A stretch of DNA of 45,665 nt, taken from Acidobacterium sp. Lineage in GTDB: Bacteria > Acidobacteriota > Terriglobia > Terriglobales > Acidobacteriaceae. A program made the position numbers and the translations under genes. The notes beneath the pieces are model-generated. The model was not told the origin of the DNA and did no database searches. It saw only the letters and a program-made list of their open reading frames with translations. The stretch covers positions 32,381 through 78,045 of the forward strand of contig PKVY01000101.1 of the NCBI GenBank assembly GCA_003131625.1. The letters are read 5' to 3'. Position 1 is the stretch's first letter, and every line of letters starts with the position of its first letter. This document shows, piece by piece, positions 1-45,665 of the stretch.

Positions 1-243
<243 letters not shown>

Positions 244-273
244 AAAACAGGGTTAGGGGTTAGGGATTAGAAG

Positions 274-305
274 AGCCGGGGACTGGCGTTGACCAGTTCC
301 CGGCT
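274..305. terminator. bidirectional hairpin terminator between ahcY and the cysteine desulfurase gene
   Basis: AGCCGGGGACTGG (274-286) pairs with CCAGTTCCCGGCT (293-305) around a 6-nt loop, with one G-T wobble. T-rich sequence follows on the plus strand. The two genes converge here, so the element can serve both. Confidence 0.8.
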
Positions 306-349
306 TTTGGTTTTTGCGATTGAATTCGTTGGCTGGATCCGCAGGCTCT

Positions 350-1525
350 CTACGTTGCGGCGGTTTCGGCAAGGTGCTTTTTGTAGATCGGCGAGAGCTC
401 GCGGAGTCGGGCGACGGCGGCGGGGACGAGTTCGAGCGCGGTGTCGATGTCGGCGTCAGTGTTTTGGCGAGTGAGCGAGAAGCGCAGGCTGGCGCGGGAG
501 CGGGCGAGCGGCAGTCCCATGGCCTTGAGGACGTGGGAGGGCTCAGTGGAACCGGAGGAGCAAGCCGATCCGCCGGAGACCGCGAGGCCTTTGAGGTCGA
601 GGGCGATGACGAGCGCTTCGCCTTCCAGGTGGTCGAAGTACAGGTTGGTGGTGTTGGGAACGCGCGGCTGGCCGGCGCCGTTGATGCCGCACTCTTCGAT
701 CTTTGAGAGCAACCCGTGTTCGAGGCGGTCGCGGAGGACGCCGATGCGGTCGTCAGTGCCGTCGGTGAGGCTGGCGCGGGCGATTTCGGCAGCTATGCCG
801 AGGCCGACGATGCCGGGGACATTTTCCGTGCCGGCGCGGCGCTGGCGCTCGTGGGCTCCGCCGAAAACGAGCGGCTCGAAGCGAGTCCCGCGACGAACGT
901 AGAGGATGCCGATGCCCTGCGGGGCGTGTAGTTTGTGCCCGGAGATGCTGAGGAGATGGCAGCCGATGGCCTTGACGTCGATGGGGATCTTCCCCGCGGC
1001 CTGCACGGCGTCAGTGTGGAAGGCGACTTCGGCTTCGGCGGCGATTTTGCCGATTTGCTCGACGGGTTGAACAACGCCCGTTTCGTTGTTGGCCATCATG
1101 ATGCTGATGAGCTTTGTGTTCGGCTTGAGCGCGCGGTAAACGTCGAAAGGATCGACAACGCCGCTCCCGGAGACGGCAAGAAACGTGACATCGATGCCAC
1201 GCTCCTGCGCCTTCTGGGCGGAGTGCAGAACAGCGTGGTGCTCGATGGCGGACGTGATGAGGTGATCGCCGGGGCGCAGGACGCCGAAGATGGCGGTATT
1301 GTCACTCTCGGTGCCGCCGGAGTTGAAGACGATTTCGGCGGGACGGCAGTTGAGGAGCGCGGCAACCTGTTCGCGGGCGCGCTCGACGGCGGCGCGGGCG
1401 TGCTGGCCGTGCTGGTGGATGGAGGACGCGTTGCCGAAGGAGTCGATGAAGAAGGGCCGCATAGCCTCCAGTACCTCGGGAAGCAGAGGTGTGGTGGCAT
1501 TGGCGTCCATGTAGATGCGGCGCAT
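350..1525 (-). CDS. cysteine desulfurase (NifS/IscS family)
   Basis: A PLP enzyme that takes sulfur from cysteine for Fe-S cluster and thio-cofactor assembly in the cytosol. The 391-residue product starts MRRIYMDANATTPLL. It has the PLP-binding lysine in SGHKLHAPQG (K198), the HTDAVQAAGK segment, and the mobile loop GGSACSSGS with the catalytic cysteine near residue 322, typical of group I NifS/IscS enzymes. An in-frame ATG 84 nt upstream would add 28 residues without family character, so I use the start at 1525. There is no IscU/NifU partner nearby. It diverges from the response regulator gene at 1639. Demand for Fe-S assembly is high given the hydrogenase in this window, but a dedicated link is not shown. 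Length and motifs fit well; NifS versus IscS naming is not resolvable. Confidence 0.93.
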   Translation of the reverse strand: MRRIYMDANATTPLLPEVLEAMRPFFIDSFGNASSIHQHGQHARAAVERAREQVAALLNCRPAEIVFNSGGTESDNTAIFGVLRPGDHLITSAIEHHAVLHSAQKAQERGIDVTFLAVSGSGVVDPFDVYRALKPNTKLISIMMANNETGVVQPVEQIGKIAAEAEVAFHTDAVQAAGKIPIDVKAIGCHLLSISGHKLHAPQGIGILYVRRGTRFEPLVFGGAHERQRRAGTENVPGIVGLGIAAEIARASLTDGTDDRIGVLRDRLEHGLLSKIEECGINGAGQPRVPNTTNLYFDHLEGEALVIALDLKGLAVSGGSACSSGSTEPSHVLKAMGLPLARSRASLRFSLTRQNTDADIDTALELVPAAVARLRELSPIYKKHLAETAAT

Positions 1526-1638
1526 ACTTCCATTGTAACGGGGCTGGGATCGGGCAAGACTTCGCCAGGCGGCAAAAAGCGGACGCAAGTACCCATCGGA
1601 TTCATGCAAAATTAAGTGTCGGGAGTCATCCTGTAGCT

Positions 1639-2325
1639 ATGCGAGCGCTGATCGTCGAGGACGAGGCTCGGGTCGCGGAGAATATCGCGGCAGCGCTGCG
1701 CGAAAGCGCCGGTCTGGCGGTGGATGTGGCCGCGAACGGACCGGACGGCGTCGAGCTGGGGCGGCAGGCCAATTACGACCTGATCGTGCTGGACCTGATG
1801 CTGCCGGGAATGGATGGGCTGGCGGTGCTGAAGGCGATTCGGGCGAAGGGCCAGACCGCGCCGGTGCTGGTGCTGACAGCGGTGATGGAAAAGGCGTCGA
1901 TCGTGCGGCTGCTGAATGCCGGGGCGGACGATTATCTGGCGAAGCCTTTCGATCTGGGCGAACTGCTGGCGCGCGCGAAGGCGCTGATCCGGCGCGGGAA
2001 GGGCGTGAGCCATCCGAGGATCGAGGTCGCGGATCTGGTGATCGACACACTGGAGAGAACGGTGACGGTGGCGGGCAAGCCGGTGGAACTTTCGCCAACG
2101 GAGTATCGCGCGCTTGAATATCTGAGCCATCGGCCGCGGTCGGTGATCTCGAAGCAGGTGCTGCTGGAGCATCTTTACGACTACAACTGGGAGCATCACT
2201 CGAACGTGATCGAGGCGCACATTTCGAATCTGCGGCGCAAGCTGAACCGCGGGCGAGACGGCCAGTGGATCGAGACGCTGCGCGGGCGCGGATACCGGCT
2301 AATGTCGGGAGGCGGCACAGCATGA
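1639..2325 (+). CDS. OmpR/PhoB-family response regulator
   Basis: A 228-residue two-component DNA-binding regulator. The receiver domain (1-115) has the acidic pocket VEDE (7-9), phosphoacceptor D52 in VLDLMLPGMDG, T80 and K102 (AKPF). A winged-helix output domain follows (about 130-225), ending in the RGRGYRLM signature of OmpR/PhoB. The start MRALIVEDE is where family homology begins; the frame is open 50 codons further upstream but lacks receiver character there. The stop overlaps the histidine kinase start (ATGA at 2322-2325), so the pair is translationally coupled. The signal and target genes are unknown. It is divergent from the cysteine desulfurase gene, with 113 bp between them. Confidence 0.95.
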   Translation: MRALIVEDEARVAENIAAALRESAGLAVDVAANGPDGVELGRQANYDLIVLDLMLPGMDGLAVLKAIRAKGQTAPVLVLTAVMEKASIVRLLNAGADDYLAKPFDLGELLARAKALIRRGKGVSHPRIEVADLVIDTLERTVTVAGKPVELSPTEYRALEYLSHRPRSVISKQVLLEHLYDYNWEHHSNVIEAHISNLRRKLNRGRDGQWIETLRGRGYRLMSGGGTA

Positions 2326-3749
2326 AGCGCTATTCTCTTCGCCGGCGTCTGATCGCCGCTGTGCTGCTGCTGGAGTGCGCCCTGGTGGCAGGGCTGAGCG
2401 GCGCGTCGCTGCTGTATCTGTGGCGCGAACATATGCGGAGCTTCGACGTGATGGTGCGCGGGCGCGCCGACTCGCTGCTGGGCCAGGTGCACGATGCGGA
2501 GGATGCCGGGGACAACGTGGCCATCGATGCGGAGGCGCTGGACCTGCGCGGGCGCGATCTGTGGATGGCGCGCGACGAAGGCGGGCGGGTGCTGGCGCAG
2601 TCGGCGGGTTGGAGCAGCGATGTGCTGAGCAACTTTGGCGCGAAACCGGCAGCGCACGATTTTCGCGTGCAGGGAAAAATGTTTCGCGGGCTGATGCTGC
2701 ACGGGATAAGGCAGATCGACGCGGAGGGCGGCAGCCCGGGCATCGCGCGGCCCGTGACCATTTTTTATGCTGCGCCGCTGGCGCCGGTGGATGAGGCGAT
2801 TTGGCGGGCAGCGCGGTTTCTGGCGGTGGCGAGTTCCCTGCTGCTGCTGCTGACGGCGGGAGGGTTGGCACTGCTGCTGCGGCGAGGACTGGCGCCGCTC
2901 GAAGAGCTGAGCGTGGCGGCGGCGGAAATGACCCCGAGCCATCCGCGATTCCACGCGCCGAAGAGCGCTCACTCTACTGTGGAGCTGGCGGTGCTGGCGG
3001 GGGCGCTGGAGTCGGCGACGCGGCGGCTGGAAGAGGCTTTCGTGCAGCAGCAGGTCTTCGTCAATGATGCCGCGCACGAACTGAAGACGGCAGTGACGAT
3101 CATCAAGTCATCGCTGCAACTGCTGGCATCGCGGCCGCGGAGCACGCAGGAATACGCGAAGGGCCTCGAAACCTGCATGGCCGACTGCGCCCGCATGGAA
3201 GACCTGGTACAGCGGATGCTGCAGCTGGCCCGTTTCGAGCAGGAGCCGGCGAGCGGCTGCGTGCACTGTGATCTGGCGGAAGTAGCGCGGGACGTAGCGG
3301 CGCAGATGGAGAGGCTGGCGGAAATCCGCGAGGTTGCGGTCGCGGTGCAGGCGCCGGATTCGGTGAGGGCGCCGCTGGAGGAGGGCGCCTGCGCTTCCCT
3401 GCTGGCCAATCTTCTGCTGAACGCTGTACAACACACGCCGGAAGGAGGCTCAGTGACGGTGGCGATCCAGGCCGCCGCGGACATCACAATTGAGGTGCGG
3501 GACACGGGCCGAGGGATTGCGCCGGAAGATCTTCCACATCTGTTCGAGCGCTTCTGGCGCGGAGACCATTCGCGGGCGAGGAGTACGGGCGGAGCGGGTC
3601 TGGGGTTGTCGATCTGCAAGGCGATTGTGGATTCGTGCGGCGGCGCAATCGACGTGAGCAGCCGGCTCGGGGAAGGCACGTGCGTGACGGTGCGGCTGCC
3701 GCTGATGGCGTCACCGACGGCGGTGCGGGAGCTGTCGGCGGTCGGCTGA
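2322..3749 (+). CDS. sensor histidine kinase
   Basis: The membrane partner of the response regulator at 1639, 475 residues. Two transmembrane segments (about 10-34 and 162-187) bracket a periplasmic region of about 125 residues with no motif I recognise. A HAMP-like stretch (APLEELSVAAAEM) leads to the DHp helix FVNDAAHELKTAV with phospho-accepting H252. The ATPase domain has an N box (NLLLNAVQHTPEGG), G1 (DTGRGIAPEDLPHLFERF) and G2 (GGAGLGLSICKAI). The layout is that of a QseC/CusS-like HisKA/HATPase kinase. It starts inside the regulator stop codon. A strong hairpin terminator follows at 3783-3811, closing a two-gene operon. The ligand cannot be read from the sequence. Confidence 0.94.
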   Translation: MKRYSLRRRLIAAVLLLECALVAGLSGASLLYLWREHMRSFDVMVRGRADSLLGQVHDAEDAGDNVAIDAEALDLRGRDLWMARDEGGRVLAQSAGWSSDVLSNFGAKPAAHDFRVQGKMFRGLMLHGIRQIDAEGGSPGIARPVTIFYAAPLAPVDEAIWRAARFLAVASSLLLLLTAGGLALLLRRGLAPLEELSVAAAEMTPSHPRFHAPKSAHSTVELAVLAGALESATRRLEEAFVQQQVFVNDAAHELKTAVTIIKSSLQLLASRPRSTQEYAKGLETCMADCARMEDLVQRMLQLARFEQEPASGCVHCDLAEVARDVAAQMERLAEIREVAVAVQAPDSVRAPLEEGACASLLANLLLNAVQHTPEGGSVTVAIQAAADITIEVRDTGRGIAPEDLPHLFERFWRGDHSRARSTGGAGLGLSICKAIVDSCGGAIDVSSRLGEGTCVTVRLPLMASPTAVRELSAVG

Positions 3750-3782
3750 GGTCGTGCGAACGGGGCCAGAGTTTGCAAAAGG

Positions 3783-3811
3783 AAAAGGGAGACCGGGGCG
3801 GTCTCCCTTTT
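3783..3811. terminator. bidirectional rho-independent terminator
   Basis: AAAAGGGAGACC (3783-3794) and GGTCTCCCTTTT (3800-3811) form a perfect 12-bp stem with a 5-nt loop, with A-tracts on one side and T-tracts on the other. It lies between the convergent histidine kinase and acyl-CoA synthetase genes and can end both transcripts. Confidence 0.92.
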
Positions 3812-3826
3812 CTGTGCCGGACGGAT

Positions 3827-6571
3827 TCAGAGACCGAGCTCGCCGCGAATGAGGCCCTTTTCCTCGATGAGCGTGAAGCCCAGCTTGCGGGAGAGATTGC
3901 GCATGCGGGTGTTCTCCGGGAGGAAGTAGATAAGGACCTGAGAGATGCCTTCCTGGCGGGTGGCCGACAGAGTGCGGCGCATGAGAGCTTCGCCGAGCCC
4001 CTGGCCCTGAAAGTCGTCGGCAATGACCACCGCGAGCGTTGCGGAGCGCCCGTCGTCCTGGCGGATCATGCGGCTGACGCCGCCGATGACGGGGCCGGCC
4101 ACGGGATCGTTCGTTTCCGCGACCAACGCCAGCTCGCGGTCGTAATCGATGAAACAGATGCGGGTGAGGCGCTCGTGGGCGGTACGGGCGTTGATATCGA
4201 GCGCGGTGAAGTAGCGCTGGACCACGGTGCGCTCGGAGAGGCGATCGTGGAAGGCGGAGATGAGCGGCTCGTCCTCGGGACGGATGGGCCGGATGAGCAC
4301 GCTCGATCCGGAGCGGGTCTTCCAGGGCGCCGCGTACTGGACTGGATAAGGGCGAATGGCAGGACGCGGAAGCTGGTCCTCGGTGGTATCGGGCTCATGC
4401 AGGACGACGCGCGCGTCGAGAGCGATGAGGCCATCGGGGGAAGCAAGCAGCGGGTTGATGTCGATCTCTTTGATCCAGCGCTGCTCGACGACCAGCTCGC
4501 TGAAGCGGACGACGAGGGCATCGAGGGCATCGAGGTCGACGGATTTGCGGCCGCGCACGCCTTTGAGCGCGGTGAAGATCTTCGTCTGCTCCATCTGATG
4601 GCGAGCGAGCGTGGCGGTGAGCGGAGGCAGCGCGAGGGCCCGGTCTTTCCAGACCTCGACGAGCTGGCCGCCGGTTCCGAACAGGAGAACGGGGCCGAGC
4701 TGCGGATCGATGCTGCTGCCGAGGATAATTTCGTAGCCGTCGAGTTTGGCGAAGGGCTGCACGGTGACGCCGAGGAAGTGCTGCGCTCCGACTTTTTCGG
4801 TGACGGATTTTTGAATGCTGGCAAACGCCTCAGCTACATCAGCGGCGGTACGCAGGTTAAGCTTCACGCCGCCGACGTCGGTTTTGTGGGTGATGGTTTC
4901 GGAGTGGAGCTTGAGGACGACGGGGTAGCCGATCTCAGAGGCTTTGGCAACCGCCTCGCTGGAGGTTTTCGCCAATTCGGTGCGAACCGTGGGAATGCCA
5001 TAGGCGGCAAGGAGCTGCTTCGATTCGTACTCGGTGAGGATGGTGCGACGGCTGGCGCGGACCTGGCTGACGATGCCGTTGGCGAAGTCGCGTTTGGTAT
5101 CGAGGACGGAGCCGGAAAGCGCGGCCGGCGTCTCGTAGAGGTCGCGCAGATGGCTGGTGTGTTTCCAGGTGGCGACGAATGCTTCGGCCGCAGCGTCGGG
5201 GTAGGGGAAGACGGGAATGCCGGCGCGGGTGAGAATCGCCTCGCCCTCAGCGACGAAATCGCCGCCCATCCAGCTGGCGATGACGGGCTTGCCGGTGGAG
5301 CGAGCGTAGGGCGCGAGATGCTCGGCGACCGCGGTGGGATCGGTCATGCCCTGCGGGGTGAGGATGACAAGCATGCCGTCGGTATTTGCATCCTTCGAAG
5401 CAATCTCGAGGGCTTTGGAGTAGCGATCCGCTTCAGCGTCGCCAAGGATGTCGACCGGATTGTTGTGACTCCACGCATCGGGAAGGAAGGCGTTATAGGT
5501 CGCAACGGTCTCGGGGGAAATTTCAGTGAGTTCCCCACCCACAGAGATGAGCGCGTCCGTGGCGAGGACGCCGGGCCCTCCGGCATTGGTGAGGATGGTG
5601 AGCCGCGGACCTTTGGGACGAGGCTGCTTGGCGAGGACTTCGGATATGTAGAAAATTTCGCTGATGGAGTTGACGCGGAGGACGCCGGCACGCTGGAAGG
5701 CGGCGTCCAGGACATCGTCGCTGCCGGTGAGAGAGCCGGTGTGGGAGGCTGCGGCCTTCGCAGCGGCGGCGGTGCGGCCGGCCTTGATGACGAGGATCGG
5801 CTTGTTGAGCGCCACGGCGCGGGCAGCGGAGAGAAAGCTGCGGGCGTCGCCGATGGATTCCATGTAGATCACGATGGAGTCGGTGTTCGGGTCCTGGCCG
5901 TAGTGGTCGATGAGTTCGCCAAAGCTGACATCGAGCATCGAACCGGCGGAGACGCAGCCGCTGAGGCCCACGTGCTCGCGGATGCACCAGTCGAGGATGG
6001 CAGTGAGGAGAGCGCCACTCTGGCTGATGAAGGCCAGGCGTCCCGCGGGAACCATGGCCTTGGCGAAGTTGGCGTTGAGACCGCCGACGGGATTCATCAC
6101 GCCGAGGCAGTTGGGGCCAATGAGCCGCATCTTACCCTTGATGGTGGCGGCGATCTGACGCTCGAGCGCTTTGCCGGGCTCGCCGATTTCCTTGAAGCCG
6201 GCGGAGATGACGATGGCCGAGGGAACACCGGCGTCGACGGCTTCCTGAATGATGGCGGGAACGGTGGCGGCCGGAGTGGTGACAACGATGAGGTCAGGGA
6301 TGCCTGGGAGGTCGCGGATGGATTTGAAAGCAGGAAGGCCGAGCACGCTGGGTCGCTTCGGGTTGACGGGCCAGACGGGGCCACCGAAAGGGCTGCCTGC
6401 GAGGTTTTGCAGAACGGTGCAGCCAACGCTGCCGACGCGATCGGTTGCGCCAATGACCGCGACCGATTTGGGCGTGAAGATAGAGGCGAGCGGACTGCGC
6501 CGGATGCTGACGAGATCGTGAGCCGGGTCGATGATCAGGGGTGTTTCCGGGGCGACCGTAGCGGAAGCCAT
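3827..6571 (-). CDS. ADP-forming acyl-CoA synthetase fused to GNAT acetyltransferase (Pat/PatZ-like)
   Basis: A 914-residue fusion. Residues 25-460 form the CoA-binding/ligase alpha module ([19 protein letters not shown] near 32-50; [11 protein letters not shown] with H277 where ADP-forming acetyl-CoA synthetases carry the phosphohistidine). An ATP-grasp beta module follows ([27 protein letters not shown]). Residues 752-914 are a GNAT domain with the acetyl-CoA loop [12 protein letters not shown]. The architecture matches bacterial lysine acetyltransferases of the Pat/PatZ type, which silence acetyl-CoA synthetase. As I recall, those enzymes often lack the active-site histidine; here it is present, so the ligase half may be active. 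ATG 6571 has AAAGGAG 9 nt upstream; longer in-frame starts would run back into cydB. The cydB stop lies 25 nt upstream, so it is probably the last gene of a cydA-cydB operon. Confidence 0.9.
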
Positions 6572-6596
6572 GAGGGAGTTCTCCTTTGAATCTCTT

Positions 6597-7640
6597 TCAA
6601 TGCCCATAGCCGGCTTCCGCGGTGACTTTACCACGGAACAGCCAATAGGACGTGAAGAAGTAAGCCAGAGCGAGGACGAGGCCGAGGGACCACCAGATGA
6701 GTCCCACATGCAGCGAATGCGGCCCTGCGAGCGCGCCGGCGATGGTGATGTCGCGCGCCGGATCGGTGGACGAGGGCAGGAGCGTGGGGTAGAGTCCCGC
6801 AGCGGCGCCGACCAGCATGAAGACCAGGTAGAGACAGGAAGAAAGGAAGGCCGCGAGCGGCTTGCGCTGTTTGGTGAAGCTCAACATGCCGATGAGCGTG
6901 GCGACAACCAGCGCGGGAATCGCGAAGAGGATCGGGTACGCCTTGTAATTTGCGAGCGCGGAGGGCCGCACAGCGATGGTGGCGGGCAGGCTGATGAGGG
7001 TGATGACCAGCAGAGCGATCCAGAGCGTGGAGGCTGCACGGCGAGCGCGCTCTTCCAGCTCGCCGGGAGCTTTGAGCACGAGCCAGAGCGCGCCATGGGT
7101 GGCGAGCGCGACCAGAGCGACGACTCCGCCGATGACGGTGTACCAGTCGAGAATGCCGGGGTTGGCGCCGACGCGCCAGTTGGTCCAGAGGGGCAGGAAG
7201 AAGTAGCTGTCCGCGCCGATGGGCACGCCGCGGATGACGTTAGCCAGCGCCGCGCCGAAGAAGATGGCGAGCAGCGCGCTGGCGACGAAAAAGAGGCCGT
7301 CGAAGAAGCTGCGCCAGACGTCGTGATCGATGTGCATGCGCAGCTCGATGCTGACTCCGCGCATGATGAGCAGCCAAAGCACGATCATCAGGGGCAGATA
7401 GAAGCCGCTGAAGGAAGAGGCGTAGAGCAGCGGGAAGGCGAAGTACAGCGTGCCCCCACCGGCGAGCAGCCAGACTTCGTTGCCATCCCACACCGGGCCG
7501 ATGGAGCGGTAGAGGGTGCGGCGAGCGTCTTCGGTGCGGCCGAGGAAGGGAGAGAGGATACCGACGCCAAGGTCGAAGCCGTCGAGCACGACGTAAGCGG
7601 CGATCATGACTGCGACAATCCAGAACCAGACAAATCCCAT
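6597..7640 (-). CDS. cydB: cytochrome bd ubiquinol oxidase subunit II
   Basis: A 347-residue polytopic membrane protein. It opens with the CydB N-terminus ([20 protein letters not shown], then [13 protein letters not shown]), followed by [12 protein letters not shown] and further hydrophobic helices spread to the C-terminus. CydB pairs with CydA to form the bd oxidase, which oxidises quinol and reduces O2 to water with high affinity and without pumping protons. The cydA stop is 16 nt upstream and the acyl-CoA synthetase/GNAT gene starts 25 nt downstream. No small CydX-like frame was recognised in the tight downstream gap. Confidence 0.95.
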
Positions 7641-7656
7641 CGTGTTTCCCTCCCTG

Positions 7657-9012
7657 CTAAACAGCCGTCAGCGTTGCGGGCTCAGGCTCGACCGCAGTGG
7701 CTGCCGGCCCGGTGCGGATGAAGCGATAGACGATGACGATCCAGAGGATCGAAAGCACCGAGTACATGCCGAGGAAGCCGAGCAGCGTGAAGAGTGCGTT
7801 TCCGGCGGAGACGTGCGTCGAATAGCCCTCGCTGGTGCGGATGAGGCCGTAGACCAGCCACGGTTGACGGCCGATCTCCGCGGTCATCCAGCCTGCGGTG
7901 TTGGCGATGTACGGCAGCGGGAAGCTGAGCAGGATGGGCCAGAGAATCCAGCGCGCGGAGTAGAGCTTGCCGCGCCACAGCAGGAAGGCGGCGACCAGCA
8001 TGAGCAGCAGGAACCACGTCCCGAGCCCCACCATGATGTGGTAGCTGTAATAGAGCAACGGCAGGGCTGAGGGCCACTGGTCGCGGGGAAAGGCGTTGAG
8101 GCCTTTCACTTCGGCGGATGTAGTGCCGTAGAGGAGGAAGCTGAGGACGTCGTTGACGACCAGAGGATTGTCGATCTTCTGCGCGTTCTCGTCGGGCTGG
8201 CCGATGAGGACGACGGGCGCGCCCTTCTGGGTGCGGAAGAGGCCTTCCATGCCGGCAATGGCAGCGGGCTGATATTTCGCAACGTAGCGGCCGTGGAAAT
8301 CGCCGGTGGGAAAGATCTGAACGACGCAGGAGATGAGGCCGGCAATGACGCCGATTTTGAGGAAGAGGCGGCCGAATTCCTGGTGGCTCTTTTCGAGCAG
8401 GTAGAACGCGCCGGTGGCCGCGACGACAAACGATGCTGTGACGACCGCGCCGCACATATTGTGCGCGTACTGCAGCCAGGCCCATGGGTTCAGCATGAAT
8501 TTCCAAAAGCTTGAGACTTCATAGGAGCCGTTGGGCAGCAGATGGTAGGCAAGGGGATGCTGCATCCAGGCGTCGGTAACGATGATGAAGAAGCCTGAAA
8601 TCCACGAGCCGACAAAGACCATAGTGGCCGCACCAAAATGGGCGAGCTTCGACATGCGTTTTTCGCCGAAGAGGAAGAGGCCGAGGAAGGTCGATTCGAG
8701 GAAGAAGGCGAAGACGCCCTCCATCGCGAGGGGCTGGCCGATGACGCCGCCAGTGCGCCGCGCGAACTCCGACCAGTTGGTGCCGAACTGGAATTCCATG
8801 GGAATGCCGGTGACGACGCCGAGCAGGAAGTTGATCGCGAAAATCTTCGCCCAGAAGCGCGCGGCCTGGTTCCAGCGGTCGTCGTTGGAGCGCAGGGCGA
8901 TGAGTTTCATCACCACCATCAGCAGCGCCAGGCCCATGGTGAGCTGCGGGAACAGATAGTGGAACGTGACGGTAAAAGCGAAGTGGATACGGTCCAGCAG
9001 GAGGGCGTTCAT
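7657..9012 (-). CDS. cydA: cytochrome bd ubiquinol oxidase subunit I
   Basis: A 451-residue subunit carrying the hemes of cytochrome bd. Expected residues are visible: H18 in TFHYLFPQ (heme b595 ligand), H184 in WLQYAHNMCG and M327 in YHIMVGLG (heme b558 ligands), the quinol-loop motif KYQPAAIAGMEG, and GRQPWLVYG. At 451 residues against about 520 in E. coli, the Q-loop is the short form, as in CIO-type and many non-enteric oxidases. A perfect TGTGAC-N4-GTCACA palindrome lies 38-53 nt upstream of the ATG (9050-9065), a likely Crp/Fnr-type site for oxygen or redox control. It heads the cydAB operon on the minus strand. Confidence 0.95.
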   Translation of the reverse strand: MNALLLDRIHFAFTVTFHYLFPQLTMGLALLMVVMKLIALRSNDDRWNQAARFWAKIFAINFLLGVVTGIPMEFQFGTNWSEFARRTGGVIGQPLAMEGVFAFFLESTFLGLFLFGEKRMSKLAHFGAATMVFVGSWISGFFIIVTDAWMQHPLAYHLLPNGSYEVSSFWKFMLNPWAWLQYAHNMCGAVVTASFVVAATGAFYLLEKSHQEFGRLFLKIGVIAGLISCVVQIFPTGDFHGRYVAKYQPAAIAGMEGLFRTQKGAPVVLIGQPDENAQKIDNPLVVNDVLSFLLYGTTSAEVKGLNAFPRDQWPSALPLLYYSYHIMVGLGTWFLLLMLVAAFLLWRGKLYSARWILWPILLSFPLPYIANTAGWMTAEIGRQPWLVYGLIRTSEGYSTHVSAGNALFTLLGFLGMYSVLSILWIVIVYRFIRTGPAATAVEPEPATLTAV

Positions 9013-9049
9013 ACCACTTCCACGGTAATTGCGAGGGGCGCGGCGGCTC

Positions 9050-9065
9050 TGTGACCCTTGTCACA
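9050..9065. promoter_or_regulatory. Crp/Fnr-type palindrome upstream of cydA
   Basis: TGTGACCCTTGTCACA is a perfect 6+6 inverted repeat and matches TGTGA-N6-TCACA at all ten positions. Its centre lies about 45 nt before the cydA ATG. An AT-rich AATTAC at 9025-9030 (minus strand) could be a -10 element placed for class II activation. The motif is seen directly; which regulator binds is inferred. Confidence 0.6.
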
Positions 9066-9201
9066 ATGGGGGTCGGAGCAGGGGCCGGAAGTTACACAAA
9101 AGAAACGGGCGGCCGGGGAACAGCCAAGGTCAGACCAACAAAACGCGCGCCCGTGGTGTCTCGTAAAGATGGCGATCCGAGGAAATCTTCGGCCTTCACT
9201 A

Positions 9202-9534
9202 CTAGATAACGAGAGACACTCCGCCGTGGCGCCGGCGCGAGGGACGGACGGTAATCTCCACGTCCTGTCCGAGCGCGACAAGGAATTCCATGAGGCGCTC
9301 GACCGAGAAAGAGCCGGAGCGATTGCGCATCAGAGCGGAAACATGCGGTTGCCGAATGCTGAGTAGCTTCCCCGCTTCGACCTGGGTCAGGCCGCGTTCG
9401 CGGATGAGACGGTAGATCTCCAGCGTAAGCTTTGCCCTCAGCAATTCCCGTTCGGGATGGGGCAGGCCGAGGTCCGCGAACACATTGCCGGTGCTCTTTT
9501 GCGCCCGGACGGGGGTTCTGGCTCTCGCGCTCAT
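9202..9534 (-). CDS. XRE-family antitoxin (HigA-like)
   Basis: A 110-residue helix-turn-helix protein starting MSARARTPV. The HTH is clear: RERGLTQVEAGKLLSIRQPH followed by VSALMRNRSGSFSVERLMEF, as in the small XRE antitoxins paired with HigB/Gp49-type toxins. The ATG at 9534 is 1 nt after the toxin stop, so the two are coupled; an upstream ATG (9576) would overlap the toxin gene. Toxin-before-antitoxin order is typical of higBA. It should neutralise the toxin and repress the pair. A short inverted repeat just before the toxin start is a candidate operator. The gene ends 189 bp before cydA. Confidence 0.85.
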   Translation of the reverse strand: MSARARTPVRAQKSTGNVFADLGLPHPERELLRAKLTLEIYRLIRERGLTQVEAGKLLSIRQPHVSALMRNRSGSFSVERLMEFLVALGQDVEITVRPSRRRHGGVSLVI

Positions 9535-9535
9535 C

Positions 9536-9907
9536 TCAGTTCTGCCTTTCGCGGTGCAGGCGCTCGGCCTCTGCAAGGCGGCGCCGAATCAGATCCAGAT
9601 CCCGATGCGGGGTGGCAATGCCGCGCTTCGATTTCTTCTGGAAGGCATGCAGCACGTAGGCCGCCTCCGCAAAACGTACTGTGTACACTGCACGCCACGT
9701 ATCCCCTCCAAAATCCGAAACGATCTCGACCACGGAGCTTCCGCCGAAGCCTTTCATCGGCCTGGCCGCAGGATCGAGCTCATTGTGCTGTGCCGCATAC
9801 AGGGCCATGCCGATGTCGCGCCGGACCGGACGCGGAAACGAGCGCACATCCTTCCGGGTCGACCCCAGCCAGATCAGGGGCCGGCCTGGCTCGCCTTCAG
9901 TATACAT
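9536..9907 (-). CDS. HigB/Gp49-like toxin of a type II toxin-antitoxin system
   Basis: A 123-residue basic protein. The core (RPLIWLGSTRKDVRSFPRPV; GKGFGG-like KGFGGSSVVEIVSDFGGDTW; RAVYTVRF; YVLHAFQKKSKRGIATP) fits the phage Gp49-like/HigB toxin family of RelE-fold mRNA interferases that cleave ribosome-bound mRNA. The antitoxin follows after 1 nt. The ATG at 9907 lies 28 nt downstream of the NapC-like cytochrome stop (9935), and the short gap contains an inverted repeat. The module sits between a respiratory cluster and cydAB on the same strand. It may be a passenger or may stabilise the region; nothing in the sequence shows a metabolic role. Confidence 0.82.
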   Translation of the reverse strand: MYTEGEPGRPLIWLGSTRKDVRSFPRPVRRDIGMALYAAQHNELDPAARPMKGFGGSSVVEIVSDFGGDTWRAVYTVRFAEAAYVLHAFQKKSKRGIATPHRDLDLIRRRLAEAERLHRERQN

Positions 9908-9909
9908 GA

Positions 9910-9925
9910 ATACGTATATCCGTAT
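9910..9925. promoter_or_regulatory. candidate operator of the toxin-antitoxin pair
   Basis: ATACG-TATATC-CGTAT is a 5+5 inverted repeat 3-18 nt upstream of the toxin ATG. It overlaps the ribosome-binding region and a possible TATA-like -10. Autoregulation through such a site is usual for HigBA pairs; here it is inferred. Confidence 0.4.
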
Positions 9926-9934
9926 ATTGCTCCG

Positions 9935-11386
9935 CTACTGCAGGTGCAGCTCGTTCTGCAGTTGCAGATCATTGAGGACGCTGGGCTTGGTTTCGTCCAC
10001 GGCGAGGAGGTTGTGGCAGAGGCTGCAGTCGTTGCTGAGGGTCTTGCCGTCCTTCGTGGTGTGGCTGCCGTCGTGGCAGCGGAAGCAGCCGGGATAGGCC
10101 ATGTGTCCGATGTTGTTGGGGTACGTTCCCCACGTGACTTTCATGCTGGGGAAGACGTTGCGGTCGTAGATGGCGACGAGGCGGAGCGCGGAGGCATCGA
10201 TTTTGGCGCGCTGCGCGTTCCAGACGTCGGGATATTGGGTACGGTAATAGTCGTCGAGGCCGAAGGGGATCTTCGAGCCGGCTTCGGCTTGCGAGGCGTA
10301 GGTCGCCTGGATCAGCTGCAGAGCTTCCTTGTGCATGAAGGGCAGCGCGGGGCTGGGGTTGCCGTCGAGCATGGCTTCGTCGACGGCGTCCTCGGCGGTC
10401 TGGAAGACGTGGGTGGCCTGGTTGTGGCAATCCATGCAGTCCATGGTGCGGCGGATTCCTTTGACGGGGCCTTTCCAGTCGGAGCTGACGTATTCCGCAG
10501 TGGTGCCGTCGGGATTGGGCGCGCTGACAGCGATGATGGTCTGCGCTTCGTTGTCGGTGGCGACGTACTCGAAATTGTTGAGATGGTGTCCGTGAATGCC
10601 GCTGAAGTGCGATACGGAGTCGACACCACCGAGGTGCAGGACGAGCACGGTGCGGGTGACGGAGTTCTTCACGTCGTCGCCGAAGGTGGTTTTGACGAGC
10701 AGCTTTTCTCCGACGAAACGAGTGGGGGAGTGGCATTCCTCGCAGGTTTCGCGCGCCGGCCGCAGTCCGTTGAGGGTGGCACGGATGGGCGTGGGCCAGG
10801 TGTGGAAGGTGACTTCGATCATCTGTTTGGTGCCGTTGACCTTGGCCTGGACGTAGGACTTCATGCCCGAGCCGACATGGCACTGCACACAATCGACGTG
10901 CGCGTGCGGAGACACCTGATAGGCGGCCCACTGCGGGGCCATCACGTGGCAGGACTCGCCGCAGAAGTGGGGCGAATCCATATAGGCGACGCCGCGGTAG
11001 GTGGCCGTGCCGACGATGACAAAGTTGATGAAGGTGGCCACGACAACGATTTCAATTCCGCGGCGAAAGACGGGATTGCGGAAGTCGATCTGCGGATAGA
11101 CGGAAGGCACCTGGCCCGCGGCGATGAGCTGCCTGCGGCGCAGCCAGATGCCGATGGGGATGAAAACGAGCCCGAGGACGAAGAGCCCGGGCAGAAACAG
11201 ATCGAGAACAATGCCGAGATAGGGATTGGTGGAACCGCCGTGGCCGAAGATCGACACGATCCAGAAGCCGACCAGGACAAAGGCCGAGGCGGTGGTCAGC
11301 GCGCCACCGATGAGGCTTAACAGGTTATTGCCAAAGAAGAGGAAGGGCTCGAGCCATTCTTGCTTCAGTCTGCGCCACAGCGACAT
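9935..11386 (-). CDS. NapC/NirT-like membrane-anchored hexaheme cytochrome c
   Basis: A 483-residue protein. Three hydrophobic segments (about 15-45, 55-82 and 110-128) are followed by a periplasmic heme domain. Heme sites are FCGESCHVM (CX3CH, not CX2CH), CVQCH, CEECH, CMDCH, CFRCH and CSLCH, six in all. The first two are arranged as in the NapC/NrfH quinol dehydrogenase family, where the first site is followed by a nearby Met. No catalytic nitrite-reductase CXXCK site occurs here or nearby. It starts 9 nt after the cytochrome b stop with AGAGG upstream, so it is the last gene of the 11-heme/cytochrome b/NapC-like set. Likely role: moving electrons between membrane quinol and periplasmic cytochromes. 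Partner and direction are inferred. Confidence 0.85.
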   Translation of the reverse strand: MSLWRRLKQEWLEPFLFFGNNLLSLIGGALTTASAFVLVGFWIVSIFGHGGSTNPYLGIVLDLFLPGLFVLGLVFIPIGIWLRRRQLIAAGQVPSVYPQIDFRNPVFRRGIEIVVVATFINFVIVGTATYRGVAYMDSPHFCGESCHVMAPQWAAYQVSPHAHVDCVQCHVGSGMKSYVQAKVNGTKQMIEVTFHTWPTPIRATLNGLRPARETCEECHSPTRFVGEKLLVKTTFGDDVKNSVTRTVLVLHLGGVDSVSHFSGIHGHHLNNFEYVATDNEAQTIIAVSAPNPDGTTAEYVSSDWKGPVKGIRRTMDCMDCHNQATHVFQTAEDAVDEAMLDGNPSPALPFMHKEALQLIQATYASQAEAGSKIPFGLDDYYRTQYPDVWNAQRAKIDASALRLVAIYDRNVFPSMKVTWGTYPNNIGHMAYPGCFRCHDGSHTTKDGKTLSNDCSLCHNLLAVDETKPSVLNDLQLQNELHLQ

Positions 11387-11395
11387 GAAAACCTC

Positions 11396-12286
11396 TTATC
11401 CGGTGAAATACGCGCTCAAGGTCAGCACGAGGAGGGTCAGGCCAATCAATATAGCGGTAAACCCGACGACTCGGCTGAAATTTATCAGCCAGCGGGGAGG
11501 AGCGACTGTGATCCTTGTCTCAGCCTTGCCTTCGCTGAGCATGCGCTGGTATTCGTCCGGGCGGCGGGTTTTGAATTCTTCCTCGCTCTCGCGGCCGGTG
11601 AAGATGACCATGTCCATGGGAAAGCTGTCGGGGCGCAGATGGGTGTTCACGAAGTGGATGGAGAAGATGAAGAGGATGGCGAGCAGGCCCTCTTCGCTGT
11701 GGATGACAAGGACGGCATTGAGCGCCCAGCCGGGCAGGAAGTGCGCGAAGAACGGAGCGAACCACATCGCATATCCGGAGAAGCCGATGACCACCATGCC
11801 CCAGAAGACGGCCCAGTAGTCGAATTTCTCCCAGTACGCGTAGCGTTCGAACTTCGGCTTGGGACCGAGACCCAGGAACCAGCGAAAGTGCCCGAGGAGG
11901 TCCTTCACGTCTTTCCAGTTGGCGACCATGGAGGTGGGCCCCCAGAAGATTCCCTTCTCGCGCTTGAAAAGACCGCGCGCCAGGATTTCGCGCAGATGGA
12001 TAACGAAAGCAAGGGTGAGAACGAGCGCGCAGAATTTGTGAAAGAAGAGGATGGCGCCGAATCCTCCGACTTGCCGGGCAAAGCGGATCGCCCAGGGGGA
12101 GCCGCTGAAGCGCATCATGAGGCCAGTGGCCGCGAGAACCAAAAACGTGGTGAACAAAACCGCGTGGAGGTATCGCTGCGCGAGCGTGAAGCGAACGAAG
12201 TAGCGTGGCTTTTCCGGGGCCGCTGGGATGGCCGGAGTGCTGACTTCGATGGTCGGGACGGGCGTGTTCGGCGTCTGATCAGGCAT
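11396..12286 (-). CDS. membrane cytochrome b subunit (HydC/FdnI-like) of a multiheme complex
   Basis: A 296-residue protein with four or five transmembrane helices and a Pro-rich cytosolic N-terminus of about 30 residues. Candidate heme b ligands are the histidines in QRYLHAVLF, ILFFHKFCAL, FVIHLREIL, LVIHSEEGLL and FSIHFVNTH. It aligns by eye with the C-terminal part of the 13-heme fusion at 14045-16207: RFTLAQRYLH versus RLTLSERWQH; YWEKFDYWAVFWG versus YVEKAEYWALVWG; PMDMVIFTGRESE versus PVKWTVLTGRAPE. It overlaps the preceding 11-heme gene by 8 nt, with GGGAG as a ribosome site inside the overlap. It probably oxidises quinol and passes electrons to the 11-heme partner. Confidence 0.88.
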   Translation of the reverse strand: MPDQTPNTPVPTIEVSTPAIPAAPEKPRYFVRFTLAQRYLHAVLFTTFLVLAATGLMMRFSGSPWAIRFARQVGGFGAILFFHKFCALVLTLAFVIHLREILARGLFKREKGIFWGPTSMVANWKDVKDLLGHFRWFLGLGPKPKFERYAYWEKFDYWAVFWGMVVIGFSGYAMWFAPFFAHFLPGWALNAVLVIHSEEGLLAILFIFSIHFVNTHLRPDSFPMDMVIFTGRESEEEFKTRRPDEYQRMLSEGKAETRITVAPPRWLINFSRVVGFTAILIGLTLLVLTLSAYFTG

Positions 12287-13469
12287 TTTTTTCTCCCGAC
12301 GATTTGGTTTTGACCTGCTGGAAGCGGGATCGGATGAGCCACAGCACCGTGTGCAGCAGGAAGAAGGTGAGCACGCTGGCCAGCAACAGATTCATGAACA
12401 GCCGGATGTAGTAGAGCGCGGGATTCAGATGGCGATTCCGCGCATTGGCGTGGGGCTGATACTCGACGAAGCTGGCATTGGCTCCCGCATGGCACCGGCC
12501 GCAGGTCTTCACCAGGTTGGCTTTGTTGATGGGCGAGAGCGGATCGGAGGCGGGGAGAATTTCATGCGCGCCGTGGCAATCCCAGCAACGCGCCGTCTCG
12601 ACGTACCCACCCAGGAGACCGAGCTGCGAGTGGAAGGTATCGCGATAAGTAGTGAATTTGTCGCGATGGCAGGAACCGCAGATGGGCGTCGACTGCATGC
12701 GGAAATCCGCCGAAGTCGGTTCGATGATCGCGTGGGCGGTGTGGCAGTCGGTGCAGACAGGGGCGCTGGTGTCGCCGGCGGCGACGGCGTTGCCATGCAC
12801 ACCTTTCTGATATTGCTCGTTGATGCCGACGTGGCAGCTGCCGCAGGTGCCGGGAATATTGTTCCGGTAAGTGGCGCTCTGCGGGTTGGTGTGGCTCAGG
12901 ATTTTGTGCGAACCGTGGCAGCTGGTGCAGTTAGCGGCTACCAGCAGGCCTTCTTTGCCCAGCGCGAAGCCGTGGATGGAATCAATGTAGAGCGCGTAGA
13001 CGTTGGGCAGGTGGTATTTCTTCGCCATGGCTTCGTTGCCGTGGCAGGAGCCGCAGGTCTTCGGGATGTTCAGCGGATAGACAGGGGATTGCGGGTCAGT
13101 CTTCGGGACAATGAGGTGGGCATTGCCGTGGCAGCTGGTGCAGGGGTGGTCACTCGCCTTTGCATGCACACTGCCGGCGAGAGCCGCGCCCTCATCGGTG
13201 TGGCACGATTCGCACTGGACCGCAGCGGGGTGGTCGGGATGCGGATAATCGTGAATGTCCTTGTGGCAGTCATTGCATTTGAGGACGCCGTGAACGCTCG
13301 CGTGGAATTTGTCCGCGCTGACGCCAATGCTTTTGCCGTTCGCGTCCTGGAGGGTGGGGTCGTTGTGACAGGAGAGGCAATCGGCGTCAGCATGCGCGGG
13401 GCGCGCGGGTGCGGCCAGCAGCAGCACTGACGTAAAGAGAGTCAGGCTGAATGAGGAAACGGTCTTCAT
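12279..13469 (-). CDS. undecaheme c-type cytochrome with C-terminal membrane anchor
   Basis: A 396-residue protein with a Sec signal (MKTVSSFSLTLFTSVLLLAA, cut near AHA). It has eleven CXXCH sites (CLSCH, CNDCH, CESCH, CTSCH, CGSCH, CTSCH, CGSCH, CTDCH, CGSCH, CWDCH, CGRCH), many in the cytochrome c3/c7-like spacing with SVHG or FHS histidines. One transmembrane helix (about 348-375) follows. The last heme and helix resemble the matching region of the 13-heme fusion, where the chain continues directly into cytochrome b; here the cytochrome b is the next, overlapping gene. GGGAG precedes the ATG. Likely a periplasmic electron wire docked on the cytochrome b. Confidence 0.9.
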   Translation of the reverse strand: MKTVSSFSLTLFTSVLLLAAPARPAHADADCLSCHNDPTLQDANGKSIGVSADKFHASVHGVLKCNDCHKDIHDYPHPDHPAAVQCESCHTDEGAALAGSVHAKASDHPCTSCHGNAHLIVPKTDPQSPVYPLNIPKTCGSCHGNEAMAKKYHLPNVYALYIDSIHGFALGKEGLLVAANCTSCHGSHKILSHTNPQSATYRNNIPGTCGSCHVGINEQYQKGVHGNAVAAGDTSAPVCTDCHTAHAIIEPTSADFRMQSTPICGSCHRDKFTTYRDTFHSQLGLLGGYVETARCWDCHGAHEILPASDPLSPINKANLVKTCGRCHAGANASFVEYQPHANARNRHLNPALYYIRLFMNLLLASVLTFFLLHTVLWLIRSRFQQVKTKSSGEKNA

Positions 13470-13508
13470 TGCAGCTCCCGGTACTTCCTTCCGTTCGCCG
13501 CGGTGACC

Positions 13509-13538
13509 GGAAGAGGCACGTTGATGGCTGCCTCTTCC
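13509..13538. other. intercistronic stem-loop before the 11-heme gene
   Basis: GGAAGAGGCA (13509-13518) and TGCCTCTTCC (13529-13538) form a perfect 10-bp stem with a 10-nt loop. It lies between the small cytochrome c stop and the 11-heme start, with no T-tract. It may be an attenuator or mRNA-processing element rather than a full terminator. Confidence 0.6.
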
Positions 13539-13580
13539 CTCTTGCGCACCGCACCGATGACGGCCTTCGTTCCCTTTCCG

Positions 13581-13901
13581 CTACTTCTGCAGGGTGCGGA
13601 TGAAGGTGACAACGTCCTTAATCTGGGCATCGGTCAGCTTGCCGTTGTAGGCAGGCATTTTGCCTTTGCCGTCTTTGGTGGTGGCGATGAGCCCAGCGTC
13701 CGTGGCCTTCACTACGTCCGGATCCTTGAAGGACGGGATCTTCATCATCTTCCCCATCGGCGTTGCAGCCGTTCCGTCGGGGCCGTGGCACATGGCGCAT
13801 TTGGCTTTGTAGGTGTCGGCACCGGCGCTCTGCGCAAAGGCAGGCGCCGCAATGGAGGCGGCGAGCAGGATCATAGCCGCGGTTCTGATGCGATGCTTCA
13901 T
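13581..13901 (-). CDS. monoheme cytochrome c (second copy)
   Basis: A 106-residue precursor with a signal peptide (MKHRIRTAAMILLAASIAAP, cut at AFA before Q24) and one heme site, CAMCHG. The axial Met is probably in GKMPAY, and the end is a class I cytochrome c helix (LTDAQIKDVVTFIRTLQK). ATG 13901 has GAAGGAG 8-9 nt upstream; the longer in-frame start 29 codons earlier would bury the signal peptide. The mature part is about 67% identical (56 of 83, counted by hand) to the cytochrome at 16346-16666. Each copy stands just before one multiheme/cytochrome b module. It probably shuttles electrons in the periplasm from its module to the outer-membrane conduit. Confidence 0.92.
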   Translation of the reverse strand: MKHRIRTAAMILLAASIAAPAFAQSAGADTYKAKCAMCHGPDGTAATPMGKMMKIPSFKDPDVVKATDAGLIATTKDGKGKMPAYNGKLTDAQIKDVVTFIRTLQK

Positions 13902-13973
13902 AGGTGATGCTCCTTCAGGGGTCATTCGGTCCCAAGTCCTTCCCGTTGATACATCGCGGGAGATGGCCTGGTC

Positions 13974-13989
13974 TGTGATATTTGCCACA
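13974..13989. promoter_or_regulatory. Crp/Fnr-type site upstream of the second cytochrome module
   Basis: TGTGATATTTGCCACA matches TGTGA-N6-TCACA at nine of ten positions and sits inside a longer CTGTG/CACAG inverted repeat. It is about 80 nt upstream of the small cytochrome c ATG (13901), in the 143-nt gap after the 13-heme fusion. It suggests an internal promoter for the downstream four genes. Confidence 0.5.
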
Positions 13990-14044
13990 GACAGGCGGGT
14001 TCATCTTACAGATTTGCCGGTTTAGCCGGGCTGCGCGGCCTGGT

Positions 14045-16207
14045 TCACTCTTTGCCCTCCGGATTAGGATTCGGCGTGGGCGCCGGGCCGGTTGTTGCCG
14101 TGGGGTTCTGGTTCGGGGGATCTTTTTCGTTCAGCTCGCGGACCTCGTGTTCGGGCGCGCGCCCGGTAAGGACGGTCCACTTCACGGGGTAAATGTCGGG
14201 GTCGAACATGACGGCGTAGAAGTGCCAGATGAGGATGGCGAGCGTGGCCAAAATCGCCTCATAGAAATGAATCGCCGTGCTGACAGCGAGGACGGCCGCG
14301 GGATGCGGGAGGTGGGCAAGGATCCAGTCGTTGAGCCAGAGCAGCACACCGGTGACGGCCATGACGGCGGTGCCCCACACCAGCGCCCAGTACTCGGCCT
14401 TTTCGACGTAATTGAACCGGCGGTAAAGCGGGAGCCGGTCGCGGCGGCCGAGATTGTATTCGACGGTCTGGATAGCTTCCTTCGCATCCCGCACGTCGGG
14501 AATCATGTCTTTGAGCCAGCGGCGGCCGCTCTTCTTTATGGACATGTAGACGATGTGGTACACCGAAGCGCCGATGAGGACGACACCGGCGATGCGGTGA
14601 ACCCAGCCGCGGATGGGCAAGCCATGTTCCCAGCGAACGAGGGGCGCGGCCCAGAAAGAGTGCGGGAACTTGAGGGCAAAGCCGGTGATGACCAGCACGA
14701 TGAAACTGACCAGCAACAGCACGTGCTGCCAGCGTTCACTGAGAGTGAGCCGGATTTGGCCGGGGCTCTGGCGATAGCGCGCGAGCGCGGCGCGGGCCTT
14801 GCGCCGCAAATCGAGGAGATTGTGCAGCAGCATGAGCCCGATCGTGACGGGAATGACAATAAAGTAGAAGATTTTGACGAAGTCGAGGATGCGCCCGCCG
14901 GGAGTGGTCCTCGACATTGCGTGCACCGGCCCGATGGCAAAACGGCTGCCCGCGTCGTTGTGGCACTGGCCGCACGTCTTGCTTAGATTGGCGTGATTGA
15001 CGGTGGAGCGCGGATCGCTGGACGGATAAATGTTGTGAACGCCGTGGCAGCTGGCGCAATTAGCGACAGTCTGGCGGCCCTCGCGCGCGGCGAGCCCGTG
15101 ATAGCTGTCCTCATACGTCGGCACGCGATCCTGGGGCATGGCGAAGCCGGCCATCAGCGTCGTGTCGGCGTGGCAGCGGGAGCAGGCTTCCTGCGAGACG
15201 TTGGCCATGAAAACCGGCGAGCCGGGATCGCCAGGGGCGAGGATCTTGTGCTCACTGTGGCAATCGGTGCAGGTAGCCGCCTGCAGAACGCCTTTCGCGA
15301 CGGCCTGACCGTGAATGCTTTGCGCGTAGGTGTTGTAGACGCCGGCGTGGCACCGGCCGCAGGTAGAGGCGACGTTTTGCTTCCATATCTTTGAATGCGG
15401 ATCGGAGACGGGCAGGATGTCGTGCGTGCCGTGGCAGTCATTGCAGGTGGCAGCGTTTTCGTTGCCCTTCTGGAGGGCGCGTCCGTGCACGCTCTGGCGC
15501 CAGGCCTCGACGGGGCGCACTTCGGTGAACATATATTTCGCGGCGAGTTGTGGATTGGAGTGGCAGGACCCGCAAGTATCGGGCAGATGCTGTTTGCTCA
15601 CCGGCGAGCGCGGATCGCTGGACGGCAGGGCGGCGTGCGCCGAGCCATGGCAGCTCCTGCAGGTGGGAACATCGGCGTTGCCGTGATCGAGCGCGCGGCC
15701 ATGGACGCTGGCCCGGTACTGCTCGACTTCGGTCGCGTGGCAGGTGGCGCAGAACTGCGGACCGGCGACAGCCTTCGTCACGTTGCCGGTGCCGTGGCAG
15801 GCGATGCAGGTTTGCGGATCATTGGGATTGCCGAGAGCCGTGTGAGCGCCCGCCGTCATTTCTTTGGCAGCGTCAGCGTGGCAGGTAATGCAGGAGGCGG
15901 AAGCGGTCTTCGCATTGTGCGACTTCGCGGAGGCTCCGGCGTGGCAATCCACGCAACCCAGGCTGCCGTGCGGGCCTTTCATGTGCACGGAGGGATTGAC
16001 GGTGATGTCTTTGCCCTGGGAATTCTTCAGGCCCGTGGACGAACCATGACACAGCAGGCAATCGGAAGACTGCTGTGCTTGTGCGGGAGGAACGAACGAT
16101 GCGGCGATGAAAAGAACGGATACGAGACAGCTGTTAATCAGGTGTCTGTGGGCCTGAATAACAGCGGAACATCGTTCCTCAGGCACTTCTCCCGGGCAGG
16201 TCCCCAT
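14045..16207 (-). CDS. 13-heme c-type cytochrome fused to a membrane cytochrome b (CbcL-like architecture)
   Basis: A 720-residue protein. A signal peptide (hydrophobic 24-44, AQA before QQ) is followed by thirteen CXXCH sites between about 50 and 425: CLLCH, CVDCH, CITCH, CIACH, CATCH, CRSCH, CGSCH, CNDCH, CGRCH, CTDCH, CSRCH, CASCH, CGQCH. Next come an anchor helix (about 444-466) and a four-helix cytochrome b domain (about 490-690) with His in SERWQHVLL, WVHRIAG, VYHIVY, AIHFYEA and IWHFYAV. The tail is Pro/Asn-rich. The order resembles Geobacter CbcL, an inner-membrane quinol oxidase for extracellular electron transfer, though with more hemes. ATG 16207 is the only well-placed ATG, but its ribosome site is weak, so the exact start is uncertain. 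It lies between the two monoheme cytochrome genes. Confidence 0.88.
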   Translation of the reverse strand: MGTCPGEVPEERCSAVIQAHRHLINSCLVSVLFIAASFVPPAQAQQSSDCLLCHGSSTGLKNSQGKDITVNPSVHMKGPHGSLGCVDCHAGASAKSHNAKTASASCITCHADAAKEMTAGAHTALGNPNDPQTCIACHGTGNVTKAVAGPQFCATCHATEVEQYRASVHGRALDHGNADVPTCRSCHGSAHAALPSSDPRSPVSKQHLPDTCGSCHSNPQLAAKYMFTEVRPVEAWRQSVHGRALQKGNENAATCNDCHGTHDILPVSDPHSKIWKQNVASTCGRCHAGVYNTYAQSIHGQAVAKGVLQAATCTDCHSEHKILAPGDPGSPVFMANVSQEACSRCHADTTLMAGFAMPQDRVPTYEDSYHGLAAREGRQTVANCASCHGVHNIYPSSDPRSTVNHANLSKTCGQCHNDAGSRFAIGPVHAMSRTTPGGRILDFVKIFYFIVIPVTIGLMLLHNLLDLRRKARAALARYRQSPGQIRLTLSERWQHVLLLVSFIVLVITGFALKFPHSFWAAPLVRWEHGLPIRGWVHRIAGVVLIGASVYHIVYMSIKKSGRRWLKDMIPDVRDAKEAIQTVEYNLGRRDRLPLYRRFNYVEKAEYWALVWGTAVMAVTGVLLWLNDWILAHLPHPAAVLAVSTAIHFYEAILATLAILIWHFYAVMFDPDIYPVKWTVLTGRAPEHEVRELNEKDPPNQNPTATTGPAPTPNPNPEGKE

Positions 16208-16240
16208 ACTTCTTCTTCCGATTCCGTCTGGAGGAGCTGG

Positions 16241-16265
16241 AGGCTCCGGGGGAATCTCCGAGCCT
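16241..16265. other. intercistronic stem-loop before the 13-heme fusion
   Basis: AGGCTC (16241-16246) pairs with GAGCCT (16260-16265), and weaker internal G-C pairs extend the stem. It lies in the 138-nt gap between the first small cytochrome c stop and the 13-heme start. Confidence 0.4.
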
Positions 16266-16345
16266 GAGCGCGCAACCGCGCTCGAACCCGGTACTTCGCG
16301 GCGGGGTCCACAGGCAAAGCTTCCCTGCTGGCCACCGCTCTCGTT

Positions 16346-16666
16346 CTACTTCTGCAGGGTGCGGATGTACGTGACGACGTCCTGAATCTGGGCGTCGGTC
16401 AGCTTGTTTGCGTATCCCTGCATCTTGCCCACGCCGTCTTTGGTCTGCTTGAAGAGCTCGGCGTCGGTGGCCTTGATTTCTTCGGGTGATTTGAACGAGC
16501 GGACTTTCATGTTTTTACCGACGGGCGTGTTGCCGAGGCCGTCGGCGCCATGGCACATAGCGCATTTGGCCTTGAAGGTCGCTTCGCCGGCCTGTTGCGC
16601 CATAGCCGGGACAGCCAGAGAAGCACTCAGCAGAGTGAATGCTGCAATACGGAGACTTGATTTCAT
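16346..16666 (-). CDS. monoheme cytochrome c (first copy)
   Basis: A 106-residue precursor starting MKSSLRIAAFTLLSASLAVP, with signal cleavage near AMA before QQ. One heme site CAMCHGADG, a probable axial Met in GKMQGY, and the class I C-terminal helix (LTDAQIQDVVTYIRTLQK). AAGGGG lies upstream of ATG 16666; the frame is open further upstream, but that part lacks cytochrome character. It is a paralogue of the 13581-13901 gene. It sits between the outer-membrane barrel gene and the 13-heme/cytochrome b fusion, bracketed by stem-loops at 16684-16709 and 16241-16265. It is a plausible soluble carrier between inner-membrane oxidase and the decaheme conduit. Confidence 0.92.
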   Translation of the reverse strand: MKSSLRIAAFTLLSASLAVPAMAQQAGEATFKAKCAMCHGADGLGNTPVGKNMKVRSFKSPEEIKATDAELFKQTKDGVGKMQGYANKLTDAQIQDVVTYIRTLQK

Positions 16667-16683
16667 GTTCAGCCCCTTGCTGC

Positions 16684-16709
16684 GATGGCCGGGGCGAACC
16701 CCGGCCATC
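16684..16709. other. strong intercistronic stem-loop after the barrel gene
   Basis: GATGGCCGGGG (16684-16694) and CCCCGGCCATC (16699-16709) form a perfect 11-bp GC-rich stem with a CGAA tetraloop. It lies 17 nt after the barrel stop and 17 nt before the small cytochrome c ATG (16666). There is no T-tract, so partial termination or protection of an mRNA 3' end is more likely than a full stop. Confidence 0.7.
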
Positions 16710-16725
16710 GTTTCACTGCGGTCAC

Positions 16726-19293
16726 TCAGAATTCGTAATGGAATCCGAGTGTGATGTTGTTGGCACGGAAGGGCCGGGCGGCGGTCTCGCCGGACGGCGG
16801 CAGGGTCAGACCGGTTTGCAGGCCGGCGAGACTCGATGAGTTGCATGCAACCACGGGCACCGGGGTTGCAGGCGTGGGATTGGAGGTGCTGCAGTAGGGT
16901 GCGCCCGAGGCTCCGCCCTCGGCGTAGCTGAAGTAGTTGTATTCCATCTTCCAGATCCATCCAGGATGGACCGTGTAGTCGACATTCACGAAGGGAGACT
17001 GATACTTCGAGACCAGCGAACCGGCGACGTCGCGCGCGTCGTTGTAGAAGCGGCTGCCGTCAACGGAGTTGATGCGATAGCCAATCGCGCCCTTGAGGGA
17101 AGTGGAGGGAGAGATGCGGAGAGCCGCCGAGCCGGAATTTGTCGGAGCATCCATGAAGTCCCTGACCGGCCCGAACTCATAGTAGGTGGTTCCCCTGACG
17201 GAAGCGCCGGGGCATGCTGTCCCGCTGGGCGTCGAAGCGCCCGGCATGGTGGCGGTGGCGCCGCCGTCGTAGCAGATGTTGGTCCGGGCATAGACGTCGC
17301 TCCAGGCATAGTTGAAGTCGAACCCATAGTGCTCGTTCGGCAACAGCTGCGCACCCATGCTGGCCACCCGGCTGTAATCGAAATGACCCAGCGGGCCGTC
17401 GAGGGGCGCGGTACCTGTGTTGTTGGTGTTGTTATGCCGTTCCAGGTCGTTATAGGCGCCGGACAGGGTCGCCCAGGACTTCGCCCTGTACAGGGTGTGC
17501 ATTCTGTAGTGCTGCAACTGCCGCGGCGCAATCGGAGTAAATACGTTGTCGTCGTAAAGCATCTCGACGCTGGCATTGATAGTCCAGTTGCTGGTGGGAC
17601 GCAGAGCGACGCTCACGATTCCGCCGTCCTCGTTGATGGTGACGGTTCCGTTATTCGTTGCACCCGCAACCAAAGCTGTGTTGTGCGGGATACCTTCGGC
17701 GATCACGTGATTGCGGTAGCGATAGGTGAGCGAGATCGTGGCGCGAGACCAGCCATTCCAGGTCCCGGTCACGTCGTTGGTGATGAACCTCTGGCCGAAG
17801 AAGTCCGGCAGAGGTACGCCGACCGAGCCGCTGCCTTCAAAGGTGGAGGCCCCTCCGGCGGCGTTGGTCGAGGTCAACCCACCCGCATAGTTGATGGTTT
17901 CATTGCCGGCCGTCGCAGGCGTCGACACCGTGGTGACACCGGTCATGGTGGTGGTTCCCGGTTGCTGCACGTTGGAGAAGCTGGCCTGATCTTCGAGACT
18001 GAAGTTCTGCGTAGCCTGCCAGACGACGCCGTAATCGGCCGCTGTGACCTCACGCTTTGCGGATGCGGCGGCGGTATAGGTAAGCGAGCGCGTCGTCTTG
18101 GCCAGCCCCTGGAAGTTCTCGTAGTAGTCCGGCATGTTCATCTTCGCGTTGGTGTAGCGAAAATCGCCATTCATCGAGACGTTCTTAATGCTGGAACTCT
18201 GGAATCGGAAGATCTCAGTGGGATAGAGGAAACGCGTCGGCTGGGAGCGCAGGTAGCTGGTAATGACACCGCAGGCAGGATTAATCACCGGCGCTCCGCC
18301 CGGACTTGACGGCGGAGAAAGGATAGGAGTGGTGCCGGTACTGTTTGCATTGCAGGCGCTGGCCGAGTAGGGCGTCAGGCTGTCGTAGTTAGCCAGAAGA
18401 GCAGCACGGGTGCCATCCGGTTCCTGCACGGTGAAGTAAGCGGGATCCATGGTGAAGTAAGAGTCGGCCTTGTAGTGGTCGATCTGTTCTTCCAGGGTCA
18501 GCCGGGTGAGCGGCACGGGCTTCCAGTCGACCGCCCCCAGGAAGTCGTCGGTGCTGTTGCGCTGATTTTCCTCGAGCAGAACATCGTAGGCGCTGGCAAA
18601 CTGATAACCGCTGGGGCTGAGGCTCGGGCCGGCAAAGATGTTCTGCGAGTATCCGAACCGGTAGGTCAGCGTCGACAGCGGGTGGAAGGTGAGGTTGGTA
18701 TCGGTCATGCGACGCACCGTGTCAAACGCGAACGGCGACACGTTTACCTGCGGCCAGCCCATAGAGCCGGTTGGCGATGCGGTGGGGCCGATCGGAATCG
18801 ACTGACCCGACGGGATATTCGGATTGCCGAGCAGATCGTAGTCGAAGTACTGGCGATCGCGGCGGAAGAGGCCGGAGAACTCGTAAACATTCCCCTTGTG
18901 GAAAGCGATCCTGGCAAAGTTATATGGATCGCCGCCAAATCCGCTGCCCGCTGCGCTCAGGGAGTCGAAGAGCGTGTTCTTAGCTCCAGGCAGCGCGCGC
19001 ATCTCGAAGGTCTCGCCCAGCACGCGCGGCCCGGACTGCACATTGACCAGCGTGTCGTACATCGCCTGGCTGCCGGAGACGGCAGATATGTGCCCGCCCA
19101 GATCGACGGTCTGATGGACGGTGTATCCACTCGGGACAGAGGCCGGTTGTGCATCGGGCGCCGGGGCCTGGGCGACAGCGAAGCCCGCCGTCATCAAAAG
19201 AATGGCGACTCCAATTCCCCCTGCGATGCACTGGACCAATGTGGGAGAGGGCTGTTGATTGGAAAGCCGAGGAAACCAGCCTGTCTTCGTCAT
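16726..19293 (-). CDS. MtrB/PioB-like outer-membrane beta-barrel protein
   Basis: An 855-residue protein with an N-terminal hydrophobic signal (about 24-45, ending FAVAQAP). It is rich in alternating aromatic strands and ends FRANNITLGFHYEF, with the terminal Phe used by outer-membrane barrels. Blocks such as YDTLVNVQSGPRVLGETFEM, GFGGDPYNFARI and FSGLFRRDRQYFDYDLLGNP resemble MtrB/PioB-type porins, which hold a decaheme cytochrome across the outer membrane. It directly follows a DmsE/MtrA-like decaheme gene, the diagnostic gene pair. ATG 19293 has GTGAGG nearby; a GTG 12 nt upstream is an alternative start. It is longer than typical MtrB (about 700), with large Ser/Gly/Pro loops. I see no N-terminal CXXC like that of Shewanella MtrB. 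Confidence 0.82.
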   Translation of the reverse strand: MTKTGWFPRLSNQQPSPTLVQCIAGGIGVAILLMTAGFAVAQAPAPDAQPASVPSGYTVHQTVDLGGHISAVSGSQAMYDTLVNVQSGPRVLGETFEMRALPGAKNTLFDSLSAAGSGFGGDPYNFARIAFHKGNVYEFSGLFRRDRQYFDYDLLGNPNIPSGQSIPIGPTASPTGSMGWPQVNVSPFAFDTVRRMTDTNLTFHPLSTLTYRFGYSQNIFAGPSLSPSGYQFASAYDVLLEENQRNSTDDFLGAVDWKPVPLTRLTLEEQIDHYKADSYFTMDPAYFTVQEPDGTRAALLANYDSLTPYSASACNANSTGTTPILSPPSSPGGAPVINPACGVITSYLRSQPTRFLYPTEIFRFQSSSIKNVSMNGDFRYTNAKMNMPDYYENFQGLAKTTRSLTYTAAASAKREVTAADYGVVWQATQNFSLEDQASFSNVQQPGTTTMTGVTTVSTPATAGNETINYAGGLTSTNAAGGASTFEGSGSVGVPLPDFFGQRFITNDVTGTWNGWSRATISLTYRYRNHVIAEGIPHNTALVAGATNNGTVTINEDGGIVSVALRPTSNWTINASVEMLYDDNVFTPIAPRQLQHYRMHTLYRAKSWATLSGAYNDLERHNNTNNTGTAPLDGPLGHFDYSRVASMGAQLLPNEHYGFDFNYAWSDVYARTNICYDGGATATMPGASTPSGTACPGASVRGTTYYEFGPVRDFMDAPTNSGSAALRISPSTSLKGAIGYRINSVDGSRFYNDARDVAGSLVSKYQSPFVNVDYTVHPGWIWKMEYNYFSYAEGGASGAPYCSTSNPTPATPVPVVACNSSSLAGLQTGLTLPPSGETAARPFRANNITLGFHYEF

Positions 19294-19348
19294 AGGAAGC
19301 CTCACTTATGAATGCGTCGACCGAATCGAAATCCTGAAACCTGTTATC

Positions 19349-19396
19349 GGATCCGGGCCGCGCGTGCCTTGTTGCAGGCAGGCGCAGCCCGGGTCC
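19349..19396. other. intercistronic stem-loop between the decaheme and barrel genes
   Basis: GGATCCGGGC (19349-19358) pairs with GCCCGGGTCC (19387-19396) with one T-G wobble. An inner stem TGCCT/AGGCA (19365-19369, 19376-19380) closes a 6-nt loop. It lies in the 110-nt gap between the two genes and has no T-tract. Confidence 0.6.
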
Positions 19397-19403
19397 ATGA
19401 ACC

Positions 19404-20324
19404 CTACCTGAGGAACGCCTGGTTGATGTTCGAGCCGTGAATGTAGGTGTGGCAGCTGGTGCAGGGCGCCAGCTCCGCCGACCCCTGACCCATCCCAATG
19501 ACGGTGTGAGAGGAAACCGGGCTGTGGCACTGGTTGCACAGGGTGTTGACCGACGGCATGTTCAACATCCGGGCGTTCTGAGAACCATGGGGAGAGTGGC
19601 AACCCACGCATCCCTCGGCCTTGACCGCGGCGTGCTCGTACACGAACGGCCCGCGCGTCTCCGCGTGGCACTTGGTGCAGATCATGTTCTGATCGGCGGT
19701 GGACTTCAGGTTGTTGTTCCCGAAGGTTCCGTGCGGATCGTGACAGTCGCTGCACTTGACCGCGCCTTCGTTCACCGGGTGATGGAACGGCATATCGAAG
19801 GCCGGCTTCGTATCGGTGTGGCACTGGAAGCAGAGCTTGGGCTGTTCGGCCTTGAGCAGATGCTCCGGTGTCTCGGAAGCGTGGACGCTGTGGCAGTCGA
19901 GACAGCCGACATTGGCTTTGGCGTGCGGGGAGCGCTCGAAGTTGGGGTGCGCGCCGGCATGGCAGCCGAGGCAGGTCTCATCGGTCTCTTTGGTGCTGAG
20001 CTTGTCGAAGCGGCGAATCTTCGTGACGTCGCCACCGCCCTCGACGTGAGCCTTGCCCGGTCCGTGACAGCTTTCGCAGGTCACACCCTTGCCGGCATGT
20101 TCGAGAGCGAGACGGGAATGAGGATTGTCTCCGAATTTCTTCACGACGTCCGCGTGACAAGTGGCGCAGGTATCCTGACCGACGAAATCCGTCGAGTCGG
20201 CTGCCGCCTTCGGTTGGGAAGTTGACACTTGCTGCTGGCCACCGCCGGCAGCGAGCGCCAGCCTGGTTCCTGCGAACCCGGTCAGTAGCAGAAAGCACGC
20301 CATGCTGGTTAGAAATCGACGCAT
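19404..20324 (-). CDS. DmsE/MtrA-like periplasmic decaheme cytochrome c
   Basis: A 306-residue protein with signal MRRFLTSMACFLLLTGFAG (cut near ALA before AGGG). Ten CXXCH sites follow: CATCH, CESCH, CLGCH, CLDCH, CFQCH, CSDCH, CTKCH, CVGCH, CNQCH, CTSCH. Number, length and spacing match the DmsE/MtrA/PioA family, whose members insert into an MtrB/PioB barrel to make a heme wire across the outer membrane. The barrel gene comes next, 110 nt downstream. ATG 20324 has GAGGTGA 7 nt upstream. The 387-nt upstream gap has two GTGAT-N4-ATCAC palindromes. No outer-surface MtrC/OmcA-like cytochrome is encoded here, so the final electron acceptor is unknown; reversal (electron uptake, as with PioA) is possible. 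Confidence 0.9.
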   Translation of the reverse strand: MRRFLTSMACFLLLTGFAGTRLALAAGGGQQQVSTSQPKAAADSTDFVGQDTCATCHADVVKKFGDNPHSRLALEHAGKGVTCESCHGPGKAHVEGGGDVTKIRRFDKLSTKETDETCLGCHAGAHPNFERSPHAKANVGCLDCHSVHASETPEHLLKAEQPKLCFQCHTDTKPAFDMPFHHPVNEGAVKCSDCHDPHGTFGNNNLKSTADQNMICTKCHAETRGPFVYEHAAVKAEGCVGCHSPHGSQNARMLNMPSVNTLCNQCHSPVSSHTVIGMGQGSAELAPCTSCHTYIHGSNINQAFLR

Positions 20325-20437
20325 GCGTATTCACCTCGCGCAGCAAGCGGAGCACCCGTGTTCTTCGTTACCCATCGCTCGCTGAAATTACGGCTCATGT
20401 TCTCGTGGAGCATATCGGTGTCCCGCAACGAGACACA

Positions 20438-20451
20438 GTGATGCAAATCAC
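20438..20451. promoter_or_regulatory. Crp/Fnr-type palindrome 1 upstream of the decaheme gene
   Basis: GTGATGCAAATCAC is a perfect 5+5 inverted repeat with a 4-nt spacer. It contains TGAT-N4-ATCA, the core of the Fnr box (TTGAT-N4-ATCAA), and also fits AGTGA-N6-TCACA. Its centre is about 120 nt before ATG 20324. Confidence 0.6.
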
Positions 20452-20474
20452 ATGGACACATATCTTTGAGCGCT

Positions 20475-20488
20475 GTGATTTGAATCAC
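20475..20488. promoter_or_regulatory. Crp/Fnr-type palindrome 2 upstream of the decaheme gene
   Basis: GTGATTTGAATCAC has the same half-sites as the 20438 palindrome, 37 nt away centre to centre. Two identical half-site pairs in one gap make chance unlikely. Confidence 0.6.
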
Positions 20489-20672
20489 TTAGCTTGCGTG
20501 CAGGAGGAAACTTGCCAGGATGCGCCGGAATCGCGTGGGCGCGGGCATTGGGCGTCTGCAAGTGCTGTGGAATCAGCGGCCCGATGTCGCGATTCCGATC
20601 GCAAGACACAATGGAGGAATGTAGGGGCTACCGTTACTTTTGTTCGAGGAGGCTTTCTGCGAGGACGATGCA

Positions 20673-20688
20673 GCGAGCCAAGGCTCGC
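20673..20688 (-). terminator. weak hairpin downstream of hypB
   Basis: GCGAGC (20673-20678) and GCTCGC (20683-20688) form a 6-bp stem with a 4-nt loop, 24 nt past the hypB stop. Without a T-tract, its role as a terminator is uncertain. Confidence 0.35.
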
Positions 20689-20711
20689 GGGAGCACCAAG
20701 TTCGGCACGAG

Positions 20712-21410
20712 TCAGTTTCGCTTTTCCGCGCCGCCACGGGGTGCAGAAACGGCGCCCTGGCGCTTCGCCCGGCGCTCCGCGAGCCACGCACGCCATTCGT
20801 CCATGCCCTTCCCGGTTGAGCAGGAAACTTCGAGGATTTCGATATCGGGATTGACCTGGCGGGCATTGGCTTTGGCCGCCTCGATGTCGAATGGAACATA
20901 AGGAAGCAGATCGATTTTGGTGAGAATGAGCAGCGCGGCCTTGTGAAAGATGGATGGGTATTTGAGCGGCTTGTCTTCGCCTTCGGTGACGCTGAGCAGG
21001 ACGATCTTTGCTTCTTCGCCGAGATCGTAGCTGGATGGGCAAACGAGATTGCCGACATTCTCGATGAACAGGACGTCAATATTTTCGAGAGGCCACGGCT
21101 GAAGGGCGCGGTCGATCATCTTGCCGTCGAGATGGCAGACGCCGCCGGTGACGATCTGCTGCACGGGAAAGCTGTAGCGCATCAGCCGCCGCGCGTCGTT
21201 CTCGGTCTGGAGGTCGCCGGTGAGGACGGCGATCTTCTCACCCGGAGGGAAGACGGCCAGGGTGCTTTCGAGCAGCGTGGTCTTGCCGGAGCCGGGCGCG
21301 CTGATGAAGTTGAGGCAAAGGATGTTGTGTTCTTCGAAGCGGCGGCGCAGATCGAGCGCGATGCGCTGGTTTTCGTTCAGGACTTTCTCTTCGACACGAA
21401 CGACGGTCAT
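20712..21410 (-). CDS. hypB: hydrogenase nickel incorporation GTPase HypB
   Basis: A 232-residue GTPase that works with HypA to load nickel into the [NiFe] hydrogenase large subunit. It has the P-loop SAPGSGKTTLLE (38-48), the metal-site motif GGVCHLDGKM with Cys and His, IENVGNLVCPSSYDLGE, and the NKxD-like TKIDLL. It lacks the His-rich N-terminal nickel store seen in some HypB proteins, and the C-terminus is basic. The ATG overlaps the hypA stop (ATGA, 21407-21410). It is the last gene of the hydrogenase set on the minus strand, followed by a weak hairpin. hypC, D, E and F are absent from the window. Confidence 0.95.
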   Translation of the reverse strand: MTVVRVEEKVLNENQRIALDLRRRFEEHNILCLNFISAPGSGKTTLLESTLAVFPPGEKIAVLTGDLQTENDARRLMRYSFPVQQIVTGGVCHLDGKMIDRALQPWPLENIDVLFIENVGNLVCPSSYDLGEEAKIVLLSVTEGEDKPLKYPSIFHKAALLILTKIDLLPYVPFDIEAAKANARQVNPDIEILEVSCSTGKGMDEWRAWLAERRAKRQGAVSAPRGGAEKRN

Positions 21411-21766
21411 GGTTCCTCCACTTCGACGAAAGCGATGTCCAGCTGGTCCCCGCTGACGAAGCTGGTGTGATGGCTCGTGCAGCCCGGGCAGGGCGCATCG
21501 GTAAACGGCGAAAGCTGCGGCGATACATACTCACGGCCGCAATCCTCGCAGCGATTCATGCGGGGGCAGTTTTCAGCGGTGAGCACAACTTTTTCGTCCT
21601 CGGTTCCGGCAATGATGCACTCGAATGCAAAACGCAGCGCATCGACGTCGACGCCGGAAAGCACGCCCACGCGCACACCGATGCCCATGAGCTTCGCTCC
21701 AGGACGCCGCGCGGTCTCCGTGCGGCCTGCCTCGAGGATCGAGTTGGCGATGCCCACTTCGTGCAT
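21407..21766 (-). CDS. hypA: hydrogenase maturation nickel metallochaperone HypA
   Basis: A 119-residue protein with the invariant start MHEVGIANSILE; His2 is the nickel ligand. The zinc site comprises two CXXC pairs (RCEDC and PCPGC). It delivers nickel to the hydrogenase large subunit with HypB, whose start overlaps its stop by 4 nt. It follows the maturation protease gene after 105 nt, a gap holding the 14-bp palindrome CAGGCAGCTGCCTG (21784-21797). It could therefore have its own promoter or continue the hydrogenase transcript. Confidence 0.95.
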   Translation of the reverse strand: MHEVGIANSILEAGRTETARRPGAKLMGIGVRVGVLSGVDVDALRFAFECIIAGTEDEKVVLTAENCPRMNRCEDCGREYVSPQLSPFTDAPCPGCTSHHTSFVSGDQLDIAFVEVEEP

Positions 21767-21783
21767 CAGCGCAGTCCTTTATG

Positions 21784-21797
21784 CAGGCAGCTGCCTG
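21784..21797. repeat. 14-bp perfect palindrome upstream of hypA
   Basis: CAGGCAGCTGCCTG reads the same on both strands and lies 18 nt before the hypA ATG. It could be an operator or a chance GC palindrome; no known motif is matched. Confidence 0.3.
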
Positions 21798-21871
21798 GGT
21801 GAAAGTGTTTCATGGATTCCCCTGGGGTGGGGTCGTGCTTCAGGTGTGTCTTTTGGCGTGGGCCAGGCTGC

Positions 21872-22402
21872 TCACGCTACCGCGGGCTCCGGCTCACCGG
21901 CCGGGACCAGCACATCGATTTGAGCCCGCTCGATCTCCTGGGTCCACCGGCTAACCTGAGCGATGGCGGTCTCGACCAGCGCGGCCAGCGCACCTTCCGC
22001 CGTCGCGGTGAGCTGGGTGCCCCAGCCGATGATCTCCGGCTGAACACCGAGCACGACGATCTCTGCAGGCGCTCTGCCGGTCAGGCGGGCGGCGCCGATC
22101 AAATCGGAAAAACCCAGCAGGTGCACGCTCTTTGAAATCGGCAGATCGACGATTTCGTCGCCGGCGAAGCGCAGAAGCGTGCCCGGTGTCGCGCCCGCGT
22201 CAATGGCATCGAGCGCCAGCAGATGGGTGACGCCATCCAGCGGATGAAGCAGGTCGAGGCCCAGCGTGCCGCCTTCGATCAGGGAAACACACCGAGGGAA
22301 GCGCGGATCTGCGCGAAGCTGCTGGATGGCCAGCATGCCGACGGCGTCGTCGGTGCGCATGAGGTTGCCGAGACCGAGAACGGCGATGCGGGCAGGATTC
22401 AT
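21872..22402 (-). CDS. [NiFe] hydrogenase maturation endopeptidase (HyaD/HupD/HybD family)
   Basis: A 176-residue protease. The family layout is visible: LGLGNLMRTDDAVGM near the N-terminus with an acidic nickel-binding residue, LLALDAIDAG, and SVHLLGFSDL with the conserved histidine. It trims the C-terminal extension of the hydrogenase large subunit after nickel insertion. ATG 22402 overlaps the cytochrome b stop (ATGA) and is preferred; ATG 22411, three codons earlier, is the alternative. Its place right after the structural genes shows it is dedicated to this hydrogenase. Its substrate has an unusually long tail (about 41 residues after the last His). Confidence 0.9.
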   Translation of the reverse strand: MNPARIAVLGLGNLMRTDDAVGMLAIQQLRADPRFPRCVSLIEGGTLGLDLLHPLDGVTHLLALDAIDAGATPGTLLRFAGDEIVDLPISKSVHLLGFSDLIGAARLTGRAPAEIVVLGVQPEIIGWGTQLTATAEGALAALVETAIAQVSRWTQEIERAQIDVLVPAGEPEPAVA

Positions 22403-23190
22403 CGATCCCATTCCCGGTTGCGATGGATTTTGCGCTTGCTGAAGAGTTCCCGAGGTTCCAGGCTGGCGATCTTCATTTCCTCGTCGATGGTCTGGTCATC
22501 CACGAACTTGTAACCGCTGAAGACACTTTCCATCTCCCCGTTGCGCTCCGTCATGGCCACCAGCACCGCGCTGTAAACGTGGTGGATGAAGAAGGCCATG
22601 AGGAAGAACATGAAGAGGAAGTGGATCATCCGGATCCACTGGATGTCGATGACGCGCGGAATCCATCCCACGAAAAAGCGGAGCGTCGGCGAGCCTTCCA
22701 CGGTGGCGAAAAGCACCAGACCGGTGATGCACTCGCACGCGATGAGGAAATAGACCACGATGTAGGTGAGGCCGGCGAGGGTGTTGTGGCCGATCTGCTC
22801 GAAGGGCTTGCGCTGCTGGAAGGAGTAGTAGCGGACCATCGCCTTGAGGCTGTTCCAACGGCGGCGAGTGAGCGGAAGGAACTGACGCCAGCGCGCCCAG
22901 TGATTGCCGGCGAAGAACCAATAAAAGCGCACGATCAGCGCGCCGATCAGCTCAAAACCGGCCAACTCGTGGATGAAACGGACCGTCCCCATGGTCCAGG
23001 AACGCGGACCAGGAAAGATAAGGAACGGGTGATTCATGTAGAGGCCGGTCCAGGTGAGAACCGTAACCGCGGCCACGATGCCCCAGTGGGCCAGGCGGAC
23101 GGGCAGCTCCCAGACGTAAACGGGAACGAGGTGTTCTTCGCCGGCCGCTACGTGTTTCTTCGGAGGAGCAGGACGAACGAGCGTGGCCAT
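22399..23190 (-). CDS. Ni/Fe-hydrogenase b-type cytochrome subunit
   Basis: A 263-residue integral membrane diheme cytochrome b of the HyaC/HupC/HoxZ family that accepts electrons from the small subunit and reduces quinone. Several long hydrophobic helices are visible. Histidines suited to heme ligation occur in ELPVRLAHWG, RFIHELAGFE, GHNTLAGL and IHHVYSAV, and YVWELPVRLAHW is a family signature. ATG 23190 shares its A with the large-subunit stop (TGATG), so translation is coupled; an in-frame GTG one codon earlier is less likely. The maturation protease follows with a 4-nt overlap. Confidence 0.94.
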   Translation of the reverse strand: MATLVRPAPPKKHVAAGEEHLVPVYVWELPVRLAHWGIVAAVTVLTWTGLYMNHPFLIFPGPRSWTMGTVRFIHELAGFELIGALIVRFYWFFAGNHWARWRQFLPLTRRRWNSLKAMVRYYSFQQRKPFEQIGHNTLAGLTYIVVYFLIACECITGLVLFATVEGSPTLRFFVGWIPRVIDIQWIRMIHFLFMFFLMAFFIHHVYSAVLVAMTERNGEMESVFSGYKFVDDQTIDEEMKIASLEPRELFSKRKIHRNREWDR

Positions 23191-24980
23191 CACAGGCCTC
23201 CCTGCACCGCCGCCTTGTACAGAGCCGCGGAATCGGCAGGAAGCGACGTGGTTCCCTCCGAATCCGGCACAGCCTCTGCCTCACGGCCGTAGCTGCGGCC
23301 CTTCCCGTCGACCACGTGCACAGCGCAGGCCAGGCAGGGATCGAAGGAATGAACGGTGCGGAGCACTTCCAGCGGGCGCTCGGGGTCGGCGATGGGCGTG
23401 TTGAGCAGTGCGGCCTCGTAAGCGCCACGCTGGCCATGCGCATCGCGCGGTCCGGCGTTCCAGGTGGAAGGAACAATGCACTGGTAGTTGACGATTTTCT
23501 TGTTCTCGATTTCGACCCAGTGGCCGAGCGAGCCGCGCGGCGCTTCTTCGAGTCCAAAGCCGGCGCAGGATTTCGGCCAGCTCTCGGGATCCCATTTGTC
23601 GCCGTTGTGGATACGAACATCGCCGTGAGCCATGTTGTCGTCGAGCTGCGCGATCCATTCCGGCAGCTTTTCGACCATGATGTCCGCCTCAATAGCGCGG
23701 GCGGCGATGCGGCCGAGGGTAGAGAAAAGAACCGTGGGAGGAGCGTTGAACTTCGCCAGCACCGCGTCCACGGATTTCTTCACCTGCGCGTCGCCGGAAG
23801 CATAAGCAACCAGCGTGCGCGCCAGCGGACCCACTTCCATCGGCTTGTCGTCGTACCGCGGCGACTTCAGCCAGGAGTACTTCGCGTCGGTGTCGAGGAC
23901 GAGGTAGGGCGGTTTCGGCCCGGAGTATTTCGGACTGGTTTCGCCTTCGGCGGGGCGCCGGCTGGCCTGGTCGCCGACCGAGTACTCGTACCAGGAGTGC
24001 GTGACGTATTCGGCGATCTTGCCGGGATCGACCGGATGCACCGTGGCGAGATCGCGGCCGAGGATCACGCCGCGCGGAAAGAAGAAATCCGAAGGGTCGT
24101 TAATACTGCCGGAGGGGAAATCGCCATAGGCCATGAAGTTGCCGAGGCCTTCACCGTAGCCGAACCACTCCTTATAGAAGCTGGCGACGGCGAGGACGTC
24201 GGGCACGTAGACCTGCTGGACAAAAGTTTTGGCGCGAGCCGCAAGCTCATTGAAGAGCGTGATGCGCTCCGGATTGATCACCGCTTCCGGCTCGTTGCCA
24301 TCGATTGCGGTAGACATCCCACCCACCAGATACGTCTGCAGGTGTGGATTTTTACCGCCCAGGACCGCGTGGATGCGAATAAAGTCCCGTTGCATATCAA
24401 GCGCTTCGATGTAATGCGCGACAGCAAGCAGGTTCGCTTCCGGCGGCAGTTGGTAAGCAGGGTGTCCCCAGTCACCGCTGCTAAAGAGGCTCAACTGCCG
24501 GCTGGCGACCAGCGCCTTGACGCGGTCCTGGACTCCCTTAAAATACGTAGCGCTCGACTTAGGCCACTCCGAGATCGACTGCGCAAGCTGCGAAGTCTTT
24601 GCCGGATCGGCCTTCAAGGCGAGGGTCACATCGACCCAGTCGAGCGCGTGAAGATGGTAGAAGTGAATAACGTGATCCTGGACGTTCTGCGCGCCCGCGA
24701 TGATGTTGCGGACGAGCCGGGCGTTGTCAGGAATATCGATGCCGAGAGCGTTCTCGACCGCGCGCACCGAAGCCAGTGCGTGCACCGTGGTGCAAACTCC
24801 GCAAATCCGCTGCGCCCAGATCCACGCTTCGCGTGGATCGCGACCGCGCAGGATCAGCTCAATGCCGCGGAACATGGTGCCGGAGCTCCAGGCGTCGGTG
24901 ACGCGGCCTCCGTTGACTTCCGTCTCAATGCGGAGGTGGCCTTCGATGCGGGTTACGGGATCAATGACGACGCGTGCCAT
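23190..24980 (-). CDS. [NiFe] uptake hydrogenase large subunit, group 1
   Basis: A 596-residue catalytic subunit starting MARVVIDPVTRIEGHLRIE. The Ni-Fe site cysteines are in RICGVC (L1) and SFDPCLACAVH (L2). CIVPSTWNAGPRD and SSGDWGHPAYQLP are typical of membrane-bound group 1 enzymes. It oxidises H2 in the periplasm, exported with the Tat-bearing small subunit. After the His of the L2 motif the precursor runs on for about 41 residues; related precursors I recall have about 15. The start at 24980 lies 1 nt after the small-subunit stop; the frame is open upstream only because it overlaps that gene. Subgroup cannot be fixed by eye. Confidence 0.95.
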   Translation of the reverse strand: MARVVIDPVTRIEGHLRIETEVNGGRVTDAWSSGTMFRGIELILRGRDPREAWIWAQRICGVCTTVHALASVRAVENALGIDIPDNARLVRNIIAGAQNVQDHVIHFYHLHALDWVDVTLALKADPAKTSQLAQSISEWPKSSATYFKGVQDRVKALVASRQLSLFSSGDWGHPAYQLPPEANLLAVAHYIEALDMQRDFIRIHAVLGGKNPHLQTYLVGGMSTAIDGNEPEAVINPERITLFNELAARAKTFVQQVYVPDVLAVASFYKEWFGYGEGLGNFMAYGDFPSGSINDPSDFFFPRGVILGRDLATVHPVDPGKIAEYVTHSWYEYSVGDQASRRPAEGETSPKYSGPKPPYLVLDTDAKYSWLKSPRYDDKPMEVGPLARTLVAYASGDAQVKKSVDAVLAKFNAPPTVLFSTLGRIAARAIEADIMVEKLPEWIAQLDDNMAHGDVRIHNGDKWDPESWPKSCAGFGLEEAPRGSLGHWVEIENKKIVNYQCIVPSTWNAGPRDAHGQRGAYEAALLNTPIADPERPLEVLRTVHSFDPCLACAVHVVDGKGRSYGREAEAVPDSEGTTSLPADSAALYKAAVQGGL

Positions 24981-24981
24981 C

Positions 24982-26112
24982 TCAGTGCACCTCCGTCGTG
25001 GGTTTTTCGGCCTTGGCTTCTTCGGGGGGAGGGCCGTCTCCGTCGCCGGGGTGGAAATGGTCACGGACGACGTGTCCAACCGCGTGGGCAGCAGTAGCCG
25101 CTGCAACACCGGCGACCACGGTCCAGCCGATTTCGCCGGCGGTGACATCCACGCCAAAACCGGCCGGATGCGGCAGCCTTTCATAGAAGGGCGATTTCGT
25201 ATCCCAGAACCGCGAGGAGGCACAGGCGATGCAGCCGTGGCCCGCTTTCACCGGCCAGCTGGTGGCGTTGTTCCAGCGCACCGTCGGGCAGTTGTAGTTG
25301 GCCTCGGGACCCTTGCAGCCCATTTTGAAGAGGCACCAGCCCTTGCGATGGCCTTCGTCGCCCCACGCCTGCACATAGCGGCCGGCGTCGTAATGCGCAC
25401 GGCGCTCGCACTGATCGTGGATGAGCTGGCCGTAGGCGAAGAGCGGCCGGTTCTCCGGATCGAGGGCGGGCAACTCGCCAAAGGTGAGGTAGTGCACGAG
25501 CACGGCAGCCGTGTTCACGGAATTGTGCGGGCAGCCGGGGAGGTTCACGATTTTGATGCCAGGCACTGCTTCATGCAGGCCGACCGCGCCAGTAGGATTG
25601 GGATTCGACCGCACCAGGCCACCGTCCCACGCGCAGGCGCCGACCGCGATCGTGGCAGCGGCGCTGCCGCAAACTTCGCGCGCGATGTCCAGAGCGGTGC
25701 GTCCGCCGATGGTGCAGTAAATGCCGTCGTCCGCGGTAGGAATCGCGCCTTCGACCACGACGAGGTACTTGCCTTTCTCTTCATCGACCACGCGCTTCAG
25801 GGCTGCTTCGGCGTGCTTGCCGTAGCCGGCCATGATGGTCTCGTGGTATTCGAGCGAAAGCGTCTCGAGGACGATGTCCTCGATGGCCGGATGCGGCGAG
25901 CGCAACATGGATTCGGTGTTACCGGCGCAATCCTGAAACTCCAGCCACACCATCACGGGTTTGCGCTTCTGACTCAACGCGGCTGCGATGGTCTGCGTAT
26001 AGGCTTTCGGCAGCGCCAGAGTCGCGGCCATGGTGCCGCAGAACTCCATGAAGCGTCTGCGCGAGATGCCGCGCCGTCTACATGTCTCCAGAACCGATTC
26101 TTCTATGGCCAT
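24982..26112 (-). CDS. [NiFe] uptake hydrogenase small subunit, Tat-exported, with atypical proximal cluster motif
   Basis: A 376-residue electron-transfer subunit. The N-terminus has the Tat signal SRRRFMEF (17-24). Proximal-cluster ligands expected at CXXC, GXC and PGC are C62, C160 (VGACAWDGG) and C194 (LPGCPHN), but the second Cys of the first motif is Asn65: the sequence reads DCAGNTES (codon AAC, plus-strand bases 25918-25920). Distal (H232, C235, C260, C266) and medial (C275, C294, C297) ligands are intact. A C-terminal membrane helix (about 325-346) and a charged tail follow. ATG 26112 has AGGAGG 7 nt upstream. It heads the operon small-large-cytochrome b-protease. It lacks the CTCC signature of oxygen-tolerant group 1d enzymes. 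Confidence 0.94.
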   Translation of the reverse strand: MAIEESVLETCRRRGISRRRFMEFCGTMAATLALPKAYTQTIAAALSQKRKPVMVWLEFQDCAGNTESMLRSPHPAIEDIVLETLSLEYHETIMAGYGKHAEAALKRVVDEEKGKYLVVVEGAIPTADDGIYCTIGGRTALDIAREVCGSAAATIAVGACAWDGGLVRSNPNPTGAVGLHEAVPGIKIVNLPGCPHNSVNTAAVLVHYLTFGELPALDPENRPLFAYGQLIHDQCERRAHYDAGRYVQAWGDEGHRKGWCLFKMGCKGPEANYNCPTVRWNNATSWPVKAGHGCIACASSRFWDTKSPFYERLPHPAGFGVDVTAGEIGWTVVAGVAAATAAHAVGHVVRDHFHPGDGDGPPPEEAKAEKPTTEVH

Positions 26113-26187
26113 TCCGGCCCTCCTGCCTGCATTTCGGGACCCTGGGGTTTCGCAGACAGACCGTAACTTTGAACAAAAACGCTTGTA

Positions 26188-26203
26188 TGTGACTGCCATC
26201 ACA
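26188..26203. promoter_or_regulatory. Crp/Fnr-type site upstream of the hydrogenase operon
   Basis: TGTGACTGCCATCACA matches TGTGA-N6-TCACA at all ten positions. Its centre is about 83 nt before the small-subunit ATG, in the divergent hydrogenase/usp gap. Confidence 0.6.
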
Positions 26204-26266
26204 GGAGCGGTGTTCCGACTCCCAATCCGGCCTCAGACATTAAGCAACAGGGGGCGACGATTCGCT

Positions 26267-26282
26267 CGTGATCGCCGTCACA
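26267..26282. promoter_or_regulatory. Crp/Fnr-type site 2 in the hydrogenase/usp gap
   Basis: CGTGATCGCCGTCACA has nine of ten consensus positions, with half-sites GTGAT/GTCAC. It lies about 80 nt upstream of the usp ATG. Confidence 0.5.
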
Positions 26283-26288
26283 GCGGGT

Positions 26289-26304
26289 TGTGCCCGCAGT
26301 CACA
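26289..26304. promoter_or_regulatory. Crp/Fnr-type site 3 in the hydrogenase/usp gap
   Basis: TGTGCCCGCAGTCACA has nine of ten consensus positions. Its centre is 22 nt (two helical turns) from site 2 and about 57 nt before the usp ATG. Confidence 0.45.
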
Positions 26305-26353
26305 GACCCATCAATAGAGTGGCGGGAGACTCTCCGGCAGGAGGTTTTTCGCG

Positions 26354-27271
26354 ATGAAAACCCTCGACGAGATTGTTTCCATAAACCGCAACTTTGTGGT
26401 TCCGGAGAAGATCCTGGTAGCAACGGACCTGGCGGACACGGAGTATCTGATTCCGCATGCGGTAGCGCAGGCGCGCGCCTGTGGCAGCGCTTTGACCCTG
26501 GTGCATGTCATTCCCCCAGGACAGGCGATCCCACTGGATGCCAGCGCGATTCCGTATCTCGACGTCACGGAAATGAAGCAGGAGGCGGAGCAGACTTTGG
26601 AGCGCGTTGCCGCTCAGGCGCACGCGAGCGGCATCCCCTGCGACGTCATCGTGACGGAAGGGAATCCACGCGAACAGATCACGGCGCTGGCGCGAGAAGT
26701 GAAGGCGGGGCGCGTGATTGCTGGAACCCACGGCCGCCGGCATCTGACGAAATTCCTCCTCGGTTCGGTAGCGCACGAGATTCTTCGCAGCGCCGAAGTA
26801 CCGGTCTGCACCATCGGCCCGCACGCGCACGAGGCTTCGTCGTTTGGGGCGCCGCGCAGGATCCTGCATCCGGTGTCGCTGTGCGCGGGCTACGAGGACA
26901 GCGCCCGCATGGCGATCGAGATGGCGCAGTTTTACCGCGCGGACATTACGCTGCTGCATGTGCTGGGGCGCAATGTGAAGAGTCAGCCCGACAGCGATCG
27001 CGTGGTGGAATGGACCCGGTCGGAGATGCAGCGCATTATCCCCGAGGAAGCGCCGCTGTGGACGCAGATTGCGGTTCAGGTGGAGATCGGCGATGTGGTC
27101 GAAGAGGTGCTGAACGTCGCGGCGGAGATCAACGCCGACCTGATCGTGCTGGGTGTGAACAGCGATGTTTCCTTCTGGCCGATCCACGGCGATGACACCG
27201 TCTACAGCATCATTGCTCAGGCGAAATCGCCGGTGCTCAGCATCCGGCACAGGGCGGAGATCCGCATGTAG
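26354..27271 (+). CDS. tandem universal stress protein (UspA family)
   Basis: A 305-residue cytosolic protein made of two Usp domains. The first (about 18-155) has KILVATDLADTE and an ATP-binding-like end, GTHGRRHLTKFLLGSVAHEI, then EVPVCTIGP. The second (about 165-300) has RILHPVSL and ADLIVLGVNS, and ends SPVLSIRH; its nucleotide loop is degenerate. AGGAGG precedes the ATG by 9 nt. It is divergent from the hydrogenase operon across 241 nt containing three Crp/Fnr-like sites, so the two are probably co-controlled. Such proteins often accompany anaerobic or hydrogen-linked respiration genes; its exact role is not shown. A hairpin follows at 27274-27290. Confidence 0.92.
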   Translation: MKTLDEIVSINRNFVVPEKILVATDLADTEYLIPHAVAQARACGSALTLVHVIPPGQAIPLDASAIPYLDVTEMKQEAEQTLERVAAQAHASGIPCDVIVTEGNPREQITALAREVKAGRVIAGTHGRRHLTKFLLGSVAHEILRSAEVPVCTIGPHAHEASSFGAPRRILHPVSLCAGYEDSARMAIEMAQFYRADITLLHVLGRNVKSQPDSDRVVEWTRSEMQRIIPEEAPLWTQIAVQVEIGDVVEEVLNVAAEINADLIVLGVNSDVSFWPIHGDDTVYSIIAQAKSPVLSIRHRAEIRM

Positions 27272-27273
27272 CG

Positions 27274-27290
27274 TGTGGCCGGGGGCCACA
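27274..27290. terminator. hairpin terminator between usp and the PgeF gene
   Basis: TGTGGCC-GGG-GGCCACA is a 7-bp stem with a 3-nt loop, followed by TTT on the plus strand. The flanking genes converge here. Confidence 0.7.
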
Positions 27291-27313
27291 TTTGCAGCGC
27301 GGCGGTGCCGAGA

Positions 27314-28351
27314 CTAACTGCGAATACCGATGACCGAGAGCATGCGCCCGGTGAATCCCTGCTCGCCGCGGTAGGAAAAATAGCGGTTGTTCTGGCAGCG
27401 CGTGCAGTCGCCGATTACGGTGATCGCTTCCGCCCGCAGGCTCGCGTCGAGCAGCTGCCGCCGATTGGCTTCCATCAGATCGAGGTGCAGAGAGGGTCCG
27501 ATATTGCTGTGCCCCGGGGGGCGCTGCGTGAGGAAAAGCATCGGATATTTTTCGCGGATGGGGTCGGAATCCGAGACTTCGCGAAATAAATCCTGAGCAT
27601 ACGAAAATTGCGAGGCGAACTCGCTCCGCACCTCCTCGCCCACCGCGTAACAACAGCCGCCGATCCCCGGGCCAATGGCGGCGATCAGATCCTCAGGACG
27701 GCTGCGAAACGCGACGCGCATTTTCCCAACGCCGTTTTCGACGATTCGATTCACGGTGCCGCGCCATCCGGCATGAAACGCCGCGACAACTTTCTTCTTC
27801 ACGTCGGCGATCAGCACGGGAATGCAGTCCGCCGTCTGAATCGCGAGCAGAACGCCGGGTTCGCTGGTCATCAGGCCGTCTCCCCTGCAGGGTTCCGAAG
27901 CCGCCACGTCGCGACGGCCGACGCGCCGCACGCTGGAGGAATGAATCTGCTTCAGCGTGACCAGCTTCATCGACGCCGGCGCGCCCAGGGCCTCCAGAAA
28001 AAGCCGCCGGTTCTCCAGCACATTTTCGCGCGTGTCGGACGCGGTGAATCCCAGGTTCAGCTCGCCACTGCGCTGCGCCGGCCGGTACGCGGTGGTCACG
28101 CCCCCGGTACGGGTGCTGAAACCGTGCAGCAGCCACGGCCAGGCATCCCATCCCCCGGCTCGGACAACCTCGACGCGCGATTTTGCGACGCGTTTCGCCG
28201 ATTGCGGGTGAAATTCCGCAGGGGCGATTCGCTGCGCTGATCGATCCCGTTCGCTGCCGTTCCGCGAACGACGAGCTGGCGCACGCCCGGCATTGCGGAG
28301 CAGGTCGTCGGTGATCGAAAGATCGGAAGAAACGGCCCGGGAAGGCGGCAT
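27314..28351 (-). CDS. pgeF: laccase-domain/PgeF-YfiH family protein
   Basis: A 345-residue protein of the YfiH/PgeF (formerly multicopper polyphenol oxidase) family, which acts on purine nucleosides or edits peptidoglycan precursors. The zinc-site residues are visible: His in TLKQIHSSS, Cys in IQTADCIPVL and His in AAFHAGWRGTV. IGPGIGGCCYAVG and IGDCTRCQNNRYFSYR are also family marks. Family members are about 240-260 residues; here about 65 extra basic, low-complexity residues precede VVRAGGWDAWPW. The true start may be further in, but no good ATG is seen there. It is convergent with usp, and its neighbours give no functional hint. Confidence 0.88.
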   Translation of the reverse strand: MPPSRAVSSDLSITDDLLRNAGRAPARRSRNGSERDRSAQRIAPAEFHPQSAKRVAKSRVEVVRAGGWDAWPWLLHGFSTRTGGVTTAYRPAQRSGELNLGFTASDTRENVLENRRLFLEALGAPASMKLVTLKQIHSSSVRRVGRRDVAASEPCRGDGLMTSEPGVLLAIQTADCIPVLIADVKKKVVAAFHAGWRGTVNRIVENGVGKMRVAFRSRPEDLIAAIGPGIGGCCYAVGEEVRSEFASQFSYAQDLFREVSDSDPIREKYPMLFLTQRPPGHSNIGPSLHLDLMEANRRQLLDASLRAEAITVIGDCTRCQNNRYFSYRGEQGFTGRMLSVIGIRS

Positions 28352-28413
28352 CGTGGCTCTATTTTATCCGTGGAGAACAATCCCGACCGGCGCCCGCTCC
28401 GCTGAACCGTAGA

Positions 28414-30633
28414 TCAGTGCGGTAATTCCGCCGCGTAGATGTTCGCCGTCGACATGCGCGCGCTGACCAGGGGCACATCGCCGGGGGCGAGTCCCGCAAA
28501 TCGGTAGTCAACGACGTTGGCGGAACGAAGATCGTGCAGATCGGCGACGCGTTCCACTTTTCCGGTCCTCACGGTCACCTTATAGATGGGCTGATCGGCC
28601 GCGGCAAAATCGTGGAAGAAAATGGCGCCGTCGTCATGCGACCAGTTCGGATCGGCGATATTCCCGTCCGCGACGACACGCCAGGTCTTCGCGGCAACGT
28701 CGAAGAGCATCAGCTTTTTCTGATCGATGGAGAGCGCCGCAATGTATTTGCCGTCAGCCGACCAGCGCGGGCTGAACAGGCCATCGGATCCCGGCAGTTT
28801 CGTCGTCGCTTTCGTCGCGAGGTCCACCAGATAGATGGCCTTGGGGCGCGCAGCCTCAGCCATCAGGTCCGGCAGACGCCCGAAGACCAGCATCTTGCTG
28901 TCCGGCGACCAGTCAGGATCCGCCTCGCTGCGCTCCTCGTTCAGCACTTCCTGCAGGTGTCCGCCGTCGGCATCCATGGTGTAGACCTTCCAGGGCTTGC
29001 CCGGCTGCCGTCCCATCAGGACCAGCTGGCGGCCGTCCGGCGACCAGTGCATCATGAAAACCTGCATGGGGCGGCCGGTCAGCTGGAGGCGTCCCGATCC
29101 ATCGCCGCGACTGCGCCAGAGGGAATCGTCGTCCTGGCGAATCCACGCAATCAGCGCGCCGTTGCGTGAGAACTCCACGCGCCGGGCGATAGCCAGTCCG
29201 GTGCCCGACGGCACAAAGATGCTGGCGCTGCGGTCGTAGCGCAGTAACTCCGCCTGGGTGTTCAGGCCGATGAAGAAGGTCCGCCGTCCGCCGCGCTCGA
29301 TGATGGGCGCCCGGTAATCGAGCGGCCCGTTCGTAATGGGAATCGGCTTCTCCGGCCTTCCGAAGAGGCCGCCATGTTCCGGAATGGCCCAGATGTTGTT
29401 GTTGCCCGCGCGCGCCGATTGAAAGACGTAGTAGCGGCCATCGTCGGTCCAGCTGCCGCAGCATTCCGCAGGAGGCGCGCTGTTCCAGTTATCGAGCAGC
29501 ATGTGCGCGCTGCTGCCGTCACTACCCACCTGCCACAGCGTCGAAGTATGAGTTTCGCTGTTCAACAGCGTCAGGCGCAGGCGGGCGCCATCCGGCGACC
29601 AGCGCAGCCAGAAGGCGCGGCCAGGCAGGGTCGCAAATTTCCGGCTTTCTGTCCCGTTGTCGCGCGCAATATAAAGGTCGTCGCCCGTTGCGTAGAGGAT
29701 GCGTTGCCCGTCCGGCATCCAGGTCGCGTCATGCGCAAAGATTCCCGGGATGCGTCGCGCCGACCCCCCGATGGTCGAAACGATCCAGAGCGCCTGCTCG
29801 GCCGCGGTGGCCAGATGATTGCGGAGCAGCAGCCGCGATCCGTCAGGGGAAATATCCCCCAGCGAGGGAGCGGCCAGCTCTTCTGGAAGGGGCAAAGTGC
29901 TGGTTTCTCCGTCGGCAATCGCCGCCTGGGCCAGCACGCCGCGGCCGTTTTCGATCTGCGGGAAATAGATGCGCGAGCCGTCGGTTGCTGTTCCCGGAAA
30001 GCTTTCAAAGAGCGGATCGCCGGGAGAGACACGCCCCGAGAACGTAACCTGGCTGACGAGCGGCGGCCCGGTCCACGAGGTTCGCAGCCGCGAACCGGCT
30101 ACAAAGCCGCCCACAACAAGGAGGATGGCAGCGATCGCAGCTACAGCGATGCGGAGGCGCGATGATTGCTGTGTAGCGCCAGCCTTTACAGGCGAGGGCC
30201 CCGCCGCGGTTTGCTCCACAGCTCCCTGTGCGCTCGCGTCCAACTCCAGAATCCGGCCGAATCTCTCCTCATGCCCGGCGCCGACGACGGTGACCGGCGC
30301 GATGAAGCGATACCCGCGGCGCGCGAGAGTCTCGATGAAGCGAGGATTTTCCGCGGAATCACCCAGAGCTTCGCGCAGCTTGTTGATCGCCGTTCCCAGA
30401 CTGTGGTCAAAGTCGACGATTGTGTCGTCGCCCCACAGCCGGTGCTGAATCTCATCCCGGGTGATCACTTCGCCGGGGCGCTCCAGCAGACAAATCAGGA
30501 CGTGGAAGGGTTGCGCCTGCAGGCGGATGCGAACGCCGGATTTGCGCAGTTCTCCAGATTCGGAATCTGCCTCGAAGAGACCGAAGCAAAATTTGGTTGC
30601 CGTCTTTTCCTGATGCTCGACTGGGGCCGGCAT
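28414..30633 (-). CDS. winged-helix (CadC/ToxR-like) membrane regulator with PD40/TolB-like propeller
   Basis: A 739-residue protein. Residues 15-115 form an OmpR-type winged helix (GVRIRLQAQPFHVLICLLER, VITRDEIQHRLW, FIETLARRGYRFIAPV). A linker and one transmembrane helix (about 162-184) follow. The remaining 550 residues are beta-propeller repeats with SPDG/SADGK motifs (DISPDGSRLL, WSPDGARL, WSPDGRQLV, WSPDSKMLVF, WSADGKYIAAL). There is no receiver or kinase domain, so it is a one-component membrane regulator sensing through the periplasmic propeller; this architecture is abundant in Acidobacteriota. GAGGACC precedes ATG 30633. It is divergent from the TonB receptor gene across 270 nt with an inverted repeat, making that receptor its likely target. 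The ligand is unknown. Confidence 0.88.
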   Translation of the reverse strand: MPAPVEHQEKTATKFCFGLFEADSESGELRKSGVRIRLQAQPFHVLICLLERPGEVITRDEIQHRLWGDDTIVDFDHSLGTAINKLREALGDSAENPRFIETLARRGYRFIAPVTVVGAGHEERFGRILELDASAQGAVEQTAAGPSPVKAGATQQSSRLRIAVAAIAAILLVVGGFVAGSRLRTSWTGPPLVSQVTFSGRVSPGDPLFESFPGTATDGSRIYFPQIENGRGVLAQAAIADGETSTLPLPEELAAPSLGDISPDGSRLLLRNHLATAAEQALWIVSTIGGSARRIPGIFAHDATWMPDGQRILYATGDDLYIARDNGTESRKFATLPGRAFWLRWSPDGARLRLTLLNSETHTSTLWQVGSDGSSAHMLLDNWNSAPPAECCGSWTDDGRYYVFQSARAGNNNIWAIPEHGGLFGRPEKPIPITNGPLDYRAPIIERGGRRTFFIGLNTQAELLRYDRSASIFVPSGTGLAIARRVEFSRNGALIAWIRQDDDSLWRSRGDGSGRLQLTGRPMQVFMMHWSPDGRQLVLMGRQPGKPWKVYTMDADGGHLQEVLNEERSEADPDWSPDSKMLVFGRLPDLMAEAARPKAIYLVDLATKATTKLPGSDGLFSPRWSADGKYIAALSIDQKKLMLFDVAAKTWRVVADGNIADPNWSHDDGAIFFHDFAAADQPIYKVTVRTGKVERVADLHDLRSANVVDYRFAGLAPGDVPLVSARMSTANIYAAELPH

Positions 30634-30720
30634 AAGAAGGTCCTCGGTTGCCTGGGCGACATTACGTTTTACTCCGTTGAGCGACGGCGGTCAATGCACG
30701 GAGGTCATCTGGCAGCCGAT

Positions 30721-30740
30721 GAAACATCGCTGTATGTTTC
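30721..30740. promoter_or_regulatory. inverted repeat in the regulator/TonB receptor divergent gap
   Basis: GAAACAT (30721-30727) and ATGTTTC (30734-30740) form a perfect 7+7 inverted repeat with a 6-nt spacer, 88-107 nt upstream of the regulator ATG. It is a candidate operator for the divergent winged-helix regulator; this is inferred from position. Confidence 0.4.
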
Positions 30741-30761
30741 TCAAACTTAGTGATTTGCCTG

Positions 30762-30780
30762 TTGATCGAGATTTGATCGA
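30762..30780. repeat. direct repeat TTGATCGA in the same gap
   Basis: TTGATCGA occurs at 30762-30769 and 30773-30780, spaced 11 nt (one helical turn). OmpR-type winged helices often bind direct repeats in this register, so it is an alternative target for the neighbouring regulator. Confidence 0.35.
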
Positions 30781-30903
30781 AAAAAGGCTTGCTGTGCATT
30801 GCGGGCGGGTGCGGCAAGCGAGTTTAGTTCACGCTGGACCCCAGGGTGTTTCGTCACGACAAGTCCGAATCTGGGGCAGCAACACGGTTTTGGGAGGCAA
30901 CAA

Positions 30904-33900
30904 ATGACTTCGAAAAACAAGAATTCCGGAAATATCCGGTCCCGCGGACGCTGGCTCAGCTTGCTGCTCATGGTGGCCGCTACCGCTCTCTTCGCCGGAC
31001 ACCTCTTCGCACAGTCCGATACGGGCAGCATTGTCGGCACGGTCACCGATTCCACGGGAGCGGCCATCCCGGATGCCACCATCAAGGTCACCAACCTGGC
31101 GACGAACCGCGTGGTCTCCGTCCAGAGTCAAACCGACGGAACCTACGTCGTGAGCGCGTTGCCGATTGGCAACTACAAGGTCGAAGCAGCCAGGCAGGCC
31201 TTCAAAGCTGAGTCCGTCACGCTTTCTCTGCAAATATCCGAGGTGAAGGAGCTTGGCTTCAGCTTGCACGTAGGATCCGGCACTGAGACGGTGCAAGTCA
31301 CCAGTGCAAGCCCGCTGGTCGATACCGAGAGCTCGTCGGCGGGAGAAGTGATCGAAGGACGCCAGATTGTCGACCTTCCCCTCAACGGCCGCAACTTCAC
31401 CACGTTGGCTCTGTTGACTCCCGGCGTCAGCCGTGGCCAGTACTCCGATAACGCGAGCGCTCCGCAAAACAATGCGGAAACCTGGCGCAACGCGGATTCC
31501 GGCGCCGCGGCCCTGGCGGTCGACGGTTTGCCCCCTCAGTCCGACAATTTCATGCTCGATGGCATTGACAATAACGAGTCGCTGGTCAACACCATCGTGA
31601 TCTTCCCCGCGATCGAAGACATCGCCGAGTTCAAAACCACCACCAGCACTCCTCCGGCTGAGTTTGGCCGCTCCGGCGGCGGCGTCGTGCAGGTCGCCAC
31701 TAAATCCGGCACCAACCAGGTTCACGGAGTTCTCTACGGATTCAACCGTTCCAAGGTCGCCGCTGCGGATACTTTCAACTACACATCTTCTCCGCAAACG
31801 ACCCCGGAACTGAGCCGCAACCAGTTCGGCGCCTCTCTGGGCGGACCGTTCTGGAGAAACAAGCTGTTCGCCTTCGTGGATTACCAGGGCTGGCGCCAGA
31901 ACCTGCCGGCCGGTATTACCACCACCCGCGTGCCCACGGCGTTGATGCGCCAGGGTAATTTCACCGAACTGCTCAGCTCGACCGGAACGGGAACGGCGAC
32001 CAGCGTGCCCATTCAGGCCATCTGCCCCAACCTCTATGGTTCCGGCGGCGCCGTGCTGCCCCAATTTGCCGCTGGCTATGGATACGTCTACAACCCTCAA
32101 ACCTGTCTGCCTTTCGGCTGGGACTCATCCACTAACACCCCCGGCTCCAACATCAATATCGTTCCGGCATCCAGCCAGATTGCGGCCGGCTTAGCCTACC
32201 TGAATGCGTTTCCCGATCCGAATATTTCCGGAGCCAATAACGCGACCAACTCTCCAAACTTCTCGCGTCCGGTGTACAACGTCGAGACCATGAATGATTA
32301 CGACGCCCGCCTGGATTGGGTCGCGACCTCGAAAGACAGCGTCTTCGCCCGTTACAGCCTCGGTGATGACTTCCTCGACAACATTCCCTATCTGCAGGAC
32401 GCCACGCATTTCCTGCCTTCTGGCAATGGCACCAATCCATCGCATCCGCGCCAGGTCGCGGTCGGCTACACCCATATCTTCAGCGCCACGGCCATCAACG
32501 AATTCCACTACGGCTGGATTCGGGATCTTTCCGGATACCAACAGCCGGACGCCAGCGTTCCCCTGGCCCAGAAATTAGGCATCGCGAATGCCAACACCTC
32601 CCCGTTGCTGGGCGGCATGCCCATCATCGGCGGATGGTACGGCAACATGAGTTATGTCGGGGACGGTGGTCCCTATTTGATCATCGAGCCGACCAACCAG
32701 TTTTCCGATGCCGTCACCTGGACCCGGCAAAAACATACGTTCAAGTTCGGCGCCAGCATTATCCATCGCGATGTCAACTTCGATCAGGGCAACTCCGCCA
32801 AGGGTTACTTCTGGATCGACGATGGCAACTACGGTGGCATGCCCGCCCCCACCTCCGCCCACGGAACCTTTACCGGCTATGAACCCTCTGAATTGCTCGC
32901 TGGTTTCATGGGCGCTTACCAGGCTGGCGCATTTTCCGGGTACTACGACACGCGCAGCTGGGAGAACGGCTTCTTTGGCCAGGATGAATGGCGGGTGAAT
33001 CGCAAACTGACCCTGAATCTCGGCCTGCGCTATGACATCCTGAGCTGGCCGAGCGAAGCCCACAACCACATGTCCAATTTCAATCCCGCCACCGGCGAGC
33101 TGGTCGAAGCGGGAACCAAAGGTTGGCCCGCTGCGCTGGTCAACACCCCACACAACGACTGGGGCCCGCGCATCGGATTTGCCTGGGATCTGCGGGGCAA
33201 TGGCAAAACCGTGCTGCGCGGCGGCTACGGCTTGTTCTACTTCGTGAATCGCGGCGGCGTCGCTGAGGAACTTTCTGAGAACCCGGATTGGAACGGTACG
33301 CAGACCTACTACGCGTGCCCGACCGCGACCACCTGCGGCACTGGCTATCGCTTCACGCTCAGCGGCGAAGCGCCCAACGGAAGCAACAATCCGACCGCCG
33401 CAACCGCATCGCTCCCCTCCAAGACCGGCGTCAACCCCGCTGCCATCAACTCGTCGGATAACCTTGTCTATTATCCGAAGAACAGCCCGAACTCCCATAT
33501 ACAGCAGTGGAACATTCAGATCGAGCAGGCTCTCGACAGTCACACCTCGCTGAACCTGGCTTATGTCGGTACGAACATGGGGAATCTGGCGACCCAGTTC
33601 AACGCCAATGAAAACGCGCTGGGCACCACCACAAGCTGGTTCCCGACCGGAGGCGCCATCAACTCCAGCGGTGTGGGCCAGATCAACGCCTATGAAATGA
33701 TCGGCAGCGGAACCTACAACGGCCTGCAGGCGCAACTCACTCGCAGAATGGCCGACGGGCTCCAGGTGAACGCGTCCTACACCTGGGCGCATGCCATCGA
33801 CAATGCCGATGACATCCTGGCGAATGCGCCCACCGGCGTACTGGTAGGAAGCAACGGAACGCCCTTGCTGCAATACCAGCGCGGCAACTCGAACAACGAT

Positions 33901-34428
33901 CAGCGCAATCTGTTTGGCGCTGCCGCTCTGTATGATTTGCCCTTCGGCCGGGGGAGGATGTTGGGCAAGAGCATGCCGCAGGCGCTCGACTACGTGGTCG
34001 GCGGCTGGCAATTCAACAACGTCGTTCTGCTGGCCACCGGCACGCCCATGGACATCGAGGGCGCGCCCAACAGCCCCAACGGCCGCCCGGACTATCACGG
34101 CGGATGCAAGACCAATGTGGCATGGAATACCTGGATCACCTGCCCTAAGGCAGCGTTCACGGCTCCGGCTGGGCTGGTCGGCGACCTCGGGCGTAACTCC
34201 TTCCCCGGACCGGGCACCCACACCTGGGACACCTCTCTGGTGAAGAGCATCCCCATCGCGGAGCGGGTAACGACAGAGTTTCGCGCCCAGGTCTACAACC
34301 TGACCAACACGCCCCAGTTCCAGTTTCCGGATACCAATTACAACAACGGCGACTTCGGCCAGCTGCTGAATCCTCGCCTCTCACCCACCAACCGCGAGCT
34401 CGAGCTCGCTCTGCGCGTGACGTTCTGA
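30904..34428 (+). CDS. Oar-like TonB-dependent outer-membrane receptor with carboxypeptidase-regulatory domain
   Basis: A 1174-residue protein with a signal peptide (hydrophobic 18-33, cut near LFA before QSD). A CarboxypepD_reg-like fold follows (about 35-115; GSIVGTVTDSTGAAIPDATI, GTYVVSALPIGNYKVEA). Then come a plug with IVDLPLNGRNFTTLALLTPG and a long barrel ending ELELALRVTF with the terminal Phe. This is the Oar/TonB-receptor family greatly expanded in Acidobacteriota and used for uptake of large substrates, probably saccharides. GGGAGG lies 6 nt before ATG 30904; the frame is open upstream but without signal character. A hairpin terminator follows at 34443-34475, and a secreted GH13 amylase starts 100 nt downstream. 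No SusD-like partner is present. Confidence 0.93.
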   Translation: MTSKNKNSGNIRSRGRWLSLLLMVAATALFAGHLFAQSDTGSIVGTVTDSTGAAIPDATIKVTNLATNRVVSVQSQTDGTYVVSALPIGNYKVEAARQAFKAESVTLSLQISEVKELGFSLHVGSGTETVQVTSASPLVDTESSSAGEVIEGRQIVDLPLNGRNFTTLALLTPGVSRGQYSDNASAPQNNAETWRNADSGAAALAVDGLPPQSDNFMLDGIDNNESLVNTIVIFPAIEDIAEFKTTTSTPPAEFGRSGGGVVQVATKSGTNQVHGVLYGFNRSKVAAADTFNYTSSPQTTPELSRNQFGASLGGPFWRNKLFAFVDYQGWRQNLPAGITTTRVPTALMRQGNFTELLSSTGTGTATSVPIQAICPNLYGSGGAVLPQFAAGYGYVYNPQTCLPFGWDSSTNTPGSNINIVPASSQIAAGLAYLNAFPDPNISGANNATNSPNFSRPVYNVETMNDYDARLDWVATSKDSVFARYSLGDDFLDNIPYLQDATHFLPSGNGTNPSHPRQVAVGYTHIFSATAINEFHYGWIRDLSGYQQPDASVPLAQKLGIANANTSPLLGGMPIIGGWYGNMSYVGDGGPYLIIEPTNQFSDAVTWTRQKHTFKFGASIIHRDVNFDQGNSAKGYFWIDDGNYGGMPAPTSAHGTFTGYEPSELLAGFMGAYQAGAFSGYYDTRSWENGFFGQDEWRVNRKLTLNLGLRYDILSWPSEAHNHMSNFNPATGELVEAGTKGWPAALVNTPHNDWGPRIGFAWDLRGNGKTVLRGGYGLFYFVNRGGVAEELSENPDWNGTQTYYACPTATTCGTGYRFTLSGEAPNGSNNPTAATASLPSKTGVNPAAINSSDNLVYYPKNSPNSHIQQWNIQIEQALDSHTSLNLAYVGTNMGNLATQFNANENALGTTTSWFPTGGAINSSGVGQINAYEMIGSGTYNGLQAQLTRRMADGLQVNASYTWAHAIDNADDILANAPTGVLVGSNGTPLLQYQRGNSNNDQRNLFGAAALYDLPFGRGRMLGKSMPQALDYVVGGWQFNNVVLLATGTPMDIEGAPNSPNGRPDYHGGCKTNVAWNTWITCPKAAFTAPAGLVGDLGRNSFPGPGTHTWDTSLVKSIPIAERVTTEFRAQVYNLTNTPQFQFPDTNYNNGDFGQLLNPRLSPTNRELELALRVTF

Positions 34429-34442
34429 GTCGTACTGCCTGA

Positions 34443-34475
34443 TGCGCCACGGTGCGGGCCTCCCGCCGTGGCGCA
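34443..34475 (+). terminator. hairpin terminator after the TonB receptor gene
   Basis: TGCGCCACGG (34443-34452) pairs with CCGTGGCGCA (34466-34475). An inner CGGG/CCCG stem strengthens it, and ATTTT follows. Confidence 0.75.
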
Positions 34476-34529
34476 GATTTTCCGCTCATTTTCCAAAACT
34501 GCTAGCCTGAACCAGCGAAAGGTGACGCC

Positions 34530-36461
34530 ATGAAGGCCTTCGACAGGCTGCTTGCTCTTGCTGCGCTGTTGCTGGCCTGCGCCGGATCGGCCCCCGCGGC
34601 GATTGCGCAGGGAGTAGAAGGCGCGCTGCCGCCCTGTTCCGCGGCTGAAGCGGCCAGCGCACCGTGCATCGACAAAGTCGATCCGCCGAACTGGTGGATC
34701 GGCTTGCCCTCCCCCATGCTTTTGTTGCATGGCGCCCACCTGAGCCGGGCCAGGTTCTCGATCGCCGGCAAAGGCGTGTCCATCACTCAATCCGAGGTCA
34801 TGGCGAACGGGCATTACGCCTTTCTCTGGCTGGCCACCCGTGGCGCCGATCCGCAGCCCATCCGCATTCGTGTGACGACCTCCGCGGGATCGACCGCAGC
34901 GCCGTTTCGTCTCGAGCGACGCATGCCGGCTGCACATGCCGGATTCTCCGCGTCGGACGTGATGTACCTCCTCATGACGGATCGCTTCGCCGATGGCGAC
35001 CTGTCGAACGATCCCCAGCCTTCAGAGCGGGATCTCCCGCGCGGCTGGCATGGCGGGGATTTTCGCGGAGTTGAGCAGCATCTTGACTATCTCCAGCAGC
35101 TCGGCGTCACCACCCTGTGGACTACGCCCGTGTATGACAACGATGGCGGAACCCAGGCCTACCACGGCTACAGCGCGACGGATCTCTATCGCACCGACCC
35201 CCATTTCGGCTCCATGGCTGACCTGCGCCATTTGTCCGACGCGCTGCATCGGCGGGGAATGAAGCTGGTCCTCGATACGGTGCCCAATCACGTCGGCGCC
35301 ATGCATCCGTGGGCGGCCGATCCGCCGATGGCAGACTGGTTCCACGGAACGCGCGCCGACCATCGTGTCGCCAGCGACAGATTTCCGTCGGTCCTCGACC
35401 CCCACGCGACTCCCGAACAACGCCGGGATGTCACGGAAGGCTGGTTCGCCAACGTGTTGCCCGATCTCAACCAGGAGAATCCCCTCGTCCGGCAATACCT
35501 GATTCAGAATGTGATCTGGTGGGTGGAAAACACCGGCGCCGACGGGCTTCGTTACGACACCTTCCCCTACGTCGGACGCTCCTTCTGGCAGGCTCTCGAT
35601 CAGGAACTGCATGAGCTTTACCCGCGACTGACCACCGTAGGCGAAGTATTCAACGGCAGTCCCGTCGTCACGTCGTATTTCGCCGGAGGAGTGGTCCGGG
35701 AAGGCATCGATACCGGGCTGTCGACGCCCTTCGACTTTCCGGCGTATTTCGCGCTGCGCGACGCGCTTTCCCATCATGATGAGTCTGCGGCCGGGCGGGC
35801 GGACCACGACGGCATGGCGACGCTCGAGGACGTGCTGCGCCAGGACTGGCTCTATCCACACCCTGAGCGGCTCGTGACCTTCATCGGCAACCACGACACC
35901 GGACGCTTTCTCTCGCAGCCGGGCGCGAGCGTGGCCGATCTCAAACTCGCCTTCGCTCTGCTGGCCACCCTGCGCGGCATGCCGCAGATCTACTCCGGTG
36001 ACGAAGTCGCGATGCGCGGCGGCGGCGATCCTGACAACCGCCACGATTTCCCCGGCGGTTTTCCCGGCGACACGCAGAATGCGTTCGCGGTTTCGGGAAG
36101 AACGGCGGAGCAGGCCGAAGTCCACGACTGGGTCGCATCGTTCTTCCAGTTCCGGGATCATCACCCTGCGATGGCGAATGGCGAGCAGCAGGATGTATTT
36201 GTGGACCCGACGGCCCTCGTCCTCGTGCGCACAGCGAATTTGCAGAAGGGATGCGGCGCCGGGAACGGCGAACACTACCTGGTGGCCCTCAACTCCTCCG
36301 ATCAGCCCCGCGAACTGAAACTCCAGCTCAGCCACACCGCCCTCGATGGCTGCAGCGATTTCACCGGAAAGATTGGACCATCGGCCGTCCTTCACGCGAC
36401 CGGGTCGGAACTTACCGTATCGCTGGGGCCGAAACAGGCGGAAATTCTGGAAGCCCGCTAG
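34530..36461 (+). CDS. secreted GH13 alpha-amylase family enzyme with N-terminal beta-sandwich domain
   Basis: A 643-residue enzyme with a signal peptide (1-26, AIA before QG) and an N-terminal Ig-like domain (about 50-130, PPNWWIGLPSPMLLLHG) like that of cyclomaltodextrinase-type enzymes. A GH13 barrel follows (about 143-560). All four GH13 regions are present: LDTVPNH, GLRYDTFPYV with nucleophile D343, TVGEVF with acid/base E372, and FIGNHDTGRF with H455-D456. A C-terminal beta domain completes it. It should cleave alpha-1,4-glucans or cyclodextrins in the periplasm or outside. AAAGGTGA precedes the ATG. Its closeness to the TonB receptor and propeller regulator suggests an alpha-glucan uptake locus. 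The exact substrate is not resolved. Confidence 0.93.
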   Translation: MKAFDRLLALAALLLACAGSAPAAIAQGVEGALPPCSAAEAASAPCIDKVDPPNWWIGLPSPMLLLHGAHLSRARFSIAGKGVSITQSEVMANGHYAFLWLATRGADPQPIRIRVTTSAGSTAAPFRLERRMPAAHAGFSASDVMYLLMTDRFADGDLSNDPQPSERDLPRGWHGGDFRGVEQHLDYLQQLGVTTLWTTPVYDNDGGTQAYHGYSATDLYRTDPHFGSMADLRHLSDALHRRGMKLVLDTVPNHVGAMHPWAADPPMADWFHGTRADHRVASDRFPSVLDPHATPEQRRDVTEGWFANVLPDLNQENPLVRQYLIQNVIWWVENTGADGLRYDTFPYVGRSFWQALDQELHELYPRLTTVGEVFNGSPVVTSYFAGGVVREGIDTGLSTPFDFPAYFALRDALSHHDESAAGRADHDGMATLEDVLRQDWLYPHPERLVTFIGNHDTGRFLSQPGASVADLKLAFALLATLRGMPQIYSGDEVAMRGGGDPDNRHDFPGGFPGDTQNAFAVSGRTAEQAEVHDWVASFFQFRDHHPAMANGEQQDVFVDPTALVLVRTANLQKGCGAGNGEHYLVALNSSDQPRELKLQLSHTALDGCSDFTGKIGPSAVLHATGSELTVSLGPKQAEILEAR

Positions 36462-36542
36462 CCAGGTTACCCGAGAGTTGGTATCGTGGCATAACATCGT
36501 CCCCATCATAGAAGTAACTCAACCACCCCACCCACCTGAGCC

Positions 36543-37352
36543 TTATCGCCCATGCGAAGGGTCCGGCGAGCGGCTCACATTCATGTCAATATACGTTGGT
36601 GGGGAATGCGGTAACCCAGGCGCATAACATTGCCCATCGGCAGCATAGGTTTGCTGGCAAGCGGCAGTATCTTCCGGGCGCAGCGGAGATTGCGCGTATT
36701 GCCATACCATGGCCCGGCCAAAACCGCTTTTCGCAAGGTCAAGCCCTTTCGCTGGCACGGCGCACCCCGGAGCCGGAGGGCACCGGTCGTCCCACACCCA
36801 AAGCTTTGCCTCCGGGAAGCGACCCTCGATGTCCTGTGCCGTCGACATCGTCTTTGAACCTGATGGCACAGCGATTCCCGAGCAGTAAATCCCAACCTTA
36901 TATTCTGAGCGACCGACCGCGGCAATCCATGCACCGATATAGTCAGCCTGCTCGGGCAACAGGCTGCCCCCTTCTTCCTGATCGAAAAAGATAACCGCTC
37001 CCGCGGGAAATCCTTCTTGCTTTGCCGTGGCGACGGCAGACGACGCATCTTCGCTCCCCAGCCCGGCTGCGTCGCGGTCCTTCAGTTGAGCATCCAGCCG
37101 GCCGTTGAACAAGACGAGAAAGCCGAAGCCTGCCGCACGTACCACTTCGCGCTTCCCTGCCCACGGATTGTTACTCATGCCGGGTGGATTATTGAGCCAA
37201 TAACCAGTGTAGGCGAACGTCCGGCGCAGTGCAGACAGAAGATCGTCGCCCGGGTAACCGTTTTTGTCAAATCCGAAGTAAGTCCGCTGGCTAAACCCGG
37301 ATGCTGCAGCGATCAGCAGCACGCATCCGGCAACGCCTTTAACCCACTTCAT
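36543..37352 (-). CDS. DUF1906 (Rv2525c-like glycoside-hydrolase-like) exported protein
   Basis: A 269-residue protein with a signal peptide (MKWVKGVAGCVLLIAAASGF, cut near FSQ). The fold marks are those of DUF1906/Rv2525c-like proteins, related to GH25-type TIM barrels: YFGFDKNGYPGDD, GFGFLVLFNGRLD, GAVIFFDQEEGG with acidic residues at a possible active site, KVGIYCSG and MVWQYAQSP. Function in cell-wall handling is suspected for the family but not demonstrated. It starts 5 nt after the permease stop on the same strand, so it may be cotranscribed with it. It converges with the amylase gene; I see no clear terminator in the 81-nt gap. Confidence 0.75.
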   Translation of the reverse strand: MKWVKGVAGCVLLIAAASGFSQRTYFGFDKNGYPGDDLLSALRRTFAYTGYWLNNPPGMSNNPWAGKREVVRAAGFGFLVLFNGRLDAQLKDRDAAGLGSEDASSAVATAKQEGFPAGAVIFFDQEEGGSLLPEQADYIGAWIAAVGRSEYKVGIYCSGIAVPSGSKTMSTAQDIEGRFPEAKLWVWDDRCPPAPGCAVPAKGLDLAKSGFGRAMVWQYAQSPLRPEDTAACQQTYAADGQCYAPGLPHSPPTYIDMNVSRSPDPSHGR

Positions 37353-37357
37353 CGCAG

Positions 37358-38284
37358 CTACGACCGGATCCGTGGATTGACGACGACATACAGAACGTCG
37401 GTGGCGAGGTTCACTAACACGTAGGTCAGTCCCACCGCCAGAATGCAGCCCTGCAGCAGCGGATAGTCGCGGTTCGAGATAGCCGAGACGGTCAGCCGCC
37501 CGATACCCGGCCAGCTAAAGATAGTCTCCGTGACGATGGCCCCAGCCAGCAGCGCGCCAAATTGCAGTCCGATCAGCGTGAGCACCGGAATCATCGCATT
37601 GCGCAAAGCGTGTTTGTAAACCACGGTCCGTTCCGGCAGGCCTTTGGCGCGCGCGGTACGGATGTAGTCCTGGCCGAGTTCCTCGAGCATCGAAGTGCGC
37701 ACCATACGCGTCAGAATCGCGGCCAGAGCGCCGCCCATGGTCACAGCAGGCAGAATCAAATGCGAGAAGTCGCCCGCGCCGGAGACGGGCAGCCATCCCA
37801 GCTTGATGGAAACGAGCAGAATCAGAATCGGCCCCAACGCAAAGGACGGGAACGAGAGGCCCAGCAGGCTCACGACGCTCAGGATGTGGTCGCGCGCTCG
37901 GCCACGGTGCAAAGCCGCGCTGATGCCCGCCGGAATGGCGAGCAACAAAGCAAGAAGGAGAGCCGCAGCGGTCAGTTCCACGGTGAAGGGATAACGCGCG
38001 AGCACAAGGTGTGTCACCGAGTCGTTGAGCCGGATCGATCGTCCCAGATCGCCGTGCAGCACGCCGCGCCAGTAGAGCGCGTATTGCGTGTGGAGCGGCA
38101 GATCGAGACGGTATGCGTGGCGCAGCGCAACGATATCAGCAGGGCGCGCGCCCTCGCCCAGCATCTGCTCGATGGGATCGCCGGGCACAATGTGGATGAG
38201 CAGGAAGACGATGGACACGACCAGCCACAGCACAGGCAGCGTGTAACCCAGGCGCGTCAGCAGCGATCGCAGCAGCCTTTTCAT
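37358..38284 (-). CDS. DppB-type ABC transporter permease
   Basis: A 308-residue inner-membrane permease of the dipeptide/oligopeptide/nickel family. It has the N-terminal FLLIHIVPGDPIEQMLG, YPFTVELTAAALLLAL, and the ATPase-contacting EAA loop in EELGQDYIRTARAKGLPERT. About six helices are visible, and it ends NPRIRS as in DppB. No DppC, ATPase or binding-protein gene lies nearby, so it is an orphan here and may work with components encoded elsewhere. It starts 10 nt after the CorC-like gene stop, with GAGG directly before the ATG, and ends 5 nt before DUF1906. The substrate is unknown. Confidence 0.9.
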   Translation of the reverse strand: MKRLLRSLLTRLGYTLPVLWLVVSIVFLLIHIVPGDPIEQMLGEGARPADIVALRHAYRLDLPLHTQYALYWRGVLHGDLGRSIRLNDSVTHLVLARYPFTVELTAAALLLALLLAIPAGISAALHRGRARDHILSVVSLLGLSFPSFALGPILILLVSIKLGWLPVSGAGDFSHLILPAVTMGGALAAILTRMVRTSMLEELGQDYIRTARAKGLPERTVVYKHALRNAMIPVLTLIGLQFGALLAGAIVTETIFSWPGIGRLTVSAISNRDYPLLQGCILAVGLTYVLVNLATDVLYVVVNPRIRS

Positions 38285-38294
38285 CCTCGTACTT

Positions 38295-39656
38295 TCATCC
38301 TTGTACCTTTTCTGCGACGGGCTCCAGCTGCTCGATGCGCACTTTGCCGATGCGCCTTCCGCTCATCTCGAGCACGGTCAGCCGCCGGCCCTCATATTCA
38401 ATGGACTCGCCCCCCTTAGGAATCCTGCCCAGGCGCGTCAGCAGAAATCCGGCCAGCGTTTCCACTCCGCCCTCGCGCGGCAGGCTCCAGTTCATCTGCG
38501 TCTCCAGATCGCGAAGGCTCACGCTGCCATCGAGAACCATACCGCCGGTTGCGGTTGCCAGCACGGCGCGAGCGCCCACGTCAAACTCGTCTTCCACCTC
38601 GCCGATCAGCTGTTCGATGGCATCTTCCACGGTGACGAGCCCGACCGTCGAGCCGAATTCGTCGACGACGATGGCGATGTGCCGCCGGCGCTGCTGGAAC
38701 TCATGCAACAGGTCGAGGACAGGCTTCGTCTCCGGCACCACCAGGATTTCCCGCATCACCTGGTTCAGGCGCACCTCGGTCAGAGGGGCGGTAGAGAAGC
38801 GCGTGGAGGCCGTGGCGCGGAAGTGCATCAGCCGGCTGATGTCCTTCGAGTACACGACGCCAACAATAAACTCCGAACCCCGCGTTGGGTCATAGACCGG
38901 GATTCGCGAATGCTGTTCTTCCACGATGCGCGCGCTGGCATCCTCGATGAGCATGTCGGCGGGCAGCGAAAAGATTCTCTGCCGCGGCGTCATGATCTCG
39001 CGCGTCACGACTTCGTTCACCTCGACCGCGCGATGAATCAAAGCCTCCTGGTACTCCGGCAGCATGCCCATGCGGCGTGCGGCTGTTGCTATCAGCTTCA
39101 GCTCTTCCGGTGAATGGACTGCGCCCTCGGTCGTCAGCGGAGCACGAAACAGCCGCAGCACCAGAGCCGCCGAGCGATTCATCAGCCGCACCACCGGCCG
39201 CGCCAGGTGGATGAAGACTTCCATCGGTCCGGCAATGGCGACGGAAATCTGATCGGCGCGCTGCAAAGCCAGCGCCTTCGGCACCAGCTCGCCCAACAGT
39301 ACATGAAAATACGTAATGAACGCGAAGGCCAGCGGCACCGCGGCCAGATGCGCATAAAGGCGGGCGTGCGGCAGCGGGCCCATGGCCTGCTCGAAGATGC
39401 CCGCGATGGCCGGCTCGCCGATCCAGCCCAGCGCCAGGCTGCACAGCGTTACCCCAAGCTGGACGGCGGGCAGAAAATCCCCGAGGTTCTCCTGCAAACG
39501 GCGGACAATGCGCGCGCCCGGCTTGTGTTCCGCGATGAGCTGCTCGATGCGCGTTTCGCGGACGCTGACCAGCGCGAACTCCGCCGCCACAAAAAAGCCG
39601 TTCGCCAGAATCAGCACCACGATGGCGACGCCGTGAAAGAGGAGGAACTCCGACAT
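38295..39656 (-). CDS. CNNM/CBS-domain membrane protein (CorC/TlyC 'hemolysin' family)
   Basis: A 453-residue protein. A DUF21/CNNM membrane module (about 1-190, ANGFFVAAEFALVSVRETRI, LGELVPKALALQRAD) leads to paired CBS domains (about 210-340, ETKPVLDLLHEFQQRRRHIAIVV split across the second, DEFGSTVGLVTVEDAIEQLI). A CorC_HlyC C-terminal domain follows (about 355-445, VLDGSVSLRDLETQMNW). The family is linked to magnesium or cobalt efflux and stress survival; the name hemolysin is historical. It is probably the first gene of a unit with the DppB-like permease and DUF1906 gene, as the gaps are 10 and 5 nt. Confidence 0.92.
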   Translation of the reverse strand: MSEFLLFHGVAIVVLILANGFFVAAEFALVSVRETRIEQLIAEHKPGARIVRRLQENLGDFLPAVQLGVTLCSLALGWIGEPAIAGIFEQAMGPLPHARLYAHLAAVPLAFAFITYFHVLLGELVPKALALQRADQISVAIAGPMEVFIHLARPVVRLMNRSAALVLRLFRAPLTTEGAVHSPEELKLIATAARRMGMLPEYQEALIHRAVEVNEVVTREIMTPRQRIFSLPADMLIEDASARIVEEQHSRIPVYDPTRGSEFIVGVVYSKDISRLMHFRATASTRFSTAPLTEVRLNQVMREILVVPETKPVLDLLHEFQQRRRHIAIVVDEFGSTVGLVTVEDAIEQLIGEVEDEFDVGARAVLATATGGMVLDGSVSLRDLETQMNWSLPREGGVETLAGFLLTRLGRIPKGGESIEYEGRRLTVLEMSGRRIGKVRIEQLEPVAEKVQG

Positions 39657-39694
39657 GTTCCCCCTCAGTCTACGGGTTCAACCTCATTCGCGGT

Positions 39695-41350
39695 TTACTG
39701 GTTCCCCGCGTCGGTGCCTTTAATAAACGCAGCCACCCGATCGTGCAGCTGTTTCAGGCAGTCGTCCTTCACGTACACCATATGGCCCGACTCGTACCAG
39801 TCGTATTCGATGTTGCTGCCCAGCTTGTCGGCAATCGGCAGATGCTTGTCCTCGTACATGGCGGCGTAGAAGGGCGTCGCCAGGTCATAGTAGCCGCCGT
39901 TCACCATTACCTTGAGCTTCGGATTCATGGTCATCGCCGCGGCCAGATCCTGGCTCACGTTCATAGTGAGGGGATTGCCGTTGTGTTTGGTGTCCCAGTT
40001 GAACCCGCCGCTGAAGTCCGCCTGCGGCAGATAGGTTTGCCCCTCGCCGTATTTCAGCGTCTGGCGCACATACTGGTTAAACAGCGCAACGTAGGCCGAT
40101 GAGATCGCCGAGCTTTGCGGATCGTAATCCGAGCCCTCACTCAGGGGGTCGAGCGAGGGTCCGCTGAACCGCGTATCCAGCCGGCCTGTGGTGTCGCCCG
40201 TGTCGTCCTGCAGGTTTTTCTCGAACTGGCCGCCTGAGATCCGCAGCTCGCCCTTCACCAGATAGTCCACCGACAGCCCGGTGTACTCGTGCAGCTTCTC
40301 GGCAATTGCTCGCTTATCGGTTGCGCTCAGATCGGTGCCTTTCGCCAGGGCATGCGCATAGTCTCCCATCGCGAACTCTTCGACCTCTTTCAGGAATGCA
40401 TCCAGGTCCGGATGCTCCTGCGGCAGTTTTTTATGGTAGCGCGCGGTCGCCGCATAGGTGGGCAGCGCCAGCTCATAGGTCAGGTCGATGCCCGGATTCG
40501 CGTGGGCCGCATCGATGTCCGTCGTGAAGTTGAAAATCTGCGACAGCAGAATCACCCCGTTCAGGTCGATGTCCTTGTCGTTCTCCAGCATGTTCGAGAG
40601 CACCGCGGAACGCGTCGTTCCATAGCTTTCCCCAAAGATGTACTTTGGGGAATTCCAGCGGTTGTACTTCGACAGAAAGCGCGCAATGAACCGCGCAAAG
40701 GCGTGTCCGTCTTCATCGATGCCCCAGAAAGCCTTGCCCGCATCCTTGCCGGTCAGGCGGCCGAAACCCGTGCCCGGCATGTCGATGAACACCAGATCGC
40801 TCACGTCCAGCAGCGAGTTGACATTGTCCACCAGCCGGTAAGGCGCCGCGGGCAGATGGGTGTCGCTGTCCGTCACCACGTGTTTCGGTCCGAACGACCC
40901 CATGTGCAGCCAGACGGTCGAGCTCCCCGGTCCTCCGTTATAGAGAAACGTGATGGGCCGCTGTTCGAGGTTCGCATCGCGCTTGAAATACGCGACGTAG
41001 AACATGCGAGCTTCCGCCGGAGCCTGGGTCGCGTCCTTGGCCGCGCCCACCGTTGCCGCCAGATCCGTATCGGAGAGCGGTTTGCCGTCCGTCCCCAGCT
41101 GCGCATCCTCCCCATCCGTCGCACCCACCGTGATGGTGCCCGCTACCGCGTTGTAAAGGATGTGCTGGCCGCCGGCATCCAAAGCACCCTGCGTGGTCAC
41201 TTCCTGGGCGGGTTTCTCCGCCGGCTTTTCCGCCGGCTTCTCAGCAGACTTGTCGGCGGGCTTGTCATCCACGGCAGCGCGCGCAAAAACAGGACACAAC
41301 GTAACGGCGGCAGCGACCAATACCGCCAGCAGACGAGTCGATTTAAGCAT
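39695..41350 (-). CDS. secreted serine carboxypeptidase, S10 family
   Basis: A 551-residue protein with a signal peptide (1-25, ARA before AV) and a short KPAEKPA-repeat linker (about 30-48). An alpha/beta-hydrolase peptidase follows, with catalytic Ser242 in FGESYGTTRS, Asp in NGGYYDLATPF and His in ESGHMVYV. RPITFLYNGGPGSSTVWLHM forms the oxyanion-hole/NGGPG motif of S10 carboxypeptidases. These enzymes remove C-terminal residues at acidic pH, which would fit an acidic habitat. A -10 sequence TATAAT (minus strand) lies at 41402-41407, about 52 nt upstream, flanked by an inverted repeat. It appears to be a single-gene unit. Confidence 0.93.
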   Translation of the reverse strand: MLKSTRLLAVLVAAAVTLCPVFARAAVDDKPADKSAEKPAEKPAEKPAQEVTTQGALDAGGQHILYNAVAGTITVGATDGEDAQLGTDGKPLSDTDLAATVGAAKDATQAPAEARMFYVAYFKRDANLEQRPITFLYNGGPGSSTVWLHMGSFGPKHVVTDSDTHLPAAPYRLVDNVNSLLDVSDLVFIDMPGTGFGRLTGKDAGKAFWGIDEDGHAFARFIARFLSKYNRWNSPKYIFGESYGTTRSAVLSNMLENDKDIDLNGVILLSQIFNFTTDIDAAHANPGIDLTYELALPTYAATARYHKKLPQEHPDLDAFLKEVEEFAMGDYAHALAKGTDLSATDKRAIAEKLHEYTGLSVDYLVKGELRISGGQFEKNLQDDTGDTTGRLDTRFSGPSLDPLSEGSDYDPQSSAISSAYVALFNQYVRQTLKYGEGQTYLPQADFSGGFNWDTKHNGNPLTMNVSQDLAAAMTMNPKLKVMVNGGYYDLATPFYAAMYEDKHLPIADKLGSNIEYDWYESGHMVYVKDDCLKQLHDRVAAFIKGTDAGNQ

Positions 41351-41376
41351 TCATGGCTCCTGGGGAAAACGGAAAT

Positions 41377-41427
41377 CAGTTCAGACTCAGGGGAAACGCA
41401 GATTATAGTGCCTCGGAACCTGAACTG
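41377..41427 (-). promoter_or_regulatory. candidate promoter with flanking inverted repeat, S10 carboxypeptidase gene
   Basis: On the minus strand TATAAT (plus 41402-41407) is a perfect -10 hexamer; no good -35 is seen. CAGTTCAG (41377-41384) and CTGAACTG (41420-41427) form a perfect 8+8 inverted repeat around it. This is consistent with regulator binding or a leader structure; inferred only. Confidence 0.35.
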
Positions 41428-41454
41428 CTCAGACGAAGTGACCAAATGCGCAGA

Positions 41455-42021
41455 TCAATAAACGCCGGGGATCAGACGTTTGGTGGTGCGGCTGTACTCG
41501 GCGTACTCAGCGCCAAAGGCGCCGAGCAACGCCTGCTCCTCCACGTGGATCCGGTACAGCACGGCCAGCGTGGGCAAAAGCAGCATCAATGCCAGGCAAG
41601 CCCAGTTTCGGGAATGCAGGCCCACGGCCAAAAAGCAAATCTCCAGCCCAAGGTAAGAAGGATGACGCACGACGGAATAGAGGCCGCGGCGCTGGATGGT
41701 TTGGGAGGCGTGGGTGGCGACGTTGACGGTGAAAAATTTGCCGAGGGTGACGATGGCCGTGATGCGAACCGTCAGCCCGATCAGCATCAGGGCGACGCTG
41801 GCAACCCTCAGCCAATGCCCGCCTGGGATACTGCCGGGAAACACGTGACCAACCCACTCGGTGGCGAAGATGGACCCAAAGATCACGCCCCACAGGATGA
41901 ACTGCGTTCCTCGATCCTGAATGTTGGTTCGGCCGCCGCGAGCCCTCACAAACACGGCCAGCAGGATCTCCCCGGCCGCCCAGCCATACATCAGCCAAGC
42001 CCACAGTGTGGACAAACTCAT
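41455..42021 (-). CDS. isoprenylcysteine carboxyl methyltransferase-like membrane methyltransferase
   Basis: A 188-residue polytopic membrane protein with four or five hydrophobic segments. The ICMT/PEMT-like SAM site appears as RGLYSVVRHPSYLGLE (RHP motif) and EEQALLGAFGAEYAEYSRTTKRLIPGVY (EE...Y...R). Bacterial members methylate small lipophilic or unknown substrates; the substrate here is not known. The start at MSLSTLWAWL (42021) follows GAGGGGCGGG; an upstream in-frame ATG (42075) would add 18 polar residues before the first helix and is less likely. It is divergent from the NIPSNAP gene. Confidence 0.85.
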   Translation of the reverse strand: MSLSTLWAWLMYGWAAGEILLAVFVRARGGRTNIQDRGTQFILWGVIFGSIFATEWVGHVFPGSIPGGHWLRVASVALMLIGLTVRITAIVTLGKFFTVNVATHASQTIQRRGLYSVVRHPSYLGLEICFLAVGLHSRNWACLALMLLLPTLAVLYRIHVEEQALLGAFGAEYAEYSRTTKRLIPGVY

Positions 42022-42180
42022 CCCGCCCCTCGAACCTTCCAGAAACGATACATGATGGCCGCGGTTTGGAAACAAGTACGGCCAAAGTGCATCGGCGCGC
42101 CTTCACGACCCTCGCCCTATGGTTTAAGCTGGCCACTCCGGTTCCCGACCCTCAATTCACTTCGCAGGAGCACGCTTGCC

Positions 42181-42666
42181 ATGAAAACGTTTCTCAAACC
42201 GGCGCAGCCCATCCTCGATCGCTGGAAATTCAAAGGATCCATCCTCGCTACCGCCCTGGTCTCTTTCCTCGCAGGGTCGCTGTGCACTGCACGCCTGACT
42301 CACCTGACCGAAGTGAGGGCGGACAGCAATCGAGTCTTCCAGGTGATGATTTATCACACCGTGCCTGGCAAAAGTCCCGACCTTGAATCGGTCTTTCGCG
42401 ATGTTTCGAAGCTGCAGACCAAATACAACCTGAACGTGGTCGGCTACTGGGTTCCCAACGACGATCCCGCCTGGAAAGACACCTTTGTCTACCTGGTCGT
42501 TCATCCCAGCCGCGACGCAGCGGATGCGAACTGGAAGGCCCTCCATGCCGATCCGGAGTTTCTGCCCTACCGCAAGGCCGCCGAACCTTTGATTCGGCAG
42601 GTCAACGGCGCCTTCGATGTCGACGTCGTGTACATGCGTCCCACCGATTACTCGGCAATGAAGTAG
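42181..42666 (+). CDS. NIPSNAP-family protein with N-terminal hydrophobic segment
   Basis: A 161-residue protein. A hydrophobic segment at about 20-38 (signal anchor or signal peptide) precedes an NIPSNAP ferredoxin-like domain, with FQVMIYHTVPGKSPDLESVF, NLNVVGYWVPND and FVYLVVHPSRDAADANWKAL. NIPSNAP proteins are small dimeric alpha/beta-barrel proteins, and the biochemical role is unknown. AGGAG lies about 10 nt before ATG 42181; the frame is open upstream, but that part is in the divergent gene. An SGNH hydrolase follows 23 nt after the stop. Confidence 0.85.
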   Translation: MKTFLKPAQPILDRWKFKGSILATALVSFLAGSLCTARLTHLTEVRADSNRVFQVMIYHTVPGKSPDLESVFRDVSKLQTKYNLNVVGYWVPNDDPAWKDTFVYLVVHPSRDAADANWKALHADPEFLPYRKAAEPLIRQVNGAFDVDVVYMRPTDYSAMK

Positions 42667-42689
42667 CTCCTGTGGAGCAATGGACTCGC

Positions 42690-43952
42690 ATGAACGCGCT
42701 TCGCAGTTGCGTTTTCCTTTGTTTCTGTTTTTGTTCTCTTCTGTTCGTTTCTCCCGTGGCCGCAACCCAGGAAGCGGGCTGGGTGGCCACCTGGGCAGCC
42801 AGCCCTGAATCTTCCAATCCCGATCCACACCAGCCAATTCTGAATCTCCGCGATCAGACGGTGCGGGAGCGTGTGCGCACATCCGTCGGCGGCTCTCGGA
42901 TTCGGCTTCGTCTGTCCAACGAATTCGGGTCCTCACCCCTGGTCGTCGGTGAAGTTACTGTGGCTGTGCCCGAAGATGCGGCGAGCGTCAAACCAGGCTC
43001 CATCCGAACCGTCACTTTTGGTGGAAAGAAATCGATCGCAATTCCGGCCGGTGCGCCGGCCCTCAGCGATGCAGTCGCCCTGACTGTGGCTTACGGAGCA
43101 GAGATCAGCATCAGCCTGTACCTGCCAAACCAGGTTACAACCCCAACCTGGCATGCTCTTGCGCTCAGGCGCGCCGTCGTGTCGCCCCTGGGCGACCATA
43201 CTCGAGCCCAGAGGATTCAGGGCGGAACCGAAGCGTCGAGCTTAGTGTTCGTCAGCGCTGTGCTCGTTCCTGTGCAGACATCGCAGCGCCTGGTTGTGGC
43301 CCTCGGAGACTCCATCGTCGATGGCGACAGATCAACCGTCGATGCCGGCCGCAACTGGCCGAGCGATCTGATCCGCCGGATCGGAAAGACGCCCAACGCC
43401 GCAACCCTGGCGGTGGTCAATGAGGGCATCGCCGGCAACCGCCTGTTAGCCGATGGGCCAGTTGCGATCCTCGGCGTCAGTGCGCTGGCCCGTTTTGACC
43501 GCGACGCTTTGTCCGTACCCGGCGTCACCCACATCGTCCTGCTGGAAGGAATCAATGACCTTGGATTTCCCGGCGCCAGGCTGGGGGATCTCTCGCTCGC
43601 CGATCCGGCTGACCTGCCCAGCCCAGACGATCTCATCGGCGCTTATCGCCAGTTAATTGCCCGCGCCCACGCCCGTGGAGTCAAACTGATTGGTTCCACG
43701 ATGACGCCTTGTGAGGGCGTCGACATTCCCGGTTACTATTCGGATGCGAAGGAAGCCACCCGCCAGGCTGTCAACCACTGGATCAGAACCAGCGGCGCTT
43801 TCGACGGCGTCATCGACTTCGATGCGGTCTTGCGCGATCCGGATCATCCCAGCAGGCTGATGCCCCGCCTCGCATCCGAAGATCGTCTCCATCCGAACGA
43901 TGACGGCTATCAGGCGATGGCCGACGCGATCGACCTCGCTCTCTTTCAGTAG
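42690..43952 (+). CDS. secreted SGNH/GDSL-family hydrolase
   Basis: A 420-residue protein with a signal peptide rich in Cys/Phe (1-25, VAA before TQ). An N-terminal beta domain (about 30-195) is followed by an SGNH hydrolase: GDS with Ser208 (LVVALGDSIVDG), Gly/Asn blocks NEGIAGNRLL and LEGINDLG, and DRLHPNDDGYQ with the catalytic Asp/His. It is typical of secreted esterases acting on acetylated glycans or lipids; the substrate is unknown. I chose ATG 42690 since the signal peptide starts there; an in-frame GTG six codons upstream is possible. It is probably cotranscribed with the NIPSNAP gene (23-nt gap). Confidence 0.9.
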   Translation: MNALRSCVFLCFCFCSLLFVSPVAATQEAGWVATWAASPESSNPDPHQPILNLRDQTVRERVRTSVGGSRIRLRLSNEFGSSPLVVGEVTVAVPEDAASVKPGSIRTVTFGGKKSIAIPAGAPALSDAVALTVAYGAEISISLYLPNQVTTPTWHALALRRAVVSPLGDHTRAQRIQGGTEASSLVFVSAVLVPVQTSQRLVVALGDSIVDGDRSTVDAGRNWPSDLIRRIGKTPNAATLAVVNEGIAGNRLLADGPVAILGVSALARFDRDALSVPGVTHIVLLEGINDLGFPGARLGDLSLADPADLPSPDDLIGAYRQLIARAHARGVKLIGSTMTPCEGVDIPGYYSDAKEATRQAVNHWIRTSGAFDGVIDFDAVLRDPDHPSRLMPRLASEDRLHPNDDGYQAMADAIDLALFQ

Positions 43953-44052
43953 CTGCGCGACCGGCCATCGCTCACTTTGCTGCGCCTGGGACGACAAACG
44001 TGCATCGGCGCGGTAGCATGCTTCGTCGGAGTCAATGGAAGGAGAAAAACCC

Positions 44053-44661
44053 ATGGCCCACGCTAAACTCCTGATGATCGTCGGCGACTATGCCGAAGAT
44101 TACGAAACCATGGTCCCGTTCCAGGCCCTGCAGATGGTGGGACACACCGTCGATGCCGTTTGCCCAGGAAAGAAGGCAGGCCAGTCCGTCCGCACCGCCA
44201 TCCACGATTTCGAAGGCGACCAGACCTACTCAGAAAAACGCGGCCACAATTTCACGCTGAACGCGACCTTCGCCGAGATTCGTCCCGAGGACTACGACGG
44301 CCTGGTCCTCCCAGGAGGCCGCGCGCCCGAATATCTGCGGCTCGATGAAAACGTGCTGGGAATCATCCGGCATTTTGCAAAAGAACAGAAGCCGATCGCC
44401 GCCATTTGCCACGCCGCTCAGCTCCTCGCCGCCGCCGGCGTTCTCAAGGGCCGAAGAGTCAGCGCTTACCCCGCCTGCGCGCCCGAAGTCGAGCTGGCCG
44501 GTGGCAGTTACGCGCCCGTCGAGATGACGGCTGCAGTAATAGATGGCAACCTGGTCACGGCCCCGGCCTGGCCCGCCCATCCCGCGTGGCTGGCGAAGTT
44601 CCTAACCGTGCTGAATGAGCACCTTGCAGCCAGATCAACGCCGGCTGTGGCGGCTCGGTAG
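44053..44661 (+). CDS. DJ-1/PfpI family protein
   Basis: A 202-residue protein of the class I glutamine amidotransferase-like fold. It has the nucleophile elbow [10 protein letters not shown] with Cys119-His120, an N-terminal acidic residue in GDYAEDYE, and [13 protein letters not shown]. The closest relatives are PfpI/YhbO-type stress proteins, reported as deglycases, chaperones or peptidases; which activity applies is not known. AAGGAG precedes ATG 44053 by about 9 nt; a longer start at 44035 would lie over that ribosome site. It stands alone, with 100 nt upstream and 274 nt downstream. Confidence 0.92.
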
Positions 44662-44673
44662 AGCGACGGAACC

Positions 44674-44702
44674 AGCCGAAATGGGCCTGTACCACTTCGG
44701 CT
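44674..44702 (+). terminator. possible hairpin after the DJ-1/PfpI gene
   Basis: AGCCGAA (44674-44680) pairs with TTCGGCT (44696-44702), with an inner TGG/CCA pair. It is 12 nt past the stop; no T-tract follows, so its strength is uncertain. Confidence 0.45.
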
Positions 44703-44732
44703 CGAAACCCAAAAATATTCACTGTTTAGGCA

Positions 44733-44761
44733 TTGACTGCCGAATCCTCACGGGCTACTCT
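44733..44761 (+). promoter_or_regulatory. candidate sigma-70-type promoter of phoH
   Basis: TTGACT (44733-44738) and TACTCT (44756-44761) are separated by 17 nt. The -35 is good and the -10 is weak. It would give a leader of about 170 nt before the phoH ATG. Apart from this and the hairpin, I see nothing in the 274-nt gap. Confidence 0.3.
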
Positions 44762-44935
44762 GGCCCCAACTTCAACTCATTTGTTGCCGACTGCCAACCC
44801 GGTCCGTTCGCCCCGCCTGAAGCATCTAATCAGCGTGGAGCGAAATCGGTTGCGGACGTCGGCATTCCCTCTCACAATTCAATTTCACCCGCGTGGCGTG
44901 CGCCGAGCCGCGTTCGGAGGTTTTTTCCTCACCTG

Positions 44936-45665
44936 ATGAGAAAACATCTCGAGATCACACCCAATCTTGAGCCCCTGTTCGGGACCCGCGACGAAAATCT
45001 GAGACTGATGGAGGATGCTCTCCATGCGCGCATCGATCTGATATCCGATGCCGTCATGGTCGAGGGGTCCGACGAAGCCATCGCCCGCGTCGAGCGCATT
45101 TTCCAGGACTACGAAGCGCTGCGACGCCAGGGAATTCTGCTCCAAAACGGCGAGCTGAACGGCATGCTGCGCCTGGTGACGGCCGATCCGTCGGTCTCCC
45201 TCCGCACCCTGGCCGAAAGCGGCAAGCAGCGCTCTGCCGGCATCAAGCGCATGGTCCAGCCGCGTTCGCTCAACCAGCGCCATTACGTCGAAGCCATCGA
45301 GCAGGCCGACATGGTCTTCGGCATCGGCCCCGCCGGCACGGGCAAGACCTATCTCGCCGTCGCCATGGCTGCGGCTGCCCTGCTGGCCAAGAAGATTAGC
45401 CGCATCGTGCTGGTGCGCCCCGCGGTCGAAGCAGGCGAGCGCCTCGGCTTCCTGCCCGGCACTCTCCAGGAAAAGGTCGACCCCTATCTCCGCCCGCTCT
45501 ACGACGCGCTCTACGACCTGCTCGAGCCCGATCGCGTCGACAAGATGCTCGAGCGCAATGTGATCGAAGTCGCTCCGCTGGCCTTCATGCGCGGCCGCAC
45601 CCTCAATGACGCATTCATCATCATGGACGAAGCGCAGAACACCACCATCGAGCAGATGAAGATGT
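44936..45665 (+). CDS. phoH: PhoH family ATPase, N-terminal part
   Basis: The gene runs off the window; 243 codons are visible. It starts MRKHLEITPNLEPLFGTRDE, as PhoH proteins do. An N-terminal region (about 1-100) leads into the ATPase domain with P-loop GPAGTGKT (131-138), RPAVEAGERLGFLPG and Walker B FIIMDEAQN. PhoH proteins are cytosolic ATPases linked to RNA metabolism and are often next to ybeY, which would lie beyond the window. GGAGG is present 15 nt before the ATG, further than usual, so the start is likely but not proven. Confidence 0.94.
   Translation, partial: MRKHLEITPNLEPLFGTRDENLRLMEDALHARIDLISDAVMVEGSDEAIARVERIFQDYEALRRQGILLQNGELNGMLRLVTADPSVSLRTLAESGKQRSAGIKRMVQPRSLNQRHYVEAIEQADMVFGIGPAGTGKTYLAVAMAAAALLAKKISRIVLVRPAVEAGERLGFLPGTLQEKVDPYLRPLYDALYDLLEPDRVDKMLERNVIEVAPLAFMRGRTLNDAFIIMDEAQNTTIEQMKM

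Follow-up and report, generated by a model that had tools for sequence, protein, structure and literature searches.

A Run of Eight Genes Carries 42 c-Type Heme Motifs

The stretch of DNA analyzed here (the window) comprises 45,665 nucleotides of Acidobacterium sp. contig PKVY01000101.1 (GCA_003131625.1), and all coordinates are positions within it. As the first-pass annotation had described, eight consecutive genes occupy the minus strand between positions 9935 and 20324, and a script count over these genes agreed with its tally of 42 heme motifs (10+1+13+1+11+6), which divide into 41 CXXCH motifs and one CXXXCH motif. The first gene encodes a predicted periplasmic decaheme cytochrome of the MtrA/DmsE family (19404 to 20324; 306 amino acids, 10 CXXCH motifs). 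It is followed by the gene for a predicted outer-membrane barrel of 855 amino acids that ends in HYEF and has no heme motif (16726 to 19293); its start is probably the ATG at 19293 rather than the GTG at 19305. Two cytochromes c with one motif each, both recognized by PF13442 (16346 to 16666 and 13581 to 13901), flank a 720-amino-acid CbcL-like fusion of 13 c-type heme motifs to a cytochrome b561-type membrane domain (14045 to 16207). The run continues with an 11-motif cytochrome carrying a C-terminal membrane anchor (12279 to 13469) and a cytochrome b without heme motifs (11396 to 12286), and it ends with an ImcH-like quinol oxidase containing five CXXCH motifs and one CXXXCH motif (9935 to 11386).

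Intergenic gaps within the run range from -8 to 143 bases, so the run looks like one operon. The cluster is not a product of chance, since multiheme Pfam and NCBIfam models match its proteins and the decaheme-barrel pair recurs in relatives. The eight genes originally delimited stand, but the functional unit appears to be bigger, with a hydrogenase operon upstream and cydAB downstream. Two small genes separate the run from cydAB, where profile matches identified cydA and then cydB of a cytochrome bd oxidase, also on the minus strand (9012 to 6597). This enzyme is probably an alternative quinol oxidase co-regulated with the conduit.

A Group 1 [NiFe] Hydrogenase Operon Lies Directly Upstream

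The first-pass annotation overlooked the genes immediately ahead of the conduit, which form a group 1 [NiFe] hydrogenase operon on the same strand (26112 to 20712). It encodes a small subunit (24982 to 26112), a large subunit (23190 to 24980; PF00374, 763.7 bits; best PDB match, 3myr_B), a cytochrome b subunit (22399 to 23190; PF01292, 89.6 bits), and a maturation protease, HypA, and HypB (20712 to 22411), the small subunit and maturation proteins being assigned by profile matches. Both the large- and small-subunit families, with the L1/L2 cysteines, are those of group 1 enzymes, and the set of small, large, and cytochrome b subunits plus maturation genes is that of other group 1 hydrogenases. 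The present enzyme differs from these in its linkage to an outer-membrane conduit and in the asparagine of its clade, which in the small-subunit motif QDCAGNTES takes the position of a proximal-cluster cysteine in other group 1 enzymes. The hydrogenase probably belongs to HydDB group 1f, because Silvibacterium bohemicum, for which PMC5900883 lists a group 1f hydrogenase, has a homologue of this one: its single small-subunit match falls in the window's hydrogenase clade.

Linkage was assessed in 80 of 102 other barrel-bearing genomes of the family. Of the 19 other family genomes that carry both the barrel and a hydrogenase of this clade (at least 67% identity), 8, from five genera, have the two no more than 20 kb apart. 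In the other 11 genomes such proximity was not seen, the two being 3.0 Mb apart on the same contig in one and on separate contigs in ten. In one other genus the decaheme gene is immediately preceded by large-subunit and protease genes (L245), and three genomes of a single genus in another family place the hydrogenase beside a decaheme gene and a classical MtrB gene (L246 to L248). Across a phylum sample, 6 of 11 loci encoding the asparagine-form hydrogenase had no conduit in the stretch taken. Hydrogenases of 39 to 45% identity near the barrel (L061, L102, L109, L110, and L112) were set aside as another type; Fe-S and NrfD subunits are encoded at both loci checked (L102 and L110). At 42 to 46% identity, 2 of 17 genomes have a hydrogenase no more than 20 kb from the barrel.

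The Decaheme Gene Is Paired with That of a Divergent Barrel

The decaheme protein matched TIGR03508 at 263.6 bits (cut-off, 192.2; E 1.7e-78), the profile check proposed for its DmsE/MtrA-like assignment, and matched PDB chain 6r2q_A with an E value of 4.9e-39. Hydropathy places a hydrophobic stretch from residue 8, a putative export signal. Related loci were taken as the best 80 of 159 barrel relatives, a choice biased towards close relatives, and open reading frames in them were assigned at a query coverage of at least 35%; set A2 holds 75 of these loci plus the window, after removal of L068, L110, L115, and L116 by script and of L117 by hand. In 76 of the 80 loci the gene immediately ahead of the barrel gene encodes a decaheme cytochrome, and in the remaining 4 the barrel is at a contig end, with the upstream DNA cut off. 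All ten motifs are in a single frame in 74 of those 76 genes. The pair is also present in all six distant barrel relatives.

The barrel had been described as MtrB/PioB-like, and here direct and indirect comparisons diverged. No Pfam or NCBIfam model matched it, MtrB models included, an outcome that the first-pass annotation had named as half of the case against its own reading. PF11854 matched nothing in the genome up to an E value of 10, and the PDB sequences matched by the barrel were those of fluorescent proteins, all weakly (E values no better than 0.26). Profile-profile comparison, however, indicated distant homology: the barrel profile, extended through intermediates (set A4: the window, 14 closer barrels, and 5 of 6 fetched distant barrels, without L212), aligned over 645 columns with 26 of 30 fetched PF11854 proteins (set A3, without L172, L181, L183, and L191) at 99.3% in hhalign, with an E value of 3.6e-20. 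Reversed, shuffled, and TonB-receptor controls gave E values of 0.0047 or weaker, the TonB-receptor alignment consisting of three sequences. The core barrel family alone matched MtrB weakly (E 8.9e-5; probability, 60%), as did close relatives only (48.8%; E 1.8e-4), and PF11854 gave a sub-threshold score in one of seven barrel relatives scanned (L210; 19.7 versus 23 bits). These comparisons suggest that the barrel belongs to the MtrB/PioB superfamily as a divergent branch, with indirect support that runs through more distant decaheme-paired barrels. MtrB-type barrels are large, with 28 predicted strands (PMC4245776), and enclose MtrA.

The locus resembles MtrAB, PioAB, and MtoAB in that a gene for a 10-heme MtrA-family cytochrome adjoins that of a homologous barrel. 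It differs in that the barrel is divergent and fails PF11854 and in that the partners are an ImcH-like protein and a hydrogenase instead of CymA. That the barrel is no conduit and the decaheme protein stays in the periplasm to serve a periplasmic reductase is a reading we regard as very improbable; the failed MtrB/PioB profile speaks for it, but the match to MtrB extends across most of the barrel's length with negative controls, the gene pairing is strict, and the run contains no reductase gene. The description of the locus as unusual is not supported for this core, since the barrel was found in 103 of 200 sampled family genomes and mtrA/mtrB homologues had already been noted in Acidobacteriaceae (PMC5900883).

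The Run Encodes Up to Three Candidate Quinol Oxidases

The last protein of the run had been labeled six-heme NapC-like. Its six motifs were confirmed, but the label missed the architecture of ImcH, defined by three N-terminal transmembrane helices, a CX3CH motif beside the membrane domain, and 5 to 9 CX2CH motifs (PMC6295460). The protein has three N-terminal transmembrane helices, one CX3CH, and five CX2CH motifs, and its likeness to Geobacter ImcH is one of architecture. It differs in being encoded in one run with a decaheme cytochrome and a barrel, whereas, according to a 2018 survey, imcH had no mtrAB or mtoAB next to it (PMC6295460). Within the best 80 of 159 loci, an ImcH-like gene lies no more than 8 kb downstream in 52 of the 65 that have at least 3.5 kb of downstream DNA. 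Among the 54 full-length relatives from these loci, CX3CH is present in all and five CX2CH motifs in 51, while simple hydropathy predicts three transmembrane helices in 17 and two in 37.

The 13-heme fusion is CbcL-like, as proposed, by its architecture of 13 CXXCH motifs and a PF01292 domain (55.7 bits, above the cut-off). It falls under the cut-off of TIGR01583, and simple hydropathy predicts five C-terminal helices, where the criterion for CbcL, MtoC, and MtrH is six. Like those proteins, it joins an N-terminal c-type multiheme domain to a HydC/FdnI-like cytochrome b; mtoC and mtrH accompany mtrAB or mtoAB in other bacteria, and Geobacter CbcL has 9 hemes rather than 13 (PMC6295460, PMC9129911). 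A further difference from CbcL is that a split paralogue follows the fusion in the same run. The 11-heme protein is paralogous to the heme part of the fusion (35% identity) and the cytochrome b to its membrane part (29% identity; PF01292, 30.0 bits versus a cut-off of 30.1), and the two genes overlap by 8 bases. Judged from their sequences, the two proteins are a split relative of the CbcL-like fusion that had been overlooked. The pair resembles CbcBA in layout only.

Genome Search Gave No Separate MtrC-Type Surface Cytochrome

The route had been called complete, a description that a search for its outer end did not support. A genome search with PF22113 gave no match above the cut-off to a separate MtrC/OmcA-type protein; the cut-off of 30 was reached by two whole cluster proteins, the fusion (40.6) and the decaheme cytochrome (30.7). 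Among ten cluster proteins, the best TIGR03507 score was 31.3 of the 209.3 bits needed. The locus shares the absence of a surface cytochrome with some mtr clusters, mainly those from Fe(II) oxidizers (PMC4245776). Together with the proximity of cydAB, this likeness would suit inward flow, in which Fe(II) or some other donor outside the cell feeds electrons through a PioAB/MtoAB-like conduit to the quinone pool or cytochrome bd. We consider that direction unlikely, since the ImcH-like partner found in 52 of 65 testable relatives (best 80 of 159) belongs to a type implicated only in quinol oxidation (PMC6295460), the hydrogenase at the same locus already supplies reductant, and the control sites and regulators described below appear to fit oxygen limitation.

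Palindromes Precede the Hydrogenase, Decaheme, and cydA Genes

Predicted control sites of the form GTGA-N6-TCAC, also overlooked previously, occur five times in the window, and all five precede hydrogenase, decaheme, or cydA genes. The decaheme gene is preceded by two that lie 37 bases apart (20438 to 20488); two more lie where the hydrogenase operon faces a divergent universal stress protein gene (26189 to 26281), and one lies upstream of cydA (9051 to 9064). With positions counted from the openings of reading frames, 63 of 76 homologous regions from the best 80 of 159 loci have the palindrome ahead of the decaheme gene, with 93 palindromes observed and 1.9 expected. Across the genome, GTGAYN4RTCAC occurs 62 times, versus once for a reversed control; of 15 genomic palindromes fetched, 7 have a predicted gene start no more than 350 bases away, 3 are inside a predicted gene, and 5 are neither. 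The canonical FNR box TTGAT-N4-ATCAA, placed by the same openings, was rejected, with no exact or one-mismatch copy before the decaheme gene (about 1.0 expected); its two-mismatch matches (45 versus 13.6 expected) led instead to the GTGA-N6-TCAC palindrome.

The sites suit a regulator of the Crp/Fnr type. In 41 of the best 80 of 159 loci, the opposite strand carries such a gene no more than 4 kb ahead of the barrel, and the products contain CX2CX8C in 39 cases and a Crp-like RETVTR helix in 40. The divergent gene is not beside the window's locus; the genome encodes such a protein elsewhere (L157), with CX2CX8C, a later cysteine, and RETVTR. Sites and regulators are consistent with a response to oxygen limitation.

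The same arrangement could serve redox poising or defense against oxidative stress, with the cytochromes and cytochrome bd channeling H2 electrons into the removal of O2 or peroxide and with extracellular transfer secondary. The palindromes adjoining cydAB and the universal stress protein gene fit this proposal, as do the role in oxidative stress defense of a Geobacter group 1f hydrogenase (cited in PMC6896113) and the description of subdivision 1 and 3 strains as typically without anaerobic respiration (PMC5900883). It is nonetheless quite unlikely in our judgment, leaving unexplained both the extra quinol oxidases and the pairing of barrel and decaheme genes in all 76 loci that hold upstream DNA (best 80 of 159).

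Proposed Function and Implications

We favor, as the probable reading, an oxygen-regulated branch in which H2 and metabolism supply electrons that leave by way of quinol for acceptors outside the cell, for example Fe(III). The hydrogenase would oxidize H2 and its cytochrome b would reduce quinone, with other dehydrogenases also feeding the pool. Up to three multiheme oxidases, the ImcH-like protein, the CbcL-like fusion, and its split relative, would oxidize quinol at the inner membrane, and electrons may cross the periplasm by the monoheme cytochromes c or by the long heme domains themselves. The MtrA/DmsE decaheme protein, seated within the divergent MtrB-type barrel, would then take them across the outer membrane, where the acceptor could be Fe(III), humic matter, or something else; the locus has no dedicated surface cytochrome of the MtrC type. 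Hydrogenase, conduit, and cytochrome bd may be switched jointly by a Crp/Fnr-type regulator at the GTGA-N6-TCAC sites. More tentatively, the locus may be a dedicated acidobacterial island for moving H2 electrons outside, combining an altered-ligand hydrogenase, a divergent conduit, three types of quinol oxidase, and a single Crp/Fnr-type oxygen switch. If this holds, the three oxidases in one operon could suit different acceptor potentials. The components are already known; their combination is new within the open-licence literature searched.

Acidobacterium capsulatum and Acidicapsa both belong to the Acidobacteriaceae. A. capsulatum and Acidicapsa species are listed as Fe(III) reducers in a review (PMC8790237), and a genome that is probably A. 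capsulatum (L259) encodes a decaheme protein, the barrel, a cytochrome c, and an ImcH-like protein, with cydAB about 7 kb further. Against the outward-transfer reading counts a 24-genome survey that judged the same families to be incomplete mtr operons, argued against Fe(III) reduction of the Shewanella or Geobacter type, and noted that anaerobic respiration is atypical of these subdivisions (PMC5900883). Within the best 80 of 159 loci, the decaheme-barrel core is present in the isolates Silvibacterium bohemicum, Bryocella elongata, Granulicella, and Terracidiphilus gabretensis, and an ImcH-like gene was seen in only some of their fetched stretches.

MtrB/PioB profile searches can overlook an entire branch of probable outer-membrane conduits. 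The conserved core offers specific genes with which to test the iron reduction reported for acidophilic Acidobacteriaceae such as A. capsulatum, and the linked hydrogenase genes lead one to expect extracellular reduction driven by H2 in soil and peat. If the proposed function is correct, the locus would explain at the level of genes how a major soil group, the Acidobacteria, could reduce iron.

Gene content of the run and its surroundings

The window corresponds to positions 32381 to 78045 of contig 63 in a genome of 5.39 Mb in 148 contigs. The first-pass annotation had described a run of eight same-strand genes (9935 to 20324), and this arrangement was borne out: the genes, on the minus strand, encode a decaheme protein, a barrel, a cytochrome c, a 13-heme/cytochrome b fusion, a second cytochrome c, an 11-heme protein, a cytochrome b, and a six-heme protein. 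Intergenic gaps are short, and a motif count gave 41 CXXCH motifs and 1 CXXXCH motif. Directly upstream on the same strand lie genes for a hydrogenase small subunit, large subunit, cytochrome b, maturation protease, HypA, and HypB; downstream are a Gp49-like/HTH pair and then the cytochrome bd genes. The Gp49-like and HTH genes, located at 9202 to 9907 between the run and cydAB, are a likely toxin-antitoxin pair, and one related locus (L041) has an HTH gene resembling one of them. On contig 18 of the same genome (locus L133, 6311 to 9367), there is also a 1,019-amino-acid open frame with a membrane-protein-like N terminus and 11 c-type heme motifs.

The decaheme and barrel genes form a conserved pair

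The decaheme protein matched the DmsE model at 263.6 bits against a cut-off of 192.2, which supports the family proposed for it. In a PDB sequence search its top match was 6r2q_A (E 4.9e-39), a chain that the listing labels cystathionine beta-synthase; we take 6r2q to be Shewanella MtrCAB. The barrel was present in 103 of 200 sampled Acidobacteriaceae genomes, the window's genome included. The best 80 of 159 related barrel loci were compared; by record title the relatives are Acidobacteria, mostly Acidobacteriaceae metagenome-assembled genomes (MAGs), the closest being an Acidobacterium sp. MAG with 83% identity. The decaheme gene was immediately upstream of the barrel in 76 of these 80 loci, and in the remaining 4 the barrel was at a contig end. 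Ten heme motifs were found in one frame in 74 of the 76 decaheme genes, and a 10-heme gene was also upstream of all six distant barrels from outside the family. Acidobacterial decahemes have been noted in earlier work (portion of PMC3669403 available).

The assignment of the barrel to MtrB/PioB stood only in part. The barrel had no meaningful direct match in family-profile or PDB sequence searches, and a profile search of the window's genome gave no match to PF11854, the MtrB/PioB profile. Across the phylum, 71 of 297 genomes have PF11854. Among seven relatives scanned, one (L210) had a sub-threshold PF11854 match (19.7 bits versus 23). Homology was instead detected by comparing alignments through distant barrels. 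When the barrel family with its distant members was compared with an alignment of 26 of 30 fetched PF11854 proteins, the probability was 99.3% (E 3.6e-20, 645 columns), whereas close relatives alone gave 48.8% (E 1.8e-4). Core barrels matched distant barrels (E 1.2e-56) and distant barrels matched MtrB (E 6.1e-26), whereas core barrels alone matched MtrB at only E 8.9e-5; reversed, shuffled, and TonB-receptor negative controls gave E values of 0.0047 or weaker. Because of the gene pairing and these controlled comparisons, the barrel probably functions like MtrB/PioB and probably shares ancestry with it, yet it fails the family's own profile.

A separate MtrC-type protein was not found, as PF22113, the model used for MtrC/OmcA-type surface cytochromes, had no match over its cut-off in the genome. 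The cluster proteins that reached this cut-off as whole proteins were the fusion and the decaheme protein.

Predicted quinol-side proteins

The last gene of the run encodes a protein with three N-terminal membrane segments, one CX3CH motif, and five CX2CH motifs. This protein fits the description of ImcH in section 11 of PMC6295460, which specifies three N-terminal membrane segments with CX3CH and CX2CH motifs. According to that section, ImcH is implicated in quinol oxidation only, and neither mtrAB nor mtoAB was found adjoining imcH. Here, 65 loci extended 3.5 kb or more downstream of the barrel, and 52 of them had an ImcH-like gene within 8 kb of it on that side. The fusion agrees with the description of CbcL/MtoC/MtrH (PMC6295460, section 10) except in helix count, since simple hydropathy gave five C-terminal helices rather than six. 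The 11-heme protein is 35% identical to the heme half of the fusion, and the cytochrome b is 29% identical to its membrane half. Of 80 barrel loci, 7 had the fusion and 11 had the full 11-heme protein; given these low counts, both may have joined a conserved core at a later stage.

A group 1 hydrogenase is encoded beside the putative conduit

The hydrogenase small subunit (24982 to 26112) contains QDCAGNTES where other group 1 enzymes have ECTGCTES or similar, so that asparagine replaces a proximal-cluster cysteine; the nearest solved structure to the large subunit is 3myr. We fetched the 30 best-matching acidobacterial small subunits: 11, including the window's own, had the asparagine form and 19 had cysteine, and those 11 were the most similar members of the set. 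We searched 80 of the 102 other barrel-bearing family genomes and found this hydrogenase clade (at least 67% identity) in 19. Eight of the 19, spanning five genera, have it no more than 20 kb from the barrel; it was 3.0 Mb away in one and on a separate contig in ten. At L245, the decaheme gene comes directly after the large subunit and protease genes, and a palindrome separates it from them. Three genomes from a single genus in another family (L246 to L248) have the hydrogenase adjoining a decaheme gene and a classical MtrB, and two of these (L246 and L247) have an 11-heme CbcL-like match nearby. Six asparagine-clade loci (L250 to L255, with L252 on a short contig) had no conduit within the stretch taken; overall, 5 of 11 such loci had conduit linkage.

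Another hydrogenase type was near the barrel in further loci. At L110 (12540 to 19424), the barrel is followed directly by a hydrogenase operon of another type that includes a 7-heme cytochrome, cytochrome b, Fe-S protein, and NrfD. Silvibacterium bohemicum is listed with a group 1f hydrogenase in the available part of PMC5900883.

Shared predicted control sites

The window contains five GTGA-N6-TCAC palindromes, located before cydA (9051), the decaheme gene (20438 and 20475), and the hydrogenase (26189 and 26268). In 63 of 76 loci the palindrome preceded the decaheme gene, with 93 sites versus 1.9 expected, and the window's genome contained 62 GTGAYN4RTCAC sites versus 1 for the reversed control. 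Of 15 genomic palindromes fetched, 7 were no more than 350 bases from a predicted gene start, 3 fell inside a predicted gene, and 5 were in neither position. This over-representation, together with palindromes near other multiheme and regulator genes of the window's genome, suggests a putative respiratory Crp/Fnr regulon in Acidobacteriaceae.

In 41 of 80 loci, the 4 kb upstream of the barrel include a Crp/Fnr-family gene on the opposite strand; CX2CX8C was present in 39 of the 41 proteins and an RETVTR helix in 40. In the window's genome, the best Crp/Fnr homologues are situated away from the locus. One (L157) has CX2CX8C, a later cysteine, and RETVTR, and another (L154) has a palindrome upstream. 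From the features of Crp and Fnr, we infer that such a protein would act at the palindromes and sense oxygen. A universal stress protein gene (26354 to 27271, plus strand) diverges from the hydrogenase operon; some relatives, and other parts of the window's genome, likewise have such genes close to Crp/Fnr genes and palindromes.

Relation to earlier work and interpretation

Homologues of mtrA and mtrB were noted earlier, in operons judged incomplete (PMC5900883, in the part available). The literature searched, mostly at listing level, contained no report of imcH, or of the asparagine-form hydrogenase, joined to MtrAB-type genes. The components are already known; what is new is the combination of a divergent barrel, ImcH linkage, hydrogenase linkage, and shared predicted control sites. 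The available portion of PMC8790237 names Acidobacterium capsulatum and Acidicapsa among iron reducers, and a probable A. capsulatum genome (L259) carries the core genes, with cydAB roughly 7 kb beyond them. Judged from sequence, the locus is best read as an oxygen-controlled outlet through which electrons from H2 and quinol would pass to extracellular acceptors, with the direction, the acceptor, and complex formation all putative.
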